64,000 bases of DNA from Bryobacterales bacterium. GTDB lineage: Bacteria; Acidobacteriota; Terriglobia; Bryobacterales; Bryobacteraceae. Positions 1-64,000 of the stretch are shown one piece after another. The notes beneath the pieces are model-generated. The model searched no databases. It was not told the DNA's origin and saw only the letters and a program-made list of their open reading frames with translations. The DNA lies in contig PMUP01000034.1 in the NCBI GenBank assembly GCA_003166865.1, forward strand, positions 13,008-77,007, read 5' to 3'. The translations under genes and the position numbers were made by a program. Every line of letters starts with the position of its first letter. Position 1 is the stretch's first letter.

Positions 1-510
1 CCAGTCGATGGTGTCGTAAGTATCGGTCGCATGATCGACTGGAGTTGGGTTCTGCGGCCCGTGGAGCGGCCGGTTCATCACGTAATCGCCCTCCGATCCA
101 TACTTGCCGCGGACGTCTTCGACGACGCGGATGTAGCCGCCTTCCACAATCACGTCGGTCGCATTGTCGTACCCGGTCAGAATCGGGCCCAAGTGGGAGC
201 TGTGCGCGTGAGTGGTAAGCTCGTTCGCGTTGTAGGGCGTGCGGGTCAGCAGGATCGGCGCGCCCCTGGCGCCTTTCGGCACAAGGATAACCGTGTGCAG
301 CTTCACCCCGTCGCGCATCGGGATCATCACCTCGCGCCTCACATAGTCGAAGCCGGCCGTCGAAGGCTGGACCGTGGCCGGAGTTTCACTGGGCAAGGCG
401 GGGTAGGTGGTGGGCGGCGGGGTCTGGGCCGCCGACGGTTCGACGGACAAGAGTCCGCCTAAGAACGGTGCAAGCAAGGTCAGGATGCAAACGCTGTCAA
501 ACAGCCTCAT
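1..510 (-). CDS. CocE/NonD family hydrolase, N-terminal part (runs off left edge)
   Basis: The reverse strand is open from an ATG at 508-510 to the window edge, about 170 residues, with no stop. The N-terminus is a signal peptide (hydrophobic stretch after MRLFDSV, AQ-type cleavage near residue 29). It is followed by the start of an X-Pro dipeptidyl-peptidase / glutaryl-7-ACA-acylase fold: MIPMRDGVKLHT, then ILLTRTPYN and the VVEDVRGKYGSEG segment typical of CocE/NonD esterases. The family hydrolyses amide or ester bonds with a Ser-Asp-His triad. The nucleophile elbow lies outside the window, so activity cannot be judged. Probably periplasmic. It is divergent from the gene starting at 663. 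Confidence 0.85.
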   Translation of the reverse strand, partial: MRLFDSVCILTLLAPFLGGLLSVEPSAAQTPPPTTYPALPSETPATVQPSTAGFDYVRREVMIPMRDGVKLHTVILVPKGARGAPILLTRTPYNANELTTHAHSSHLGPILTGYDNATDVIVEGGYIRVVEDVRGKYGSEGDYVMNRPLHGPQNPTPVDHATDTYDTIDW

Positions 511-662
511 GGGAGTCCTCATTGCGATTTACCAAGTGTACTCGGTCAGGAAGCGGGTAAGTCCCGGATGAGGACGCATCCCGAAAATATCTTCCAATGC
601 GCGCCACTTGGCTGAGTTGTGGCCTGCTCCGAGCTATGATCTCTGGTGTGGGGGATTACCGT

Positions 663-1454
663 ATGATTCGCCGACTTTGCCTCGCAGTTCTAACATGGAC
701 TCTCTTTGCCTCAGCCCAGTGGATAGACCATCCCACTTCCGGCATCCCGCGCACTGCCGACGGCCGACCCAACCTCGCCGCTCCCGTTCCCAAAGCCGCG
801 GATGGCAAGCCGGATTTGTCGGGATTATGGCAGCGTACGCGGGGGGCCAACCGGCGTGGTTCCGCGGGGCTGTCGATGGGATCCAATCTGGAGGATTTCA
901 TGCGACCCGGGGAAACGATTCCGCCACTGCTCCCTGCTGCCGCGGCGCTCTACCAACAACGCATGGCGAATTTCATGGCGGACCGGCCCTCCGCACGTTG
1001 TCTGCCCCATGGCATCCCCGACCAAATGCTCATCCGCGTGCCGCTGAAGATTGTACAAGACCCGGGGCTGACCGTCATTCTGTATGAAGAGTTCGCGCGT
1101 TTCCGCCAGATCTTCACCGACGGCCGCGGTGATCCCCCAGCGGCCAATCCCGCCTGGCTTGGCTACTCCATCGGCAGATGGGAAGGCGACTGGTTCGTGG
1201 TTGACACCCGTGGCTTCAACGACAAGACCTGGCTCGATGACAACGGCCGTCCGCATACCGAAGCTCTTCACACCATCGAGCGCTTCCGCCGTCGCGACTT
1301 CGGTCACATGGACGCTGAAATCACAATTGACGATCCCCAAGCCTACACTAAGGCCTGGTCGTTTCCGATGCAATTCGAATTTCTCGCCGACACCGAAATG
1401 ATCGAGGATGTGTGCGACAACGAAAAAGACTCCGCTCACGCAATCGGTAAGTAG
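663..1454 (+). CDS. Exported protein of unknown function (DGKPNLAAP / DGKPDLSGxW family), copy 1
   Basis: A protein of 263 residues with a signal peptide (MIRRLCLAVLTW..SAQW). The start at 663 is preferred over the longer frame from 597 because it puts the signal peptide at the N-terminus and has a GGGGGA ribosome-binding stretch upstream. The mature N-terminus carries the paired motif GRPNLAAP / DGKPDLSGLW. The C-terminal half has WEGDWFVVDTRGFND, then HTIERFRRRDFGHMDAEITIDDP and an IEDVCDNEKD tail. It is a clear paralog of the gene at 5025-5774. I recognise the type from acidobacterial genomes as a conserved exported hypothetical, but know no biochemical role and no catalytic motif stands out. 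Confidence 0.8.
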   Translation: MIRRLCLAVLTWTLFASAQWIDHPTSGIPRTADGRPNLAAPVPKAADGKPDLSGLWQRTRGANRRGSAGLSMGSNLEDFMRPGETIPPLLPAAAALYQQRMANFMADRPSARCLPHGIPDQMLIRVPLKIVQDPGLTVILYEEFARFRQIFTDGRGDPPAANPAWLGYSIGRWEGDWFVVDTRGFNDKTWLDDNGRPHTEALHTIERFRRRDFGHMDAEITIDDPQAYTKAWSFPMQFEFLADTEMIEDVCDNEKDSAHAIGK

Positions 1455-1546
1455 CGCTCGCTTATCGCGCGCAACGAGAAAGCGATGTATGATTACCGTT
1501 GCAATCCACAGTGTTTTCGAGTATCACAGCTTGGAGAAGAACGCAG

Positions 1547-2734
1547 ATGGCAACAGTATCAAAAGGTGGCCGGCTCCTGGTGGCGGCAGCCTGCCTCGTC
1601 ATTGTATTCAGCATGCCGGGGACCCTGCGCGCGCAGTCCCCTGGGTTCAGCATCACTCTGACTGGACAATCGATGATCCGGTCGGACATCCGTGTTCAAG
1701 CGCCGTCCGCGGTGCCGGCGATAACGTCGCTGTTGAAGGGCGACGTGGTCTTTACGAATTTTGAAGCGACGATCGTTGATGAAAAAAAAGGTCAGTCGCA
1801 CCTGGACGGCAGGTTTCTCTCCCCACCTGAAGCCCTCGATGCGCTGAAGGCGTTTGGCTTCAACCTGGTGTCGCTATCGAACAACCATGCGTTCGATCTC
1901 AAGGTTCCGGGCATTGAGAATACGCTTCAAGAGGCGAGCCGCCTGAACCTGGCTCATGCCGGGACCGGGAACACGATTGAGGAAGCTGCCGCGCCGGGTT
2001 ACCTGCACACGCCGAAGGGCACGGTTGCCCTGGTGGCGATGGCATCCGGCCTGGTTGCTGAGGGAGGGTCGGCCACCTCAACCCGGCCGGGCGTGAACGA
2101 GCTTCGCGTGGAAGGCAACAAGCCGAACGAAGAAGATACGCAACGCATTCTGCAGAGTATCCGAAATGCCAGAAAGCAAGCCGATCTGGTCATCGTGTAT
2201 GAACACAATCACGTATTCGATAAGCCCTTCGGGACGATCATGCTGGAAGAGTTGCCGGAGCGGCTGGCGCCGCCGGATTGGCTCAAGAAATGGACGCACG
2301 CGGAAGTGGACGCGGGCGCGGATATCATCGTGATGCACGGCGCGCCTCTGCTGCACGGTGTCGAAATCTATCACGGCAGACCGATCTTTTACGATCTGGG
2401 CAATTTCATTTTTCAGGCGCCGCCGTCGTTGATCTTGCTGGATGAACCGATCAACTGGGAAAGCGTGGTCGCCTATGTCGACTTCCAGGGAAAGAATCTG
2501 CGATCGATTACGTTCCGGCCGATCGCCCAAAATAAGATTGGCCAGGGTGAGGCTGACACTCATGACGAGCACACCAATAACCTCTTCCTCCAGACACGCG
2601 GCTTGCCAACGCCGGCTACGGGTGAGCAAGCCCACTATATCCTCGAGCGGCTGGCCGACTTGTCACGGCCTTTCGGAACGACGGTTGAAGTGAAAGGCGA
2701 TACAGCGGAGATTAGACTGAAAGGCGGAAATTAG
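1547..2734 (+). CDS. CapA family protein (PGA_cap metallophosphatase fold), exported
   Basis: A protein of 395 residues. The start at 1547 (MATVSKGGR) is chosen over 1499 because GGAGAAG lies just upstream and a signal peptide follows (LLVAAACLVIVF..LRAQ). The mature part reads as a PGA_cap domain: ITLTGQSMIRSD (modified from the usual GD motif), VVFTNFEATI, LSNNHAFD, VIVYEHNH, and HGAPLLHG..PIFYDLGNFIFQ near the C-terminus. The NNHAFD and HGAP segments carry metal ligands in this calcineurin-like fold. The family includes CapA/PgsA of poly-gamma-glutamate capsule synthesis, but single CapA-like proteins without capBC are common and of unknown substrate. No capsule genes are nearby, so the role is open. 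Confidence 0.85.
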   Translation: MATVSKGGRLLVAAACLVIVFSMPGTLRAQSPGFSITLTGQSMIRSDIRVQAPSAVPAITSLLKGDVVFTNFEATIVDEKKGQSHLDGRFLSPPEALDALKAFGFNLVSLSNNHAFDLKVPGIENTLQEASRLNLAHAGTGNTIEEAAAPGYLHTPKGTVALVAMASGLVAEGGSATSTRPGVNELRVEGNKPNEEDTQRILQSIRNARKQADLVIVYEHNHVFDKPFGTIMLEELPERLAPPDWLKKWTHAEVDAGADIIVMHGAPLLHGVEIYHGRPIFYDLGNFIFQAPPSLILLDEPINWESVVAYVDFQGKNLRSITFRPIAQNKIGQGEADTHDEHTNNLFLQTRGLPTPATGEQAHYILERLADLSRPFGTTVEVKGDTAEIRLKGGN

Positions 2735-2811
2735 CACGAAGCGCCACGTGAGGTCCTGGAGTCTCAGCCTCAGCCACAAAGGGCGTCCACATGCTGATAT
2801 GCTTGGGAACC

Positions 2812-3255
2812 ATGACGATCAACAACCTCCGGTTTTGTGCGCTTTTGGTTGGTGCGTTCGCGGCGGGATCGCTGCTGACCGCTCGCCTAATGAAAATCCA
2901 GCAAGCTCGGGCCGATAGCAATCGCGTCTACGAGCTTCGCATGTACCACCATACGTTCCCCAACCGCCTGGTGCCGCTTGAGACGCGGTTCCGCAACGGC
3001 GAGGTGAAGGTATTCGAAAAGAACCACATGAACTTCATGGGCGCGTGGGTGCCGCAAGATGCTCCTAACCATGAGAACCTGTTCATTTATTTGCTGGCTC
3101 ACGAGAACCGGGACGCTGCCAAGAAGAACTGGGCCGATTTTGGCGCCGATCCGGACTGGAAGAACATCCAAAAGACGTCGGAAGCCGACGGCAAGATCGT
3201 CGAAAAGGTCGAGTCCACATTCATGGACCCGATGGATTTTTCGCCGTTGAAATGA
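2812..3255 (+). CDS. NIPSNAP family protein, exported or membrane-anchored
   Basis: A small protein of about 147 residues. The N-terminal hydrophobic segment (CALLVGAFAAGSLLTARL) looks like an uncleaved anchor or signal peptide. A NIPSNAP/dimeric alpha-beta-barrel domain follows: VYELRMYHHTFPN near residue 43, FRNGEVKVFEKN, FMGAWVPQD, and FIYLLAHENRDAAKKNWADF with the typical W..F..DP..W pattern. Two ATGs are possible, 2791 and 2812; the second has GGGAA at suitable distance. NIPSNAP proteins have no agreed function in bacteria. The gene lies between capA-like and amidohydrolase genes on the same strand. Confidence 0.8.
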   Translation: MTINNLRFCALLVGAFAAGSLLTARLMKIQQARADSNRVYELRMYHHTFPNRLVPLETRFRNGEVKVFEKNHMNFMGAWVPQDAPNHENLFIYLLAHENRDAAKKNWADFGADPDWKNIQKTSEADGKIVEKVESTFMDPMDFSPLK

Positions 3256-3306
3256 TTTGAGAAGTCCAGCCCTCGCCCAGTTACACCCGGGCGACCAGAT
3301 ACTCAA

Positions 3307-5013
3307 ATGCGCTCCCACAAAATCCTCACCCCGTCCGGCGCAGTCATGCTGGTCGCGATCGCGGGTGCAGCCGCGATGCTGTGTGCGCAGCAGCCAGCAC
3401 CGGATCTGGTCCTCTCGAATGCGAAGATCATCACCGTCGATGAGCGCTTTATGATCGCACAGGCGGTGGCTATCCAAGGCGACCGCATCGTGGCCGTCGG
3501 CACCAACCAAGAGATGGCTCAGCTTGCGGGTGCGAACACCCGAAGGATCGACCTACGGGGTAGGGCCGTCATTCCCGGGCTGATCGACAACCATATGCAT
3601 CTTCTGCGCGCGGCCGCGACCTGGCTACGCGAACTCCGTTTCGATGGGGTGGAATCGCGAAAACAGGCCATCGAGATGCTGCGCGCCCGGGCGAAAGCGG
3701 CAGGGCCTGGGGAATGGGTCTACAACATCGGCGGCTGGGCCCATCAACAGTTCGCGGACGATCCAAAACCATTTACGCGCGAAGAGCTGGATCAGATCGC
3801 GCCGGATAATCCCGTAGCGCTCCAGGAATCGTACTATCAAGTATTTCTAAACAGCCGGGCCTTGCAGGCTTTGGGGATTGAAGAGAACGCGCCCGATCCG
3901 CAGGGCTTCGTCAAAGGGTCGATTATGCGCGACGCTCGCGGAAGGCCTACTGGGGTGATCCGGGGTGACATCCCAGCCACTCGCGCCGTTGCCTCCAGAC
4001 TTCCCAAGGTAGCGCCGGAACAGCTTGAGGCCAGCAGCCGGGCCTTGGTCCAAGACATGAATCGAGCGGGGCTTACTTCAGTCGGCGTGCCTGGTTGCAA
4101 CGCCGATGTGCTGGAGATTTTTCAAAAATGGAAGGCGCAGGGCCAACTCAATGTACGGATCTTTTGTATCGACGGCCTCGCGGGCGGAACTCCGGAGCAG
4201 GTGGACAAGGCCCTGGGGCAAATCCCCCGCATCAAGCTGTTTCAGGGCGACAGTTATATCGACAATATCTTTTTTGGGGAAAGCGTCTACCAGCCGCTGC
4301 ATGACCCGATGTTCGCGATTAAGTCCGATCCGACACCCGATCAGCTCGAGCAGTGGCGGCGCATGGCGATGGAGATTGCCAAGGCCGGCCTGCCCCTGCA
4401 CGTGCACGCGGAGCTGCACAACACCATTGATGCGTTCCTCGACCAAATCGAGGCGGTCAACAAGGAACATCCCGTCAAGAGCCTGCGCTGGACTCTGGCG
4501 CACGTGAACCAGATCAACGCACCACAGCTCGAGCGCATGAAGAAGCTGGGGATGTACGCCGCCGTGCATCCCTGGGCCGTCATCAACGGAGCGATCATGC
4601 ACGAAGAATTCGGAGACGGCGCTTACGATATGCCTCCGCTCGCCACGATCCAAAACAGCGGCATCCAATGGGGACTCGGAACCGACGGGACCGCGGCCAA
4701 TCAATATCTGCCATTCACGACCTTGTATTTCGCCGTTACTGGCAACATGGCGGGCGGCGCCAAGGTCAATCGGCAGACCATTGGCAGGGAGGACGCCTTG
4801 ATCGCACACACCCGCAAGAATGCGTACCTGGTTTTCCAGGAAAACAATCTGGGTTCGATTCAGCCGGGCAAGCTGGCGGACCTGCTGGTGCTCGACCGCG
4901 ACTACCTAACCGTTCCAGCGGACCAGATCAGAAAAATCAAACCGGTGATGACGATGGTGGGAGGCAGGATCGTATACGACGCCACCCTTGCGGCACAGGC
5001 GGCGGTCCGATAG
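3307..5013 (+). CDS. YtcJ-like amidohydrolase (Amidohydro_3), exported
   Basis: A protein of 568 residues with a signal peptide (VMLVAIAGAAAMLCAQ). The body is a complete YtcJ-like amidohydrolase: composite beta-domain DLVLSNAKIITVDERF, the metal-binding IPGLIDNHMHLLRA near residue 95, PLHVHAELHNTID, LRWTLAHVNQ, GLGTDGTAANQYLPF, and the closing GSIQPGKLADLLVLDRDYL. His pairs and the late Asp needed for a metal-dependent hydrolase are present. Such enzymes hydrolyse amides, carbamates or cyclic ureides; the substrate cannot be read from sequence. It is followed after 11 bases by the gene at 5025, so co-transcription is likely. Confidence 0.88.
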   Translation: MRSHKILTPSGAVMLVAIAGAAAMLCAQQPAPDLVLSNAKIITVDERFMIAQAVAIQGDRIVAVGTNQEMAQLAGANTRRIDLRGRAVIPGLIDNHMHLLRAAATWLRELRFDGVESRKQAIEMLRARAKAAGPGEWVYNIGGWAHQQFADDPKPFTREELDQIAPDNPVALQESYYQVFLNSRALQALGIEENAPDPQGFVKGSIMRDARGRPTGVIRGDIPATRAVASRLPKVAPEQLEASSRALVQDMNRAGLTSVGVPGCNADVLEIFQKWKAQGQLNVRIFCIDGLAGGTPEQVDKALGQIPRIKLFQGDSYIDNIFFGESVYQPLHDPMFAIKSDPTPDQLEQWRRMAMEIAKAGLPLHVHAELHNTIDAFLDQIEAVNKEHPVKSLRWTLAHVNQINAPQLERMKKLGMYAAVHPWAVINGAIMHEEFGDGAYDMPPLATIQNSGIQWGLGTDGTAANQYLPFTTLYFAVTGNMAGGAKVNRQTIGREDALIAHTRKNAYLVFQENNLGSIQPGKLADLLVLDRDYLTVPADQIRKIKPVMTMVGGRIVYDATLAAQAAVR

Positions 5014-5024
5014 AAAGGTGAACA

Positions 5025-5774
5025 ATGCGCAGCGCGATCGTTGTGTGTTTAATATGCGCGCCTCTTTCGGCGCAGTGGCTGAATTACCCGACTCCGGGGA
5101 TTCCTCGGTTGCCGGACGGTAAACCAAATCTCGCCGCGCCCGCGCCAAAGACATCGGACGGCAAGCCGGACCTCTCGGGAACCTGGCTGACGCGTGGGGG
5201 CTACACCGTGAATATCACCAAGGATCTGAAGCCCGGTGAGGTCTCTTTCCAACCTTGGGCTGATGCACTGTACAAACACCGGCTGGCTACCAACGGCAAG
5301 GAGGATCCACAGGGCCGTTGCGTTCTGTCGGGTGTGCCCCGGGAAGACGTGGTGCCATATCCGTTCAAGATACTCAACACCAACGGAATGATCGTAATTC
5401 TTTACGAGGCGCTGCACAGTTATCGCCAGATCTTCATGGACGGCCGCGCGCTGCCCAAAGATCCCAATCCAACTTGGATGGGATACTCGATTGGCCATTG
5501 GGACGGCGACACGCTGGTGGTGGAGTCCGCGGGCTTTGAGGAGAATACCTGGCTCGACAACAGCGGCCATCCTGGAACGGAAGCCATGCATCTGACGGAA
5601 CGATTCCGCCGCCGCGATTTTGGGCATATCGACCTTCAGATCACGATCGACGACCCCAAGGCCTATACCAAACCGTGGAGCGTGAACCTTCAGTTGATAC
5701 TGACGGACACGGAGCTGATCGAGTACGTGTGTGACGAGAATGAAAAGGACTACGAGCACTTAGTGGGAAAGTAA
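5025..5774 (+). CDS. Exported protein of unknown function (DGKPNLAAP / DGKPDLSGxW family), copy 2
   Basis: A protein of 249 residues with signal peptide MRSAIVVCLICAPLSAQW. It is paralogous to the protein at 663-1454 over its full length: GIPRLPDGKPNLAAPAPK, DGKPDLSGTW, YEALHSYRQIFMDGRALP, GYSIGHWDGDTLVVESAGF, ENTWLDNSGHPGTEAMHL, ERFRRRDFGHIDLQITIDD and IEYVCDENEKDYEHLVGK. The strict conservation of the WDGDTLVVES..F and TERFRRRDFGHID blocks suggests a functional core. A ribosome-binding GAAAGG precedes the ATG. It sits in a same-strand series with the upstream amidohydrolase and downstream cupin. Function unknown. Confidence 0.8.
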   Translation: MRSAIVVCLICAPLSAQWLNYPTPGIPRLPDGKPNLAAPAPKTSDGKPDLSGTWLTRGGYTVNITKDLKPGEVSFQPWADALYKHRLATNGKEDPQGRCVLSGVPREDVVPYPFKILNTNGMIVILYEALHSYRQIFMDGRALPKDPNPTWMGYSIGHWDGDTLVVESAGFEENTWLDNSGHPGTEAMHLTERFRRRDFGHIDLQITIDDPKAYTKPWSVNLQLILTDTELIEYVCDENEKDYEHLVGK

Positions 5775-5785
5775 GAGACGTGAAT

Positions 5786-6247
5786 ATGCGTAATGCCACT
5801 CTTCTCCTGGCGGTCGCGGCGCTGGTCCCGCTGCGGGCCGCCGATCCAACGACACCCGTGTATTGGAGTGCCGGTCAGACTAGCGAATTGGACAAGACCG
5901 CCGCGTCGCGGCTGAACAAAGATGCGGGGCTCGGAACATCGCGATTGATGGATTCCGCATTCATCCTTTACCGTGAAGGAAATTCGCAAGCGGAGATTCA
6001 CACCGAGCAAGCAGACTTCATCTTCTTTCGCGAAGGCGAGGGCGCGGTGATTGTGGGGGGCAAGATCGCCAATGGCAAGCCCAGCGGCACGGGAGAAATA
6101 CGGGGCGCTTCGATTGACGGCGGCACGAAGTACCCGGTAAAGGCGGGCGACTCAATCTTCGTTCCGAAGGGTATGCCGCACCAGTTTTGGTTGGAATCGG
6201 GCCAACACTTCACAGCGACGATCGTTAAGATAACGCCGAAAGAGTAG
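5786..6247 (+). CDS. Exported cupin-domain protein
   Basis: About 153 residues with a signal peptide (MRNATLLLAVAALVPLRAAD). A single small beta-barrel cupin follows: FILYREGNSQAEIHTEQADFI as motif 1, with His and Glu where metal ligands sit, a GEGAVIVGGKI strand, and GDSIFVPKGMPHQFW as motif 2 with the second His. This could bind a metal and a small acid or sugar, but sequence gives no substrate. A GTG six bases upstream (5780) is an alternative start. The gene lies 11 bases after the DUF-type exported protein and is the last of that same-strand run; the next gene converges from the opposite strand. Confidence 0.8.
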   Translation: MRNATLLLAVAALVPLRAADPTTPVYWSAGQTSELDKTAASRLNKDAGLGTSRLMDSAFILYREGNSQAEIHTEQADFIFFREGEGAVIVGGKIANGKPSGTGEIRGASIDGGTKYPVKAGDSIFVPKGMPHQFWLESGQHFTATIVKITPKE

Positions 6248-6275
6248 CCACGCCGGGGACCGAGTTCCGGGATAC

Positions 6276-7814
6276 TTAAGCGATCAGATCATGCAGGACG
6301 TTGCCGGCCACGTCAGTTAACCGGAAATCCCTGCCACTGTAGCGGTACGTCAGCTTCTTGTGGTCGATTCCCATGAGGTACAGGATCGTGGCGTGAATGT
6401 CGTGGACGTGCGTAGGTTTGTCGATGGCTTTGAAGCCGAAATCATCCGTCGCACCGTAGATCGTTCCGCCTTTTACCGCGCCGCCGGCCAACCACATCGT
6501 AAACCCGAAGGGATTGTGATCCCGCCCGCGCTTCACGCCACCTCCGCTCATGCCACCGACTTCGCGCACCGGCGTACGCCCGAATTCCGATCCGCAAACC
6601 ACCAGCGTGTCTTTCCAAAGACCGCGGCTTTTGAGATCCTTGATGACGGCTGCGAAAGCCTGGTCTGAGTTCTTGGCATTGACCTTGTGGCCCAATATAT
6701 CCGCATGAGCGTCCCACGGATCGCCCTTCGAGTAATAGAGCTGCACCATCCGTACGCCCTTTTCGACCAGCCGGACAGCCGTGAGAGCGCCTCGCGCGAC
6801 GTCGCCCGGTCCGTAAAGATCGAGCGTTGCCTGTGACTCTTTGCGGATGTCGAACACCTCGGGAGCTTCGGTCTGCATCCGGTAGCCGACTTCCATCGAC
6901 TGGATGGCCGCTTCCACCCCCTGGTCGGTCCCGGCATCTTCCGCGCGGATCTTCTCCAGCTTTTGCAATAAGTCGAGCTCGCGGCGCTGTTCCACCAGGG
7001 AGAACTTTGGATTGTTGACGTAGTTGAGAATTTTCTTTGGGTCGAAGTTTTTCTCAACCACGACCGGCTTGAGTATCTCCTTCCCGTCCTTGTCCATGGC
7101 TGCTTTTTCCCGCATTTCTTCAGGCATATCGCTGGGCATGCCGTCGGGACCCAGCTTCGTGACTTTGTTGGAAATGTAAGTGCCCTGGTTAATGGCGGGG
7201 AGAAAGCCGTTACTCCACAGCGGGGGTCCCACAGTGGTCGGTATATCCGGGCACAGGACGACGTAGCCGGGCAGGTTCTGATTTTCGGTGCCCAGTCCGT
7301 AAGTGATCCAGGCGCCCATTGACGGGCGGCCCGCTTGGTTGGCGCCAGTATTCAACATCAGGCAAGACGGTTCATGATTCGGAATTTCGGTGTATACCGA
7401 ACGCACCCAGCAAATATCATCGACCACCTCGGAAAGGTGCGGCCACAGATCGCTCACGTCCATGCCACACTGCCCGTGCTTCTTGAAAGCATAAGGCGAT
7501 TTCATCAACTCGCCGGTCCTGCGCTCGGTCGAGATGGAACCGCCGGGCATGGGCTGTCCATCGTACTTGTCAAGCATCGGCTTGGGGTCAAAGGCGTCGA
7601 TCGTCGACAAGCCCCCATTCATAAACAGGAAAATAACGCGTTTGACCTTCTGGGGATAATCGAGCGTTGCCACGCCCGTCCCGGCACCGGTCAGGCCGGC
7701 TCTTGCAATGGAATTGCCCAACATCCCGGCGAACGCCATCATCCCAAAACCGTTGCCGACGCGTCGCAATGCATCTCGTCTTGTTACCGGCTGTCGTTGC
7801 TTGTGATCGAACAT
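6276..7814 (-). CDS. DUF1501 family exported protein, copy 1 (with PSD1 partner)
   Basis: About 512 residues. The leader VTRRDALRRVGNGFGMM is Tat-like, with twin arginines and a short hydrophobic stretch. DUF1501 belongs to the alkaline-phosphatase/sulfatase-like fold. Seen here: VIFLFMNGGLSTIDAFDPKP, NHEPSCLMLNTGANQ, GRPSMGAWITYGLG, LVVCGSEFGRTP, GRDHNPFGFTMWLAGGAVKGG and VHDIHATILYLMGIDH. The NGG, D, H and GRDH blocks are the expected metal and ligand positions. It starts 24 bases after the PSD1 gene (7839-10955); the two form the conserved PSD1-DUF1501 pair abundant in Planctomycetes and Acidobacteriota, of unknown biochemical role. The pair at 14672-18940 is paralogous. Confidence 0.88.
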   Translation of the reverse strand: MFDHKQRQPVTRRDALRRVGNGFGMMAFAGMLGNSIARAGLTGAGTGVATLDYPQKVKRVIFLFMNGGLSTIDAFDPKPMLDKYDGQPMPGGSISTERRTGELMKSPYAFKKHGQCGMDVSDLWPHLSEVVDDICWVRSVYTEIPNHEPSCLMLNTGANQAGRPSMGAWITYGLGTENQNLPGYVVLCPDIPTTVGPPLWSNGFLPAINQGTYISNKVTKLGPDGMPSDMPEEMREKAAMDKDGKEILKPVVVEKNFDPKKILNYVNNPKFSLVEQRRELDLLQKLEKIRAEDAGTDQGVEAAIQSMEVGYRMQTEAPEVFDIRKESQATLDLYGPGDVARGALTAVRLVEKGVRMVQLYYSKGDPWDAHADILGHKVNAKNSDQAFAAVIKDLKSRGLWKDTLVVCGSEFGRTPVREVGGMSGGGVKRGRDHNPFGFTMWLAGGAVKGGTIYGATDDFGFKAIDKPTHVHDIHATILYLMGIDHKKLTYRYSGRDFRLTDVAGNVLHDLIA

Positions 7815-7838
7815 GATCGGCACCTTGTCTCAAAACTA

Positions 7839-10800
7839 CTAGTTGATAAAAATGAACTCCGTCGAACTGAGTAACACCTTGGCGTAGCGGCCCCAGACGG
7901 AGGGCTCATATTTTATATCCGGTTTCGGAGGCGCCTGTCCCTTGTGGCCACCTGGCCCATACATGCCTGCCAGCATGCCCATGCCTATGGCTGCATCGGG
8001 AGCGGGAGCTTCACCTTCCGTTGGGGCTTCCCCTTCAGCAGGCGGCGCGGCATCCGCGACAGCGCCATCAGAAGCCGCACCTTGCGAAACTGCGGCATCC
8101 GGGGCCGCTCCAGCCGGCTTGTCCTTCGGATCGACCGTCGGCTTATCCTTGGGGTCAACCTTCGGTTTGTTTTTGTCCTCTTCGTACTCTTTCGCCGGCT
8201 CGGCGTGCAGATACCCGAGGCCGATCTGTATCTCCTGTTCGCTGGGCAGACGGCCGTAGGTCAAGGTGTAAATCTTGCGAATGCGTGCTCGATTGTCCGG
8301 TTCCGCTGCCACTCGCTTGGCCAACGCTTCTGCTTCCAGTTGGACAAAATCGCTGTTCATGAGAAACAGGCGCTGTAACGGGACCGTCGTTGTGAAGCGC
8401 TTCTCGGCGCTCATGTTCGGCGGCGGAAAATCGAACAGTTGTAAATAGGCGTCCAGCTTGTAGCGGCTGACTTTGCCATACACAGTGCGGCCTTTGAAAT
8501 CGGGCGTCAGTTCCTGCGAAGGCCCTTCGGTCATAGTGTCCAGGTTGCCGGCAACATCCAGGATCGAGTCGCGAATCTGTTCCGCGTCCATCCGCTTGCG
8601 ATTGGATCGCCAGTAAAGCCGGTTACCCGAATCCTTTTCGAAATCCAGTTGATTGTTCTCGGTACTCAGTTGATAAGTCGCGCTGAGCATAATGTCACGC
8701 TGCAGTTTCTTGATCGACATGCCATCTTTGACAAAGGACCGCGCAAGATATTCGAGCAATTCCGGGTCGGTGGGCCGCTCGCCGCCGAAACCAAAATTAC
8801 TTGGGGTATCGACAATGCCGGTGCCGAAGTGCCCTTTCCAGATTCGATTCACGATCACCCGCATGGCGATTGGCTGGTTCACAATCAGGTTCGCCAACTG
8901 CATTCGGCCGCTACCCTCAGTGAGAGGCACCGGATCGCCAGCGGACAACACGCTCAGAAAATGCCGCGGCACTTCCGGGCCGAGTGTGTCCGGGTTCCCT
9001 CGCAGCGCCAGTTGGATATTGACCGGTTTTTCGGCGTCTTTGACGCCATGAATGAACGGGTAAGAAGGGTCGAGCTTTTTCTCTAGCGCCGCAATGTCGT
9101 CCTCAATGGACTTCAGACGAGCCTGCGTCTCAGGTCCGAGTCTGGATTCAAGTCCCCAGCCGCGGAAGAGAAGCACACCGGGTTTCGGTTTCCGATCCAT
9201 ACTGGCTTGCGGATCCTCGGAGTCTTTCAGTTCATGCTCGAAAATTTCAACCCAGAAGTTCGTCACGTCGTCAGGCAGAACTTTGAAGCGAATCAATGCT
9301 CCCGGGTTGAAGTCTTTGTTCGAAACGAAATTGCTCGGCTTATCGGTGCGCTTCTTCGGCTTTGTGCCGTCTAGATCCTTGGCCTCCAGGACCTTGTTTT
9401 GCGCATCCAGATCGTTCTTCTGGAGCATCACCTGCTCAACTTCTTGCTGAAACTGTTCGGCGAGTTTCTTGGCCTCGGCCTTGGTGCCGCCGTCCTTCTT
9501 CAGCATGGCCTGCCAGGCGTCTTTATTCTTATACTTGTCGGTGGGCTTGGCCATGTACTTGATCCATCTCTCGAAGAGTTCGTAATCAAGTTTTCGGGCA
9601 TCCACTACCTCCGACACGTCCTTCTTTTCTTTGCCTGTAACTTCCCAGACCCCCCCGAGATAATTCGCCGTTTGCAAAGCAAGCGAGCGCGAAAGCTCAT
9701 TCGAGGCGTCCTGGGTCATATCCCTGGCGATTTCTTGCTTCTGATCGAGCTCCTCCTGCAACTTCAGGTAATCTGAGACCACTTTCTGCGGCGCCCTTGG
9801 ATACTCTTCATAAACGGCATTGAAGAAGACTCCCGCCAGCGAATAGTAGTCGGTCTGCGGAATGGGATCGTATTTGTGATCGTGGCAACGCGCGCAAGCG
9901 ACCGTCAGGCCAAGAAACCCGCGACTGACGACATCCACCCGATCGTGACGCTCATCGGCGCGCGTCACTTCGTTGGAGCCATTATCGTAGTACCAAGGTC
10001 CAAGCCCCAGGAAACCAGTCGCAGGCAACGCTTTGTAGCGGGTCTTTGCGTCCATCAGATCGCCGGCTAGCTGCTCCTTGACAAACTGATCGTAGGGCAT
10101 GTCATCGTTGAACGCCTGGATCACCCAATCCCGGTACGCCCACGCATTGGGATACGGCCGGTAGCCTCTGGGGAAGGGGTTCAGACTGCGATAGTCGTCC
10201 TCGCCATAACGCGCCACGTCCAGCCACATTCTCCCCCAGCGTTCGCCATAGCGAGGCGATGCGAGCAGCCGGTCCACCACCTTCGCAAAGGCGTCGGGCG
10301 ATGTGTCTTTTTCAAACGCCGTAATTTCTTCAGGCGTTGGAGGCAGCCCGACCAGGTCGAGCGTTGCGCGCCGAATCAGATCCGATTTTGCAGCGGGTCC
10401 GACAGGCTTCAGGCCTTCCTTTTCCAGACGCGCCAGCACGAAGCGATCGATGTCGTTTTTCGCCCACTTCGCATCCTTCACGACCGGAACCGGCGTATCT
10501 TGAAGAGGCTTGAAGGACCAGAAAGCGCGGCGCTCGGGAGAGATCGTGTACTTTCCGGGACCGCTGGCAATGGACTTTGCCGAAGTCTTCGGCCATACCG
10601 CGCCCGCCTTAACCCAAGCTTCCAGCACGGCGATTTCCGGGTCGCTTAGCTTGCCGCCCAAGGGCATCTTCAAGCCTGGATCGGTCTGCTTAATCGCGGA
10701 AATCAGAAGACTCTTGCCGGGGTCTCCGGGAACGACATCCGTCCCTCGCATGCCGCCCTTCTTCATAGCCTCTTCGCTGTCCAGCCGGAGCCCTCCCAAG

Positions 10801-10955
10801 CCGGACTCGGCATGGCACGAAAAGCAATTGTTGGCTAGGATCGGACGGACTTTGGTTTCGAAAAAGTCCGGATCAGCCGCGTTAGGGGTCTGCGCTTCGA
10901 GCAATCCGATCGCCGATAGCAACAGAAGTACTGCTCCAGTGGCACCGTGTCTCAT
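7839..10955 (-). CDS. PSD1 / planctomycete cytochrome-c domain protein (DUF1549-DUF1553), copy 1
   Basis: A protein of 1038 residues. The ATG at 10955 is chosen; three codons upstream an in-frame TTG is also possible. A signal peptide is followed by a planctomycete-type cytochrome c domain with one CxxCH heme site (CFSCH, about residues 44-48). DUF1549 comes next (DIDRFVLARLEKEGLKP, ATLDLVGLPPTPEEI, RYGERWGRMWLDVARYGE), then a coiled charged region, and DUF1553 (VIVNRIWKGHFGTGIVDTPS, LPPNM-type end with RLFLMNSDFVQ). Near the C-terminus is an insertion of repeated VDPKDKP and Ala/Glu/Pro-rich sequence absent from the paralog at 14672. Likely periplasmic or surface-attached; role unknown. Transcribed with the DUF1501 gene. 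Confidence 0.88.
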   Translation of the reverse strand: MRHGATGAVLLLLSAIGLLEAQTPNAADPDFFETKVRPILANNCFSCHAESGLGGLRLDSEEAMKKGGMRGTDVVPGDPGKSLLISAIKQTDPGLKMPLGGKLSDPEIAVLEAWVKAGAVWPKTSAKSIASGPGKYTISPERRAFWSFKPLQDTPVPVVKDAKWAKNDIDRFVLARLEKEGLKPVGPAAKSDLIRRATLDLVGLPPTPEEITAFEKDTSPDAFAKVVDRLLASPRYGERWGRMWLDVARYGEDDYRSLNPFPRGYRPYPNAWAYRDWVIQAFNDDMPYDQFVKEQLAGDLMDAKTRYKALPATGFLGLGPWYYDNGSNEVTRADERHDRVDVVSRGFLGLTVACARCHDHKYDPIPQTDYYSLAGVFFNAVYEEYPRAPQKVVSDYLKLQEELDQKQEIARDMTQDASNELSRSLALQTANYLGGVWEVTGKEKKDVSEVVDARKLDYELFERWIKYMAKPTDKYKNKDAWQAMLKKDGGTKAEAKKLAEQFQQEVEQVMLQKNDLDAQNKVLEAKDLDGTKPKKRTDKPSNFVSNKDFNPGALIRFKVLPDDVTNFWVEIFEHELKDSEDPQASMDRKPKPGVLLFRGWGLESRLGPETQARLKSIEDDIAALEKKLDPSYPFIHGVKDAEKPVNIQLALRGNPDTLGPEVPRHFLSVLSAGDPVPLTEGSGRMQLANLIVNQPIAMRVIVNRIWKGHFGTGIVDTPSNFGFGGERPTDPELLEYLARSFVKDGMSIKKLQRDIMLSATYQLSTENNQLDFEKDSGNRLYWRSNRKRMDAEQIRDSILDVAGNLDTMTEGPSQELTPDFKGRTVYGKVSRYKLDAYLQLFDFPPPNMSAEKRFTTTVPLQRLFLMNSDFVQLEAEALAKRVAAEPDNRARIRKIYTLTYGRLPSEQEIQIGLGYLHAEPAKEYEEDKNKPKVDPKDKPTVDPKDKPAGAAPDAAVSQGAASDGAVADAAPPAEGEAPTEGEAPAPDAAIGMGMLAGMYGPGGHKGQAPPKPDIKYEPSVWGRYAKVLLSSTEFIFIN

Positions 10956-11099
10956 CAAACGCAAATCCTTCCGCGGGATGAAGTTTTCATGTTACGCGGC
11001 CACGCAGCGCGATTCAGGAGAAAGTCGGGACGGGGGCCTGCTCAGATCATATTATATCCGAACCCTCCCTTCGGCTACAATGAAGACTCTCCGTTGGCG

Positions 11100-12098
11100 A
11101 TGCGCATCCTGATTGGCATTCTCACTGTTGTCTTTGCGATTTCGGCGGCGCCCGCCACGCCTCCGGTCCCCAAACCAGGCATCCGAACCCCCGGGATTCA
11201 AATCCCATTCTCCAGTTTGAAGCCTGAGGCCACGCTTCAAACGCCAGACCGGCCGGACTGGATTTTCTTTTCGACTGCCGTATTTGTTCCCGCTAAAGAC
11301 CACCTCGACAAGATCGATGTCAAGACAAACAAAATCGCCGACCCCGTGGCCGGTCTCAACAAGCCTTGCGGCGGTATGGTTTCAGCCTTTGGGAGCTTCT
11401 GGGTACCGGCGTGCGGCGATGGAACGCTGGCCCGGATCGACCCGAAGACATTCAAAGTCACCGCGACGATTGCCACTGGGACGGCGGATGCCTCCGGGAA
11501 CGCCATAAGAGGTTCGCTGGCGGCTAGCGCAGATAGCATCTGGCTGTTGACCGATGCGAAGACCACTCTGTCGCGCATCGACCCCGATCAAAACACCGTC
11601 GTTGGCGAAATGCGGGTGCCTTCAGATTGCGGCAGCCTGACGTTCGGCGAGACGGCGCTGTGGCTCGCTTGTCCGAACGAAAACAAAGTTCTGCGGATCA
11701 ACCCCGCGACCAGTCTGGTGGAGAAGGTGATTGACGTGGCCGCGCATCCGCAGGCACTGGCGGTTGGCGGGGCTTCCATCTGGGTGCTGTGCGAAAAAGA
11801 CGGAAAGATCGACCGCATCGATCCGAAGACGAACAAGGTGTCGAAGTCCATTGGGCTGGACGTGCCTGGCGCGAAAGGCGCTATCGCGTTCGGTGAAGGC
11901 GCTGTCTGGGTGACACTGACGGGATTTCCGCTTACTCGGATCGATCCACAGTCCGAAACCGTTGCGCAGCAGTTTTTCGGCGCCGGCGGCGGTAGCTCAA
12001 TTCTGACCAGCCCAGGCGCTATCTGGCTATCGAATCCCGAAACCGGCACGCTGCTGCGAATCGACCCCAAGCGTGTTCTGGCGACTCTGGCAGAATAG
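11100..12098 (+). CDS. Exported YVTN/virginiamycin-B-lyase-like beta-propeller, copy 1
   Basis: About 332 residues starting at ATG 11100, where a signal peptide begins (MRILIGILTVVFAISAAPATP); a longer frame from 10947 runs through untranslated sequence. The mature protein consists of repeated blades of the form SxWxxxxxxGxxxRIDPxTxKV: LARIDPKTFKVTATI, LSRIDPDQNTVVGEM, VLRINPATSLVEKVI, IDRIDPKTNKVSKSI, LTRIDPQSETVAQ and LLRIDPKRV. That repeat is typical of YVTN and Vgb-like seven-bladed propellers. Vgb lyase catalytic residues cannot be placed with confidence, so a binding role is as likely. It is a paralog of the protein at 13717-14670 and is divergent from the PSD1 gene. Confidence 0.82.
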   Translation: MRILIGILTVVFAISAAPATPPVPKPGIRTPGIQIPFSSLKPEATLQTPDRPDWIFFSTAVFVPAKDHLDKIDVKTNKIADPVAGLNKPCGGMVSAFGSFWVPACGDGTLARIDPKTFKVTATIATGTADASGNAIRGSLAASADSIWLLTDAKTTLSRIDPDQNTVVGEMRVPSDCGSLTFGETALWLACPNENKVLRINPATSLVEKVIDVAAHPQALAVGGASIWVLCEKDGKIDRIDPKTNKVSKSIGLDVPGAKGAIAFGEGAVWVTLTGFPLTRIDPQSETVAQQFFGAGGGSSILTSPGAIWLSNPETGTLLRIDPKRVLATLAE

Positions 12099-12122
12099 TT
12101 TGGTCGTCGCCGTGTCTACCTC

Positions 12123-12560
12123 ATGAACCTGAAAATCCTGTCTTTGGTGGCTCTGGTTGGGCTAGCTGCCTGCGTTCTTGGGCTGTATCTGAATCATGCC
12201 CTGTTCGGCACCGGACCAGTCACGATCGCAATTCAAATAAGCGCCGCATCGTTGATGATTTGGGCTCGGTTTACTTTCGGCATCAGAAGCTTTCACGGCG
12301 CCGCCAATCCTACTGCCGGCGGACTGGTTAGAAGCGGACCTTATAAATATATTCGGCACCCCATCTACGCCGCCATACTGTATTTTCTCTGGGCGGGAAT
12401 CGCGGCACATCCCTCCCTACTCAGTGTGGCGGCGGGACTGCTGGCGACGCTAACGTCGGCGGTACGTATGGGCGCGGAAGAGAGCCTGCTGGTTCGGACT
12501 TACCCGGAATATCGAGAGTATGCGCGGACAACAGCGCGAGTGTTACCGTTTTTGCTGTAG
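12123..12560 (+). CDS. Isoprenylcysteine carboxyl methyltransferase-like membrane methyltransferase
   Basis: A protein of 145 residues with four predicted hydrophobic segments. The C-terminal half holds the ICMT/PEMT/NnrU-type signature: GPYKYIRHPIYAAILYFLWA (about residues 73-92) and the closing EESLLVRTYPEYREYARTT block, where the RHP and the E..L....EY elements bind S-adenosylmethionine. Short bacterial members of this superfamily methylate small or isoprenoid substrates at the membrane; the substrate is not inferable. It begins 24 bases after the beta-propeller gene and may share its transcript. The next gene converges from the opposite strand. Confidence 0.8.
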   Translation: MNLKILSLVALVGLAACVLGLYLNHALFGTGPVTIAIQISAASLMIWARFTFGIRSFHGAANPTAGGLVRSGPYKYIRHPIYAAILYFLWAGIAAHPSLLSVAAGLLATLTSAVRMGAEESLLVRTYPEYREYARTTARVLPFLL

Positions 12561-12574
12561 AGTTCGTATACCCG

Positions 12575-13612
12575 CTACTTGCTCGTCTTGAAGATGCTCT
12601 TGGGGATCATGCCGTGAACGCCCTTGGTCCCATCCACGAGCTGCGTGATCTCGAAATCCACGGCCACGCTGGCCAGCATGTAAGCATCCTCCCGGCTCAG
12701 CTTCTTCTCATTCACCAGGAAATCGAGCGTCTCATGCACCGCGATCTTGGTAGCTTCCGTCAGGTCCGGATCGAGCCCCATGGTGATCCAATGCGTGGGC
12801 GTCTCGGCGCGCGGCCATTTCAGATGCATGTCCTTATGCAGGATGAACTGAAACACGCCGGTCAGCGAAGTCTCCATGGCGGTGATGTCCACTTCTCCGT
12901 TTCCCATGCCTGCGTGGCCGTCGCCGACCTCGAACAGCGCGCCGTGCGCATGCACCGGAATGAACAGAGTGGTTCCGGCCACCAGCTCTTTGTTATCCAG
13001 GTTGCCGGCGTGAATACCAGGCGGAGCGCTATTCACCTTACCGGCGCTTTCCGGGGGAGCTATGCCCATGCTGCCGAAGAACGGTTTGAGTGGAAGCTCA
13101 ATTCCCGGAGCGAAACTTCCCACCTTGCGTGCACGGTCCAAGGGAATGATCTTGGTCTTGGCGCCCTCGAACTCATCGGGTAAGAAACCCGAGCCTTTGC
13201 GAAAGCTGTTATAGGCGAACGGAACATCCATGCGGATTTCGCGAATCCGCACCTCCAACACGTCACCGGGTTCGGCGCCCTCAATGGCCACTGGTCCGGT
13301 CAACAAGTGGCCTCCGGGGCCGCGCTGATCCTGCGGAATCTCTTTGTATATGGTCCGCAGAGCGGGTGGGATTTGATCGGGCGGCAGGCCGGCCTGCTCC
13401 AACCGCTCGGGATTTCCGGACACGGTTTGGATCTCGACAACATCGCCAGATCGAATGGTCAGCACCGGTTTTGCGGCCGACCAATAATAGCCCCAGGCGA
13501 TGGTCTGAGGCGTGACTTTCAAGGTGAGGTCGGCCGCCGGAAGCCGCTCGTCAGCACAGATAAGAAAGATGCCGAGCAGCAGGCCGAGACGTGAAAACCG
13601 AGGTAGTTCCAT
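12575..13612 (-). CDS. Acetamidase/formamidase family protein, exported
   Basis: About 345 residues from ATG 13612 (an upstream TTG at 13621 is also open). A signal peptide (LGLLLGIFLICADERLPA) precedes an FmdA_AmdA domain: GDVVEIQTVSGNPE, GHLLTGPVAIEGAEPGDVLE, the IHAGNLDNKELVAGTT segment, IPVHAHGALFEVGDGHAGMG with several potential metal ligands, GNGEVDITAMET, and WITMGLDPDLTEA. The family hydrolyses formamide and short amides. An exported form is common in soil bacteria and could release ammonia from amides outside the cytoplasm. That would fit a nitrogen theme with the guanidine/urease operon 10 kb away, but there is no physical linkage. Confidence 0.85.
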   Translation of the reverse strand: MELPRFSRLGLLLGIFLICADERLPAADLTLKVTPQTIAWGYYWSAAKPVLTIRSGDVVEIQTVSGNPERLEQAGLPPDQIPPALRTIYKEIPQDQRGPGGHLLTGPVAIEGAEPGDVLEVRIREIRMDVPFAYNSFRKGSGFLPDEFEGAKTKIIPLDRARKVGSFAPGIELPLKPFFGSMGIAPPESAGKVNSAPPGIHAGNLDNKELVAGTTLFIPVHAHGALFEVGDGHAGMGNGEVDITAMETSLTGVFQFILHKDMHLKWPRAETPTHWITMGLDPDLTEATKIAVHETLDFLVNEKKLSREDAYMLASVAVDFEITQLVDGTKGVHGMIPKSIFKTSK

Positions 13613-13716
13613 GCGTAACAATGTACATCACGGTTGCCATAATGCGGTAAACTTGTGTGACAAGTTCGCCACGCCGCTAACTTGCATCCCTCCCCGTCGG
13701 AAGTTCGCACAAACCA

Positions 13717-14670
13717 ATGAAAATCGACCGGCTTCTCTACTTGTTCGCGGTGACCGCGCTGGGTACGGCTCACGCCGACGGCCCCGAGCTAAAGGCTGTG
13801 CAGCATCCGATGTCGGAGCTGCACGCGATCGCGAAGTTTTCCATTCCGGGTTCTCCGGACTGGGTCGCCATCGCCGACAGCGTTTGGATCTCGAACAACC
13901 CCAAGAGCAAGATTTCGCAGCTTGATCCCAAGACCAACCAGGTAGGCGCGGTGATTACCGTGGCGAAGAAGCCCTGTTCTGGATTGGCAATCGCCTTTGG
14001 GAGCCTCTGGGTGCCGATTTGCAGCGATGGGTCGGTTCAGCGCGTGGATCCAAAGTCGCAAACGATTGTCGCGTCCATCCCTTCGGGCGTCGCGAACACC
14101 GAGGGTGGAATAACAGCAGGCCAAGGCAGTATATGGATGCCTTCAGATGCCGCTGGCGTGCTCTCGCGGATCGATCCGGCAACCAACAAGGTGGCGTCCA
14201 AGATTCCAATCCCGGATGGTTCTTACACCGCGGCGTTTGACGCCGGCTCGGTGTGGATCACCAGCACGAAGAACAACCTCATCACGCGCGTGGACGCGAA
14301 AACTGAAAAGGTGATCGCCAAGATTCCAGTGGGACCCGCGCCGCGATTCCTGGCGACTGGACTCGGCGGGATCTGGACTTTGAATCAAGGCGACGGCAGC
14401 GTCACACGCGTGGATCCAGCAACCAACAAGGTCTCCGCCACCATTGAAGTCGGCGTGCCTGGCCCAGGCGGCGATATCGCGGTGGGAGAGGGAGCCGTTT
14501 GGGTGTCGGCCAATGGAAAGCCGCTTTCGAAGATCGATCCGGCCACCAACCGAGTCGTCACGCAATACGTCGGAAAAGGCGGCGACGCATTGCGAGTCGG
14601 CCTCGGCTCGCTGTGGCTCTCCAATCACGAGTTTCACGAAGTTTGGAGAATAGACCCAAAGGGTCTCTGA
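13717..14670 (+). CDS. Exported YVTN/virginiamycin-B-lyase-like beta-propeller, copy 2
   Basis: A protein of 317 residues with a short signal peptide (LLYLFAVTALGTAHA). Repeated propeller blades follow, each with a GSLWVP-like strand and an RxDPxTxKV turn: ISQLDPKTNQVGAVI, VQRVDPKSQTIVASI, LSRIDPATNKVASKI, ITRVDAKTEKVIAKI, VTRVDPATNKVSATI and LSKIDPATNRVVTQY. It is a paralog of the protein at 11100-12098. The stop is followed after one base by the ATG of the PSD1 gene at 14672, so the propeller is probably co-transcribed with the PSD1-DUF1501 pair. Exact role unknown; a binding or sensing partner of that module is an inference from context. Confidence 0.82.
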   Translation: MKIDRLLYLFAVTALGTAHADGPELKAVQHPMSELHAIAKFSIPGSPDWVAIADSVWISNNPKSKISQLDPKTNQVGAVITVAKKPCSGLAIAFGSLWVPICSDGSVQRVDPKSQTIVASIPSGVANTEGGITAGQGSIWMPSDAAGVLSRIDPATNKVASKIPIPDGSYTAAFDAGSVWITSTKNNLITRVDAKTEKVIAKIPVGPAPRFLATGLGGIWTLNQGDGSVTRVDPATNKVSATIEVGVPGPGGDIAVGEGAVWVSANGKPLSKIDPATNRVVTQYVGKGGDALRVGLGSLWLSNHEFHEVWRIDPKGL

Positions 14671-14671
14671 A

Positions 14672-17476
14672 ATGAAGCACGCCTTCGTATTCGTTCTGGC
14701 GGTGATTTCGGCCTATGCGCAGGTGCCGGAACCCGACTTCTTCGAGAACAAAGTGCGGCCCATTCTGGCGGAGAACTGCTATGACTGCCACACCACGGCC
14801 GAGATGGGCGGCCTGCGTGTGGACTCTCGAGAGCGGCTGCTGCAAGGTGGAAAGTCGGGCCCGGCGGTGATGCCGGGTGATCCCGACAAAAGTCTGTTGA
14901 TCCAGGCCATCCGCCAGACCGGCGATCTCAAAATGCCGAAGGGCGGGAAGCTGAAGCCCGCTGAGATTCAAACTCTCACAGACTGGGTCAAAATGGGCGC
15001 GCCGTGGCCGGAAGCTAGGGCAGCGGCCGTGCAGAGTTCGCCAGTCAAGGCGATCACTCCCGAACAACGCGCGTTTTGGTCGTTTCAGCCGCTGAAGGAT
15101 CCAGCAGTTCCGGCAGTGAAAGAGAAATCCTGGGCGAAAACAAATATTGACCATTTTGTGCTTGCCAAGCTCGAAGCCAAAAGCTTGAAGCCCGTTGGGC
15201 CCGCGGACCGAAGGGCGCTGATCCGCCGCGTCACCTTGGACCTGACCGGCTTGCCGCCCACACCGGAGGAAGTCGACGCGTTCGTCAGCGACAAGTCGCC
15301 CAACGCATACGAGAAGGTAGTGGACCGGCTGCTCGCGTCGCCGCGTTATGGCGAACGCTGGGGCCGTCATTGGTTGGATGTGGTGCGCTATGCCGAAGAC
15401 GATGTGAGAGGCCTGGATCCCAAGGATCGAGGCTACATGCCGTTCCAAGGCGCGTACGCGTATCGCGACTGGGTGATCCAGGCGTTCAACAACGATCTGT
15501 CTTACGATCGTTTCATCAAGGCGCAACTCGCTGGAGATTTGTTGGACGGCCAGTTCCGCGATAAAGCAGTCGCAGGCACGGCGATGCTGGGCCAAGGCCC
15601 GTGGTGGTGGGATCAGGCGGAGCCGGTGCAAGGCCGCGCCGACGAGCGCAACGAACGCATCGACGTGGTTACGCGCGGAATGCTTGGGCTCACCGTGGCT
15701 TGTGCGCGCTGCCACGATCACAAGTACGATCCGATTTCGCAAAAGGACTATTATTCGCTCGCGGCGGTGTTTCTGAACACCACGTATCACGAATACCCGG
15801 CCACGTCTCCAGCCGAAATGGCGGTTTGGGAGAAGCAGCAGAAGGTCATCGACGAAAAGGAAGAAGCCCTCGATGATTTCATGGAGAAGCAGAGCGATTT
15901 GTATTCGGAGATGCTGGCGCAAAAGACATCCAAGTATCTGACGGCCGCGTGGCAAGTGACCGGCGAACCGAAGAAAACGGTCGCCGAAGCCGCAGTGGAT
16001 CAAAAAGTCGACCCCGAAATGCTGGAGCGGTGGATCAAGTTCCTGGCCAAGCCGCCCAAGCACTATTCTTACCTGCGTGACTGGCAGGATATGGTGAAGA
16101 ACGGCGGCACTCTGGAGCAGGCGCAATTCCTGGCGGACGATTTCCAGAATCTGGTTCTCGCGTTGGCGGTGGAAGCAGAGGCACTGAAGGAAGAGAACGA
16201 CATCATCAAGGCCAAAGCGGGAGTTCGCAAGAAACCGCGCCGGGACTCCTATCCCAACGAGTTCGAAACCAACGATCAGTTTTGCCCAGGCTGCGACCTG
16301 GAACTGAAGACCATGCCGATCGAGCGAACGAATCTGTATCTGGACGTGTTCAAGGCAGATCAGGAGTCGGAGAACGATCAAAAGCCCGATCCGGGTTTGT
16401 TGTCCCTGCAAGGTTGGGCGTTGGAGCGGCATTTTTCGGCCGAGGTGGCCGAGCATGTCGCGGCGTTGCGGGCCGAGATCGACGCGTTGAAAAAAGCCCA
16501 GGTGCCGTACCCGTTCCTGCACGGCGTCGGCGATACGAAGTCCATGCAAACCATGCACGTCAACGTTCGCGGCAATCCACACACGCCGGGCGACCCAGTG
16601 CCGGAACGTTTTCTGGCGGTTTTGTCGCCGCCCGATCCTAAGCCGTTTTCGAATGGCAGCGGCCGTTTGGAGCTGGCTGATGCGATCGTGGCAAGCCCAA
16701 TCGCGGCGCGCGTGATCGTAAACCGTGTGTGGAAGTGGCACTTCGGATCGGGCATCGTGGATACGCCCGACAATTTCGGCAAAATGGGCGACCCGCCATC
16801 CGATCCGGAACTGCTGGATTATCTGGCGACGAGTTTCGTTAAGAATGGCATGTCGGTCAAGAAGCTGCACCGCGAGATTCTGCTTTCGTCGGTGTATCGA
16901 CTCAGCACGGAATCGTCGCCCGAGAACGCCGAGAAAGACGGAGCTAACCGCCTATACTGGCGCGCCAATCGCCAGCGCCTGGACGCCGAGGCCATCCGCG
17001 ATTCGCTGCTGTTCGTTTCGGGATCCCTGGACCTCAAGAAGACCGGCGGACCATCCACCGATTTTGCAGACGACAACTTTCGCCGCACCGTCTATTGCAA
17101 GATCAGCCGCTATCGGCTGGACAATTTCCTGCAAGTGTTCGATTACCCGAATCCATCTTTCACCGCCGAGCAGCGCTTCACCACCAATGTTCCGCTGCAA
17201 CGCCTGTATTTCATGAACAGCACTTTTGTCTACGAGCAGGCCGAGACGTTCGCCAAGCGCGTTAACGATGAAGCCAACGACACCGCGCGGATTCAAAAGG
17301 CCTATCGCATCCTGTTTGGGCGCGCGCCAAGCGAAGCGGAAATGAAGGCGGGCATCGAGTTCTTAGAGGCGCATCCGGAAGCTCCCGGCGAGCAAGTGGC
17401 CGGCCAGCCGTCCACGGCGTGGAAGGAATACGCGCGTGTTCTGCTCAGCTCGAACGAATTTGAGTTTGTGAACTAG
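14672..17476 (+). CDS. PSD1 / planctomycete cytochrome-c domain protein (DUF1549-DUF1553), copy 2
   Basis: A protein of 934 residues: signal peptide (MKHAFVFVLAVISAYAQ), one cytochrome c heme motif CYDCH (residues 36-40), DUF1549 (TNIDHFVLAKLEAKSLKP, VTLDLTGLPPTPEEVDAF, RYGERWGRHWLDVVRYAED, LTVACARCHDHKYDPIS), a charged helical middle, and DUF1553 (VIVNRVWKWHFGSGIVDTP, RLYWRANRQRLDAEAIRDS, FTTNVPLQRLYFMNS). The CARCHDHKYDP segment holds a second CxxCH, which may bind another heme or metal. It lacks the Pro/Ala-rich tail of copy 1. The DUF1501 partner follows after 15 bases. Function unproven; the module is often proposed to handle complex substrates outside the cell. Confidence 0.88.
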   Translation: MKHAFVFVLAVISAYAQVPEPDFFENKVRPILAENCYDCHTTAEMGGLRVDSRERLLQGGKSGPAVMPGDPDKSLLIQAIRQTGDLKMPKGGKLKPAEIQTLTDWVKMGAPWPEARAAAVQSSPVKAITPEQRAFWSFQPLKDPAVPAVKEKSWAKTNIDHFVLAKLEAKSLKPVGPADRRALIRRVTLDLTGLPPTPEEVDAFVSDKSPNAYEKVVDRLLASPRYGERWGRHWLDVVRYAEDDVRGLDPKDRGYMPFQGAYAYRDWVIQAFNNDLSYDRFIKAQLAGDLLDGQFRDKAVAGTAMLGQGPWWWDQAEPVQGRADERNERIDVVTRGMLGLTVACARCHDHKYDPISQKDYYSLAAVFLNTTYHEYPATSPAEMAVWEKQQKVIDEKEEALDDFMEKQSDLYSEMLAQKTSKYLTAAWQVTGEPKKTVAEAAVDQKVDPEMLERWIKFLAKPPKHYSYLRDWQDMVKNGGTLEQAQFLADDFQNLVLALAVEAEALKEENDIIKAKAGVRKKPRRDSYPNEFETNDQFCPGCDLELKTMPIERTNLYLDVFKADQESENDQKPDPGLLSLQGWALERHFSAEVAEHVAALRAEIDALKKAQVPYPFLHGVGDTKSMQTMHVNVRGNPHTPGDPVPERFLAVLSPPDPKPFSNGSGRLELADAIVASPIAARVIVNRVWKWHFGSGIVDTPDNFGKMGDPPSDPELLDYLATSFVKNGMSVKKLHREILLSSVYRLSTESSPENAEKDGANRLYWRANRQRLDAEAIRDSLLFVSGSLDLKKTGGPSTDFADDNFRRTVYCKISRYRLDNFLQVFDYPNPSFTAEQRFTTNVPLQRLYFMNSTFVYEQAETFAKRVNDEANDTARIQKAYRILFGRAPSEAEMKAGIEFLEAHPEAPGEQVAGQPSTAWKEYARVLLSSNEFEFVN

Positions 17477-17491
17477 GAAGGAACGACTAAG

Positions 17492-18940
17492 ATGTTGCAT
17501 TTACCGGCCCGCAGGCCGCTCTCGCGGCGCGAAGCACTGTGCAGGATGGGCAGCGGCTTCGGCATGCTGAGTTTCGCCAGCCTGGTGGGTGAGTCGCTCG
17601 CCAAGGCCGACACAGCTCCCGTGCAGGGAGTACCGAGCGCGCGCATTCCCAACTTCAAGCCCAAGGCCAAGCACGTCATTTTCCTGTTCATGAACGGCGG
17701 CGCATCGCAGATTGACACCTTCGATTACAAGCCGATGTTGGAGAAATACGACGGCCAGCCGCTGCCCGGCGCAATACCCGATCACGAGCGCAAGACTGGC
17801 AACCTTATGCGCTCTCCATTCACGTTCAAGAAGTACGGTAAGAGCGGAATTGAAGTGAGCGAAGTCTTCCCGCATGTGGGCGAGTGCGTCGACGATATGT
17901 GCCTGATTCGCTCCATGTACACGGATATCCCGAATCACGAGCCGTCACTGCTCATGATGAACGTCGGCCACATTCAACCCGGCCGCCCTTCCATGGGGTC
18001 GTGGCTCACCTACGGGCTGGGCACGGAGAACAGGAATTTGCCCGGCTTCGTGGTGCTTTGCCCCGAGGTACCCACCACCGTTGGGCCGCCATTATGGAAC
18101 TCCGCGTTTCTTCCGCCGGTCTACCAGGGCACCTTCATCTCCGACAATGTCCGCGACAAGAAATTCGATCCGGAAAAATTGATCCCCAACATCCGCAATG
18201 ACAGGTTCGATCTGAAACAGCAAAAGAGCGAGCTCGACCTGTTGGGCAAGCTCGACCGGTTGCAGATGGATCGGGAGCGCGCCGACGATCCGCAGCTCGA
18301 TGCCACGCTGCAGTCCATGGAAACCGCCTACCGGATGCAAACTGAAGCGCCCGATGTGTTCGATGTGCGCAAAGAGAGCGAAGCCACCATCAAGCTGTAC
18401 GGCGAGGGAAGCACCGCGCGCGGATGCCTGACTGCCGCTCGCCTCATCGAGCGTGGAGTCCGCATGGTGCAGGTGTATTACGCCAAGGGCGATCCCTGGG
18501 ACCATCATTTCGATATCGAGCTGCATCGCAAGACCGGCAAGGATTCCGATCAGCCGTTCGCGGCACTGATCAAGGATTTAAAATCGCGCGGGCTGTTCGA
18601 CGAAACGCTGATCGTGTGCGGCTCCGAGTTCGGCCGTACGCCAGTGGTGGAGGTAGGCAGCGGATTCATGGGCGGCGCGGTCCACAACGGCCGCGATCAC
18701 AATCCCCACGGATTTACCGTCTGGCTGGCCGGCGGCGGCGTCAAGGGTGGTATGACTTATGGCGCAACCGACGATTTCGGCTGGAAGACGGTTGACAAGC
18801 CCGTCCACGTGCATGATCTGCATGCGACCATTTTGTATCTCATGGGCATCGATCACACCAAGCTGACATACCGTTACAGCGGCCGCGACTTCCGGCTGAC
18901 AGACGTCGCGGGGAATGTGATCCACGACATTATTGGCTGA
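17492..18940 (+). CDS. DUF1501 family exported protein, copy 2 (with PSD1 partner)
   Basis: A protein of 482 residues with a Tat-like leader (SRREALCRMGSGFGMLSF). A DUF1501 domain follows: HVIFLFMNGGASQIDTFDYK, NHEPSLLMMNVGHIQPGRPS, VYYAKGDPWDHHFD, IVCGSEFGRTPVVE, NGRDHNPHGFTVWLAGGGVK and VHDLHATILYLMGIDH. It is paralogous to the protein at 6276-7814 over its length but lacks a charged insertion in the middle of that copy. An AGGAAGGAA ribosome-binding stretch precedes ATG 17492. It is last in the propeller-PSD1-DUF1501 run, and a strong promoter for the next gene lies 48 bases beyond its stop. Confidence 0.88.
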   Translation: MLHLPARRPLSRREALCRMGSGFGMLSFASLVGESLAKADTAPVQGVPSARIPNFKPKAKHVIFLFMNGGASQIDTFDYKPMLEKYDGQPLPGAIPDHERKTGNLMRSPFTFKKYGKSGIEVSEVFPHVGECVDDMCLIRSMYTDIPNHEPSLLMMNVGHIQPGRPSMGSWLTYGLGTENRNLPGFVVLCPEVPTTVGPPLWNSAFLPPVYQGTFISDNVRDKKFDPEKLIPNIRNDRFDLKQQKSELDLLGKLDRLQMDRERADDPQLDATLQSMETAYRMQTEAPDVFDVRKESEATIKLYGEGSTARGCLTAARLIERGVRMVQVYYAKGDPWDHHFDIELHRKTGKDSDQPFAALIKDLKSRGLFDETLIVCGSEFGRTPVVEVGSGFMGGAVHNGRDHNPHGFTVWLAGGGVKGGMTYGATDDFGWKTVDKPVHVHDLHATILYLMGIDHTKLTYRYSGRDFRLTDVAGNVIHDIIG

Positions 18941-18987
18941 AATTTCCAGGCTTAGTACTTCCATAATAATCGCGGTTCAGAATCGCC

Positions 18988-19015
18988 TTGACAGAGCGTC
19001 TGGCCGGAGTATAAT
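18988..19015 (+). promoter_or_regulatory. Sigma70-type promoter upstream of the TonB receptor
   Basis: TTGACA at 18988-18993 and TATAAT at 19010-19015, both exact consensus hexamers with a 16-base spacer. It lies in the intergenic region after the DUF1501 gene and about 200 bases before ATG 19214, so the transcript would carry a long leader. It is the best promoter match I see in the window and could drive the TonB receptor, the peroxidase-fold gene and possibly the guanidine/urease genes downstream. Confidence 0.7.
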
Positions 19016-19060
19016 TGATGAACTGCCGTGTGGGGTTCCGAAGGTGCAAGTGTATCTTTA

Positions 19061-19083
19061 GTGCGGATTGGTTAATTCCGCAC
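19061..19083 (+). promoter_or_regulatory. Hairpin in the TonB-receptor leader
   Basis: A perfect 7-base inverted repeat (GTGCGGA / TCCGCAC) with a 9-base AT-rich loop lies in the leader between the promoter and ATG 19214. No U-run follows, so it is not a typical intrinsic terminator. It may be a leader element or operator; it does not match a riboswitch class I can name. The rest of the 18941-19213 gap shows only a GAGGAGAGG ribosome-binding stretch just before the start codon. Confidence 0.35.
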
Positions 19084-19213
19084 CGCCCCGCAGCCTGACC
19101 AAACTCTTTGCCGAGTTGTCCTTGCCGCAACGATTCGCGGCTTCTCGCCTCAGTCGGCGCCCGAGCCTGTCGCTCCATGCTGACTTCAAACTTTCGATTG
19201 TGAGGAGAGGCAC

Positions 19214-22200
19214 ATGTTAACGAGAACCTTCGTACGGCGTTCCTGGCGAAATCTCTTGAGGGGACTGAGCTTGCTGGCCGCAGTCTCCATGGTTACAATC
19301 TCGACGCTCCACGCACAAAACACCAGTTCCTTGCACGGTGTTATCTCCGACGCGCAGGGCGGCGTGGTCCCCGGCGCGGTCGTTGCGCTGAACAGCGCGA
19401 GCACTGGAGCATCCCGGCAGGTGGTTACCGACAACACCGGGACGTATCAATTCCTCCAGGAAATTCCGGGCGAGTTTACGTTGACTGTCACCAAGCCAGG
19501 CTTCTCGACAGCCACGCGGGAACGCGTGGTGCTGCAGGTCAATACTTCCGCGACGCTCAATATCCAACTGGAAGTGGGGACCACCGGTCAAACGGTCAAC
19601 GTGACGGCTGAAACTTCGATGGTCAGCACCTCCGACGCCTCGATCGGCAACGCGTTCACGGAGCATTCCATACGGCAGTTGCCGCTCGACACGCGCAACG
19701 TCGTTTCACTGTTGAGCCTGCAACCGGGCGTCACTCCCACTGGCGAGGTGATGGGATCGCGCCGCGATCAAAACAACATCACCCTCGACGGCGTGGATGT
19801 GAACGATAACGAGAACTCGGGTATCGGCGGCCAAGCCGACGTCGGATCTCAGCAGGGTTCCAACGCCACCGGCCAGACTGGCATCGCCGGCTTCAATTCC
19901 GTGTTGCCGATCCCTCTGGATTCCGTCCAGGAGTTTCGCGTTACGGTAGCCGGCCAGGGCGCTGACGAAGGCCGCTCGTCGGGCGGGCAGGTAGTACTGA
20001 TCACCAAGAGCGGCACCAATCAGCTACACGGGTCGGCGTACGAATACAACCGCAACACAGTTACGGCGGCGAACAGTTGGTTCAATAATTTCAGCGGAGT
20101 CCCAATCACGCCTCTGAACCGCAACCAGTTCGGTGCGTCGCTGGGAGGACGGATCAAGAAAGACCGCATATTCTATTTCTTCAATTACGAGCGCCGTATC
20201 GATGCCAGCGACGCAGCCGTGGAGCGCGATGTGCCGACCCAAAACTTGAGACAAGGGATCTTGACGTTCGCCGACGCCAACGGAAACAACTATACGCTCG
20301 GCCCGGCGGCGATAAAACAGATCGACCCTCTGCACATCGGCGAAAATCAGGCATATCTCAACATCCTGAACCAATACCCGGTTGGCAACAATCCAGCTTA
20401 TGGAGCAGACGGCGGTTTGAATTTCACCGGGTACCGCTTCAACGCACCCGACGACTTGGATAATCGCGCCTACGTGGGGAAGATGGATTTCATTCTCGAC
20501 AGCGCGGCCAAGCAAACACTCTCGGTGCGGGGCACCCTATCGAACTCAAATCAAGATCAGGCCACTGCTCTCGCCCAGTTTCCAGGCCAGTCCCCCGCCA
20601 GCGTATTGTTGAACAATAGTAAAGGGATCGCTGCTACCTACACCGCTATTTTGACACCCAGCTTGATCAACAACCTCACGTTCGGCTACACCCGCCAGGG
20701 CTTGACTTACTCAGGAACATCCGGTGATGCGTTTGCATTGGCCCCGCTCGACACGCTATCGAACTATGCAGCGCGCGCCAACGGGCGAATTCTGCCGGTC
20801 GACAACATCGTGGACACGCTTACGTGGACCAAAGGCAAGCACACCATTAGCACTGGCCTGAATTTCCGCGTCATGACGAACAACAAGTTCACCTACTCGC
20901 AGTCCTACCCCAGCTACGGGTTCGCCAACGCCGTGGGGGTGGGCCTGGGCGAAGATATTCAGACCGACCTCACCAATTACATGGTGGCCAAAACTGGCAA
21001 TGCCAACTTCGCGCTCAACGATCCGTTCAATGATGCGTCGGCCCTCGGAATCTTGCTTGGCTTGGTCAACAATACTCAAGTGACCTATCAGGTCGGCAAA
21101 GGTGGCACGTTGCTACCGCAAGGAGCACCACAGGCACGCGCCTTCGCGATGCGCGAGTACGAGGGTTTCGTCAGCGATCAATGGCGTGCGTCGCGCGAAC
21201 TGACCCTCACGTTTGGCTTGCGCTACACCAACGATCGGCCGCCGTATGAGAAAAACGGGCTGCAAGTGGCCCCCACTGTTGGGCTGAATCAATACTTCGC
21301 GGAGCGCGACTACCTTGGATCGATTGGCGTTCCTTCCAACGCCATGCCCGACTCGATCCTCAGCTACGCCCTCAATGGTCCCGTCAACGGCAAGCCGAGC
21401 TGGTGGAACCCCAACGACAACAACTTCGGTCCGCGGTTTGCGCTGGCATTTAGTCCCAAGGATCGCGGCGGACTGCTTCAAGCGATCTTCGGGAACAGCG
21501 GCGTTTTCCGCATGGGCGGCGCGCTGCTTTACGATCGCTTCGGCAGCGAGCTGATTACTCAGTTCGACCAGTTCGGTTCGTTCGGCTTGGCGACAACGCT
21601 GGGCAACCCGCTCTCGTATAACTTCACAACGTCGCCCCGCTACAACGGGACGGTGCCGACGCTCCCCGCTGCTCCCACCGTGGGCTTCCCCTACACTCCG
21701 CCCGACATTATGGCGATTGAAGGCGAGTTCCAGGGGATCTATCCGGACTTGAAGTCGCCCTATTCGGTCCTGATGAATGCGTCGTTTGCGCGCCAGTTGC
21801 CCGGCAAACTGACCATGGAGATTTCCTACGCCGGCAGACTTTCCCGCAGGCTATTGCTGCAAGGCGACGTGTACACGCCACTCGAAAACTTGCTGGATCC
21901 GGCGTCTGGCCAGACCTGGACGACGAGCATGACGGCGATTCGCCAAACCTACAACTCGATCTGCGCCTCCATGGGAAATAACACGCAGAATTGCAATCCG
22001 AGCAGTGCGGCGGCGGCAGTGATGGCCAATCCTTCGTTGGTGCCGAACAATCCGTACATTCAGGATATGTTCGCGGCCGTCAAGAACGCTTTCTTCCCCG
22101 GCAGCGCTTCCGCCAACTATTTCTACGGCATTTACGGTGTGTACGGAGGCAGCTATCTGGACATGCTGCACTCAGCGGACCGGATTCCCGGCGAGTACAC

Positions 22201-23038
22201 CGCGCCTGGCACCTGCGCCTCTAAATTCGGCTGCTACACGTTCTTCGCTCCGCAGGGAAGCTCTATGCCCACTTGGATGAACGCCGGTGACGCCAACTAT
22301 GATGGCGGCACGTTCAGCTTGCGGCGCGCTTTCAGCTCAGGGCTCTCCATGGATTTCAATTACACCCTCTCGCATTCCATCGACAACGCGTCGGCTGCCG
22401 AAGGCGCTTCCGGACAGGACGGCGCGGTGATTCAGAACGTATTCAAACCCGGTCAATTCCGCGGCTCGTCCGACTTCGACATCCGCAATTTAGTGAACAT
22501 CGACGTGGTGTACGAATTGCCGATCGGCAAGGGCAAACCGTTCTGGAGCGGCGCGCCGGGCTGGGCGAATGAGATGTTTGGAGGCTGGCAGATTTCCAGC
22601 ATTATGCGATTCTCGAGCGGCCTTCCCAGCGTCGTTCAAGGCAACGAGACCTGGGACACCAACTACTGGCAAAATACCCTGGCTATCGCCACCGCTCCGT
22701 TCAAGACCCAAACTCAAATCGACAGCAACGGTATCCCGAGTTTGTTCTCCACCACAAACGCGGCAAATGACTTTGCGGACGCCTACCCCGGGAACGTGGG
22801 GACTCGGGCGCTGGTGCGACTGGCTGGCATGGTCAACTTCGATATCGGCGTTGCGAAGTCTTTCCCGCTGCCCTGGGAGGGCCATCGGATCCAGTTCCGC
22901 GCCGAAGCTTACAATGCGTTTAACAACGTGAATTTCATCCAGCCCAGCCTGGCGCTTTACAATCCAAGCACCTTCGGCGAGTATCAAAGTACGATGCCGC
23001 CGCGCGAAATGCAGTTTGCTCTGCGCTATGAATTCTGA
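19214..23038 (+). CDS. TonB-dependent receptor, Oar-like, with carboxypeptidase-regulatory-like domain
   Basis: A protein of 1274 residues. Signal peptide, then an Ig-like carboxypeptidase-regulatory domain (LHGVISDAQGGVVPGAVVAL, TDNTGTYQFLQEIPGEFTLT), then a plug (VSLLSLQPGVTPTGEVMGSR, NNITLDGVDVNDNE, SGGQVVLITKSGTNQLHGSA), and a long 22-strand-type barrel ending in aromatic FALRYEF. This architecture is typical of the large Oar-like receptor families of Solibacter relatives, which move substrates across the outer membrane using TonB energy. The substrate is unknown. It starts about 200 bases after a consensus promoter, and the glutathione-peroxidase-like gene begins 10 bases after its stop, so it may lead a transcript that continues into the guanidine genes. 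Confidence 0.9.
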   Translation: MLTRTFVRRSWRNLLRGLSLLAAVSMVTISTLHAQNTSSLHGVISDAQGGVVPGAVVALNSASTGASRQVVTDNTGTYQFLQEIPGEFTLTVTKPGFSTATRERVVLQVNTSATLNIQLEVGTTGQTVNVTAETSMVSTSDASIGNAFTEHSIRQLPLDTRNVVSLLSLQPGVTPTGEVMGSRRDQNNITLDGVDVNDNENSGIGGQADVGSQQGSNATGQTGIAGFNSVLPIPLDSVQEFRVTVAGQGADEGRSSGGQVVLITKSGTNQLHGSAYEYNRNTVTAANSWFNNFSGVPITPLNRNQFGASLGGRIKKDRIFYFFNYERRIDASDAAVERDVPTQNLRQGILTFADANGNNYTLGPAAIKQIDPLHIGENQAYLNILNQYPVGNNPAYGADGGLNFTGYRFNAPDDLDNRAYVGKMDFILDSAAKQTLSVRGTLSNSNQDQATALAQFPGQSPASVLLNNSKGIAATYTAILTPSLINNLTFGYTRQGLTYSGTSGDAFALAPLDTLSNYAARANGRILPVDNIVDTLTWTKGKHTISTGLNFRVMTNNKFTYSQSYPSYGFANAVGVGLGEDIQTDLTNYMVAKTGNANFALNDPFNDASALGILLGLVNNTQVTYQVGKGGTLLPQGAPQARAFAMREYEGFVSDQWRASRELTLTFGLRYTNDRPPYEKNGLQVAPTVGLNQYFAERDYLGSIGVPSNAMPDSILSYALNGPVNGKPSWWNPNDNNFGPRFALAFSPKDRGGLLQAIFGNSGVFRMGGALLYDRFGSELITQFDQFGSFGLATTLGNPLSYNFTTSPRYNGTVPTLPAAPTVGFPYTPPDIMAIEGEFQGIYPDLKSPYSVLMNASFARQLPGKLTMEISYAGRLSRRLLLQGDVYTPLENLLDPASGQTWTTSMTAIRQTYNSICASMGNNTQNCNPSSAAAAVMANPSLVPNNPYIQDMFAAVKNAFFPGSASANYFYGIYGVYGGSYLDMLHSADRIPGEYTAPGTCASKFGCYTFFAPQGSSMPTWMNAGDANYDGGTFSLRRAFSSGLSMDFNYTLSHSIDNASAAEGASGQDGAVIQNVFKPGQFRGSSDFDIRNLVNIDVVYELPIGKGKPFWSGAPGWANEMFGGWQISSIMRFSSGLPSVVQGNETWDTNYWQNTLAIATAPFKTQTQIDSNGIPSLFSTTNAANDFADAYPGNVGTRALVRLAGMVNFDIGVAKSFPLPWEGHRIQFRAEAYNAFNNVNFIQPSLALYNPSTFGEYQSTMPPREMQFALRYEF

Positions 23039-23047
23039 GCCGCGACC

Positions 23048-23686
23048 GTGAGGAAGCGGTCTTTACGCTCACTTCTCGTTCTCTTAACCCTGAGTGGCGT
23101 GCTCCTGCGCGCCACAACGGTCCTGGATTACATCCCGCTCTCTATCGATGGCAAACCTGTGCCGCTCGCCTCCTATCGCGGCAAGGTGCTCCTGATCGTC
23201 AACGTCGCCAGCCACAGCATTTTCACTCCCCAATATGAAGGTTTGCAAGCCTTGTATGCGAAATACCAGGACCAGGGTCTGGTGATTCTCGCGTTCCCGA
23301 GTAATGACTTCGGTCAAGAAGAGCCCGACGGCAACGACGCCATCCAGCAGTTCGCCGCCGGCAAATACAAGGTCACGTTTCCGATTTTCGCGAAGATCTT
23401 GCTCACGGGCGAGCATATGTCGCCGCTCTATCAATTCCTGACCGACAAGCAAGCCAATCCAACCACCGGCGGCCCCATCCGTTGGAATTTCACAAAGTTC
23501 CTGACGGACCGCGATGGCAAGCTCGTGCAGCGTTTCGAGCCCAACGTCACGCCTGACTCTCCCGAACTCGCCGCAGCGATCGAGAAAGCGCTGCGGCGGG
23601 AGAAAGACAAGCGCGACGGCATCGCCCGCATGCGGGCCCCGCGGAGTTTTGTTGCGATATACTGTAATATCCAATCGGCCATGTAG
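23048..23686 (+). CDS. Glutathione-peroxidase-fold protein, exported, peroxidatic Cys replaced by Ser
   Basis: A protein of 212 residues with a GTG start and an N-terminal signal peptide (SLLVLLTLSGVLLRAT). The fold is clear: SIDGKPVPLASYRGKVLLIV, NVASHSIFTPQYEGLQ, FPSNDFGQEEP, and RWNFTKFLTDRDGKLVQRF. In active glutathione peroxidases the first block reads NVAS-x-(Cys or Sec)-G-x-T; here the position is Ser57 (codon AGC at 23216). The Gln and Trp partners seem retained (FGQEEP, WNF). With no peroxidatic residue it is unlikely to be a peroxidase of the usual type. It lies 10 bases after the receptor gene and 32 bases before the ABC transporter binding protein. Confidence 0.85.
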   Translation: MRKRSLRSLLVLLTLSGVLLRATTVLDYIPLSIDGKPVPLASYRGKVLLIVNVASHSIFTPQYEGLQALYAKYQDQGLVILAFPSNDFGQEEPDGNDAIQQFAAGKYKVTFPIFAKILLTGEHMSPLYQFLTDKQANPTTGGPIRWNFTKFLTDRDGKLVQRFEPNVTPDSPELAAAIEKALRREKDKRDGIARMRAPRSFVAIYCNIQSAM

Positions 23687-23718
23687 CCACCTTGTGCCCT
23701 GCTGCACGGACGGTTGAG

Positions 23719-24792
23719 ATGCGAAAAAGCCTACCGATTTTATCCGCGCTGTTCCTGGTGTCGGGCGTCTTGAGCGCCGCTGGCAATCCGCCTTCCTTCA
23801 CCGTCGGCTGGTCCGTTTACGTGGGTTGGGATCCTTACCAGTACATGGCTAAGTCCGGGATGCTCAAGAAGTGGGCGGACAAGTACGGCGTCGCGATCAA
23901 GGTCCAGCGTTTCGACTACGCGCCTTCGCTCGACGCCTTCGTGGCAAAGAACATCGATGCTTGCGTGATGACCAACATGGAAGCGCTCGACATGCCTGCG
24001 GCCGCCGGCGTCGATACCACATCCATCATCACCGGCGATTACTCCAACGGCAACGATGCCGTGCTCGTGCGGCACAATCTAGCCCTCGGCCAGATCCCTG
24101 GCAAGCGCGTATTGCTGGTCGAAAAAACCGTCTCGCAATACCTCTTCGAGCGCGCCATGGCGCTCAATAACCTGGGCGGCGATCTCAAGCGCGTCAAATA
24201 TGTCAATACCTCCGACTCCGACATTGCGGGCGCGTTTCTGAGCGACACCAGCCAGGACGTGGTGGTCACCTGGAAACCGCTTGTCTCGCAAATCCTCAAG
24301 GGCAAGGGAATCACGCGCATCTTCGATTCTTCGAAAATCCCGGGCGAAATTCTCGACTTGCTGGTTGTCCGAACCGATATCCTCAACCGGCCGGATGGCT
24401 CCGGCCAACGATTCGCCAAGGCCATTGTGGGCGCATGGTACGAGCTAACGTCTCAAATGTCCAAACCCGGGCCTGAGGGCGACAAGGTCCTTTCCTCGAT
24501 CGCCAACGTTTCCGAAGACACCCTGGATTCCTATAAAGAACAACTTTCCACCACGCACCTGTTCTACACTGCTCCATCCGCGGTCGAAATGACGAACTCC
24601 GCTCAGTTGAAGAAGACCATGGAACTCGTTCGCCAGTTCTGCTTCTCGCACGGCCTGCTGGGCGACAAGACCGGCTCGCCCGACGACGTCGCCATTCGCT
24701 TCCCCGATGGTTCCGTCCAAGGCAAGAAGGAACACGTCCGCCTGCGGTTCGACGCGTCCTACATGGAACTCGCCGCTCAAGGCAAACTGTGA
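23719..24792 (+). CDS. ABC transporter substrate-binding protein, urea-carboxylase-associated (guanidine) type
   Basis: About 357 residues from ATG 23719, which begins the signal peptide (SLPILSALFLVSGVLSAAG). The mature protein matches the NMT1/SsuA-like family annotated as ABC_peri_uca (urea carboxylase region): FTVGWSVYVGWDPYQYMAKS, LKKWADKYGV, DACVMTNMEALDMPAAAGVD, TGDYSNGNDAVLVR, YVNTSDSDIAGAF, KIPGEILDLLVVRTDIL, VGAWYELTSQM, LVRQFCFSHGLLGDK and RFDASYMELAAQGKL. That family is established as linked to urea carboxylases, now known to act on guanidine, so guanidine is the inferred ligand. Permease and ATPase genes follow directly (7 bases, then 12). No known guanidine riboswitch is recognisable upstream. 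Confidence 0.85.
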   Translation: MRKSLPILSALFLVSGVLSAAGNPPSFTVGWSVYVGWDPYQYMAKSGMLKKWADKYGVAIKVQRFDYAPSLDAFVAKNIDACVMTNMEALDMPAAAGVDTTSIITGDYSNGNDAVLVRHNLALGQIPGKRVLLVEKTVSQYLFERAMALNNLGGDLKRVKYVNTSDSDIAGAFLSDTSQDVVVTWKPLVSQILKGKGITRIFDSSKIPGEILDLLVVRTDILNRPDGSGQRFAKAIVGAWYELTSQMSKPGPEGDKVLSSIANVSEDTLDSYKEQLSTTHLFYTAPSAVEMTNSAQLKKTMELVRQFCFSHGLLGDKTGSPDDVAIRFPDGSVQGKKEHVRLRFDASYMELAAQGKL

Positions 24793-24799
24793 GGATGAC

Positions 24800-25657
24800 G
24801 TGAGCGTACTTCAAATTCACGCCCACCCCACCCGGACCACCGTCTGGATTCTCTCCTGGTTTCTGTTTGTCACCGGTGTAATTAGCTACTTCTGGGTGTC
24901 GCGCGAGCGGCACCGCGACAACCCGGACGATCGCGTAATGCCCACGCTGCGCCAGATGAGCCAAGCCTTTGTCGACGCAACACTGAAGCCGGCCGAAGAC
25001 GACGAAGCCGCGGCAAATGCCTCCCAACAATCGCTGGCCACGCGAGTCCGGAACAGCATGCTGTGGAAGGATACGGCCGCAACGGGACGGCGCTTCCTGA
25101 TTAGCATGGCTCTTCTGTTTCCGGCCGTGCTGCTCGGCCTGCACATGGGGATGTTTCCGCACGTGGGTGCGTTCTTCCTGCGCTTCGTGCTGTTTTTCGA
25201 TAAAATTGTTGCCCTGTCGCTGCTCCCGATTCTTTTCATCGCATTCGGTATCGACGAGCTGGCGAAGGTTATGTTGATCGTGGTTGGCGTGGCGCCGACC
25301 ATCATACTGGATGCCTTCAATCTCACACGCAGCGTGCCGAAAGAGCAGATCGTGAAGGGCTTCACCCTGGGCGCCGGGGATTTCTCCATCACTTACCGGA
25401 TCGTTCTCAAACAAATCTGGCCGCGAGTGTTGAACAGCATCCGGCTCAATCTGAAGTCGGTAATGCTGTTCCTGTTCGCCGGCGAAATGATCGCATCCAC
25501 CGACGGCCTCGCTTATCGCATCGCTCTGCTACGCCGCCACATGGGCATGGATACTATCATCCCGTACGTGTTATGGGTGGCGTTGCTGCTATTCTTAGTC
25601 GATTTCGGAATGCGGACGTTGAACCGGAAACTGCATCCCTGGTTTCAGGAGGCCTGA
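24800..25657 (+). CDS. ABC transporter permease (guanidine/urea-associated importer)
   Basis: About 285 residues from GTG 24800, preceded by GAGGATGAC; an open frame from 24707 overlaps the binding-protein gene and is not used. The N-terminal transmembrane segment (TVWILSWFLFVTGVISYFW) is followed by a charged stretch to about residue 95, then a BPD_transp_1 membrane domain of five or six segments (MALLFPAVLLGLHMGMFPHV, IVALSLLPILFIAFGIDELA). The cytoplasmic coupling loop carries the EAA-type pattern QIVKGFTLGAGDFSITYRIV..WPRVLNSIR. This is the inner-membrane channel of the importer formed with 23719-24792 and 25670-26566. Confidence 0.85.
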   Translation: MSVLQIHAHPTRTTVWILSWFLFVTGVISYFWVSRERHRDNPDDRVMPTLRQMSQAFVDATLKPAEDDEAAANASQQSLATRVRNSMLWKDTAATGRRFLISMALLFPAVLLGLHMGMFPHVGAFFLRFVLFFDKIVALSLLPILFIAFGIDELAKVMLIVVGVAPTIILDAFNLTRSVPKEQIVKGFTLGAGDFSITYRIVLKQIWPRVLNSIRLNLKSVMLFLFAGEMIASTDGLAYRIALLRRHMGMDTIIPYVLWVALLLFLVDFGMRTLNRKLHPWFQEA

Positions 25658-25669
25658 GTTTCAGGAGGC

Positions 25670-26566
25670 ATGACGCGCGTGGCCACCGCACAAACGCTGT
25701 TGGAGGAAAAGACTGAACCGGCGGGTCTGGGAATGCGCGCATTGATTTGCATCCAGGACGTCCTGGTCGAGTATGGCCAGCCAGGCAAGCCCTCCAAGCG
25801 TATCTTGAATGGCCTCAGCCTGGACATCCGTGCGGGCGAGTTCATTTCCATCGTTGGACAAACGGGCTGCGGAAAGTCTACCTTGTTGCGGCTGGTGCTC
25901 GCCGAGGAAATGCCAACGCGTGGGCAGGTGTTGGTCGAGGGGAGCCCGCGCCAGCAACCGGATCGCCGCTGCGGATATGTGCCCCAAAAATATTCCCTGT
26001 TCCCGGACCGTACGGTGCTCGAGAACATTACGTTTGGCCTCGAAGTGACCGAGATCGGAATCTTGGGCGGCTTTTCACCGGCCCGGCGGGTGCGCCGCAA
26101 GGAATTTCAGTCCGAGGCGATCGGATATCTGCACCGCATGGGCCTGCGTGAATCGGACGCGTCCAAATACCCGCACCAGCTTTCCGGCGGCATGCAGCAG
26201 CGTGTCGCGATCGCGCAAGCGCTCATTATGCGGCCCAAGATCCTGCTGATGGATGAGGCCTTCAGCGCGCTCGATCCGGGCACGCGCGCCGGAATGCAGC
26301 GGCTGATCAAGGACCTGTGGCGTGAGACCGGCACCACGGTTCTTTTCGTAACCCACAACCCGCGCGAGGCTGTGATCCTCGCGACGCGCGTCATCGCTCT
26401 GGGCCGCACCGGCGCGGATGAGGATGGAGCAAACATAGTCCTGGATCTTTCCGTACCTGATACGGGTGACGAGCTGGCAATCGCGGCTCTGGTTCAGCGC
26501 GTGGAACGGACCACGTTCCCAGGCGGCGCGGAAAGCGACGAACAAACCGGCGCCCCAGAAGTCTAA
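25670..26566 (+). CDS. ABC transporter ATP-binding protein (guanidine/urea-associated importer)
   Basis: A protein of 298 residues with TCAGGAGG upstream of its ATG. All ATPase motifs are present: Walker A GQTGCGKST (residues 63-71), Q-loop in GYVPQKYSLFPD, ABC signature LSGGMQQRV (from about 171), Walker B ILLMDEAFSALDP (from about 191) and the H-loop in FVTHNPREA. It belongs to the SsuB/TauB/NrtD-like importer ATPases, in line with its binding protein. The short N-terminal extension before LICIQDVLVEYG and a C-terminal tail beyond the H-loop are normal. Co-transcribed with the permease (12-base gap) and followed by the ureohydrolase after 25 bases. Confidence 0.9.
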   Translation: MTRVATAQTLLEEKTEPAGLGMRALICIQDVLVEYGQPGKPSKRILNGLSLDIRAGEFISIVGQTGCGKSTLLRLVLAEEMPTRGQVLVEGSPRQQPDRRCGYVPQKYSLFPDRTVLENITFGLEVTEIGILGGFSPARRVRRKEFQSEAIGYLHRMGLRESDASKYPHQLSGGMQQRVAIAQALIMRPKILLMDEAFSALDPGTRAGMQRLIKDLWRETGTTVLFVTHNPREAVILATRVIALGRTGADEDGANIVLDLSVPDTGDELAIAALVQRVERTTFPGGAESDEQTGAPEV

Positions 26567-26591
26567 ACTAAGCAAGTACAATCAAAAGTCC

Positions 26592-27743
26592 ATGTCCTTC
26601 TACAAGAACCATGCTCCGAAGCATCGGGAACACACCAGAGAAGTGAAACTTCCAGAACTCGAAGGTATGAAAGCTCTTCGTGATGAGGGCCAAATTCCGT
26701 CGCGCCAGTGGGAGCAGGAAGTGCGGCGCGGCAAGGAATTCGGCCTGGAATGCGTCGATTCCATCCAGGACAAGACCGAGATCAGTTGCTTTCAGCGTGG
26801 CGAACTGCCGCACTGGTCCGGCATCAACACGTTCCTCAAGACCCCTTACCTGGAGGACGTACGCAAAGTGGGCGAGTACGACGTTGCATTTGTCGGTGTG
26901 CCCTTCGACATCGGCACCACGTACCGCGCCGGGACGCGCTTCGGCCCGCAAGGAATTCGCCGCATCTCGTCCTTGTACACGACTTACAATTTCGAAATGG
27001 GCGTCGACCTCCGTGAGTCGCTTAAGATGTGCGACGTCGGCGATATTTTTTGCCCCGCCAACATCACCAAGAGTCACGACCAGATTACCAAGGGCGTCGC
27101 GCACATCCTATCGCAAGGAACGCTGCCCATGATCATGGGCGGCGACCACTCCATCGGCTTCCCCTGCGCGCGCGGCGTCGCGCAATGCATTGAGGGCAAG
27201 GTTGGCATCATTCACCTGGACCGCCACATCGACACGCAGGAAAAGGACATGGACGAGATCATGCACACTTGTCCGTGGTTCCATGCCACCAACATTCCGA
27301 ATTGCCCGCCGACGAATCTCGTGCAGGTCGGCATTGGCGGCTGGCAGGTTCCGCGTCCCGGCGTCAAGAAAGGCCGCGAGCGCGGATCAACGGTGCTGAC
27401 GATTTCCGACATCGAGCGCATCGGCATTGATAAGACCATCGAGATCGCGCTGGAAGTGGCTTGGAAAGGCGCGAGCGCCGTCTATCTTTCCTTCGACGTC
27501 GATTCCGTAGACGCCGGATTTGTCCCCGGCACCGGATGGCCCGAGCCTGGTGGTTTCCTTCCACGCGAGGCTCTCGCGATCTTGAAAGGCGTGGCCGCCG
27601 AAGGCATCGCGGCCATGGAAGCCGTTGAGGTTTCCCCGCCCTACGACATCTCCGACATCACGGCCCTCGTCGCCGTGCGAGCAATGGTGGACGTGCTGGC
27701 CTCCATGACCAAGCACGGCCGGATCGGCGGGAAACTGCACTGA
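26592..27743 (+). CDS. gdmH: Guanidine hydrolase-like ureohydrolase (arginase superfamily)
   Basis: A protein of 383 residues from ATG 26592. The N-terminal extension of about 90 residues (GMKALRDEGQIPSRQW, WSGINTFLKTPYLED) precedes the ureohydrolase core. Metal ligands: GGDHSIG (His186), DRHIDTQ (Asp210, His212, Asp214) and FDVDSVDAGF (Asp302, Asp304, Asp307). The canonical agmatinase DAHxD is here DRHID, followed by HTCPWFHATNIPNCPP, then GIGGWQVPRPGVKKGRERG and PGTGWPEPGGFLPREAL. I recall these from GdmH of cyanobacteria, a nickel-dependent guanidine hydrolase giving urea and ammonia, which also has the N-terminal extension. The gene sits between a guanidine-type importer and urease, which supports that call. 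An agmatinase or other guanidino-acid hydrolase remains possible. Confidence 0.78.
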   Translation: MSFYKNHAPKHREHTREVKLPELEGMKALRDEGQIPSRQWEQEVRRGKEFGLECVDSIQDKTEISCFQRGELPHWSGINTFLKTPYLEDVRKVGEYDVAFVGVPFDIGTTYRAGTRFGPQGIRRISSLYTTYNFEMGVDLRESLKMCDVGDIFCPANITKSHDQITKGVAHILSQGTLPMIMGGDHSIGFPCARGVAQCIEGKVGIIHLDRHIDTQEKDMDEIMHTCPWFHATNIPNCPPTNLVQVGIGGWQVPRPGVKKGRERGSTVLTISDIERIGIDKTIEIALEVAWKGASAVYLSFDVDSVDAGFVPGTGWPEPGGFLPREALAILKGVAAEGIAAMEAVEVSPPYDISDITALVAVRAMVDVLASMTKHGRIGGKLH

Positions 27744-27835
27744 CTCCCGCGTTCATCCTCGCCACCGATTTCGACTGCGGGGACGCGAGTGCAGTAGCCT
27801 CGGCTTGCGAGCCGATTCTCGGTTTCCGGCCGGCA

Positions 27836-29392
27836 GTGGAACTGGTTGCCGTCGATACCTTGTCGTCCGCAATCTCTCGCAACGGCCCAGGAGAGATCTT
27901 CGTGCTGCCCACCGCTCTCGATTTCAATCTGCTGCAGCGCGAGGCTCTCGGACATGCGATCGCTGAGGCCCGGCGAGCCAATCCGCAACTCAGCATTCAT
28001 CACGACGACGTCGACCCCACGCATCCCTTGGTGGTCCAGGCTCTCGCCGATCAAGTCGCACGCGCCATCTCGCCTGACGCGCGATCCCTCCAGCACATCG
28101 GCCTGATACTCGCCGCCAGCGGCCACGGCGATGCGGGCAGCCGCGCAAATAGTTACCGGCTGATGCGTCTGGTGTGGGAACAACTCGGCCTCGCCGCCGG
28201 CGAAGTCGGATTTGTCCGGCATGCCCAGCCGTTTCTCGCGCAAACCTTCGAAAACTGTGCGCAGCGCCCCTTGAACTGGATAATCCTTCCCGAAGCCCAA
28301 TGGAAAACCGAACACGTCGAGTTTGCGAGCGTGATCCTCGAGAATTTCCAGCGCCAGCATCCCGAAGCCGCCGCCTGGCGCATGGCCGAGCCGCCGGGCG
28401 ATCATCCGGTACTCACCGCGTGGCTCACGCAGCGGATCGCGCGTCTATGGAACGAGAAGCGCGCACGCGAGTCCGCGCGGCTCGCATCGCCAAAGCGAAC
28501 CGCTGCCTCTGCTGAATCCCGTGCCATCGGCGAGGGCGAAATCGCACGCGTTTCCGATCGCCAACAGATGTCGTGTCTGCTGGAACGAGTTCTCCCTCCG
28601 GCGAAGCCCGAGCGCGTGCTCGTCAAAGTTACTTGGCACGGCTATGCCACTGGAACCTACACGGATCCAGCCGCGCTCGATCTTTTGCTCGGCGCTCTGC
28701 CCGCGCCTGCGATCATTCTTGAAGGACATACCAGCAGCCGCAATACAGAAGATGCGGGATTCGACTGGGAAACCCAAGCGCGCGAAAACCGTGCCTGGAT
28801 ACGGCAACAAGACGCGGAGTATTTACGCCGCACCGGTCTCGCCGCCGTCCTGGCCAAACACCACGCCGAGTACGTTAACATTACCGAGACCTACTGGGAC
28901 GGCGCCTGCAATAAAGACAACGTTCCCGAAGTGCTGCTCCAATACACCGGCTCTCCGATGATCAGCTTCGCGAAATTCAAGGGTCCCACGCGGCTTGCGA
29001 TTTCGAATCTCTTTGGCTTGATTCCCGATCCGTTGCGGTCAGCCTGGCATGGGCCGAACATCACTTACTTTGCGCGCGTCTGCTGCGACCTTGCCAAAGT
29101 CTATGGCGCGCTGTTTCCGCTCATCGGCATCAACGAGGCTTTGTATTCCGCCGTGCGATGGAACCGCAAAGGCCTCTACCGCAGCCGCTGGGGTAATTAC
29201 GATTTGATCTCGAACGCGGGATACGTCACGGCGAGCAGCAATCTGCTCACTGCCGATATTCTCGCCAGCCGCCTCGCGGGGCAAGACGTGAATCGCAGCG
29301 CATTCTTCGATGTGGTGCGCGCCGAGTTGGGCTGGGATGCGTCCGCCGCCGCCGATCCCCTTCCGCAAGACGTCCAGTGCCTGTTTGCCTGA
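27836..29392 (+). CDS. CbiX-like chelatase domain fused to DUF362; candidate metal-delivery protein
   Basis: At least 518 residues from GTG 27836. In-frame codons without a standard start extend back to a CTG at 27740 that overlaps the gdmH stop (CTGA), adding 32 residues including a strand-like FILATDFDC. Domain 1 (about 85-200) reads as a CbiX/SirB/CfbA class II chelatase: [62 protein letters not shown]; both metal-binding His are retained (His97, His160). A linker of about 50 residues follows. Domain 2 (about 260-515) is DUF362: [50 protein letters not shown]. No Cys-rich ferredoxin cluster is present. It overlaps ureF by one base (TGATG). A role loading metal into guanidine hydrolase or urease is inferred from context. 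Confidence 0.75.
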
Positions 29393-30042
29393 TGCTGCCC
29401 TTGCTCCAGCTCCAGCAGCTTGCCGACAGTGCCTTCCCGATCGGAGGCGCTGCACACTCATTCGGCGTCGAGGCGCTGGTGGATGCAGGACTTCTGAACA
29501 CGGAAACTCTAGAGGAGTTCTTACAGGATTATCTCTGCGAAACCGGCGCGCTCGAAGCCGCTTACTGCCGGGCGAGCTGTGGGGCCGACGTCGGCGAATG
29601 GCTGACCTTAAACGCCGAACTCGGTGCTCGCAAACTAGCGCGCGAATCCCGCGACGCTTCCGCCGCCATGGGCCGGCGATTCCTGCGCCTGGCTGCGAAC
29701 ATTTCTAGTAACGACTTATTGATCGCCGCATCCGACCTGCAAGCCGAAACTCATCTGGCGACCTGCTTCGGTCTTGTTGCCGGAACCTTGGGAATTGATC
29801 CGACCACTGCCGCTGCCGCTTATCTTCAACAATCCATGACCGCGCTCGTCTCCGCGTGCCAGCGCTTGCTTCCGCTGGGGCAAACGCAAGCGCATCAGAT
29901 TATTTGGAACCTGAAACCGGCCATTATCGCCGCAGTGGAGCGACGCGTCATGGAGCCTGCGCTGACAAGTTCCTTCACGCCTCTACTCGACGTCGCTTCC
30001 GCCCGCCACGCTACGCTGTACACGCGCCTGTTCATGAGTTGA
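29392..30042 (+). CDS. ureF: Urease accessory protein UreF
   Basis: About 216 residues from ATG 29392, which overlaps the stop of the chelatase-DUF362 gene by one base. The typical UreF start is visible: [20 protein letters not shown] then [10 protein letters not shown]. Further matches are [28 protein letters not shown] and the C-terminal [16 protein letters not shown] plus [18 protein letters not shown]. UreF works with UreD and UreG in the GTP-dependent activation complex on apo-urease and acts in the cytoplasm. UreF is first of the urease genes here, unlike the common ureDABCEFG order. The stop is followed at once by ureD. Confidence 0.92.
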
Positions 30043-30045
30043 GTG

Positions 30046-30903
30046 ATGGCGCCGTCTTCAAACCTCCACTTGTCTTTTGAAGCGAATGACACAGGCGCGA
30101 CCATTTTGCGCGTCAAGCAACAGCAGCCGCCCTGGCGTGTCGTTCGTGGATTCCGCTCGCCGTCCGGAGAAACGCTGGCGCATGTTCACAATCTCTCCGG
30201 CGGAATCCTCGATAGCGATACGTTGCACTGCCAAATGGATGTCGGCGCCGGAGCGCAAGCGCAAGTCACGTCCACTGGCGCCACCCGGGTCTATCGGAGC
30301 CGTTCGCCCGAAGGCCTCGCATCGCAGCGGATGCACGTCAGCATCGCGGCCGGCGCGTACTTGGAATACTTGCCCGATCAGTTGATCCCTTTCGCTGGTT
30401 CGCGCTTCGAGCAGACGGCCCGCGTGGAACTCGAGCGCGGCGCTTCGCTCGTCTGGTGGGACCGCGTCGCACCCGGCCGCGAAGCCTCCGGCGAGGTTTT
30501 TCGATTTCACTCCCTGGCATCGCATTTCGAACTCATCGCCTGCGGACAGCCCATCGCGACGGAGCGCTGGACCCTCACGCCGCTCGGCACTCCTGGTGTG
30601 ACGCGCCTGGATTCGATAGCAATGCTCGGACCGTTCCGCCATTTCGCCTCCTGCTATGTGTGCCGCGCTGGTGAACCTCCAGCCTATTGGAAGACCCTCG
30701 AAGCGCAGCTGCAAATCATCGCGGACCAGCTTTCCAGCTCTGAGATATTATGGGGGGTGACCTCGTTAAGGGCGCATGGCCTGGTGATCCGCGGCGTCGC
30801 GATCCATGGGCGCGCTCTGGCAAGCGGACTGGTCGAATTTTGGAAAGCCGCCAAGTGGTCTCTTTGTGGCCGGGTCGCCACGCTGCCCCGAAAAGTTCAT
30901 TGA
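30046..30903 (+). CDS. ureD: Urease accessory protein UreD (UreH)
   Basis: About 285 residues; ATG 30046 lies three bases after the ureF stop, and an adjacent GTG at 30043 is equivalent. UreD family features: LHLSFEANDTGATILRVKQQ, GETLAHVHNLSGGILDSDTL, VTSTGATRVYRS, EYLPDQLIPFAGSRF, SLVWWDRVAPGREASGE and WGVTSLRAHGLVIRGVA. UreD binds apo-urease and forms the channel through which nickel from UreG reaches the active site. The protein is of full family length. A 29-base gap with an AGGAGG site separates it from ureA. Confidence 0.9.
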   Translation: MAPSSNLHLSFEANDTGATILRVKQQQPPWRVVRGFRSPSGETLAHVHNLSGGILDSDTLHCQMDVGAGAQAQVTSTGATRVYRSRSPEGLASQRMHVSIAAGAYLEYLPDQLIPFAGSRFEQTARVELERGASLVWWDRVAPGREASGEVFRFHSLASHFELIACGQPIATERWTLTPLGTPGVTRLDSIAMLGPFRHFASCYVCRAGEPPAYWKTLEAQLQIIADQLSSSEILWGVTSLRAHGLVIRGVAIHGRALASGLVEFWKAAKWSLCGRVATLPRKVH

Positions 30904-30932
30904 TTTACTGAGGTGACCGAAGGAGGATCGTA

Positions 30933-31235
30933 GTGCATCTGACTCCGCGCGAGCAGGAAAAGCTCTTGATCTTTACCGCTTCCGAACTGGCCAAAAAGCG
31001 GCGCGCGCGAGGCCTCAAGCTCAACTATCCCGAGGCTATGGCGATTCTCTCCGCCGAAGTGCTCGAAGCGGCGCGGGATGGGAAGAGCGTCGCCGACATC
31101 ATGAGTTTGGGCGGCTTCATCCTCACGCGCGCGGACGTCATGGATGGCGTCGCAGAGATGATTCATGAAGTCCAAGTGGAAGCCACTTTCCCGGACGGCA
31201 CCAAGCTGGTCACCATTCACGACCCCATTCAATAG
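30933..31235 (+). CDS. ureA: Urease gamma subunit
   Basis: A protein of 100 residues, the normal length for a separate gamma subunit, with a GTG start and a strong GAAGGAGG ribosome-binding site. Signature sequence: [60 protein letters not shown] and [20 protein letters not shown]. It is the smallest structural subunit of the (UreABC)3 urease trimer. ureB follows after nine bases. Confidence 0.95.
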
Positions 31236-31244
31236 GAGATCCAA

Positions 31245-31553
31245 ATGCACCCTGGCGAATACTTCCTCGACGACGGCGATGTGGAATTGAACGCCGGCCG
31301 CTCCACGGCGCAAGTGGTGGTCCGTAACACTGGCGACCGGCCCGTGCAGGTTGGCAGCCACTATCATTTCTTTGAAGTCAATTCCGCGCTCGATTTCGAT
31401 CGCGCCGCGGCTTACGGCATGCGTCTGGATATCGCGGCCGGCACGGCCATCCGCTTTGAGCCCGGCGAAGAGAAAGAAGTGCCGCTGGTACCATTCGCTG
31501 GCCGTCGATTCGTGTACGGCCACAACGGTAAAGTGAATGGGGCCTTGAGCTAA
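31245..31553 (+). CDS. ureB: Urease beta subunit
   Basis: A protein of 102 residues, normal for a separate beta subunit: [78 protein letters not shown] and [19 protein letters not shown]. The SHYHFFEVN block contacts the alpha subunit active-site region. AGGAGAT precedes the ATG. The stop overlaps the ureC start by one base (TAATG), indicating translational coupling. Confidence 0.95.
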
Positions 31554-33271
31554 TGAGTGTGAAGATCCCGCGCCGCACCTACGCCGATTTGTACGGACCC
31601 ACGCGAGGCGATCGCGTGCGCTTGGCCGATACCGAATTGATCGCCGAAGTCGAACGCGACTACGCGGTCTATGGCGATGAGATCACATTCGGCGGAGGTA
31701 AGGTGATCCGCGACGGTATGGGTCAAAGCTCCACCGCCACGCGCGAATCCGAGCATGGCGCGCTGGATTTGGTGATCACCAACGCGCTGATCATCGATCA
31801 TTGGGGCATTGTGAAGGCCGACGTCGGCGTTCGAAACGGCCGCATCGTGAAAATTGGAAAGGCCGGCAATCCGGATACGCAGGCCGGCGTGGACCCCGAT
31901 CTCGTTGTTGGTGCTTCCACCGAGGTGATCGCGGGCGAAGGCAAGATCCTCACCGCGGGCGCCATCGATAGCCACATCCATTTCATCTCGCCGCAGCAGA
32001 TCTACGAAGCGCTCTCCAATGGCACCACCACCATGCTCGGCGGCGGTACTGGTCCGGCTACCGGCACCAACGCAACCACTTGCATGCCGGGCCGATGGAA
32101 CCTGGAGCAGATGTTTCGCGCGGCCGAGGCCTGGCCCATAAACTTCGGATTTCTCGGCAAAGGAAACGCAGCGACGCGCGAGCCTCTGGCGGAACAAATT
32201 CTCGCGGGAGTCTGCGGCCTGAAACTGCACGAGGATTGGGGTACCACACCCGCAGCCATTGATGCCTGCCTGCGCGTGGCCGACGAGTTCGACATTCAGG
32301 TCGCTATACACACCGACACGCTGAATGAAGCGGGTTTCGTTGACGACACTATCGCCGCCATCGCCGGGCGAACCATCCACACCTACCACACAGAAGGCGC
32401 GGGCGGAGGGCATGCACCCGACATCATTAAGATTGCCGGGCTGCCCCACATCCTGCCGTCTTCCACCAACCCTACGCGTCCGCTCACGGTGAACACGATC
32501 GCCGAGCACCTGGACATGCTGATGGTCTGTCATCATCTGAATCCGCAGGTACCCGAGGACGTCGCCTTCGCCGAAAGCCGCATCCGGCAGGAGACCATCG
32601 CAGCCGAAGACATTCTGCACGATCTCGGCGCCATCAGCATGATGTCGAGTGACTCGCAAGCCATGGGCCGCATCGGCGAAGTGGTGACGCGCACCTGGCA
32701 AACGGCGCACAAGATGAAGGTGCAGCGCGGTCCGCTCGCAGGGGATTCTACTCGTAACGACAACCAGCGCATCAAGCGTTACATTGCTAAGTACACCATC
32801 AATCCCGCCATCGCTCATGGAATCGCGAACGAAGTGGGGTCCATCGAAAATGGCAAACTCGCTGATCTGGTGCTCTGGAATCCCGCATTTTTCGGAGTGA
32901 AGCCCGAAATGGTGATCAAAGGCGGATTCATCGCGTGGAGCGTGATGGGCGATGCCAACGCCTCCATCCCCACGCCTCAACCCGTACTCTATCGTCCGAT
33001 GTTTGGATCCTTCGGCGCAGCACCCCAAGCAATCGCCGCCACCTTCATCTCGCGCGCCTCGGTACCGCACGTGCAAAAACTCGGCCTCGGCAAGCGGCTG
33101 GTGCCCGTCGGGAATTGCAGAACAATCGGGAAAGCGGATATGATCCACAATTCAGCCACGCCTCATATCGAAGTGGACCCGGAGACTTATGAAGTCCATG
33201 CCGACGGCGAGCTTCTGACCTGCGAACCCGCCAGCATCTTGCCGCTGGCGCAGCGCTATTTTCTTTTCTGA
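31553..33271 (+). CDS. ureC: Urease alpha (catalytic) subunit
   Basis: A protein of 572 residues, full length. Nickel ligands and catalytic residues are present: SHIHF (His141, His143), the carbamylated lysine in GLKLHEDWG (Lys224), [16 protein letters not shown], the mobile flap [18 protein letters not shown] with the conserved His, MVCHHLNP, and [16 protein letters not shown] with the Asp ligand. Urease hydrolyses urea to ammonia and carbamate in the cytoplasm. The reading frame has no interruption and every key residue is intact, so an active enzyme is expected if nickel is delivered. Coupled to ureB by a one-base overlap; ureG follows after 18 bases. Confidence 0.96.
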
Positions 33272-33289
33272 ATCCTTCTATTTTGAATC

Positions 33290-33988
33290 ATGAGCCATAA
33301 TCACACCCATCGTGCATTTCGGATTGGCGTCGCAGGCCCGGTCGGCAGCGGTAAGACCGCGCTCGTCCATGTCCTGAGCCAGAGCTTATGGCCGGCGGTC
33401 AATCTGGCCGTCGTGACCAATGATATTTACACACGGGAGGACGCCGAATTTCTGATCCGTCAGGGCACGTTGCCGGCGGACCGAGTGACGGGCGTCGAAA
33501 CTGGAGGCTGCCCGCATTCCGCAATCCGCGAGGACGCCTCCATGAACTTGGAGGCAATCGAGGATTTGGAGCGCGCCCACTCGGGCCTCGAGTTGGTGTT
33601 CATCGAAAGCGGCGGTGACAATCTCGCCGCGGCCTTCAGCCCCGAGTTGGTGGACGTATCCATCTACGTGATCGACGTCGCCGGCGGCGACAAGATTCCG
33701 CGCAAGGGCGGACCAGGCATCATCCGCTCCGATTTGCTGGTCATCAACAAGATCGATCTCGCGCCGTATGTTGGAGCTTCGCTCGACGTGATGGATCGTG
33801 ACGCGCGAAAAATGCGCGGCGATCGCCCGTTCCTGTTCACGAATCTGCGCGCGGGTCTGGGCGTTCCCGAATTAACGGCGTGGGTGCAACAAAAAATGAG
33901 CCTGCCCCCGGAAGCGCGTCACAGAGTGGTCACGGTAAAGGATCTCGAAGGCCGGCCCGCGCGGCATTCTCACTCGCACGCGCACTAA
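33290..33988 (+). CDS. ureG: Urease accessory GTPase UreG with His-rich termini
   Basis: A protein of 232 residues. The N-terminus MSHNHTHR and the C-terminus ARHSHSHAH are histidine-rich, giving extra nickel-binding capacity. GTPase motifs: P-loop [11 protein letters not shown] (Gly13-Thr23), [15 protein letters not shown], the metal-binding CPH motif in [34 protein letters not shown], and [10 protein letters not shown] for guanine binding. UreG delivers nickel to UreDF-bound apo-urease on GTP hydrolysis. It is the last gene of the operon, no ureE is present, and its end overlaps the convergent metallopeptidase gene by four bases. Confidence 0.94.
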
Positions 33989-34611
33989 CGGGCTTGGCGC
34001 AGACCGCTCTGGATTGCTGCAACGTCGGACGGCCGGAGTTCCAATTGGCCCGAAGTTAATTCTCTCGCCGATAACGCGGGTTGTGCGACGCCGTCCTCGC
34101 CGTGCTCATCGGTGTCCGCCACCATGTGATACAGCTCGTGGGCCAGAACCCGGCCCATCGCACGGCCGAGCAGAACATTTCCTCGAAGCTGATCCCCCGC
34201 TATTCGAGCACTCTGTACAGCGCCGCGAATGTTGTCGCAAGCCAGATCCCCGAACGGGAGAATTACGCCGTTCACTTCGTGCGACCAGCCGAGCGGGCCA
34301 GGCACCAGGAACGCCGGCGGTCCGTCCATGTCGCAACGGCCCACCAGCTTCACCACTACCAGGAGCCCGTCGACCCCTTGAGCAGGTTCGCCAAGTTGCC
34401 AATGTAAGGAAACGCCAGATTTTTTCAGGATGCGGGCCGCCTCGCGACCCATCTCGCGAATGGCCGCTCGGGAATATCGTCCATCTGGCATCACCACGGC
34501 GGTCACCTGGGTTGATAAGGGGTTTGACGGCTGGGCTGACGGCTGGCCGGCCAGAATGGGGGCAGCGCAAAAAAACAAAGCAAGCGCCGAACGTACGTAG
34601 TTTAGCGTCAC
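33985..34611 (-). CDS. Exported putative zinc metallopeptidase (HExxH)
   Basis: A protein of 208 residues with a GTG start and a signal peptide ([16 protein letters not shown]). Near residue 160 it has [20 protein letters not shown], an HExxH zinc site (His-Glu-x-x-His) with a downstream Asp/His/Glu cluster that could give the third ligand. The C-terminal [20 protein letters not shown] is typical of a group of acidobacterial exported proteins carrying this motif. No named peptidase family can be assigned, and the substrate is unknown. It converges on ureG and overlaps it by four bases, so its transcription is independent of urease. Confidence 0.75.
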
Positions 34612-34721
34612 AATTCCCTCGACAAAGAGGCTGGAGCTTACACGGCTCCGACGTGATTATACATGCAATAATGCACGGTTGTTTAACACCCTGCCGGTAC
34701 ATCGGTCGATTTGGTGCAAAC

Positions 34722-35618
34722 CTACATGGGCCAGATAGTGAAATCGCGAAACGCCATTCGCACCGGTGTCTTCATGTGCGCCAGTGCGTCGTTCAACTCC
34801 AGTAGCTGGCCGCGGCCCATATCGAGCGAGTGCTCGTCCGGCTGATACTTCGTGCCTACTTTGTAATCCAGATAGGGCGTGCGGGACTGCTCGATGTGGC
34901 AGCCGACAATGTGCGTGACAATTTTCCCTTCGGTGAAGCGGACCATTCGTTCGGTGCTGGCGACGAAAGCGGGAAAGTCGTGCACGTACAAACGGCCGGG
35001 ATAGAGACTGTCGCCGGCATCCAGGATTCCCGTCTGGCGATCGTAGTAGGCCAAGCTCAGCACGTCGTGGCCGGGGATGGGGAAGACATCGATGACCCGG
35101 CCGCCCAGATCGATCTTGCCCATACCGTCGGGCCAGTGCGGAATCTCGAAGGTCTGCATGGTCGCTTCCATGCTGAGCTGCACAACGGTGGTGTTGGCGC
35201 GCGCACGAAACTGCGCGTCCCCGGCAATGTGGTCGTCGTGCGAATGCGAGTGCCCGACAATCAGCGGCGGTGGCGGCTTATGATTGCGCGCCGCCCATTC
35301 GTCGATGACACCGGAAACCGCGGAGGCGACATGCGTTTCACCCGCGCCGGTGTCGATCAGCAAAACCTTATCGCTGCCGAAGAAAAGGTACAAAAACGGC
35401 TTCTCATAGTTGACGCAGCCGTTCTCCCGCAAAATGTAGAGGTCGGGATTGTAGGCGTGAATCTCCCATTCGGGCGCGTCTCCACACCTTGGCCCGCCCG
35501 TATGCCAAGCCAGAGGAAGCGAGCCCGCGCGAACGCCGCCACCATCAGGTTCCGGGGCTTGTGCCCAGTAACAACCGCACACGAGCAACAATCCCAGGCT
35601 GAGAGGGAGTGATCTCAT
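34722..35618 (-). CDS. Exported metallo-beta-lactamase-fold hydrolase
   Basis: A protein of 298 residues with a signal peptide (LPLSLGLLLVCGCYWAQ), possibly a lipoprotein-like leader. The MBL fold is marked by YLFFGSDKVLLIDTGAGETH, the metal-binding motif VGHSHSHDDHIAGD (HxHxDH), VFPIPGHDVLSLAYYD with a further His, and TGILDAGDSLYPG with the bridging Asp. A late His lies in THIVGCHIEQS. All standard zinc ligands are visible. MBL-fold proteins range from lactonases to glyoxalases, and no subfamily is certain. The signal peptide places it outside the cytoplasm. Confidence 0.85.
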   Translation of the reverse strand: MRSLPLSLGLLLVCGCYWAQAPEPDGGGVRAGSLPLAWHTGGPRCGDAPEWEIHAYNPDLYILRENGCVNYEKPFLYLFFGSDKVLLIDTGAGETHVASAVSGVIDEWAARNHKPPPPLIVGHSHSHDDHIAGDAQFRARANTTVVQLSMEATMQTFEIPHWPDGMGKIDLGGRVIDVFPIPGHDVLSLAYYDRQTGILDAGDSLYPGRLYVHDFPAFVASTERMVRFTEGKIVTHIVGCHIEQSRTPYLDYKVGTKYQPDEHSLDMGRGQLLELNDALAHMKTPVRMAFRDFTIWPM

Positions 35619-35664
35619 TACCTTCTACCGCGCCCAGACCGCCGACAAATGCTACGGCAGAAGT

Positions 35665-35961
35665 TTATTTGACGCTGTCGATCGTGATCGTGTCGTCCTT
35701 CAGTTTGCCAGTCACTGTGACATCCTGGCCCGCGTTGCCCACAATCTTTTCCTGATTGGCGATCTTGTAGATTTTTCCGTCCGGGGTCACCAGGACCGCC
35801 GGTGAACCACCCTTGATGCACTTCTGTGCGCAGGCGGCATCGCCCTTCATTGCCGGAATGCCGGAGCACTTCTGATCCTGGACGAAACCCTTAAATTCCG
35901 CAGCCATACCGCTTGCCGCAAGTCCCATGGTCATCAAGGCTACCGCGCTGATCTTTTTCAT
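35665..35961 (-). CDS. Small exported protein of unknown function
   Basis: A protein of 98 residues from ATG 35961, with AGGAGATG just upstream; an open frame extending to 35994 has no good site. A signal peptide (MKKISAVALMTMGLAASGMA) is followed by a compact domain with two Cys in the CSGIPAMKGDAACAQKCIKG segment, three in total. It then has LVTPDGKIYKIANQEKIVGN and GQDVTVTGKLKDDTITIDSV, which resembles a small OB-like beta-barrel. Similar small periplasmic proteins are common in Acidobacteriota; no function is established. It stands alone between two genes of the same strand. Confidence 0.75.
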   Translation of the reverse strand: MKKISAVALMTMGLAASGMAAEFKGFVQDQKCSGIPAMKGDAACAQKCIKGGSPAVLVTPDGKIYKIANQEKIVGNAGQDVTVTGKLKDDTITIDSVK

Positions 35962-36033
35962 GTCATCTCCTGTGAGCGCCGCTTGGCGACTCAAGACAAC
36001 TATACCCTAGTTCTGTGGCTCCGCCCGGAAGGG

Positions 36034-37227
36034 CTAGCGCTTATCGACCACAATCACGCCGCCTTTGACCACCACTTTGGTTTTCAGCCAATTCCAATAG
36101 CCTTCCAGCGGATTGCCGTCCAAAAGAATGAGGTCGGCGAGCTTGCCCGGTTCCAGCGTTCCGAGCTGGTCGCTCATCTGGATGTAGGACGCCGTATTCG
36201 GCCCCATCAGCTTGATGAGGTCCTGCATCGAGAACATCAGATTGAAGCTCTTCAGCTCATGTTCCAGGCCAGCCTTCGGTTCATAGGTTGTGTCGGTGCA
36301 GTAGCCGAGAACGACGCCTGCATCCCATACGGTACGCGCATTCACCGGCATATATCCCGCTTCCTCACCCAGGCGGACTCCGCCGTCTATCGATTCGGGC
36401 CACGGCTTGCCGTTTCGGAAGCGCGGCTTATTGTCATCCGCAAACACCCCGAACACAGGCGCGCCAAAGCCGATCGTCGCCAATACTTTCACGCCCGCGG
36501 CAGCCACCTTTTTCGCGTCCTCCCTGCTCACCCAATCTTTATTGGGAAGGTGAACCAGCAGCGGCACACCGGCGTCCACGGCGGCCACCATCGCCGGTGA
36601 ACTCACGGCATGGACCTGGACCAAAATGCCAACCTTCTTCGCCTCGTCCACCACGGCTCTGAGAACTTCCTTCTCTTTTTCCGTCGGTCCCGGTTCGGGA
36701 GTGAGGCCGATCTCACCCGTAAATTTGATTCCCTGCGCGGCCATCTTCCGTATCTCGGCGCGAGCCGTGTCCGGAGTATTTTGATTCAGCCTCAAGGACC
36801 CGGATGGGATGATGCGCGGTCCATTGATGAGGCCCTTCTCGATGTGATCCCTGAGCGTGATGTTTCCATCTGCCGGGCCGCCTCCTGAGAGGATGGTTGT
36901 GTAACCGGCTTCGAGCAGCGCTTGCATCTGCGCCTTCTCGTCGGGTCCGGTATTGATGTGCTTGTGTGCATCGATAAACCCAGGCATGGCAGTCATGCCT
37001 TTGGCATCGATGGTTTTAATATTGGTTTCCCGGCCACTCGCGGCCGCCGGCCCGCCGGGCTCCACGGAAGCGATTTTCCCAGCGCGCACCACGATCGATC
37101 CGTGCTCTATCACGGTGCCGTTGGCCACGATGATACGGGCATTGGTGATCGTGAGGTCCTGCGCGGAGAGGGACGCGATCGCCCCCAACGTCAGGCAGGC
37201 AAGTTTTGCCAAGGTGTATTGTTGCAT
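36034..37227 (-). CDS. Exported amidohydrolase family protein
   Basis: About 397 residues from ATG 37227, which starts a signal peptide (MQQYTLAKLACLTLGAIASL). The metal-dependent hydrolase features are DLTITNARIIVANGTVIE, AMPGFIDAHKHINTG (the usual HxH is HKH), IKFTGEIGLTP with the possible bridging residue in the lysine/glutamate region, VQVHAVSSPAMVAAVDAG, LGYCTDTTYEPKAGLEHELK with the late Asp, and QLGTLEPGKLADLILLDGNP. Substrate unknown; related exported proteins act on peptidic amides or are annotated as imidazolonepropionase-like. It is divergent from the M28 peptidase gene at 37275. Confidence 0.87.
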   Translation of the reverse strand: MQQYTLAKLACLTLGAIASLSAQDLTITNARIIVANGTVIEHGSIVVRAGKIASVEPGGPAAASGRETNIKTIDAKGMTAMPGFIDAHKHINTGPDEKAQMQALLEAGYTTILSGGGPADGNITLRDHIEKGLINGPRIIPSGSLRLNQNTPDTARAEIRKMAAQGIKFTGEIGLTPEPGPTEKEKEVLRAVVDEAKKVGILVQVHAVSSPAMVAAVDAGVPLLVHLPNKDWVSREDAKKVAAAGVKVLATIGFGAPVFGVFADDNKPRFRNGKPWPESIDGGVRLGEEAGYMPVNARTVWDAGVVLGYCTDTTYEPKAGLEHELKSFNLMFSMQDLIKLMGPNTASYIQMSDQLGTLEPGKLADLILLDGNPLEGYWNWLKTKVVVKGGVIVVDKR

Positions 37228-37274
37228 GCCGATTATGATATATAAGTTAGACTCTTCGGTCAGCATCGCGATTC

Positions 37275-39410
37275 ATGAACCCCATCACGACTCACCGAGT
37301 TCAGCTTTTACTTGCCTCATGGCTGGTTCTTCATGGCTGCCTGCTCCACGCCCAACAACCTTTTCTGAGCGAGGCGCAGTGGACGCTGATGCGCGAAGAG
37401 GCCAGCGGTCTGGCTCCGTATGAGAACCTGCGTAGCCTGACGCGTCTGCATCGGGTTCCGGCGACACCGGAGTTCGACCAGGCGGCCGAGTTCATGCTGA
37501 TGCGCGCGAAAGAGTATGGGCTGCAGGGTGCGCACGCGGAGCAGTTTCCGATCGATGGCAAGATTCATTACGGACTGATGCGCTCGCATCTGGGGTGGCA
37601 TGTGGAGGCGGCGCGCCTGTGGGAGCTTCAGCCGGAGCGCACGCTGCTGGGCGACTGGGCTACGGACCCGATCCGGCTGGCGGATTACAGCCACAGTGCG
37701 GACGTGGACGCAGCCCTGGTGGACGTAGGCGCGGGGACCAGCGAGGCGGACTACGCGGACAAGGACGTGCGCGGCAAGATCGTGCTGGCCGATGGCGCGC
37801 TGGCGACGGTTCAGCGGATAGCGGTGATGGAGCACGGCGCGGCGGGGATCGTGAGCGACATGCCGAACCAGACGACGGCGTGGTCGGGCCTGGACACCAC
37901 CATTGTGCGCTGGGGGCATCTGGATGCACTCCTGCCAAGCGGCTTTGCGTTTATGGTGTCCAAGGGAACGGCAACGGCGCTGCGGGCGCAGCTTACGCGT
38001 GGGCGCCCGGTGACGCTAAGTGCGCATGTGAAGGCTGAGGTCGGGCCGGGGCACTGGACGGTTGTCACGGCAACCATACCCGGCACAGACCCTCAGGCGG
38101 GCGAGGTGGTCTATAGTTGCCATCTCGATCATCAGCGGCCGGGGGCGAACGACAATGCCAGCGGCTGCGTGACAATCCTGGAGTCAGCGCGGGTGCTCGC
38201 GAGACTGATCGAAAGCGGCAAGCTGCCGCGGCCCGCCAGAACGCTGCGCTTTATCTGGGGGCCGGAGGTGGAGGGCACCATGGCCTTCCTGAGCGGGCAC
38301 CCCGATATACGGCGCTCCATGCGCGCCGATGTGCACATGGATATGGTGGGCGGCGATCCGTACAAGAACAAGTCCATCCTGCATGTGACGGAGACGCCGT
38401 GGTCGCTGCCGAGCTTCGTGACCGATGTGGGGGAGTTGTTCGCGGAGACCATCCGGGATAGTGCGGCGGTGTATGCCGAGGATGGCAGCCACCGAGAGGC
38501 CGCGGTGGTGGAGGATCGCAACGGGGCATCAGGTACGCGGAACGAATTTCTTTCCGACCGGACACCGTATGCTGAGGGCAGCGATCACGACGACTACGAC
38601 TCGTCGACAATCGCGGTGCCGTCGCTCTACCTGCGGGACTGGCCGGATATTTATATTCACACCGATCACGACACGCTGGAGCAGATCGACCCCACCAAGC
38701 TGCGGCGGGTGGCTCTGTTGGGTGCGGCTTCCGGATACACCTACGCAGCGGCCGATGCCGAGCAGGCCAATGCGCTGCTTCCGTTCTTTGCGGCGCGCGC
38801 GCAACGGCGGCTGGCCGAGGGTTTTGAGCGGGCGCAGGGTCTGGTGAACGACAGCCGGATGCAGCCGCGGGAGGCCTGGTACGAGGCTCGCAACCTGATG
38901 ACACAGATGCTGTGGCGCGAGCAGGCCGAGCTGCGGTCCTTCTCCACCTACGTGCAGAGCGATCCCGAAAAAGGTGTGGCCTTCAGCAAAGACCTGGATG
39001 CCCAGGTCGCGATGCTGAATAGGTGGATGGACCGCGCTGCAGCGCTACGTGGCGCGCACGACTTCCAGCCGCTGGCGCCCTGGCGTGGAGAACCGGACGC
39101 GTCTCGTATTCCAGTGCGCACGGCCGAATTTGGGCCGCTCACCTTCCAGAACGATGACGTGCTTGTGGACCGGCTGGGGAGCGAGCGTATGGGGAAGATC
39201 AAGCTGCTTGATAACGAATCGAACCGTCTGTTCCGGGTGCAGGACCGGGGGGCGCTGTACGCCTATGAGATCGTCAACTTCGTCGATGGCAAGAGGTCGG
39301 TAGGCGAGATACGAGACGCGGTGGCCGCGGAGTTTGGGCCGATCCCGCTGGATGTTGTCGCCGATTATTTGAAGGCTTGCGAAGAAGCGAAGATCGTGGC
39401 GCTTCGCTAG
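37275..39410 (+). CDS. Exported M28-family metallopeptidase with PA-like insert and C-terminal PqqD-like domain
   Basis: A protein of 711 residues with a signal peptide (LLLASWLVLHGCLLHAQ). A PA-like insert (VRGKIVLADGALATVQRIAV, GAAGIVSDM) precedes the M28 catalytic domain. Zinc ligands appear in VVYSCHLDHQRPGANDNASG (His and Asp), FIWGPEVEGTMAFL (Glu) and HMDMVGGD (Asp), with SDHDDYDSSTIAVPSLYL supplying a late His. The C-terminal 60 residues (YEIVNFVDGKRSVGEIRDAV, then FGPIPLDVVADYLKACEEA) resemble a PqqD-like winged helix. This arrangement fits exported acidobacterial aminopeptidase-like proteins. It ends 38 bases before a degenerate tRNA-Thr fragment that may mark the edge of an integrated element. 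Confidence 0.88.
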   Translation: MNPITTHRVQLLLASWLVLHGCLLHAQQPFLSEAQWTLMREEASGLAPYENLRSLTRLHRVPATPEFDQAAEFMLMRAKEYGLQGAHAEQFPIDGKIHYGLMRSHLGWHVEAARLWELQPERTLLGDWATDPIRLADYSHSADVDAALVDVGAGTSEADYADKDVRGKIVLADGALATVQRIAVMEHGAAGIVSDMPNQTTAWSGLDTTIVRWGHLDALLPSGFAFMVSKGTATALRAQLTRGRPVTLSAHVKAEVGPGHWTVVTATIPGTDPQAGEVVYSCHLDHQRPGANDNASGCVTILESARVLARLIESGKLPRPARTLRFIWGPEVEGTMAFLSGHPDIRRSMRADVHMDMVGGDPYKNKSILHVTETPWSLPSFVTDVGELFAETIRDSAAVYAEDGSHREAAVVEDRNGASGTRNEFLSDRTPYAEGSDHDDYDSSTIAVPSLYLRDWPDIYIHTDHDTLEQIDPTKLRRVALLGAASGYTYAAADAEQANALLPFFAARAQRRLAEGFERAQGLVNDSRMQPREAWYEARNLMTQMLWREQAELRSFSTYVQSDPEKGVAFSKDLDAQVAMLNRWMDRAAALRGAHDFQPLAPWRGEPDASRIPVRTAEFGPLTFQNDDVLVDRLGSERMGKIKLLDNESNRLFRVQDRGALYAYEIVNFVDGKRSVGEIRDAVAAEFGPIPLDVVADYLKACEEAKIVALR

Positions 39411-39447
39411 GGTTGCAAATGCCGCGACCGTGTTTTCAGTAAGTTTC

Positions 39448-39496
39448 TGGAGCCACCCGCGGGATCGAACCGGCGAGCTGCTGATTACAAATCAAC
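39448..39496 (-). repeat. Degenerate tRNA-Thr 3' half, putative attachment-site remnant
   Basis: On the reverse strand this reads as the anticodon loop to CCA end of a tRNA-Thr, with anticodon TGT, a TTCGATC T-loop and the sequence GGGTGGCTCCA. It matches 62071-62120 of the intact tRNA-Thr(CGU) in the same orientation, with three substitutions and one missing base in the T-stem. The D-arm and 5' acceptor strand are absent, so it is not functional. A displaced tRNA 3' end in direct orientation is what tyrosine-integrase insertion leaves at the far end of an element. Confidence 0.7.
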
Positions 39497-39523
39497 AACA
39501 GACGTATTTTCAGAGACTTAGCA

Positions 39524-39652
39524 GTGGGCACACTGCTTTATCACCGTTGCGCGTCGTTGCTAGTTATCAAAGGCTTGGGCAGCCTTTGCGGACATGCGCT
39601 AGTAACGGCGCATAGCGCTTCTATGCGTGGGGTGGGCACAAAAGTGGGCACA
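39524..39652 (+). repeat. Three GTGGGCACA direct repeats next to the tRNA remnant
   Basis: GTGGGCACA occurs at 39524-39532, 39632-39640 and 39644-39652. The first copy lies inside a palindrome (GCAGTG-GGCA-CACTGC, 39521-39536). Repeats like these beside a tRNA 3' end often are arm-type sites or the 5' edge of a lost integrase gene. I see no integrase reading frame in the following kilobases. The rest of 39497-39716 has no supported gene. Confidence 0.45.
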
Positions 39653-39716
39653 GTCGCTTACATACGTGATGGGGCAACAGCTTTAGTCACCGGTCCTACT
39701 TCATGAAGTTTTAACG

Positions 39717-40164
39717 TCAGCCAACAGCTGGATACAACGGATCAACATCGTGGCGCGCAAAACTGTACTCAGATGCCCTCTCCGCCAGCATTTCCGCAAA
39801 TCGTTCAGCTTGCGCCAATTCCACTTGGCCCTTCGTGCGATCTGGTATTCCCGTTATAAGCGCGTGGGCGGGATCACTCTCATCAGGTGAGTGTATGACG
39901 TCAAGTGTCAAATGCCGTGTTTGAATTGCAGAGACCGAACAGGCGCAATGCGACCTCGCTTTCGAAGTGTGCACGATGTATCTCAATAAGGTCCGGTGTT
40001 TCGAGGGAGACGGACAAGCCATCACGGTCGTTCCCGTTCTCACGAGGCACAAATGCGGCTTTCTTAACGCCTCCTCGGGCCTTGACCCAAGATCTCCTTA
40101 CCTTCCGGAGTGTGTTAGCGGCCGCCGCTGCCGGTTCGCCAGGGAGTGGCGCCGTCGGTGTCAT
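39717..40164 (-). pseudogene. Frameshifted hypothetical gene, second of a two-gene unit
   Basis: Reading from ATG 40164, which overlaps the stop of the upstream gene (ATGA), the protein runs TPTAPLPGEPAAAAANTLRK, KKAAFVPRENGNDRDGLSVS, DLIEIHRAHFESEVALRLF. It then meets a stop at 39901. A different frame continues from about 39930 as SAIQTRHLTLDVIHSPDESD, ALITGIPDRTKGQVELAQAE, RFAEMLAERASEY to a stop at 39717. The pattern (GLSV...LDV...H..I.G.P...A..LA..A) is one I associate with a two-gene conserved hypothetical unit of unknown function. A single frameshift near 39930 joins the halves, so it is either inactivated or carries a sequencing error. Confidence 0.6.
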
Positions 40165-40607
40165 CTCGGGAAATGCAGAGCGCGACCATTCAACCACGAC
40201 ACGAGCCGTCGCAGAAGTTCAAAAGACTGCTCGTACTCGATGCGATAGCTCTCTTGATCCGAGTAGTACCAGTAAAACCGTTGGCTCGGCTGAAATGGAC
40301 AAACAAGTTCCAGCTTCCGCCCTGCCATGGCCCATAGGATCCTGATCGCTCCGTCGCCGTCCGTGGAAACATCTTCGACCATCGGCATATCGAGACCGGC
40401 CTGCACGACGGAGAAAGTCACTCTGGTGGCCGCGGCAATGGCGGAGTTGCTTGGCCTCACCCTCCCGAACTCATCCGTTTCCGGGGCAGTGCTTAACAAC
40501 TCAAGTTGACGACGGACTTCACTGTAAGATGCGAGCGCGAGCGCTGACGGTGCGTTCACTGTGGCAGTATCGCGGGAAATCCGCCTCAAAACCGTAAAGT
40601 CGCCCAT
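40161..40607 (-). CDS. Conserved hypothetical protein, first of a two-gene unit
   Basis: A protein of 148 residues. The N-terminal half is variable (LALASYSEVRRQLELLSTAP, ATRVTFSVVQAGLDMPM). The C-terminal half has the recognisable pattern VEDVSTDGDGAIRILWAMAG, RKLELVCPFQPSQRFYWYYS, SYRIEYEQSFELLRRLVSWL. This short beta-rich domain (DG.G.I.I.W...R.L.L) recurs in conserved hypotheticals often found upstream of the kind of protein encoded at 39717-40164. No enzyme motif is visible. The coupling of the two genes by ATGA suggests they work together. It lies just inside the proposed island edge. Confidence 0.55.
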   Translation of the reverse strand: MGDFTVLRRISRDTATVNAPSALALASYSEVRRQLELLSTAPETDEFGRVRPSNSAIAAATRVTFSVVQAGLDMPMVEDVSTDGDGAIRILWAMAGRKLELVCPFQPSQRFYWYYSDQESYRIEYEQSFELLRRLVSWLNGRALHFPR

Positions 40608-40632
40608 TGTTTCTTAGTTATCATGAGTTCAG

Positions 40633-41207
40633 ATGGCCGTGAAGCGCGACGTCTCTGAAACGACTCAGCTTCTTCTCAACTGGGTCGCTGGAGACGACGC
40701 CGCTCTCCACGCGCTCACCCCGCGGATTTACCGGGAACTCCGCGGTATGGCCGCCGCCTTCGTCCGGCGTAAGCGCGAACGGCACACGTTGCAGCCCACC
40801 GCGCTCGTGCACGAGGTCTACCTAAAACTGGTCGATGTCCGCAAGGCGGGCTGGAAAGACAAAGCGCAATTTTACGCCGTCTGCGCTCAGATCATGCGCC
40901 GCATCCTCATTGATGCCTCCCGCAGGGGATCCGCCGCTAGACACGGCTCGGTCTGAAGCGAATCAACCTCCGCGAAGTTCCTCACTTAAGCCATCGCAAG
41001 GACAGCCGCCTGATCGCTCTGGACGACGCGCTGAATCAATTGCAGGAAGCCGACCATCGCAAAGCCCGCATCGTGGAGTTGCGCTACGTTGGCGGTCTCA
41101 GCGTGGGAGAGACCGCCGCCGTGCTGAAGGTCTCGGAAGAGACCGTCACGCGTGATTGGCGTCTTGCGCGCGGATGGCTGGTGGCGGAGATTGGAAAAGC
41201 GATCTGA
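40633..41207 (+). pseudogene. ECF-type sigma factor, frameshifted
   Basis: The first frame (40633-40956) encodes the region 2 part: TQLLLNWVAGDDAALHALTP, RIYRELRGMAAAFVRRKRER, HTLQPTALVHEVYLKLVDV, YAVCAQIMRRILIDASRRG, then stops. The other frame continues as GLKRINLREVPHLSHRKDSR, LIALDDALNQLQEADHRKAR, IVELRYVGGLSVGETAAVLK, VSEETVTRDWRLARGWL, which is sigma region 4, ending at 41207. Together they match the acidobacterial/planctomycete ECF family that often works beside Ser/Thr kinases. A one-base change near 40950 breaks the gene. It is probably a decayed regulator, unless the lesion is a sequencing error. Confidence 0.75.
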
Positions 41208-41652
41208 ACAGATAACGCAGCCCGACCAAGAATATCGGCGCGATGCCCCGAAACGCTAGGACCTATCTGGAGTGATCCGGCGTGTGAGTGTTGGGGGCGG
41301 CGAAATCGGGACCGCCGGGTCACTTCGGATAGAGACGTTTGAAGGAAGCCGCTGGCGTTTGCGGAGGACGCGGTCAGCTATTTGAATGCCACTTTGGTAC
41401 CCAAAGTATCCTGCTGAGCAGATCAGCCGACCGACGGGCACGCGCAGCGTCCCCTGCGCCAGCGAGTTAGTTCAAACGGCGTTCTGGTCACTTCACTCCT
41501 CAGTAGTCGGCAAGGATGGACTATCCTTCGGCGTTACCGAGGAGCTACCCGCTCGGCTGCCAGGGTGTTTCCGGCACAATGGTAAGTATGAAGTGCCGAA
41601 CAGGTTCGAAGTTGGGGCCAATAACGGTGTTGTGCAGGTCAGCCGCGGAGTT
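41208..41652. other. Intergenic stretch without a supported gene
   Basis: I see no gene with recognisable features in either strand between the sigma-factor remnant and the globin remnant. Short open frames occur but show no protein family character. Probably degraded island sequence. Confidence 0.5.
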
Positions 41653-42101
41653 TTAAACCTGGAGTCCGTCCCATGACCAGTGTGGGATGCTGAGGCCGTT
41701 AGGCACATCATCAGCGGACTGATGGTACCGGGCCATCGTTGTCGTGGTTGCCCACGCGAAGTAGTCGGGCAGCACTTGCCGCAGCGGACCGTCGTCGGCT
41801 AGTCGACATCGACCAGAGCCTGGTCGAAACAGGCAATGGCACGGCGATCCATTTCGTCGTGCTTGCCGTTGCCGCTGTGCATCTTGACGACGGTGGTCTC
41901 GTCACCATAGGAGTCGGAATACGTGCTGGGGCCACCGAGTGCCTCGGCCCAGTAAGCGGCGAGTCGCTCGACATGCTGCGGATGGAAGCCGTGGCTGAGC
42001 GCATGGCCGACCACGTCATCGGCCATCACCCGTCGATGCCAGGCGTCGGCAAGACGGCGCACTCCGTCTTTGCCACCGGTTGCCTCAAAGACTGTTTGCA
42101 T
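41653..42101 (-). pseudogene. Group II truncated hemoglobin-like gene, frameshifted
   Basis: From ATG 42101 the frame reads QTVFEATGGKDGVRRLADAW, HRRVMADDVVGHALSHGFHP, QHVERLAAYWAEALGGPSTY, TVVKMHSGNGKHDEMDRRAI, ACFDQALVDVD and stops at 41799. A neighbouring frame continues ADDGPLRQVLPDYFAWATTT, MARYHQSADDVPNGLSIPHW, SWDG and stops at 41653. The AYWAEALGGP, HSGNGKH and WSWDG blocks are typical of group II truncated hemoglobins of the kind frequent in Actinobacteria. One frameshift near 41800 separates the distal helices, so the encoded protein would be truncated. Confidence 0.72.
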
Positions 42102-42300
42102 GCCTCCATGATGACAATGGTCCCGTATCAAGGCAAGACGATTGCCGAGTTCAGCGCAATCCGACGGGAACCTAAAGTATGGTCCCGCCTTGTCAGCTAG
42201 TGTTTAGCCATCTTTCGTCTGGTGGGCTTCAGGAGGCGAGGTCGGAGAAAACCTGCTGATGTGCAACATTATCGGAAGCTAGCGGAACGCCGTATCCGGC

Positions 42301-42426
42301 TTACTTTGGCCCAAAACTGCGGTCGGGATCGACATCCACCGCCGTCAGTTCCCCTCGCAGCGCGAAACACGAGCCGTCGCAGTGCCAAACGCCCTTGGAT
42401 TTCTTCGGCAGTAGAAGATCGGCCAT
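42301..42426 (-). CDS. Small open frame, 41 residues, unknown
   Basis: An ATG at 42426 opens a 41-codon frame: MADLLLPKKSKGVWHCDGSC, then FALRGELTAVDVDPDRSFGP. Codon use looks protein-like and the end is clean, but there is no ribosome-binding site I would trust. It could be a fragment of a larger lost gene. It lies in the otherwise empty stretch 42102-42447 beside the kinase operon. Low certainty. Confidence 0.25.
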   Translation of the reverse strand: MADLLLPKKSKGVWHCDGSCFALRGELTAVDVDPDRSFGPK

Positions 42427-42447
42427 GTTGACCAGGCTCTCTGACTA

Positions 42448-43146
42448 TTACGGCGTCAGAAAGACCCAGCACGTGCCACTTCTACAGCGATATTGGGAGC
42501 TATCAGGCCAATCCACATAGCCAGGGTGTTCGCAGGCAGGGATATTATTCGGCGGAATCGGGTAAGCCGATGTCCCGTGCACCGGGCATGCTGGGTCGAA
42601 GTATTGGAGAGCATAGGTAGCGGAGGTGTGCGCGTCGGCTGGCTCTACCGCATAGCTGGTTACTAGCCCTGCGGAACTACCCGAGGGATTAGTTACTTTA
42701 ATCTGTACCGTTGTGATGTTTGATGTTGCACATGCGCCGCCGGGCATCGCTGATTGGCTCATACAGAGCGTAACGGAAACCCCTGAACTCGACAAGCCCC
42801 CCATCCGGTCGCGCATGTGGAAGACGACCGTGCCATTTCCAATTCCCGGCCCCTGGTTGGGCGCAGGGGTCGTACTCATGAGGTTCTCCACGCCGGCCGA
42901 CCCGAATGAGGTTACGTTAGCCAACGCCACGCAAGCGATAGACGGGGTATTCCCAACCGGGGCCGCGCATGTCCAAGGACGATAAGCGCGAAACGTCATG
43001 GAGCCGCCTGAGGCCAGAATCGGCGATTCGATTTGCGCCTTGTTCCTGTTACGGATGAGAAACAATCCTACCCATGAGACAATCGCTGCCAGACCTAAGA
43101 CGCCGGCTGTTATGGTCATGATCTTGAGTCGCTGTTCTATCGTCAT
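42448..43146 (-). CDS. Membrane-anchored protein of unknown function in the kinase operon
   Basis: A protein of 232 residues with one N-terminal membrane segment (IMTITAGVLGLAAIVSWVGL followed by FLIRNRNK), giving a type II topology. The exported part is rich in Ser, Thr, Pro and Cys (eight Cys: TCAA, IACVAL, TLCMS, GACAT, PACPV, IPACEH, QYRCRSGTC), and ends CWVFLTP. The even Cys number suggests disulfides in an exposed domain. No family recognised. It begins 7 bases after the kinase gene ends, on the same strand, so it is probably co-transcribed and may be a partner or target of that kinase. Confidence 0.65.
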   Translation of the reverse strand: MTIEQRLKIMTITAGVLGLAAIVSWVGLFLIRNRNKAQIESPILASGGSMTFRAYRPWTCAAPVGNTPSIACVALANVTSFGSAGVENLMSTTPAPNQGPGIGNGTVVFHMRDRMGGLSSSGVSVTLCMSQSAMPGGACATSNITTVQIKVTNPSGSSAGLVTSYAVEPADAHTSATYALQYFDPACPVHGTSAYPIPPNNIPACEHPGYVDWPDSSQYRCRSGTCWVFLTP

Positions 43147-43153
43147 CGAGACC

Positions 43154-46100
43154 TCAATTCTTCCTCAAACGCAAGAGCGCATCTGTCGATTCGCGCACGT
43201 CGCGGCGGCCTGAGTAACCTTTGTACTGCTGAGGAGACCAATTATGCTTAAACCTGGCTAGAATGTCCAGCCCTTCTTGAGCGGATTGTTTGCTGTCCAC
43301 GGTGTTTTTGAGCGCGCGTAAAATTTTTGCGAGACTGAGTAAGCTGAGATACTCCGATTCGTTTTGGCCGGAGGCCGTGAAGAAGTCGCGCGCGCTCTTG
43401 GCGACCGGCAAAGCTTGCGCAGCAGAGCCCGCAGCCAAATATGCGTTGGCGAGTGAAAGTTCCGCAGCCGCGCCCGCCCGGGGGTCCGATTCCTGCCGTG
43501 CTTGCGCAATGGCCTTCCGGCACCATTCTTCCGCAGGCGCTGGCGAACCGGAGACGGTTTCGATTTCGCACATCAGGCGTTCGAGATAACCGGGGTCGAC
43601 GTTAGTTTTGTTGGCCAAGGAACGCTGAGCGACCTGCTTCGCAGCCGCGTAGCGCCCTTGGCTGAAAAACATGTCTGTCGTGACCTCTGCAACACCGGTG
43701 GCGACATCCGACCGCGTCCTGCTGGCGGCCGGCAGCGCCGCCAACGTTCGCTCGGCCCCGGCATAGTCGCCCAGCCGCCAGACCGTGTCGGCGTAGTGTA
43801 GAAGAGAATATTCGATGTTTGCATTCAAAAGGCGGCTGGCAGAGAGCTCTCTTTGGAAATGATCGAGCGCCTCCGGGTAGCGTTCTAGATCGAGCAGGAC
43901 GCTGCCGAGCGCATCTTCGGCACGCATTATAACGGCGGGCTTATCTAGATTCATTGCAGATGCCAGCAGTTCCTGGCCCGTTTTCAGCGCCGCTTGATTA
44001 TCACCCAGGTCGCGTTGAGCGCGAACAATTTGTGTCAAAGCGTCGACAGATTCACTCGCAAATCCCATGGGGCGATAGTAATCGAATGCACCCTTCGCCA
44101 ACGGGATCGCCTCGCCGGGCTTGTTCTGACGTGCGCGAACTGAGGCGAGGCTGAGTTGAGCGAGCGCAATCAGACGAGGGTGCTGACCGCGCTCGGCGAG
44201 AATTAGTGCCTGCTCTAGTTGAGTTGCGGCATTCTCATAGTCGGCACGCGAGATAAAGGCATTGCCAAGACGAATCCTGCCGTCAATCGCCCAATACTCG
44301 ATCGCATTGTCCTGAGCCAGCGCGATGGCCTGATTTGCTAAAGCGATGGATTCGTCCGTATGGCGGCCCAGATATTCGGTCACGCTCAAGCGTGTGAGCG
44401 CGCGGATTTCGAGCTGCAGGCTAGGGATCGCTTTCGCGGCTTGCAGCGATTTTCGCAGGTATTCCCGGGCTTCAGTGAGTTGTAGCTGAGTGTTCGCGTC
44501 ATTGCCCCGCTCGAAGTCGATTTCGGCGATTCCTTCGAGATTGCTGGCCGCGCTGTACAAGGACTCTGCTTTGGAAAACGCCGCATCCGCTTCGGCGGTC
44601 TGTTTGCGGCGGCTCTTCAGCACCCCGAGGCGCACAAACGCGGCCGGGGCCTGGGAATCCAATTTTGCGGCCGCGGTGTACGAGGTTATGGCTTGATCGA
44701 TGTTGCCAGCCTTTTCGTGGGCTCTGCCCACATCGACATACCCACTCGCCTGCATCTCACCTGGCAGCGAACTGAGGATGTCCTGGTAGTTTTGGAGTGC
44801 TGCTGGGAAGTCGCGAACGATGGTGTGGCGGATAGCTTCCACATACCGTTGATCGAGCGCGGAAAGTCTTCCCCGGGATTCGATGGCCGAGGCTTCCAAC
44901 ATCTCATCTTTCGCCTTGCTGGCGAAGTCGAGCTCGTTCCAGGCGTCGGCAAGCCGGACGTGACCTAAGACGAAGTTCTTGTCTAGATCGACCGCTCTTT
45001 GCAGCGCGGCAGCGGCTTTGAGGTACGTGCCTTCGCGCAATGCAGCGGTTCCCTGGTTATACCAGCGCCGCGCTTCGACCGAACCGCCGCCGGAGCCGGA
45101 ATGGATGCGATTCCAAAAGAGGAACGCAGCAGTCAGAACAGTAAGAAGAGCCGCCGTCATCAGAATTGCCATCGCCCAGCGCTGTTGCGTGGTTCCCGTC
45201 GAAAATTTGGTCCGATCCGTTACATCCGCCGTTTCCCCGCGAAGCGCCTTAGCTACGGCTCCCACTGAACCGAAACGGTCGGCCGGCTCGAACTCCAAGC
45301 ACTTTTCGACGACCCGGTCTAGCCGGCGCGGCAATCCGGGCTGTATCGACGATATTCTCGGGGGTCGCTTGGCTCGCCTCACCGCCGCTGCCATTGGCGT
45401 CGAGGCTTCAAATGGCCGTCGGCCTGTCGTCATCTCATACAGCACCAGACCAAGAGCGTAGATGTCGGTGGCTGCGCTGACATTCGCTCCTTCAAACTGC
45501 TCGGGCGCCATGTATCCGGGCGTGCCAACAATGCCCCCCGTCACAGTTAACTTCGGCTGGCCGCGTTGTGATTCCTCGGGCCGCAATGCCAGTCCCAGGT
45601 CCATCACCACGGCTTGCGTCACGTTTCCGCGCCTGGCAAGCATCGCGTTCCCCGGCTTGAAGTCGCGATGGACCAATCCAACGGTGTGAAGTGCTTCCAG
45701 TCCTTGGCATAACTCGATCGCGATTGGCTCCGCTTCACTCCACGGTAGCGGGCCTTGCTCAATTCGCTTGGCTAGCGTCATGCCCTTAAGCAACTCCATC
45801 GTAAGAAAGGCCGCCACGCGATCTTGCAGAGGCCCAGGGAGCATGAATAACTCATGAATACGGCAGACGTTAGGGCTGGTTACCTCTCTCGCCAGCTGCA
45901 CCTCTTGCTTGAAACGTCGAAGCACCGCTCGATCACCTAACAGGTCGCGTCGAATCGTTTTCAAGGCCACTGGCCCGAGTTCCTGATCCTGGGCCTCATA
46001 CACTTCACCCATCCCGCCGCGGCCCAATAGGCGCACGATCCGGAATCGGCCGAGTATCACTTCATCTTCCCGGAACGCAGACTCCTCGTCCGCCGCTGGC

Positions 46101-46303
46101 GGAGGGAGAGGCACCCAGGGCTGATCCATGGTGTCGGTTGGCCGGTCATGGGCGTTCAGGAGATTGGCCAGTTGTAGCGCCATCTCGTCGCCCTCGTCGC
46201 GCCGCACCCGTTCAATCAGAACTTCCCGACCGGACGGTGGCAGACCCGCGGCCTCGTCAAACCACTTGCTCAGGCGCGCAAATTGTCCAGGAGTAAGTTG
46301 CAT
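43154..46303 (-). CDS. Serine/threonine protein kinase with C-terminal TPR repeats
   Basis: A protein of 1049 residues. After an N-terminal helical region of about 90 residues comes a PASTA-less Hanks-type kinase: FRIVRLLGRGGMGEVYEAQD (glycine loop), VALKTIRRDL (catalytic Lys), LVHRDFKPGNAMLARRG (HRDxKxxN), VMDLGLAL (DLG in place of DFG), and GTPGYMAPEQFEG (activation and substrate loop). A single membrane segment (MAILMTAALLTVLTAAFLFW) follows. The rest is tetratricopeptide-like repeats, giving a kinase-inside, TPR-outside topology common in Acidobacteriota. DLG instead of DFG is tolerated in this group. A small anchored protein follows it in the operon. The ligand sensed is unknown. Confidence 0.9.
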   Translation of the reverse strand: MQLTPGQFARLSKWFDEAAGLPPSGREVLIERVRRDEGDEMALQLANLLNAHDRPTDTMDQPWVPLPPPAADEESAFREDEVILGRFRIVRLLGRGGMGEVYEAQDQELGPVALKTIRRDLLGDRAVLRRFKQEVQLAREVTSPNVCRIHELFMLPGPLQDRVAAFLTMELLKGMTLAKRIEQGPLPWSEAEPIAIELCQGLEALHTVGLVHRDFKPGNAMLARRGNVTQAVVMDLGLALRPEESQRGQPKLTVTGGIVGTPGYMAPEQFEGANVSAATDIYALGLVLYEMTTGRRPFEASTPMAAAVRRAKRPPRISSIQPGLPRRLDRVVEKCLEFEPADRFGSVGAVAKALRGETADVTDRTKFSTGTTQQRWAMAILMTAALLTVLTAAFLFWNRIHSGSGGGSVEARRWYNQGTAALREGTYLKAAAALQRAVDLDKNFVLGHVRLADAWNELDFASKAKDEMLEASAIESRGRLSALDQRYVEAIRHTIVRDFPAALQNYQDILSSLPGEMQASGYVDVGRAHEKAGNIDQAITSYTAAAKLDSQAPAAFVRLGVLKSRRKQTAEADAAFSKAESLYSAASNLEGIAEIDFERGNDANTQLQLTEAREYLRKSLQAAKAIPSLQLEIRALTRLSVTEYLGRHTDESIALANQAIALAQDNAIEYWAIDGRIRLGNAFISRADYENAATQLEQALILAERGQHPRLIALAQLSLASVRARQNKPGEAIPLAKGAFDYYRPMGFASESVDALTQIVRAQRDLGDNQAALKTGQELLASAMNLDKPAVIMRAEDALGSVLLDLERYPEALDHFQRELSASRLLNANIEYSLLHYADTVWRLGDYAGAERTLAALPAASRTRSDVATGVAEVTTDMFFSQGRYAAAKQVAQRSLANKTNVDPGYLERLMCEIETVSGSPAPAEEWCRKAIAQARQESDPRAGAAAELSLANAYLAAGSAAQALPVAKSARDFFTASGQNESEYLSLLSLAKILRALKNTVDSKQSAQEGLDILARFKHNWSPQQYKGYSGRRDVRESTDALLRLRKN

Positions 46304-46748
46304 TGCGACTGGCTCACCCGATGTGACTTACTGTACCGCCGCGCCATCAAACGCGGCTGGACTTCTCCGGTGCTTTGTCCTAACTGCGCGAACCCGGTGA
46401 TGGAATGGTTTGCGTTCTTTGGTCCTAATCCGCCTGCCATCGCAAGAAATCCTGATTGCACGAGGAGGCCACAATTATAGCCCGATGTACTATGCGTTGG
46501 AACCATGCGCGGGCGGCCAATTTAGCCCTCGCTACTTTGAACCATGATTGTGTCGGCTCTCAAGTCAGAGCACTTTTAAAGCCCGTTAACCACCATTAAC
46601 GGCAGGCCGCGGAGTCCGGGTTTCCGACGCGCGCTTCCGTTAGCTGCGAGCGACACGGGCAGAGCACTTTTCCACAAGGAGCTCCTGTGCGCGCGCTACG
46701 ATTCCGGTTGTGGCCGATCCTTGGGAAGACGGTGACAAACACATCGAC
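46304..46748. other. Intergenic stretch without a supported gene
   Basis: No gene seen between the kinase start and the small broken gene at 46749. Two copies of CAGAGCACTTTT (about 46566 and 46659) flank an AT-richer stretch, and a short palindromic GTTAACCACCATTAAC lies near 46586. These could be operator-like or merely debris. Confidence 0.4.
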
Positions 46749-46922
46749 GTAGAGGAGATTCGCGCTTCATATTCGACGCTTGAGCGACGCCGACCTGCTT
46801 CGCTACGGCCGCGCTGCCCGGTATATGACCAGCCCGGGCGCGACTTGGGGAAAGCACCACGGCTCGTATTTCAGGTCCAGCGGGAAGAAAGCCGAGCCGA
46901 GTGGCGTCGCCGATTCGGGTAA
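46749..46922 (+). pseudogene. Small acidobacterial-type conserved hypothetical, frameshifted remnant
   Basis: Two frames combine to a familiar short protein: LSDADLLRYGRAARYMTSPG in one frame, then LGKAPRLVFQVQREESRAEW RRRFG ending at 46922 in another. I recognise DADLLR.GRAARYM and GK.PR..FV.Q..EARAEWRRR from small acidobacterial hypotheticals. At least one single-base shift, and a short duplication-like stretch at the N-terminus, break it. Function unknown. Confidence 0.5.
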
Positions 46923-46976
46923 TTCGATGTGTTGAGGCGCTGCCGGGTGGGATAGAATCGCTTAAGACTGGACCGA

Positions 46977-47450
46977 TGCCTATTCAATTGAAATCCGTCG
47001 ATGTTGCGGTGATCGGACTGGGTGCGGCGGGTGGCGTCGCGGTTCTTCCTTTGGCGCGGGCGGGGCTGAAGGTCGCCAGCATCGAAGCAGGCACTTGGAT
47101 GGGCCCGCGAGATTACAGGGCGGACGAAATCTAACAACGTTCGCCGCTTGGTGACTTCGGTTCCGAAAGCTCAGCGAGAGATTCCCACGGCCCGATCGTA
47201 TCCCGACGAGAAAGCACGGAAGGCGGCGGTGCAGCATCCCATGATGAATGCCGTGGGTGGAACGTCGATACACTACTGGGCGCAGAGCTGGCGCCTGAAG
47301 CCCTGGGACTTTAGGACGCATTCGGAATCCGTTCGGAGATACGGCCCCAACTCCATCCCCAAGGGATCGACCCTTGAAGATTGGCCGATCACCTACGATG
47401 AGTTAGAGGCGTACTACGACACGATTCGCGAGGTTGCGATCAAAGTTTTC
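46977..47450 (+). pseudogene. GMC oxidoreductase N-terminal fragment, frameshifted and truncated
   Basis: ATG 46977 starts a protein with the FAD-binding motif VDVAVIGLGAAGGVAVLPLA RAGLKVASIEAG (GxGxxG), then GPRDYRADEI and a stop at 47134. The next frame continues NNVRRLVTSVPKAQREIPTA, MMNAVGGTSIHYWAQSWRLK, STLEDWPITYDELEAYYDTI to about 47446. There homology ends and the reverse-strand kinase remnant begins. The order of blocks is that of gluconate-2-dehydrogenase/GMC-type flavoproteins, but only the first quarter is present. Both a frameshift and a rearrangement junction near 47450 inactivate it. Confidence 0.75.
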
Positions 47451-47460
47451 AACACTCGGA

Positions 47461-48052
47461 TCACTGCAGCTTCGAATATTCGGCATTGGCCCGCTTCACA
47501 AGCGGGAGGTCGGGGTCGCCGTCCCTCCCAACGTCCAGTAGCGCTCCAAGCGTCTCACGAGCCCTCTGCTTGTCACCGCGCGAAGCATAATCCAAAGCGA
47601 GCGTATAACGAGCCTCCAGCCAGCGCTGCTGCGGTTCCCAGCCGAGCGAGGGATCAATTGCTCTGAACATCTCCTCATAAGAGGCAACCGCTTCTTTGAA
47701 GGCGCCAGACTGTTGATAAGCCTGAGCGAGAGGCCTCCTGCGAAAAACCCGTACGGTTCTCTTTGTCGGATTGCTTTAATAATTCGAGTGCCTTGTTGGA
47801 CTGGCCGAGCGACAAGGCGATCTCGCCGTCGAGGAGATGCGGGTATCCCACCGTGCGCATCAGAATTTGGGCTTCGCTGGCGATATATGGATCTGGAGGA
47901 AGAAACTCTGCAGCCGGCCGGTCTGCTTGTGTGGAACAATTCGGGTCTCGGGTCCAGCCGCCGCCGGCTACGTCCGCCGCGTCACAAAGCGTCTGCGCCG
48001 GGCCGCCCGAAATGTCCAACTTTTTCAGCTTGTGGTCGGGGGATCGCAGCAT
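47461..48052 (-). pseudogene. Ser/Thr kinase remnant: PD40-type and TPR-like C-terminus, frameshifted
   Basis: On the reverse strand a WD40/PD40-like piece (LRSPDHKLKKLDISGGPAQT, LCDAADVAGGGWTRD) is joined to a helical TPR-like tail (IASEAQILMRTVGYPHLLDG, EIALSLGQSNKALELLKQS). A frame change at about 47725 leads into LAQAYQQSGAFKEAVASYEE, MFRAIDPSLGWEPQQRWLEA, RYTLALDYASRGDKQRARE and a stop at 47461. The kinase domain itself is absent, and the PD40-TPR join suggests an internal deletion. It is a remnant of the TPR/PD40 kinase families seen elsewhere in this window. Confidence 0.65.
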
Positions 48053-48132
48053 CGAAGAATCGTCTCGTGTATGAGGTCAGTAATCAATGCTTTTGGCGGA
48101 TGCTTAATTCATTTTGCACACTGCCATGTCAC

Positions 48133-49755
48133 CTACTCGGGAAGATTGGTAGCCTGCGGGAGTTGAACTTGGCGCGGAGTGCTCCGCCCCAGCAAATGCA
48201 GTGGGTTGATTTTGCCGCTAGCGGTAACCACCGGCTCCGCCAGCACCACTTCCAGAGCGTCCGCGTGCTGCCACGCGCGTCCCGCCAGTGATCCACCGGA
48301 AAGCAGGCGGATCTCTGACAGGAAGCACTCGCGAATCTTCTCTGGTGAAGATCCACGCACTCGAGGACTCACTCGCAGTTCTATCGTGGTCTGAGTCGAA
48401 CCCTCGTACTCGATCAGTTGAAAGTCTCCGGGTCGCCCGCCCAGCCGCGCGGGCAGCACGTCTTCCAGCAGGCGAACCAGCTCCGTTCCCATCATCGTCA
48501 TACCATGCCCGGTCATCTTCCCGAAGCTGAAAATGTCTCGAATCCGCCAGTGGAATCCGACGCGTGAGAACTCACAATCGCAATCCGCTTTCTCCAGGAC
48601 GCCGCTGTCGTTTACTTCAAAATTGATGAGGACGAGTGGCGCGCTGGGCAGCAGAGTCGTATACAGAAGTGAGTCGACTTCAATGTCGGTCAGCGGCGCC
48701 GGCCGGCGATGCGTGATGGCGGCGAGCGCGTTGCTGTAGAGATGGACGCAATCGCCCTTGGTCATCCGGCGGCATCCGTGGCCGATGAACCCCATTTCGC
48801 TGACACCATAGCGCGCATAGGGTTCCGCGCCCGCCTGTTCAATGACCAAGCGCTTGGCATCAGTCAGGCTCTCCCCGCTAATCAGGAACAGCGTGCCGCT
48901 GATGTCCAGTCCGCCGTCCAGCGCCGCGGCCGCGAGGCGAACGGCGGGACTCGCGGGTCCGGAAACCAGGCACGGAACCCCCTCCTTGCAAAGTCGAGCA
49001 ACCTGCTCAGCAGCGGAGGAAAAATCGTTTTCCGGAAGTACCGTAGGAAAGGGAATACGGCATCCCACGGAGCGCGCCATAAGCACCAGCGCCGCCGTCG
49101 CCGGCACGTACATCCCCCCCTGGCCCGATGAGTACCAAGCCTCCAAGCGGTGGCCCCTGCGAGCGATGATGGCGCAATCCTGTAGACCGAGAGCGGACGG
49201 TAGCGTGGGCCGCAATACCACTTGAGCGCGCTGTTCGAGTCCGAACTCGCGCACCACAATCTCGTGCAGCGCCTCCTGATGCAGCATGAATTCCGGACTT
49301 CGATAGCTAGGGGTTGGTTTGCCCCGGCTGCCGCTCGTGACGTGCCGCATAGTCCCCTTGACCATCGGGTTCCGGAAGCTGTTGGTCGACGCGTGGATTT
49401 CACGTCCATCGCGCACGATTGGCGCGTTTCCTTTGAACTCGTCGTGGCTGAGATAGACTCCCGCCGCCCGAATTTGAATGAGAGCGGCTTCTAGGCTATC
49501 GCTTTGGACGAGCTTCGCGACATCTTCGTGGGAGCATTTGGCGAGCCGAAACATCTCCCGATACGGATGGGCTGGATTATCAAAAACGACGCGACGCAGC
49601 GTATCTAGGAACGCGGCATCTCGATTCTGCAATTGCCGCTGGACCAGCCCTACGCAATCCGCCGGGGGCGGGGTTCGAATGAAAGCGCGAATTCCTCTGG
49701 CCGTTTGCGCGAAGTTCCGGGCTGCTCCGAACCATCGTGACAAGCTCCCGATCAT
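48133..49755 (-). CDS. AMP-forming ligase-like enzyme (PaaK/F390-synthetase-like, ANL superfamily)
   Basis: A protein of 540 residues. The ANL phosphate loop is seen as HVTSGSRGKPTPSYRSPEFM (the usual TSGTTGxPT is TSGSRGKPT). Later come ISGESLTDAKRLVIEQAGAE, the acyl-adenylate motif YARYGVSEMGFIGHGC (Y-G-x-x-E), TDIEVDSLLYTTL, VLINFEVNDSGVLEKADCDC with the ribose-binding Asp, and RVGFHWRIRDIF. The C-terminal lysine region ends ASGKINPLHL, fitting the A10-type Lys. Closest in pattern to phenylacetate-CoA ligase/coenzyme F390-like enzymes, which activate carboxylates. The first 150 residues are not typical. It is divergent, 39 bases away, from the transporter and Asn-synthase-like genes; the three may be one functional set. 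Confidence 0.75.
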   Translation of the reverse strand: MIGSLSRWFGAARNFAQTARGIRAFIRTPPPADCVGLVQRQLQNRDAAFLDTLRRVVFDNPAHPYREMFRLAKCSHEDVAKLVQSDSLEAALIQIRAAGVYLSHDEFKGNAPIVRDGREIHASTNSFRNPMVKGTMRHVTSGSRGKPTPSYRSPEFMLHQEALHEIVVREFGLEQRAQVVLRPTLPSALGLQDCAIIARRGHRLEAWYSSGQGGMYVPATAALVLMARSVGCRIPFPTVLPENDFSSAAEQVARLCKEGVPCLVSGPASPAVRLAAAALDGGLDISGTLFLISGESLTDAKRLVIEQAGAEPYARYGVSEMGFIGHGCRRMTKGDCVHLYSNALAAITHRRPAPLTDIEVDSLLYTTLLPSAPLVLINFEVNDSGVLEKADCDCEFSRVGFHWRIRDIFSFGKMTGHGMTMMGTELVRLLEDVLPARLGGRPGDFQLIEYEGSTQTTIELRVSPRVRGSSPEKIRECFLSEIRLLSGGSLAGRAWQHADALEVVLAEPVVTASGKINPLHLLGRSTPRQVQLPQATNLPE

Positions 49756-49794
49756 TGACGAAGATTATACGCCGGACTCGGGGTATACTTTTGC

Positions 49795-51261
49795 ATGATC
49801 ATGGCCAGCCCCGGAGCCATTCCAAGCCCTGCTTCAGAAAGCTCCGAGCTGCCATTGCGAGAGGAGCTACGGGCCGGCTGGCGAAAAGGAGCCGGCTGGA
49901 TCTCAATGATCCTGCTGCCGGCTGCCGTCTGGTTCGCCCCTCTGCAAGCGGGCGCGCCTGCGAAACACGCCATCGCAATCTCCTTATTCATGATCCTGGC
50001 CTGGGCTTTGGAAGCGTTGCCCCTAGGTCTGGCGGGTCTCATCGGATGCTATCTGTATTGGGCGCTTGGAGTGGTGAGCGTGGATGTGGCCTTCAGCGGC
50101 TTCGCCGACGAGACGCCGTGGTTCCTGCTGGCGGCTATTTTGTTCGGCGAGATGGCCATCAAGTCGGGCTTGGCCCGCAGAATCGCGTTCGGAGTGATGT
50201 TGCGGATTGGCACCTCCTATTCCCGCCTTTTGCTAGGTCTAATTGTCGCCGATGCCCTGCTTACATTCTGCGTTCCCTCTGGGGTACCTCGAGTGATTAT
50301 CATGGCTGCGATCGCGCTAGGCGTGAACCAGGCGTTCGGCCTGGAGAAGGGCAGCAACATCTCGCGCGGAATGCTGCTGATCCTCACCTACTCTGCCAGC
50401 GTGTTCGACAAAACGATCATTGCGGGTGCAGCAACCATCACAGCTCGCGGGGCTATGGAGCGCTTTGGCCACATGCAAGTGTTGTACAGCCGATGGCTGC
50501 TGGCTTATCTGCCTGTCGATCTGGTGTTGATCCTTGTGGCGTGGCAGTTGACGCTGAGATTCTTCCCCCCAGAGAAGAAGGCGCTGCCCGGGGGCAAAAG
50601 TTATCTCGAAAAGGAACTCGCGAAGTTGGGCTCTTGGACCCCCACGGAGAAAAAGTCGCTCGTCTTCGTGGCTGCCGCTATCGTGTTATGGCTCACCGAC
50701 TTTTTGCACCATGTGCCCGCGTCGAAAATCGCCCTAGGTATAGCTCTGCTGGGACTGCTACCACGGGTCGGCGTTCTCAGGATGGAAGACTTGAGGCGCG
50801 TGGACTATCTCCTGATGTTTTTCGTCGCGTCGGTAGTCAGCATGGGCAAGGTCCTCACCGCTACCAAGAGCCTGGATACGTTCACTCAGGTTCTGTTTGG
50901 TTGGATCACGCCGCTGATCGGGCACACCTATCTTGCGCCTTTCGCGCTCTACTGGGTCGGTTTTGTTTACCATCTCTTTCTTGCCAGCGGCATCTCTATG
51001 CTGGGAACCTCCATGCCGGAACTGATGACCTATGCCACCGCGCACCATCTCAACGCACTGGCGCTGGGCATGGTCTGGACATTTTCTTCCGGCGCCACCG
51101 TTTTCGCCTACCAGAACGCCGTGCTGATCGTGGGGTATTCGTACGGCTGTTTCAGGGCGAAGGATCTGCTTCGCCTGGGCGCGTGTTTGTGTCTGGTGAA
51201 TTCCCTGCTCCTGCTGATCGTAGTGCCGTTCTATTGGCCCCTGGTCGGTATTCGTTACTAG
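49795..51261 (+). CDS. DASS (SLC13) family anion symporter
   Basis: A protein of 488 residues with about 11-12 hydrophobic segments. DASS features: AIAISLFMILAWALEALPLG, FADETPWFLLAAILFGEMAI, LLGLIVADALLTFCVPSGVP, IIAGAATITARGAMERFG, DYLLMFFVASVVSMGKVLTA, then the second half LFLASGISMLGTSMPELMTY and SSGATVFAYQNAVLIVGYSY. The paired SNT-like sodium-binding motifs appear as SGVPR and the SGATVFAY region. DASS carriers import dicarboxylates, tricarboxylates or sulfate with sodium. The substrate is not inferable. A TATACT -10-like element at 49784-49789 sits just before ATG 49795. Followed after 7 bases by the Asn-synthase-like gene. Confidence 0.85.
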   Translation: MIMASPGAIPSPASESSELPLREELRAGWRKGAGWISMILLPAAVWFAPLQAGAPAKHAIAISLFMILAWALEALPLGLAGLIGCYLYWALGVVSVDVAFSGFADETPWFLLAAILFGEMAIKSGLARRIAFGVMLRIGTSYSRLLLGLIVADALLTFCVPSGVPRVIIMAAIALGVNQAFGLEKGSNISRGMLLILTYSASVFDKTIIAGAATITARGAMERFGHMQVLYSRWLLAYLPVDLVLILVAWQLTLRFFPPEKKALPGGKSYLEKELAKLGSWTPTEKKSLVFVAAAIVLWLTDFLHHVPASKIALGIALLGLLPRVGVLRMEDLRRVDYLLMFFVASVVSMGKVLTATKSLDTFTQVLFGWITPLIGHTYLAPFALYWVGFVYHLFLASGISMLGTSMPELMTYATAHHLNALALGMVWTFSSGATVFAYQNAVLIVGYSYGCFRAKDLLRLGACLCLVNSLLLLIVVPFYWPLVGIRY

Positions 51262-51268
51262 GTTCGCC

Positions 51269-52744
51269 ATGCGACTGGAATTCGAACTGATCCCGAGTCT
51301 GACTCGCCTGGCTTGGGCAGCGCGGTTACGCAGGCAGGACCGCGTGGTTCGAATCCTTCACGGCCCCTGGGTAGAGATCAGAGACGATTGCTTCTTCGAA
51401 GGCGCTTGGGACGGACCGCTGGAGGCCTGCCGATTCGACCAGGCTTTGACATTCGCTGGATCCGGCGGCCGACGGATGGAGGACGGAATATTGTTTGCGG
51501 GTCCCAGCCACATTTACGACCGGCTCTATTCGATTCGGACCGACGACGAACTCTTCGTCTCGAACTCACTTGCATTTTTACTGGCGCTGAGCGGCGAGCG
51601 GCTCGATCCGAACTATCCGCATTACTATCTTCGTTTCCTAGATTACAACCGGATCGGCATTCGTATGAAGGAAAAGCGGCTGCGGCTGGATGGCCCACGG
51701 ATGGTAGAGCTACATGACTGCTGCAATCTGGCAGTCCAGGGGGACCTCACAATTTCGAGGCTGGAGAGACCGCTCGGCCCGCCGCCGGTGGCCTACCACG
51801 ACTACGTGTCATTTCTTTCACGTACGGCGAAACACGTGTTTGCAAATGCCAGCGACCGGGGCCGCCGGTGGGCATACCGCCCTTTAACCACGCTTTCCCA
51901 AGGCTACGATACGACCGCGGTTTCGGCACTGGCTGCAAAGGCCGGCTGCCGGGAAGCCGTCTCGTTCCGCAAGAGTAATGGAATATCCGGATACGAAGAC
52001 GACAGCGGCAGACAAATCGCGCCCTATCTCGGTTTGAGGATCACCGAGTACGAACGGACCGATTACGAGAAACTTCCGCGGAGCCGGGACGACGAGTTCT
52101 ACATCGAACCCAGGGGCATCGACAGATCACTGGTGATCATGGAGCACCAGTTGGTTGGCTCCGTTTTGCTGACGGGGAGATTCGGCGAGGGACTTTGGGC
52201 TCGGGAGCGATGGCGCCGCTGGGGACTTCCTGGCGATAGCGGGAACCCATTATTTGAAGTTCCCGCACGGCAAAAAATTGGTGGATGCGCAATCGGCGAG
52301 TTCCGACTCAGAACCGGGTTCATCGATTTTCCCCTGATCTGCAGCGGAGCCCTTCACGCGAAGGCGATTCGGGCGATCACCGAATCAAAAACGATGGACC
52401 CATGGTCGGTCGGCGGTTCCTACGACCGGCCGATTGCGCGGCGTATCGCCGAAGAGGCGGGCGTGCCCCGGCATTTGTTCGGGCAGAGCAAGAAGGGCGG
52501 CCCACGCGGCCGCGGGCCGGAGCACCGAAGCTGGCTGGGCCGGACGTTTTACTGGTTATGGCGGAAAACTTATTGGCCACCTTTGAGGATCCTGATATTG
52601 CGTGTTACCGGAGATATGTTCAATCCGGCGTGGCGAAGGGGATCGTTCGCTGTCCAACGCGGCTTGGTGCGAACCATGCAAACCTACCTCACTGCGGTTA
52701 GGCGAAATCAACATCATCGGGCTTCCGGGCGCACGCTGCAATGA
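51269..52744 (+). CDS. Asparagine-synthase-like ATP-pyrophosphatase protein
   Basis: A protein of 491 residues. The N-terminal half (to about residue 190) has no catalytic N-terminal Cys, so it is not a glutamine amidotransferase. It shows a partly synthase-like layout: RTDDELFVSNSLAFLLALSG, RLDPNYPHYYLRFLDYNRIG. The PP-loop is degenerate but visible, PLTTLSQGYDTTAVSALAAK (SxGxDS read as SQGYDT). Later KRKN-like basic residues follow in AEEAGVPRHLFGQSKKGGPR. Such proteins catalyse amide or other ATP-dependent bonds in natural product and surface-polysaccharide synthesis. Seven bases separate it from the DASS gene, so they are co-transcribed. The product is unknown. Confidence 0.65.
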   Translation: MRLEFELIPSLTRLAWAARLRRQDRVVRILHGPWVEIRDDCFFEGAWDGPLEACRFDQALTFAGSGGRRMEDGILFAGPSHIYDRLYSIRTDDELFVSNSLAFLLALSGERLDPNYPHYYLRFLDYNRIGIRMKEKRLRLDGPRMVELHDCCNLAVQGDLTISRLERPLGPPPVAYHDYVSFLSRTAKHVFANASDRGRRWAYRPLTTLSQGYDTTAVSALAAKAGCREAVSFRKSNGISGYEDDSGRQIAPYLGLRITEYERTDYEKLPRSRDDEFYIEPRGIDRSLVIMEHQLVGSVLLTGRFGEGLWARERWRRWGLPGDSGNPLFEVPARQKIGGCAIGEFRLRTGFIDFPLICSGALHAKAIRAITESKTMDPWSVGGSYDRPIARRIAEEAGVPRHLFGQSKKGGPRGRGPEHRSWLGRTFYWLWRKTYWPPLRILILRVTGDMFNPAWRRGSFAVQRGLVRTMQTYLTAVRRNQHHRASGRTLQ

Positions 52745-52748
52745 ACAC

Positions 52749-53462
52749 TCAGGTGAGCCAGCGCGTTGGCACGCTGTCTAATTTCGCAAAGGTTGCCAGG
52801 AGCCACCGAATCGCCGGGCCGGCTCGCTGTCCGAAGAGACGCCGCAACATCAGAAACAGCAGCGTGGAAATGAATCGCGGATTATGTATCAGGCAACTGG
52901 TCGACTGCAATTCCAGACCTGTTCGCTCTATAATCCGACGCAGCTTACTCAAGGACAGAGTTTTCCCCAGCCGAAACTCCAGACCCATCCATGGAACGGC
53001 CGAGCGCAACAGAATGAAGAGTGGATTGCGAGGGTTGTCTAGCGTCACCAGCAAAATTCCCCCTGGCTTAAGGACGCGCGCCAACTCGTGCAGGGACGCC
53101 TCGATCTCTCCTTCGGTATTGAAATGATCGAGCGTCGAATTCGACAGCACCACATCGACGCATTCATTCGTTAAGGGCAACCGCCGCACATCCGCATGGA
53201 TGAATTGGCATTTGCTGTCATGCCCGCGATCCGCCGCCCGCGTAACCGTCTCCGCATTGACGTCGAACCCAATCTTGAGGCTGCCTTCAAACGGCAGCGC
53301 AAAGAGGAGTTCGTCTTGGCCGTAAGCCTCCTCAAACAGATCGGTCTTCAAAAATGTCTGAATCCGCAAACCTGGCGGCACATTGCATCTGATCCATTCC
53401 AGATGCACTTCGCGTTTTTGAGCCGCTGCGAGCGGGTCTAAGTACCAATTGGGCGCTTTCAA
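52749..53462 (-). CDS. Class I SAM-dependent methyltransferase, possibly N-terminally truncated
   Basis: About 237 residues if read from TTG 53462; the open frame runs further to 53540 without a recognisable start. The Methyltransf_11 core is clear: LKIGFDVNAETVTRAADRG (nucleotide loop, with the usual GxGxG replaced by GF-D), CQFIHADVRRLPLTNECVDV, VLSNSTLDHFNTEGEIEASL, HELARVLKPGGILLVTLDNP. A hydrophobic C-terminus (FISTLLFLMLRRLFGQ) is typical of membrane-associated methyltransferases near glycan genes. The region upstream of 53462 overlaps a fragment of an AMP-binding gene on the other strand, so the true N-terminus may have been lost in a rearrangement. Confidence 0.7.
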   Translation of the reverse strand: MKAPNWYLDPLAAAQKREVHLEWIRCNVPPGLRIQTFLKTDLFEEAYGQDELLFALPFEGSLKIGFDVNAETVTRAADRGHDSKCQFIHADVRRLPLTNECVDVVLSNSTLDHFNTEGEIEASLHELARVLKPGGILLVTLDNPRNPLFILLRSAVPWMGLEFRLGKTLSLSKLRRIIERTGLELQSTSCLIHNPRFISTLLFLMLRRLFGQRAGPAIRWLLATFAKLDSVPTRWLT

Positions 53463-53499
53463 TGATTGGCTTAGTATACACCGCGAACGGCTGACATCT

Positions 53500-53600
53500 G
53501 ATGACCAGGATAAGCATTGGCACGCATTCGCTGGAACCAAACTACGGGTTCTGGATGAGGCTGGACGCGAAGTTGAAACCGGCCAGCCTGGCGAGCTTCT
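53500..53600 (+). pseudogene. AMP-binding (ANL) enzyme fragment
   Basis: On the plus strand a short frame reads FAGTKLRVLDEAGREVETGQ then PGELLTGGPP, which matches the segment before the hinge of ANL adenylation domains (G-K-V-x-D...G-E-L-L-V-x-G). Only about 30 residues remain; both flanks have lost the homology. It is unrelated in strand to the complete ANL gene at 48133-49755. Confidence 0.55.
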
Positions 53601-53660
53601 GACCGGAGGTCCGCCACCCCCTATCCCAGCATGGCCCGTTTCTAGCGAACCGTTCGCACG

Positions 53661-54904
53661 TCAACTCTTACGGCGTCCCGGGAGCAGAACAATATCGCTT
53701 TCCGCTGTTGTCGCTGCCTGGACGCCAGCAACCAGCTTCAACTCCGGAGAGTTTTCGCACGAGAGCACTTTGGCGCATCGCTCCAGCCAACACGAGATCG
53801 AACCAAGCTGTGCCAGTATGCCACGCTCAATATGGCGACCAATCCAGCCGTGTACAAGAACCAGATCACCGGCGTGTAGCTCGGATCGAAGAAAATGAGC
53901 AGCTTCTTTGCAGTGTAGAAAAAGCCCGAACTGAATCGGCCGGCAGGCCGGCCGTAATAGCCGCCCTGGATGCTACTTTAGCCACCCCCCCGACAAACAC
54001 CGTGATGTCCGAGGACTGGGCTGCCTTGACACCAAGCTAGCGAATGCGAGGACGCTCTGAAAGCCCGGAGTCTTGGACATCGCCGAGAATAAGGATGCGA
54101 CGAGAAGCCTCGGCGGATCGCAGCACATCGAGCGCGACTTCAAGCGTCGGAAGCGAACCATTATGATCGTCGCGCAGAACGGTCACCCCATTCGGCAGGT
54201 GCATCGGCCATATGCGGCCGTGGACCGGCTGAATGTCCGCAAAGCAAGCGGCCGCTTTAACCAGCGGCACTCCACAAAAAACTGCCGCGGTCAAAGCTCC
54301 TAGCGCCGAATACACCATATGTTCCCAGACCAAATTCGTGGCCACCCATGCTGATTGATCGCCGCATGTAGCGCGGAATTTTAAACGCTGTGGCAATTTT
54401 GCCGAGATCTCGCTGGCCCTCATGTAGGCATCGGATGTCAGACCAAACGTCCGCACCGGACCTCCACAGGACGGTGCCATCGCCAGCACCCGTGGGTCGT
54501 CCGCATTAAGTAGAGCAACCCCACGTTTCCCCAGGCGGGTTAGGATCGCTGCCTTCTCCGCCACCATCGCCTCAATCGCCGGGAACGCGTTGGAATGAAG
54601 GTTGAGAACACGGAGCATCACGACAATATCAGGCGCGATCATCCAGGCAGCTCGCCGCAAGGTTCCGGGCGCACGTGTACCCACCTCGATAACGACGAAG
54701 CGATGCCACGGTCGAGTCCGCAGGATGGTTTCCGCAAGAGCCCGGCGAGCGTTGCTTGGGCCTTTCGGCCAGTTGGTCGAGAAATGCGATGAGGGCGGCT
54801 GCCGCCGTGCTCTTGCCGACGCTGCCGGTAATGACAATGAAGGTCGTGCGAAAGAGCAGCCGACGCCACACGAGTGCGCACGCGCTCAACAGATAAGGTG
54901 TCAA
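53661..54904 (-). pseudogene. Mur ligase (MurF-like) gene with multiple frameshifts and a stop
   Basis: Read together, three frames rebuild a MurF-type ligase. Frame 1: FIVITGSVGKSTAAAALIAF (P-loop GSVGKST). Frame 2 from about 54760: RFVVIEVGTRAPGTLRRAAW, LRVLNLHSNAFPAIEAMVAE, VALLNADDPRVLAMA, then VTVLRDDHNGSLPTLEVALD and ILILGDVQDSGL. After an in-frame stop near 54040 it continues LGVKAAQSSDITVFVGGVAK, and, after a further shift, KAAHFLRSELHAGDLVLVHG ending at 53661. MurF adds D-Ala-D-Ala to the peptidoglycan precursor; this copy looks accessory and dead. The housekeeping murF would be elsewhere. Confidence 0.75.
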
Positions 54905-54933
54905 ATTCGACAGGCGGCTCCGTCACAACAGCA

Positions 54934-55376
54934 TCACTGACATCCTAGAGCATAAAGGAAGCCACCCTCAAATACTTTGTGCCGGGAGAGCAGCAGTAAC
55001 TGTACACCTCCAAATAAGTTCGCGGACGTCTTCAACTCCGCAAGAGTCAAATGTCCGCCATCTCCCAACACCAGGAACGAATTTGTATCGTTGCCGGGCT
55101 GGAAGCGGAAATGGCTGGCGATGTGGACCACCGGATAATGTTTGAGCGGGGTCTGGCGCATGCGTTGTTGAGTGAACTGTTCGTATAGCTTGATGACGAG
55201 TCCCAGCGGTAAGGACCATGCGGGTTGAACAATTTCACTCCCGCAGGCATCCTCAGATCCTGAATAACGCGCGATACGGACAGCGGGCCCCGCACAGAGC
55301 CAGCCCGCTCCTGGGCAGTTGGCGGGAGCGAGACTGCCGCCTGAGATCGGACATTATCGGTAGCGTTGGGAATCAA
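54934..55376 (-). pseudogene. CHAT-domain protein remnant, frameshifted
   Basis: The distal frame reads TQQRMRQTPLKHYPVVHIAS, HFRFQPGNDTNSFLVLGDGG, HLTLAELKTSANLFGGVQLL and LLSRHKVFEGG. This is the CHAT (caspase-HetF-associated) pattern HIA.H..F......SFL.L.DG..L.L.EL....L.....L.LS, with catalytic-type His present in HIASH. The usual LSAC at the end is LLSRHK, so the catalytic Cys is lost. An upstream frame (55047-55376) probably holds earlier parts. CHAT proteins in Acidobacteriota usually carry TPRs; here only the end of the peptidase-like domain remains. Confidence 0.6.
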
Positions 55377-55506
55377 TGTCCCACGGCTTTACCGCCCAAC
55401 TTCCGGATGCCCGACCATCCAGGACCTGTCACCACATTAACTCCAAAACGTAGTGCGTTAGGAACGCCAAACGCACCGTTGCGAGCAGGCTGTACGCTAC
55501 GTTCTC

Positions 55507-56478
55507 TTACTGGATCTGACGAGACGTCAAGAGCTGTTTATAACGTGGATCGTGCTTAAGGTCCGCCACGTCGGGCCAGCGGTTAAAATCCGCGACGACC
55601 GTTTTGGGTGCTGTCCCTAACAAGCCCAGAAGGCTGTCCTCCTGTCCGAGCGCGGCATAGGTGGTCGCCGCCAGGTAAAGCGTGTCTGAGTCATTCGGCG
55701 AGAGCCGCACGGCTTGTGCAACTTCCGATTCGGCGCGCATCCGATCCCCAAGCCGGGCGCATAAGTACGCCAGTACCGAGCGCACATAGCCATTTCGCGG
55801 ATTCTGCGCCAACTCCTTCTCGACCGCCGCCAATCCCTTTCGGTTGGCTGCGTCGGACTCCGCGGCGTGATTCGTCCGCCGGTAGCAGATCGCAAGGTTC
55901 ATCCAGGAGAGATACCGGTTCGGGTTTAGGCTCAGCGCCCGCAGGAATTGGGGTACTGCCTCCTGCTCCTTTTGTTCGTACATCAAGGCTACACCGAGCG
56001 CGTGCAGCGTGGGCGCTGTTTCCCTCAGGGAAATCGCAAGGCGAAACTCCTGCTCGGCTTCGCTGAACTTGCCGACGTTGGTGTAAGCCACGCCCAGCAC
56101 GCGATGCAACTCCGGCTCCTTAGGCGCAAGCTCTTCTGCCCGGAGCATATGCGGAATCGCCTCTTCATAGGCGCCGCGCCCAAAATACCAAGCCCCCAAG
56201 GCCTGGTGATTGACGTATTGCTCCGGGTCCAGTCTCACGGCATTCTGGTAGGCAGCTAACGCTTCCTGAAGTTGGCCGCTCTGTTCGTACACAGAGCCCA
56301 TGAACCGGTACGCGGCACTATTGTTGGGATCTAACTCGATGGCCCTGCGGTATTCGGCCGCCGCCAATTCGTAGTAGCCTGCATCGGCCAACACGACTCC
56401 GGAGATGCGATGCACCGGCGCGAGATCGGGTTTCGACGTTGCGCATCCTGCACCGCGATCTTGCCGCGCTCCCGCCAT
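55507..56478 (-). CDS. TPR portion of a frameshifted Ser/Thr kinase
   Basis: About 320 residues of tetratricopeptide repeats: YYELAAAEYRRAIELDPNNS, GQLQEALAAYQNAVRLDPEQ, GAYEEAIPHMLRAEELAPKE, GKFSEAEQEFRLAISLRETA and more, ending KHDPRYKQLLTSRQIQ. It continues the protein encoded at 56331-58172 after a one-base shift near 56437: KIAVQDAQRR in the kinase frame joins PDLAPVHRISGVVLADAG here. Loss of one C in AACCCCG would explain the break. It has no start of its own that makes biological sense, so this is the C-terminal part of one 55507-58172 gene, disrupted or mis-sequenced. Confidence 0.75.
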   Translation of the reverse strand: MAGARQDRGAGCATSKPDLAPVHRISGVVLADAGYYELAAAEYRRAIELDPNNSAAYRFMGSVYEQSGQLQEALAAYQNAVRLDPEQYVNHQALGAWYFGRGAYEEAIPHMLRAEELAPKEPELHRVLGVAYTNVGKFSEAEQEFRLAISLRETAPTLHALGVALMYEQKEQEAVPQFLRALSLNPNRYLSWMNLAICYRRTNHAAESDAANRKGLAAVEKELAQNPRNGYVRSVLAYLCARLGDRMRAESEVAQAVRLSPNDSDTLYLAATTYAALGQEDSLLGLLGTAPKTVVADFNRWPDVADLKHDPRYKQLLTSRQIQ

Positions 56479-58172
56479 ACCGGATCTCGCGTGATCGTAT
56501 ATTTCGTCCAGTAGGCGCCAGCGAGCGCCGCATGGGTCAGGGGCGAATCCGGGTCACTCCTGACAGCCCGCTCGATCAACGCTAGTCCTGCATCGGCCTG
56601 CTCATTTCTCTGCAATAAGGCGATTCCGTTCAAGTAATCCTGGCGAGCCGCAGCGTTGACGCTTTCATTCGCTGCCACCGGCGGCAGGTCCAGCCCCCAA
56701 GCGACTACGCCGGCGATCGCACCACCTGCAAAACGTGTCTCTTGAGAGCCGTATCGCGCCGTCCAGTCCCGCAGTTGCGTCCCCGACCGCGTGTCAGTCA
56801 ACCACGCATGGATGACTATATCGCTGTTTTCCGCTGTGACCGCGCCCTGCAAAACGTGAGTGGCCTTGAGTGAATCCCTCGCTGCTTCGGGGCTGTTGGC
56901 CGACACACCTTTGACGCCTTTCATGGAAATAGCTTCGAACTTGACCCTGGAGCTGCCTCGAATGCGCGACACTTGGGCCGCTGAGTCCCGCAAAATCTCC
57001 GCCGTCAGGGCTGCAGTCTCCGCCGTGGACCCGAAGGGCAGCACGGCAATGCGTACCGATTCCGTCGGGCCAGTTGTCCCGCGCCAAGTCACCACCGCCG
57101 ATGAAGCCGCCAGCGCCAGCGCCGCTGCGGTACCAATCACCCCGGCCTTGTGACGCCGGCAGAACTTCTGAAGCTGGTAACTCGCGCTGGGCGGCCGGGC
57201 CATGATCGGCCGATTGGCCAGGTGCCGCCGGATGTCTTCGGCGAGGTCCGCCGCCGACGCATACCTCCGGTCTTTATCTTTCTCCAACGCCTTCGCAACG
57301 ATAGTTTCGATGTCGCCTCGGTAGAAGCGTTGAATCGAACTAAGCGGAGCCGGGTCTGTGTCGCGAATCGTCTGTATCGCGTCATGGAGCTTCGCACTGC
57401 TGATGTTGTAGGGCAGATCCCCGGCCAGCAGTTCATACAGAATTACACCTAACGCGTACACGTCGCTGCGCGTGTCGAGCTGCAGAGGATCGGCCAGTAC
57501 CTGCTCAGGACTCATGTAGGCCAACGTTCCAACCAACTGGCCCACATCGGTCTGGCGCGTGGCCTGCATGTCGCTGTCGGTGACGCGCGCGACGCCAAAG
57601 TCGAGAATCTTGGGCTGACCCGTCTCATCGACTAGGATATTAGCGGGCTTGAGATCGCGGTGAATCAGACCGCGTTGATGCGCGTGGTGCACCGCTTCGC
57701 AAACCCTAGCTACCAGATCTAACCGCTGGTGCGTAGTGAGATGCTGATCGTGAGCATACTCAAGTAAGGTCTTGCCACGGATGAACTCCATGGCAAAATA
57801 CGGCTGCACCCCCCAGCCAGTGTCGGCGGTGCCGGCTTCGTAGATTTGCGCGATGCCTGGATGCTGTAAGCGGCCCATCGCCTGCGCTTCCTGCTCGAAC
57901 CTCCGCAGGAACTCGGCGCTACCAAAGCCCGGCTTGATTATCTTGAGGGCTATTGTGCGGCGAGGGGTTTCCTGCTCGGCTTCGTACACCGCGCCCATAC
58001 CGCCTTCGCCCAGCAAACGTATGATGCGGTAATGGCCGATGGCACCGGGAATGCGATCCATTGAGTCGCCGCGTATAGCCGGCGACAGTGTAAACGTGAC
58101 CTGCGGCGTAACCGTGGTGCCGGCATCTCCAGAGTTCCCCGGCGAAGGCGACGAAGTTGAATCGTTGCTCAT
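56331..58172 (-). CDS. Ser/Thr protein kinase, N-terminal portion of a frameshifted kinase-TPR gene
   Basis: The kinase domain starts near residue 45: HYRIIRLLGEGGMGAVYEAE (glycine loop), RTIALKIIKPG (Lys), RGLIHRDLKPANILVDETGQ (HRDLKxxN), ILDFGVARV (DFG), LVGTLAYMSPEQVLA, and YALGVILYELLAGDLPYNI. After a membrane segment (GVIGTAAALALAASSAVVTW) comes a periplasmic domain of the FGS..RV.VLPF type (RIAVLPFGSTAETAALTAE). The coherent frame ends near 56437; beyond it the next frame carries the TPRs (55507-56478). As a whole this is a typical acidobacterial kinase with exported TPRs. Intact domain motifs suggest recent or artefactual frameshift. Confidence 0.85.
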   Translation of the reverse strand: MSNDSTSSPSPGNSGDAGTTVTPQVTFTLSPAIRGDSMDRIPGAIGHYRIIRLLGEGGMGAVYEAEQETPRRTIALKIIKPGFGSAEFLRRFEQEAQAMGRLQHPGIAQIYEAGTADTGWGVQPYFAMEFIRGKTLLEYAHDQHLTTHQRLDLVARVCEAVHHAHQRGLIHRDLKPANILVDETGQPKILDFGVARVTDSDMQATRQTDVGQLVGTLAYMSPEQVLADPLQLDTRSDVYALGVILYELLAGDLPYNISSAKLHDAIQTIRDTDPAPLSSIQRFYRGDIETIVAKALEKDKDRRYASAADLAEDIRRHLANRPIMARPPSASYQLQKFCRRHKAGVIGTAAALALAASSAVVTWRGTTGPTESVRIAVLPFGSTAETAALTAEILRDSAAQVSRIRGSSRVKFEAISMKGVKGVSANSPEAARDSLKATHVLQGAVTAENSDIVIHAWLTDTRSGTQLRDWTARYGSQETRFAGGAIAGVVAWGLDLPPVAANESVNAAARQDYLNGIALLQRNEQADAGLALIERAVRSDPDSPLTHAALAGAYWTKYTITRDPVWRERGKIAVQDAQRRNPISRRCIASPESCWPMQATTNWRRPNTAGPSS

Positions 58173-58777
58173 GGAATTCGCCGCTCCATTTGAGTGCCAC
58201 TAGAAACTTCGACTAAGTGTACACCTTGAGCCGCGGGGAATGCCCTGAATGTTTATCCCCATTCCGGCTTTCGTAATCCTTTCACAGGTCAAAATTCGCA
58301 TTGTGCCCGAGTGACGGCGCATCCGGAAGCCTATCCGTCGATAGCCGCCCGGAAGTACTAATCGAAGGCTTACCAGATATTGGACTCTTATCTTATTGGA
58401 CTCTGTGCACGTTATGGCGCATTATCGGAAGGCATTGAGCCCGCCGAACCTTTTCCAGCAGGGCGGAGGCGATTCCGTTTCGAGTCAGAGTCGGAAGATA
58501 CCGAGGTCGAGCGCGTTTAACGACCTCGCCGCAAGTCAGCTATTTAGAAGCAGGTGCCATGCGCTTTCTTCACAACTTGAAACTTCGATTCTCGCCGCCG
58601 CGAAGGACTGACCCCGATTTCGGAGGCTTGCGCTTCCGGCGGCTCCATGCTTTTTGAGGCGGCGAGCGAGCGCAACTTCAATTATCTCTTTGAGGATGTC
58701 GTGCAACGCCTTCCAGGTGGTTGAACTCGTGTAGAATACTTGCTTCGCAGTTGTGCGGGTCACGCCAAGGAGAGAAG
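58173..58777. other. Intergenic stretch without a clearly supported gene
   Basis: The stretch holds two copies of ATTGGACTCT at about 58378 and 58396. It also has a 32-codon open frame on the plus strand from ATG 58559, of no recognised family, with basic residues and a FGGLRFRRLH segment. A possible promoter and the ribosome-binding site (AAGGAGAGAAG) of the following gene lie at its right end. Confidence 0.4.
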
Positions 58778-59563
58778 GTGAAACGACGCAGCACAAGTTC
58801 TTTTGCATTTTGGCTCCTAATCGTGGCGCCGTCCGTTACATATGGGCAATTCAGTTATCCCAACTTCAGTTCGACGAGCGGCCTGAACTTGGTGGGTAGC
58901 GCGATGGTTGTTTCCAATGCGATTCAGCTGACGTCTCAAAGTGCCAACGCCATTGCCTCAGCATTCTGGTATACGACGCCAGTGGATGTGGGCGCTGGCT
59001 TCAGCACCACATTCTCATACACGATCTATCCGGCCGGCGGCGCCGACGGGCTGGCGTTCGTCATTCAGAATGACCCGAGTGGACCTAGCGCGATTGGTGC
59101 TAACGGCTATCGTCTGGCCGCGACCGGTATCGCAAACGGCGTGGCGATCGCTTTCAGGACTTACGTCTTTAACGACGTCGAGATCGATTCTTGCGGAGTG
59201 GGAAGCACGATAACGATCGGCGAATGTATTATCGCATCCGTCCCCGAAGGCGCACTTAGCGGTACTCACACGGTTCTAATCAACGAATCCGGCGGCATGC
59301 TGAACGTTTACTTGGATGGAAGCCAGATCCTATCAGGCTCGATCAACTTGGTGAATGCGGTTGGCGGCGATACTGCGTACGTCGGGATCACGGGCGCGGA
59401 CGGTTCCGACACGGAAACAGCGGTGATCAACAGCTGGAGTGTCACGCCAGGAACCACCCCGGCGATTACTCCGGTTCCTTCTTCGATTTGGCTGACGCTC
59501 GTGGGATTGACGTTCACGGGGATTTGTTTTGGTTTGCGGCGGCGGGTCCGAAGCAGCGCGTAG
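58778..59563 (+). CDS. Legume-lectin-like exported protein with PEP-CTERM-type tail
   Basis: About 261 residues from GTG 58778 (AAGGAGAG upstream). A signal peptide (STSSFAFWLLIVAPSVTYG) leads to an L-type (legume) lectin-like beta-sandwich: LNLVGSAMVVSNAIQLTS, FWYTTPVDVGAGFSTTFSYT, GADGLAFVIQNDPSGPSAIG, VAIAFRTYVFNDVEIDSC, MLNVYLDGSQILSGSINL and AYVGITGADGSDTETAVINS. The C-terminus is a sorting-type signal: VPSSIWLTLVGLTFTGICFG LRRRVRSSA, with a Val-Pro start, a hydrophobic stretch and a basic tail. This is the layout of PEP-CTERM/exosortase substrates, which are processed to the cell surface. Carbohydrate binding is likely but untested. Confidence 0.78.
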   Translation: MKRRSTSSFAFWLLIVAPSVTYGQFSYPNFSSTSGLNLVGSAMVVSNAIQLTSQSANAIASAFWYTTPVDVGAGFSTTFSYTIYPAGGADGLAFVIQNDPSGPSAIGANGYRLAATGIANGVAIAFRTYVFNDVEIDSCGVGSTITIGECIIASVPEGALSGTHTVLINESGGMLNVYLDGSQILSGSINLVNAVGGDTAYVGITGADGSDTETAVINSWSVTPGTTPAITPVPSSIWLTLVGLTFTGICFGLRRRVRSSA

Positions 59564-59708
59564 GATGCCTGGATTTCGCGCAGAGAGGCACCTCCAAGGC
59601 GTTTCTGATCCTCGAAGGCAAGATGTCCGCCTTTGATGAGCTGATCGAATGGATTGACGAAGGGTAGAGTTCTAGTGCCGTGTGGCCTTTTGCGCGGCCT
59701 GGCCATAA

Positions 59709-59873
59709 TTACTCCGCGGCTCCAGGGTCGGGTATCGCCACCCCCATGTCAGTGGCCAGCCGGCGGCATTGCTCGATGTACTCGCTGAACTCTGCGGTAT
59801 GGGGCACGAGGCCGCTGTTGCGGTCCCTTAGCCGTGCCTCGAGTTTTCGGAGGCGCCTTTCTGAACGTGCCAT
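59709..59873 (-). CDS. Small hypothetical protein, 54 residues
   Basis: ATG 59873 opens a charged, helical 54-residue frame: MARSERRLRKLEARLRDRNS, EFSEYIEQCRRLATDMGVAI, ending PGAAE. It follows another small frame on the same strand (59930-60100). Composition and codon use look genuine, but no family is recognised. It resembles small accessory or phage-type proteins in character only. Low certainty. Confidence 0.4.
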   Translation of the reverse strand: MARSERRLRKLEARLRDRNSGLVPHTAEFSEYIEQCRRLATDMGVAIPDPGAAE

Positions 59874-59929
59874 GATTACTCATTGCATGGCGGTTCTTCG
59901 ATTCCCTGGTCGTCCGTCATCATCGCCTT

Positions 59930-60100
59930 TCACACAGCTTCATTCCTCGCCTCGACGTCGTCGCCACAGGCCAGCTGCATAAACTCTTCGGCGACGCTCT
60001 CCAAGTCCCGATCGCTGAGCAAAACGATCAGAGACTGAAACGCCTCGTCGAAACTCGCACCCGTGAGCCCCCGCTGAACTGAGCTGAATCTCTCACGCAC
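59930..60100 (-). CDS. Small hypothetical protein, 56 residues
   Basis: From GTG 60100 the frame reads VRERFSSVQRGLTGASFDEA then FQSLIVLLSDRDLESVAEEF and MQLACGDDVEARNEAV. It is acidic and helical, and ends 56 bases before the start of the next small frame (59709-59873), suggesting a short operon. No family recognised. Divergent from the oxidoreductase at 60187. Confidence 0.35.
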   Translation of the reverse strand: MRERFSSVQRGLTGASFDEAFQSLIVLLSDRDLESVAEEFMQLACGDDVEARNEAV

Positions 60101-60186
60101 TGCACCGGCATCGCACGCGGACTTTGACCGTCTAGCACGCGGAGCGCTACACTGAAATCCACTGCAAGACGCACCAGGAGGACGCC

Positions 60187-61554
60187 ATGTCGCCAGATAA
60201 TGGAGCAGTCGGACGCAGGGATTTCCTGAAAACCGCCAGCGCCGCCGGCTTATCGCTGGGCATCGCGGGGTCTGCTTTGGCCGGCCGCGGTGCCAAGATG
60301 AGCAACCGCGTGATCGGCGCCAATGACCGCATCAATATTGGCGTGATCGGCGTGGGAGGCCGGGGCTCGGACGATGCGCGATCCTTCCAACGGATTGGCG
60401 AAAAGGACAACACCTGTCAGATCGTGGCCGTCTGCGATCTCTACGAGAAGCGCAAGCGCCTGAACGCCGAGAAGTTCAAGGTCGAGGGTTATCTGGATTA
60501 TCGCGAGATCCTGGCGCGCTCCGACGTGGATGCCGTGGTAGTGGCAACGCCCGACCACTGGCACGCAAAGATTGCGCTGGATGCGATGGATCATGGCAAG
60601 GATGTCTACCTGGAAAAGCCGATGTGTCACACCAACGAGGAGATGAAACAACTCGTCAATACTGTCAAGGAGACCAAGCGCGTCCTACAGGTCGGCTCGC
60701 AGACCACATCCGGCGATCAGTGGTGGAAGGCGCGCAAAGCCATTGCCGACGGCATGATCGGCCAGATGATCATGAGCCAGGGCTCCTACCATCGCAATTC
60801 CATCGAGGGCGAATGGAACTGGACCATCGATCTGGACGCTGGACCCGAAGGCAAAGGCGACAACTATGTCGACTGGAAGACCTGGCTTGGACCCGCGCCC
60901 ATGCGGCCCTGGGATGCAGACCGGTTTTTCCGATTCCGCAAGTATTGGGATTACTCGGGTGGCACTGCCACCGACCTCTTTTATCACGTCGTGGCGCCGC
61001 TGAACATTTGTTGGGGCGAGGCGCAGTTCCCTTCGCGCGTCATGGCGAGCGGCGGCAACTATGTTTTCAAAGATGAACGCGAAGTCCCCGATACGTTCAT
61101 GCTGGTGGCCGATTACGCGGCCGGTCATTCCCTGGTGCTCAGTTCGTCCATGGCAAACTCGCACCACATTCCGGGGTTGATTCGCGGCCATGAAGGCACC
61201 ATCATCATGGTCGAGAACGGAGAGTTCGAAAGTCGTGCGGAGTACATCACGGTGATTCCGGAATTGGTGCGCGATCATAAGACGCATGAGAAGGCGCCCT
61301 TGAAACCCGAGTACGCAGCCAAGTTCGGCAGCGAACCGATCAAGATTCCCGTGGACCAGACCGACATGATGACGGCGCACATTGAGAACTTCCTCGCGTG
61401 CGTCCGCTCGCGTGAGAAGCCGCATTTGGACGTAGAAACCGGCGCGCGCGCGCAGGCCGCCATCAATCTTGCCGTTCAGAGCTATCGGGAAGGACGCGTA
61501 TTGTTCTGGGACGAAAAAAACTGGAAGGCTTCCGGGAAGCCGGTTAAGGCTTGA
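60187..61554 (+). CDS. Gfo/Idh/MocA family oxidoreductase with Tat-type leader
   Basis: A protein of 455 residues. The leader [20 protein letters not shown] is a Tat signal (RRDFLK). The Rossmann half follows: [20 protein letters not shown] (GxGxxG), [40 protein letters not shown], and [19 protein letters not shown], containing the signature EKP. The substrate domain includes [20 protein letters not shown] and [20 protein letters not shown]. Family members oxidise or reduce sugars and polyols with NAD(P). Exported Tat-type members are frequent in Acidobacteriota and Planctomycetes. AGGAGGACGCC precedes the ATG. No sugar-utilisation neighbours reveal the substrate. Confidence 0.88.
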
Positions 61555-61674
61555 CGCGCGTGCCGCAGCGGCCAGGTCCACCGTCACAGACTGCCCCGTT
61601 TCTCAACTCTTCATCCATCGAGCCGATCTGAAGTGCTTTGCGGACGGGAGAGAGACCCATCCGCTGGGAAAAGG

Positions 61675-61968
61675 TCAAATCCCGTGGGAGTTCGTCAGGC
61701 ATGGGTCTATATTAGCTGGCAAACCAGTTCGATTTCGACGGTGGTTGGCGGAGCGACGGCCTTCAGGGGTCGAGGTAAATGGCGCGCTCACCAGGACATC
61801 GATCTGATCGCTGGCGCAAACCGGGCTGGTGGCGGCGCTGCAAAAAAAGTAGATGTATGCTGGCTTCCCATTGACCGTGACGCGGACGCCGTTGAGCTGG
61901 GTAGGCATCTGGCGGGACGCGAACGAGGGAGCCATTTCACGGAGGGCTATCTCAAGGGCCGCTTGCAA
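61675..61968 (-). pseudogene. Remnant of a Solibacter-type C-terminal domain (TIGR03437-like)
   Basis: The reverse frame reads ALREMAPSFASRQMPTQLNG then VRVTVNGKPAYIYFFCSAAT, CASDQIDVLVSAPFTSTPEG. The V.VTVNGKPAY.Y......SQI.VL pattern is the TIGR03437-type domain found at the C-terminus of large exported Solibacter proteins. Upstream and downstream parts are out of frame, so only a fragment of the domain is left. The rest of 61555-62070 contains no further supported gene. Confidence 0.5.
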
Positions 61969-62070
61969 TTCGGCTGGCGTCCGTGGGCGGTGTACCTGTG
62001 AAAGTCCCTGTGGCTGAGCCGATGGCAGTGATTCGGTGAGCGATTTCAGTCGCTAACCATCTGAAAGAAC

Positions 62071-62146
62071 TGGAGCCACCCGCCGGGATCGAACCGGCGA
62101 CCTGCTGATTACGAATCAGCCGCTCTACCAGCTGAGCTAGGGTGGC
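62071..62146 (-). tRNA. tRNA-Thr (anticodon CGU)
   Basis: A complete 76-base cloverleaf on the reverse strand: acceptor GCCACCC paired with GGGTGGC, D-arm GCTC-AGCTGGTAGA-GC, anticodon stem GCTGA/TCAGC with loop TTCGTAA (anticodon CGT, read CGU, threonine codon ACG), T-arm GCCGG-TTCGATC-CCGGC, and an encoded CCA end at 62071-62073. Its 3' half is repeated in degenerate form at 39448-39496 in the same orientation, which suggests it was or is an integration site. Confidence 0.93.
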
Positions 62147-62220
62147 CCTCACCTCATTTTATACGCTCAGCGCTCAGCGCGCGCGCCGAACTTCCCGCCC
62201 GGCATGGTAGAACATTTGTT

Positions 62221-62535
62221 ATGGCATTCGTAAAAGTCGGTACGCTCTCTTCTCTGCCGCCCGGCTCGGTGACTGAAGTGACTCTCGGAGAAGATTCTTA
62301 CGCGATCTGCAACTTGAACGGCGAACTGCACGCGCTGGCTGGCATCTGCCCTCACGCCGGCGGTCCGATCGGGCAAGGCAACATCCAGGACAACCTGGTG
62401 ATTTGCCCTTGGCACGAATGGGCCTACGATTGCCGTACCGGCGAGAATGACTTCGATCCGGCCATTAAACTGGATCGCTTCCCGGTGAAAGCCGAGGGCG
62501 ACGATATTCTGATCGATCCGGAAGTTCGTAACTGA
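62221..62535 (+). CDS. Rieske [2Fe-2S] protein (NirD-like small ferredoxin)
   Basis: A protein of 104 residues, a single Rieske domain. The cluster ligands are in CPHAGGPIGQG (Cys-x-His) and CPWHEWAYDCRTGE (Cys-x-x-His), with the standard spacing of about 18 residues. The flanking sequence FVKVGTLSSLPPGSVTEVTL, YAICNLNGELHALAGICPHA and FPVKAEGDDILIDPEV fits stand-alone NirD/ferredoxin-type Rieske proteins that pass electrons to oxygenases or reductases. The nine-base gap to mutM suggests a shared transcript, but no functional link is clear. Confidence 0.88.
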   Translation: MAFVKVGTLSSLPPGSVTEVTLGEDSYAICNLNGELHALAGICPHAGGPIGQGNIQDNLVICPWHEWAYDCRTGENDFDPAIKLDRFPVKAEGDDILIDPEVRN

Positions 62536-62543
62536 AGTGACCC

Positions 62544-63335
62544 GTGCCTGAGCTGCCGGAAGTCGAAACCGTTGTTCGCACCCTCGCGCCCAAGCTCACC
62601 GGGAGGCGCATCGTCGACGCGCGTTTTTCCTCGCGACACGTGGTGCGCCAGAAATTCCCGGTTTTGCGCCGGCGCGTGCGCAACCAGCTCGTAAAATCCG
62701 TCGAGCGGCACGGCAAGTTCATCGTTCTCACGCTCGATGAGGGCGTGCTGGTGATTCACTTAGGGATGACCGGGAAGCTTCTGCTCGACGCCGAGCCCGG
62801 CCCCTACGCCCGCGCCATTTTCGAGCTCGATCAAGGCCTGCTGGTTTACGACGACGTCCGCCATTTCGGCCGCATCGAGTGGAGCGCGCTACTTCCGGAA
62901 CGCGCCGCCGCGCTCGGCCCCGACGCACTGCAGATCTCTTTCGAAGATTTCCGCCAGCTGTTAAAGACCCGCCGCTCCGCCATCAAGCCGCTGCTGCTCA
63001 ATCAACGCTTCCTGCGCGGCATGGGCAACATCTATACCGACGAAGCTCTGTTCGAGGCCCGCATTCACCCCCGCGCCATCGCCGCCAGCCTGAGCAACGA
63101 GCGCGCCGGGCGGCTGCATCGCGCAATGGTCGACATTCTCGCCACCGCGATTCGGCTCAAGGGCTCGTCGATCTCCGATTACGTCGATGCCGACGGCCAG
63201 CGCGGCAGTTTTCAGCAACAGCATCAGGTCTACGGACGCGCTGGCGAGCGCTGCCCTACTTGCGGAACGCCGATCCGCCGGATCGTGGTGGGACAGCGCG
63301 GTACGCACTATTGTCCGAAGTGCCAGCGGAGTTGA
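62544..63335 (+). CDS. mutM: Formamidopyrimidine-DNA glycosylase (Fpg/MutM)
   Basis: A protein of 263 residues with a GTG start. The N-terminal catalytic PELPEVETVVRTL (Pro1/Glu2 after Met removal) is intact, with the beta-sandwich (KSVERHGKFIVLTLDEG, VIHLGMTGKLLL, YDDVRHFGRIEW). The helix-two-turn-helix region has LLNQRFLRGMGNIYTDEALF, ARIHPRAIA, and the zinc finger CPTCGTPIRRIVVGQRGTHY CPKC. Lys in the KFIVLTL segment and Arg of the zinc finger (RGTHYCPKC) are present. It removes oxidised purines such as 8-oxoguanine. The 3' end overlaps the convergent folP frame by 80 bases. Confidence 0.94.
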   Translation: MPELPEVETVVRTLAPKLTGRRIVDARFSSRHVVRQKFPVLRRRVRNQLVKSVERHGKFIVLTLDEGVLVIHLGMTGKLLLDAEPGPYARAIFELDQGLLVYDDVRHFGRIEWSALLPERAAALGPDALQISFEDFRQLLKTRRSAIKPLLLNQRFLRGMGNIYTDEALFEARIHPRAIAASLSNERAGRLHRAMVDILATAIRLKGSSISDYVDADGQRGSFQQQHQVYGRAGERCPTCGTPIRRIVVGQRGTHYCPKCQRS

Positions 63336-64000
63336 GCACCTGATCGGCCAGCAGCGCCGCGGCTTTCATCTCCACCACGTCATGGACGCGAACCACGTGC
63401 GCGCCGCCCAAAATGGACGCCGTCACGGCAGCCGCGGTCGCGCATTGCAGAAAGGCTTCGGACGCGTTCTCGGTCTGCGATAGAAACGACTTGCGCGACG
63501 GCCCCAACACCAGCGGAAACTCCATCGCCGCCAACTCGCTCAGCCGCGCCAGAATCTCCGCATTCTGCTCCTTGCGCTTGCCGAAGCCGAGCCCCGGATC
63601 GATTGCAATCCGCGCGCGATCCACGCCCGAGCGCACGGCGCGGTGCGTGGACGCATCCAAATCCTTCAGAATGGTCCCCAGCACATCCTTGAGCGGCGCA
63701 AGCTTGGCCCAGGTTTCGGGCGTGCCGCGCATGTGAGTAATGATCAGGCCGGCGTCATGCTTCGCCGCGACGCGCGCCAGTTGCGCATCGAACGTCAGGC
63801 CCGAAGGATCGTTGATCAGCGCGGCCCCATACTCCAGCGCTTTCTCCGCGACAGCCGATTTGTAGGTGTCCACCGATATCGGCACCGTCAGCTTCCCGCG
63901 CAGCCGCTTCAGCACTGGGACCAGGCGCCGCAGCTCTTCGGCTTCCGAGACGCGTTCGGAACCAGGCTTGGTCGATTCCGCGCCGATATCGATGATGTCC
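63256..64000 (-). CDS. folP: Dihydropteroate synthase, C-terminal part (runs off right edge)
   Basis: The reverse strand is open from the right edge through DIIDIGAESTKPGSERVSEA, VPVLKRLRGKLTVPISVDTY, GAALINDPSGLTFDAQLAR, GLIITHMRGTPETWAKLAPL, ARIAIDPGLGFGKRKEQNAE, FPLVLGPSRKSFLSQ and VVRVHDVVEMKAAALLADQV. These are the known pterin and sulfonamide-binding blocks of dihydropteroate synthase (DIGAESTKPG, IDPGLGFGK, GPSRKSF, RVHDV). The enzyme condenses dihydropterin pyrophosphate with p-aminobenzoate in folate synthesis. The start lies outside the window. The open end (SAYRAVPPRSGGSAFRK) overlaps mutM, so the last residues are unusually placed. Confidence 0.92.
   Translation of the reverse strand, partial: DIIDIGAESTKPGSERVSEAEELRRLVPVLKRLRGKLTVPISVDTYKSAVAEKALEYGAALINDPSGLTFDAQLARVAAKHDAGLIITHMRGTPETWAKLAPLKDVLGTILKDLDASTHRAVRSGVDRARIAIDPGLGFGKRKEQNAEILARLSELAAMEFPLVLGPSRKSFLSQTENASEAFLQCATAAAVTASILGGAHVVRVHDVVEMKAAALLADQVLNSAGTSDNSAYRAVPPRSGGSAFRK

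Follow-up and report, generated by a model that had tools for sequence, protein, structure and literature searches.

A CbiX-DUF362 fusion protein encoded beside gdmH as a candidate maturation factor for nickel guanidine hydrolase

The window analyzed here (64,000 nucleotides of contig PMUP01000034.1 of a Bryobacterales bacterium) encodes on its forward strand, at 27740..29392, a CbiX-DUF362 fusion protein in which a chelatase half (residues 1-245) is followed by a divergent DUF362 half (residues 258-550). Two known folds are combined in one chain, homologs conserve this arrangement over the whole length, and the gene is linked to, and co-occurs with, one clade of gdmH, encoding the nickel-dependent guanidine hydrolase. 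From these observations we propose, with moderate confidence, that the fusion is a dedicated maturation factor of GdmH, which would bind Ni2+ and load it into the apo-enzyme. Among the matches listed in a search of the open-access literature, no paper describes a CbiX-DUF362 protein or a GdmH helper of this kind.

The frame 27740-29392 is open throughout and 17 homologs keep its whole length, so the ORF is not a chance one and was rightly taken as real in the first-pass annotation. The first ATG, GTG or TTG in this frame is the GTG at 27836; a full-length fusion therefore needs CTG 27740, which overlaps the gdmH stop codon (TGA, 27741-27743), as otherwise a short form would start at 27836. We favor CTG 27740, since in the relative L008 the corresponding position (L008:7739), directly after its own gdmH stop, is occupied by an ATG, and since residues 4-27, which form the opening strand and helix of the chelatase lobe, are encoded before 27836. 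The histidines first reported as His97 and His160 were numbered from 27836 and are His129 and His192 when numbered from 27740. At the downstream end, the TGA of the fusion (29390-29392) and the in-frame ATG of ureF (29392) share one base, as had been described.

The fusion lies directly behind gdmH and before the urease genes, with the neighbors that the first-pass annotation gave. On the same strand, the region starts with genes for an ABC transporter substrate-binding protein (23692..24792; TIGR03427, E 8e-136, named as putative urea), a permease (24707..25657; PF00528; the true start is probably later than the ORF start) and an ATPase (25670..26566; PF00005), followed by gdmH (26592..27743; Pfam Arginase, 1e-74). 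After the fusion come ureF (29392..30042; PF01730, E 3e-32), ureD/ureH (30043..30903; PF01774), ureA (gamma, 30933..31235), ureB (beta, 31245..31553), ureC (alpha, 31553..33271) and ureG (33290..33988; TIGR00101, E 2e-95). The best PDB matches of the GdmH from the window are 7esr/7oi1 (E 6e-151) and 9fek (E 2e-150); its closest solved relatives are guanidine hydrolases, with a guanidinobutyrase next (1e-49). In the context of gdmH, the ABC transporter probably takes up guanidine. No guanidine riboswitch reached the Rfam gathering score in the window or in 12 other loci, which leaves the regulation of the operon unexplained and could point to the fusion as a guanidine or nickel sensor or regulatory protein. 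Its Pfam matches, however, include no DNA-binding or signaling domain and its invariant residues are enzyme-like, and we consider such a role extremely unlikely.

A species scan with two conserved peptide patterns returned 15 database loci, and the addition of the window and the loci G450 and G468 brings the family to 18 members. The 17 full-length homologs are 46-64% identical, and the family spans the Acidobacteriota, Planctomycetota, Latescibacterota, Poribacteria and Myxococcota. No homologs of the fusion were found in IMG/VR. Two haloarchaeal plasmid records, matching over 20% of the length, were rejected as homologs; in one of them the match is to a CbiX/SirB protein encoded within a cobalamin operon, and the other carries no annotation.

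The gdmH gene is located directly upstream of the fusion in 16 of the 18 loci (13 of the 15 database loci, the window, G450 and G468). In a 17th genome (G375) it lies about 35 kb from the fusion on the same contig, and the fusion there adjoins a sodium:solute symporter that is 36-38% identical to symporters beside gdmH of Rubrobacter and Nonomuraea; the 18th locus is a contig of 4.4 kb. In four surveys, three of them centered on genomes chosen for having the fusion, all 13 gdmH-bearing genomes also carried the fusion; gdmH was found in 7 of 201 relatives and in 1/294, 1/282 and 4/64 genomes of the phyla of S. acidiphila, L019 and L017, respectively. In a tree, the 17 GdmH proteins of fusion genomes form one side of a branch with 100/100 support, opposite 8 others. 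The survey of gdmH loci that the first-pass annotation had suggested thus reveals a near-exclusive linkage across several phyla, and a spread of the fusion without a link to nickel enzymes was not seen. Such linkage indicates a shared pathway and by itself falls short of nickel delivery.

Both HypA and HypB are missing in 11 of 16 fusion genomes, including that of the window, although most carriers are metagenome bins in which the absence may reflect incompleteness (the window's genome is 95.9% complete). HypA is above the cut-off in the remaining five, and HypB in the same five. Four of these contain matches to most of the model for the hydrogenase large subunit and the fifth has a fragment of it beside hypA, so HypA/HypB in these genomes have another client. 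The earlier suggestion that the fusion replaces HypA/HypB-like helpers is in agreement with 11 carriers and at odds with five, and a constant company of fusion and known helpers was not found. As the fusion is almost always beside gdmH and its carriers are mostly devoid of known helpers, it makes a good candidate for the missing nickel helper.

The slot behind gdmH is filled differently elsewhere. In the four alphaproteobacterial plasmid regions opened, of seven such records, it is occupied by a His-rich protein, with HupE/UreJ next in two of the four. The annotation of two Rubrobacter plasmid regions shows no helper next to gdmH. An active guanidinase without known chaperone is described for comammox Nitrospira in excerpts of the published work, where the way in which guanidine hydrolase acquires nickel without an encoded HypA/HypB-type helper is called unclear (PMC11410670). 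Together with the Rubrobacter regions, this suggests that GdmH can sometimes do without a helper, or that the helper gene sometimes lies elsewhere. For the related metformin hydrolase, excerpts of the study by one group report chaperones without effect on activity in extracts, although a knock-out was unable to grow on metformin (PMC11271267).

Whether the fusion is instead a nickel-delivery factor of urease, in place of UreE, deserves consideration, as the fusion and ureF frames overlap in the window and are adjacent in L010 and L011, and UreE_C has no match in the three genomes where the fusion abuts ureF (the window's, G413 and G414). Moreover, 5 of 6 UreE-bearing carriers have lost His129, against 1 of 10 UreE-lacking ones (Fisher p 0.008, exploratory and with kinship ignored), a pattern that shrinks to about 3/3 against 1/3 when counted by lineage. 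Urease, however, adjoins the fusion in three of the 18 loci, all from the genus of the window, compared to 16 for gdmH. G416, G421, G422 and G426 each possess a urease cluster that includes its own UreE and is encoded far from the fusion or on a different contig. Urease was therefore set aside as the main partner, and a UreE-replacing factor is very unlikely. Of the initial proposal that guanidine hydrolase, urease or both are loaded with nickel, the first part agrees with the linkage to gdmH, whereas a shared role for urease is weakly supported.

The DUF362/LarA-clan half (28511..29389) is divergent: Pfam DUF362 (PF04015) scores 17.9 bits for the whole protein and 18.9 for the half alone, below the gathering cut-off of 24. 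Comparison by hhalign with 30 DUF362 ORFs gave a probability of 90.0 and E 1.6e-6 (best E for 20 column-shuffled control profiles, 0.087), in support of the domain named at first pass. The best match of the structural model is the LarA-type nickel racemase Mar2 (6d6z; Z 12.9, next 5.6; rmsd 3.1, 190 aligned), found in a second look at the top 1000 of Foldseek, which alone gave nothing below E 0.001. At the sequence level there is no direct profile match with 15 LarA relatives (hhalign probability 0.5), with E limits of 1 for the window protein and 0.1 for all 18 members PF09861 (Lar_N) is not matched, and a PDB sequence search with this half returned nothing credible; the viral structure library yielded nothing below E 0.001.

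Seven residues of the DUF362 half (His300, His330, His374, His437, Cys448, Glu383 and Asp488) are invariant in all 18 members. Overall, this half has 73 invariant residues out of 293, compared to 14 out of 245 in the chelatase half, and a mean pairwise identity of 0.61 versus 0.43. Such conservation, with an active-site-like set of His, Cys, Glu and Asp, would also suit an enzyme of guanidine metabolism, acting on guanidine, a derivative or a product, in which the DUF362 half would provide the active site while the chelatase half, with its dispensable histidines, would be a remodeled scaffold; LarA relatives are enzymes. Yet GdmH and urease already complete the breakdown of guanidine with no step obviously missing, and in the 11 of 16 carriers without HypA and HypB an enzyme would leave the helper role vacant. 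We regard an enzymatic role as rather unlikely.

The N-terminal half (27740..28474) is a two-lobed class II chelatase domain. Pfam CbiX scores 25.3 bits, above the curated cut-off of 22, and is matched at E up to 0.1 by 14 of the 18 members; the model of residues 1-241 superposes on 8aw7 with Z 23.1 (rmsd 2.2, 239 aligned). The chelatase fold predicted at first pass was thus recovered rather than contradicted by modeling, and the window protein retains both metal-binding histidines attributed to it (His129, SGHGD, 28124-28126; His192, TEHVEF, 28313-28315). Across the family, 7 of the 18 members have lost His129 and 6 have lost His192, S. acidiphila among them, and the members therefore do not share a chelatase-type metal site. 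Plain chelatase catalysis was rejected as a family-wide function for this reason, and a mechanism that works through the chelatase His pair is weakened; the DUF362 half, by contrast, has four invariant histidines.

The chelatase fold, with its His pair intact in the window protein, and the LarA-clan fold of the other half could likewise belong to a protein for inserting nickel or cobalt into a tetrapyrrole or another small-molecule nickel cofactor, for use with GdmH or elsewhere. LarE is the sulfur insertase of nickel-pincer nucleotide synthesis, and its gene lies directly upstream of the fusion in the Poribacteria locus. This adjacency is, however, seen in 1 of the 18 loci, a search of the other available loci finding no LarE. 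LarA (PF09861) is matched in G322 and G375 but not in G298, G299 or the window's genome; in the last of these, use of a nickel-pincer cofactor is unsupported. Tetrapyrrole genes are also absent from the 20 further window ORFs scanned (of 44 picked out), in line with the first-pass annotation. Considering in addition the many losses of the His pair and the plain Ni/Mn site of the N. inopinata guanidinase, as given in excerpts of its description (PMC11410670), we judge insertion into a small molecule to be quite improbable.

As a maturation factor of GdmH, the fusion would bind Ni2+, and its main metal or transfer site is presumably formed by the invariant His, Cys and acidic residues of the DUF362 half. 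The chelatase half may serve as an auxiliary metal or docking module in which its own His pair is optional, and the metal would pass to apo-GdmH by direct protein contact. Class II chelatase and LarA-clan folds elsewhere handle nickel within organic cofactors. It is conceivable, though doubtful, that their union has created a non-GTPase machine for loading the metal center of a hydrolase, perhaps via a small nickel carrier passed between the halves; if true, nickel enzymes could be made by a third route, distinct from both the HypAB/UreEFG type and the synthesis of cofactors. The fusion family is an alternative helper candidate for GdmH, although it may not solve the comammox case, since the scan returned 15 loci and none of them is from Nitrospira. 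A confirmed role would give a function to a family for which there is no NCBIfam model, and bring a DUF362 branch and the chelatase fold into nickel-enzyme maturation. The family is also a marker of guanidine use in Acidobacteriota, Planctomycetota, Myxococcota and Latescibacterota.

Several known systems resemble the fusion in part. It has the two-lobed fold of class II chelatases (Z 23.1 for CpfC, 21.2 for SirB, 19.0 for CbiX and 17.9 for CbiK) and, in the window protein, their His pair in the second lobe. It differs from them in its junction to DUF362, its linkage to gdmH, the loss of the His pair in many members and the absence of tetrapyrrole neighbors among the ORFs scanned. DR2241 of Deinococcus (2jh3, found via Foldseek) is also a multi-domain protein with a chelatase fold, but its full-length superposition is poor (rmsd 20), and its added domains are different. 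The other half resembles two families of Pfam clan CL0471, DUF362 (PF04015) by profile and the LarA/malate racemase Mar2 (PF09861) by fold. The DUF362 motif KTH...KN aligns with KGP...SN in the fusion, its KN with the SN; as the DUF362 lysine aligns weakly with the pincer-tethering lysine of LarA, LarA His174 and Lys184 seem to have no counterparts in the fusion, as far as the weak DUF362-LarA alignment (E 0.002) indicates. Like UreE, the fusion is postulated to deliver nickel, and UreE_C is unmatched where it abuts ureF; in contrast to UreE, it has no UreE_N or UreE_C domain among its Pfam matches and is linked to urease in one genus only. A functional parallel is offered by GhaA and GhaB, the HypA- and HypB-related nickel chaperones whose role in Synechocystis the fusion would fill. 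In excerpts of the published account, these are encoded in one operon with GdmH and an ABC importer (PMC10094980). Like theirs, the role proposed here for the fusion is to load nickel. No family relation is seen by Pfam, as neither a HypA domain nor a cobW/HypB/UreG GTPase domain is among the matches of the fusion.

The fusion joins a class II chelatase half (residues 1-245) to a DUF362 half (258-550) and occupies an open frame (27740-29392) between gdmH, the gene for nickel-dependent guanidine hydrolase, and ureF. The window gene run is ABC transporter, gdmH, fusion, ureF, ureD, ureA, ureB, ureC, ureG; the substrate-binding protein of the transporter matches TIGR03427, and the gdmH product is a GdmH, judging by its closest solved relatives. 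No conventional start codon exists in the fusion frame upstream of 27836. CTG 27740, which overlaps the gdmH stop, gives a full-length fusion, and the relative L008 has an ATG at the matching position (L008:7739); we infer that translation starts at this CTG. The first-pass annotation was right about the coupling to ureF, as the fusion stop and the in-frame ureF ATG share one base.

Several other features lie in this window. Four loci (window 34725-35618 (-), L008:9492-10388, L009:11951-12976, L038:7217-8479 (-)) encode a metallo-beta-lactamase-fold protein close to gdmH or the fusion, the copies sharing 57-64% identity with that of L008. Rfam 5_ureB_sRNA matches (window 31708-32007 (-), L007:2351-2655 (+)) run antisense within ureC and may merely be conserved coding sequence. 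The window also holds an acetamidase/formamidase family gene (12578-13621 (-)), and fmdA also adjoins gdmH in Rubrobacter indicoceani; at 58721-59560 (+) a bacterial protein with a legume-lectin domain (PF00139, E 4e-15) is encoded.

A phylum sample of 297 genomes yielded the window's own fusion copy only, and 121 relatives yielded five, own included. With an alignment of five members as query, the named species collection gave 15 fusion loci, 4 of them contigs already found among the relatives, and two further fusions were reached via gdmH. The family of 18, window included, is alignable end to end, the 17 homologues being 46-64% identical to the window fusion, and no NCBIfam model matches any of its proteins.

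Immediately upstream of the fusion, on the same strand, gdmH is found in 16 of 18 cases (13 of 15 database loci, the window, and genomes G450 and G468). In G375 it lies ~35 kb away, and the fusion is followed by a sodium:solute symporter with 36-38% identity to those that Rubrobacter and Nonomuraea encode next to gdmH. Related symporters stand beside the fusion or gdmH at L009:10512-11951, L042:7227-8729 and L052:3492-4943 (-), and are candidate guanidine transporters. The fusion has urease genes as neighbours at just three loci, those of the window, L010 and L011; the contigs of L017 and L018 are short.

Surveys with the window GdmH as query (E 1e-80) found gdmH in 7 of 201 relatives and in 1/294, 1/282 and 4/64 genomes of the phyla of Singulisphaera acidiphila, L019 and L017, respectively. 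All 13 of these gdmH genomes carry the fusion; four are survey centres (three picked for having it, one the window's own genome), and seven of the nine others, met in the surveys, were previously known carriers. A tree was built from 25 GdmHs, and the 17 that belong to fusion genomes make up one side of a branch with 100/100 support; the remaining eight are from plasmid records, and querying the plasmid collection with the fusion hit no gdmH record. A main alternative to a maturation role is that the fusion is an unrecognised enzyme of guanidine metabolism.

The GdmHs of both Singulisphaera (L013:8685-9986 and L014) have a Tat-like leader, KRRDFLGAAAAAAALGG, which suggests export after folding. 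The gdmH of a Latescibacterota genome (G427:C9:5215-6360, L051; L024:5215-6360) reads with one internal TAG.

Among 16 fusion genomes (G450 and G468 left out), HypA is above the cut-off in five and HypB in the same five, leaving 11 with neither, the window's own genome (95.9% complete) included; HypB matches under the cut-off in other genomes include the window UreG. Hydrogenase large-subunit matches cover most of the model in G413, G414, G416 and G417 and are a 77-residue fragment in G418, lying at most ~6 kb from hypA in G416, G417 and G418 and on other contigs in G413 and G414; G420 has a 79-residue fragment without HypA. UreE_C is found in 6/16, within urease clusters for G416, G421, G422 and G426, and has no match in the own genome. 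The best-supported reading is that the fusion is a nickel-loading maturation factor for GdmH, which would bind nickel and transfer it to the enzyme, the two halves presumably dividing this labour; the linkage, the folds and the conservation are what was observed.

The full-length model has a mean pLDDT of 83.7, and its pTM of 0.53 leaves the relative placement of the halves unsure. Residues 1-241 model as a two-lobed class II chelatase, as had been proposed, with matches to coproporphyrin ferrochelatase (Z 23.1), SirB (21.2), CbiX (19.0) and CbiK (17.9), and a sequence profile likewise picks up SirB across both lobes (E 2.6e-5). The stress laid earlier on the chelatase histidines suits the window protein and fails family-wide, since the pair is lost in several members and residues of the DUF362 half are invariant: His129 is retained in 11/18 and His192 in 12/18, jointly kept or lost in 17/18 (exception L019), and both are absent from the two Singulisphaera proteins, L015, L022, L009 and L040. 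Loss of His129 occurs in 5/6 UreE-bearing vs 1/10 UreE-lacking carriers (Fisher p 0.008, post hoc and among related carriers; ~3/3 vs 1/3 by lineage), a hint of a nickel-donor role for the pair that we treat as a lead, no more.

The DUF362 half is the better conserved (mean pairwise identity 0.61 vs 0.43; invariant residues 73/293 vs 14/245), with His300, His330, His374, His437, Glu383, Cys448 and Asp488 invariant in 18/18. Modelled alone from residue 258 (pLDDT 84.1, pTM 0.87), it gave no Foldseek match below E 0.001; a second aligner over Foldseek's first 1000 chains placed malate racemase Mar2 (6d6z), a LarA relative, on top (Z 12.9, rmsd 3.1, 190 residues; next Z 5.6). Against 30 DUF362 ORFs of relatives the half aligns with probability 90.0 and E 1.6e-6, none of 20 column-shuffled controls being better than E 0.087.

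The other main alternative is that the fusion makes a small nickel cofactor. At the remaining locus, a 4.4-kb Poribacteria contig (L018) with no gdmH on it, larE (416-1303 (+); TIGR00268, E 2e-98) immediately precedes the fusion (1444-3333), a single case; LarE is the nickel-pincer sulphur insertase. DUF362 aligns weakly with LarA (E 0.002), and the DUF362 half of the fusion gave no alignment with LarA in profile comparison. DUF362 has KTH and KN, whereas the half has KGP and SN at the aligned positions; by inference through the weak DUF362-LarA alignment, LarA-style binding of a pincer cofactor is improbable for it. The DUF362 and LarA families are placed in the same Pfam clan (PMC11770544).

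As a GdmH maturation factor, the fusion would compare with the HypA/HypB-type chaperones GhaA and GhaB, reported in an operon with GdmH and an ABC importer in Synechocystis (PMC10094980) and as required for GdmH activation (PMC11271267). For metformin hydrolase, a GdmH relative, dependence on HypA and HypB is reported (PMC11399263); another account describes no chaperone effect in extracts, yet a knock-out that fails to grow (PMC11271267). In alphaproteobacterial plasmid regions (four opened of seven records), a short His-rich ORF directly follows gdmH (L043:7178-7693, L046:7178-7627, L045:7166-7705, L054:6142-6723), and in two Sinorhizobium regions HupE/UreJ comes next; two of the His-rich proteins, scanned against Pfam, had no match, and the His-rich protein is a candidate for another nickel helper. 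Two Rubrobacter regions have no annotated helper beside gdmH, and in the clade studied here the slot behind gdmH is taken by the fusion.
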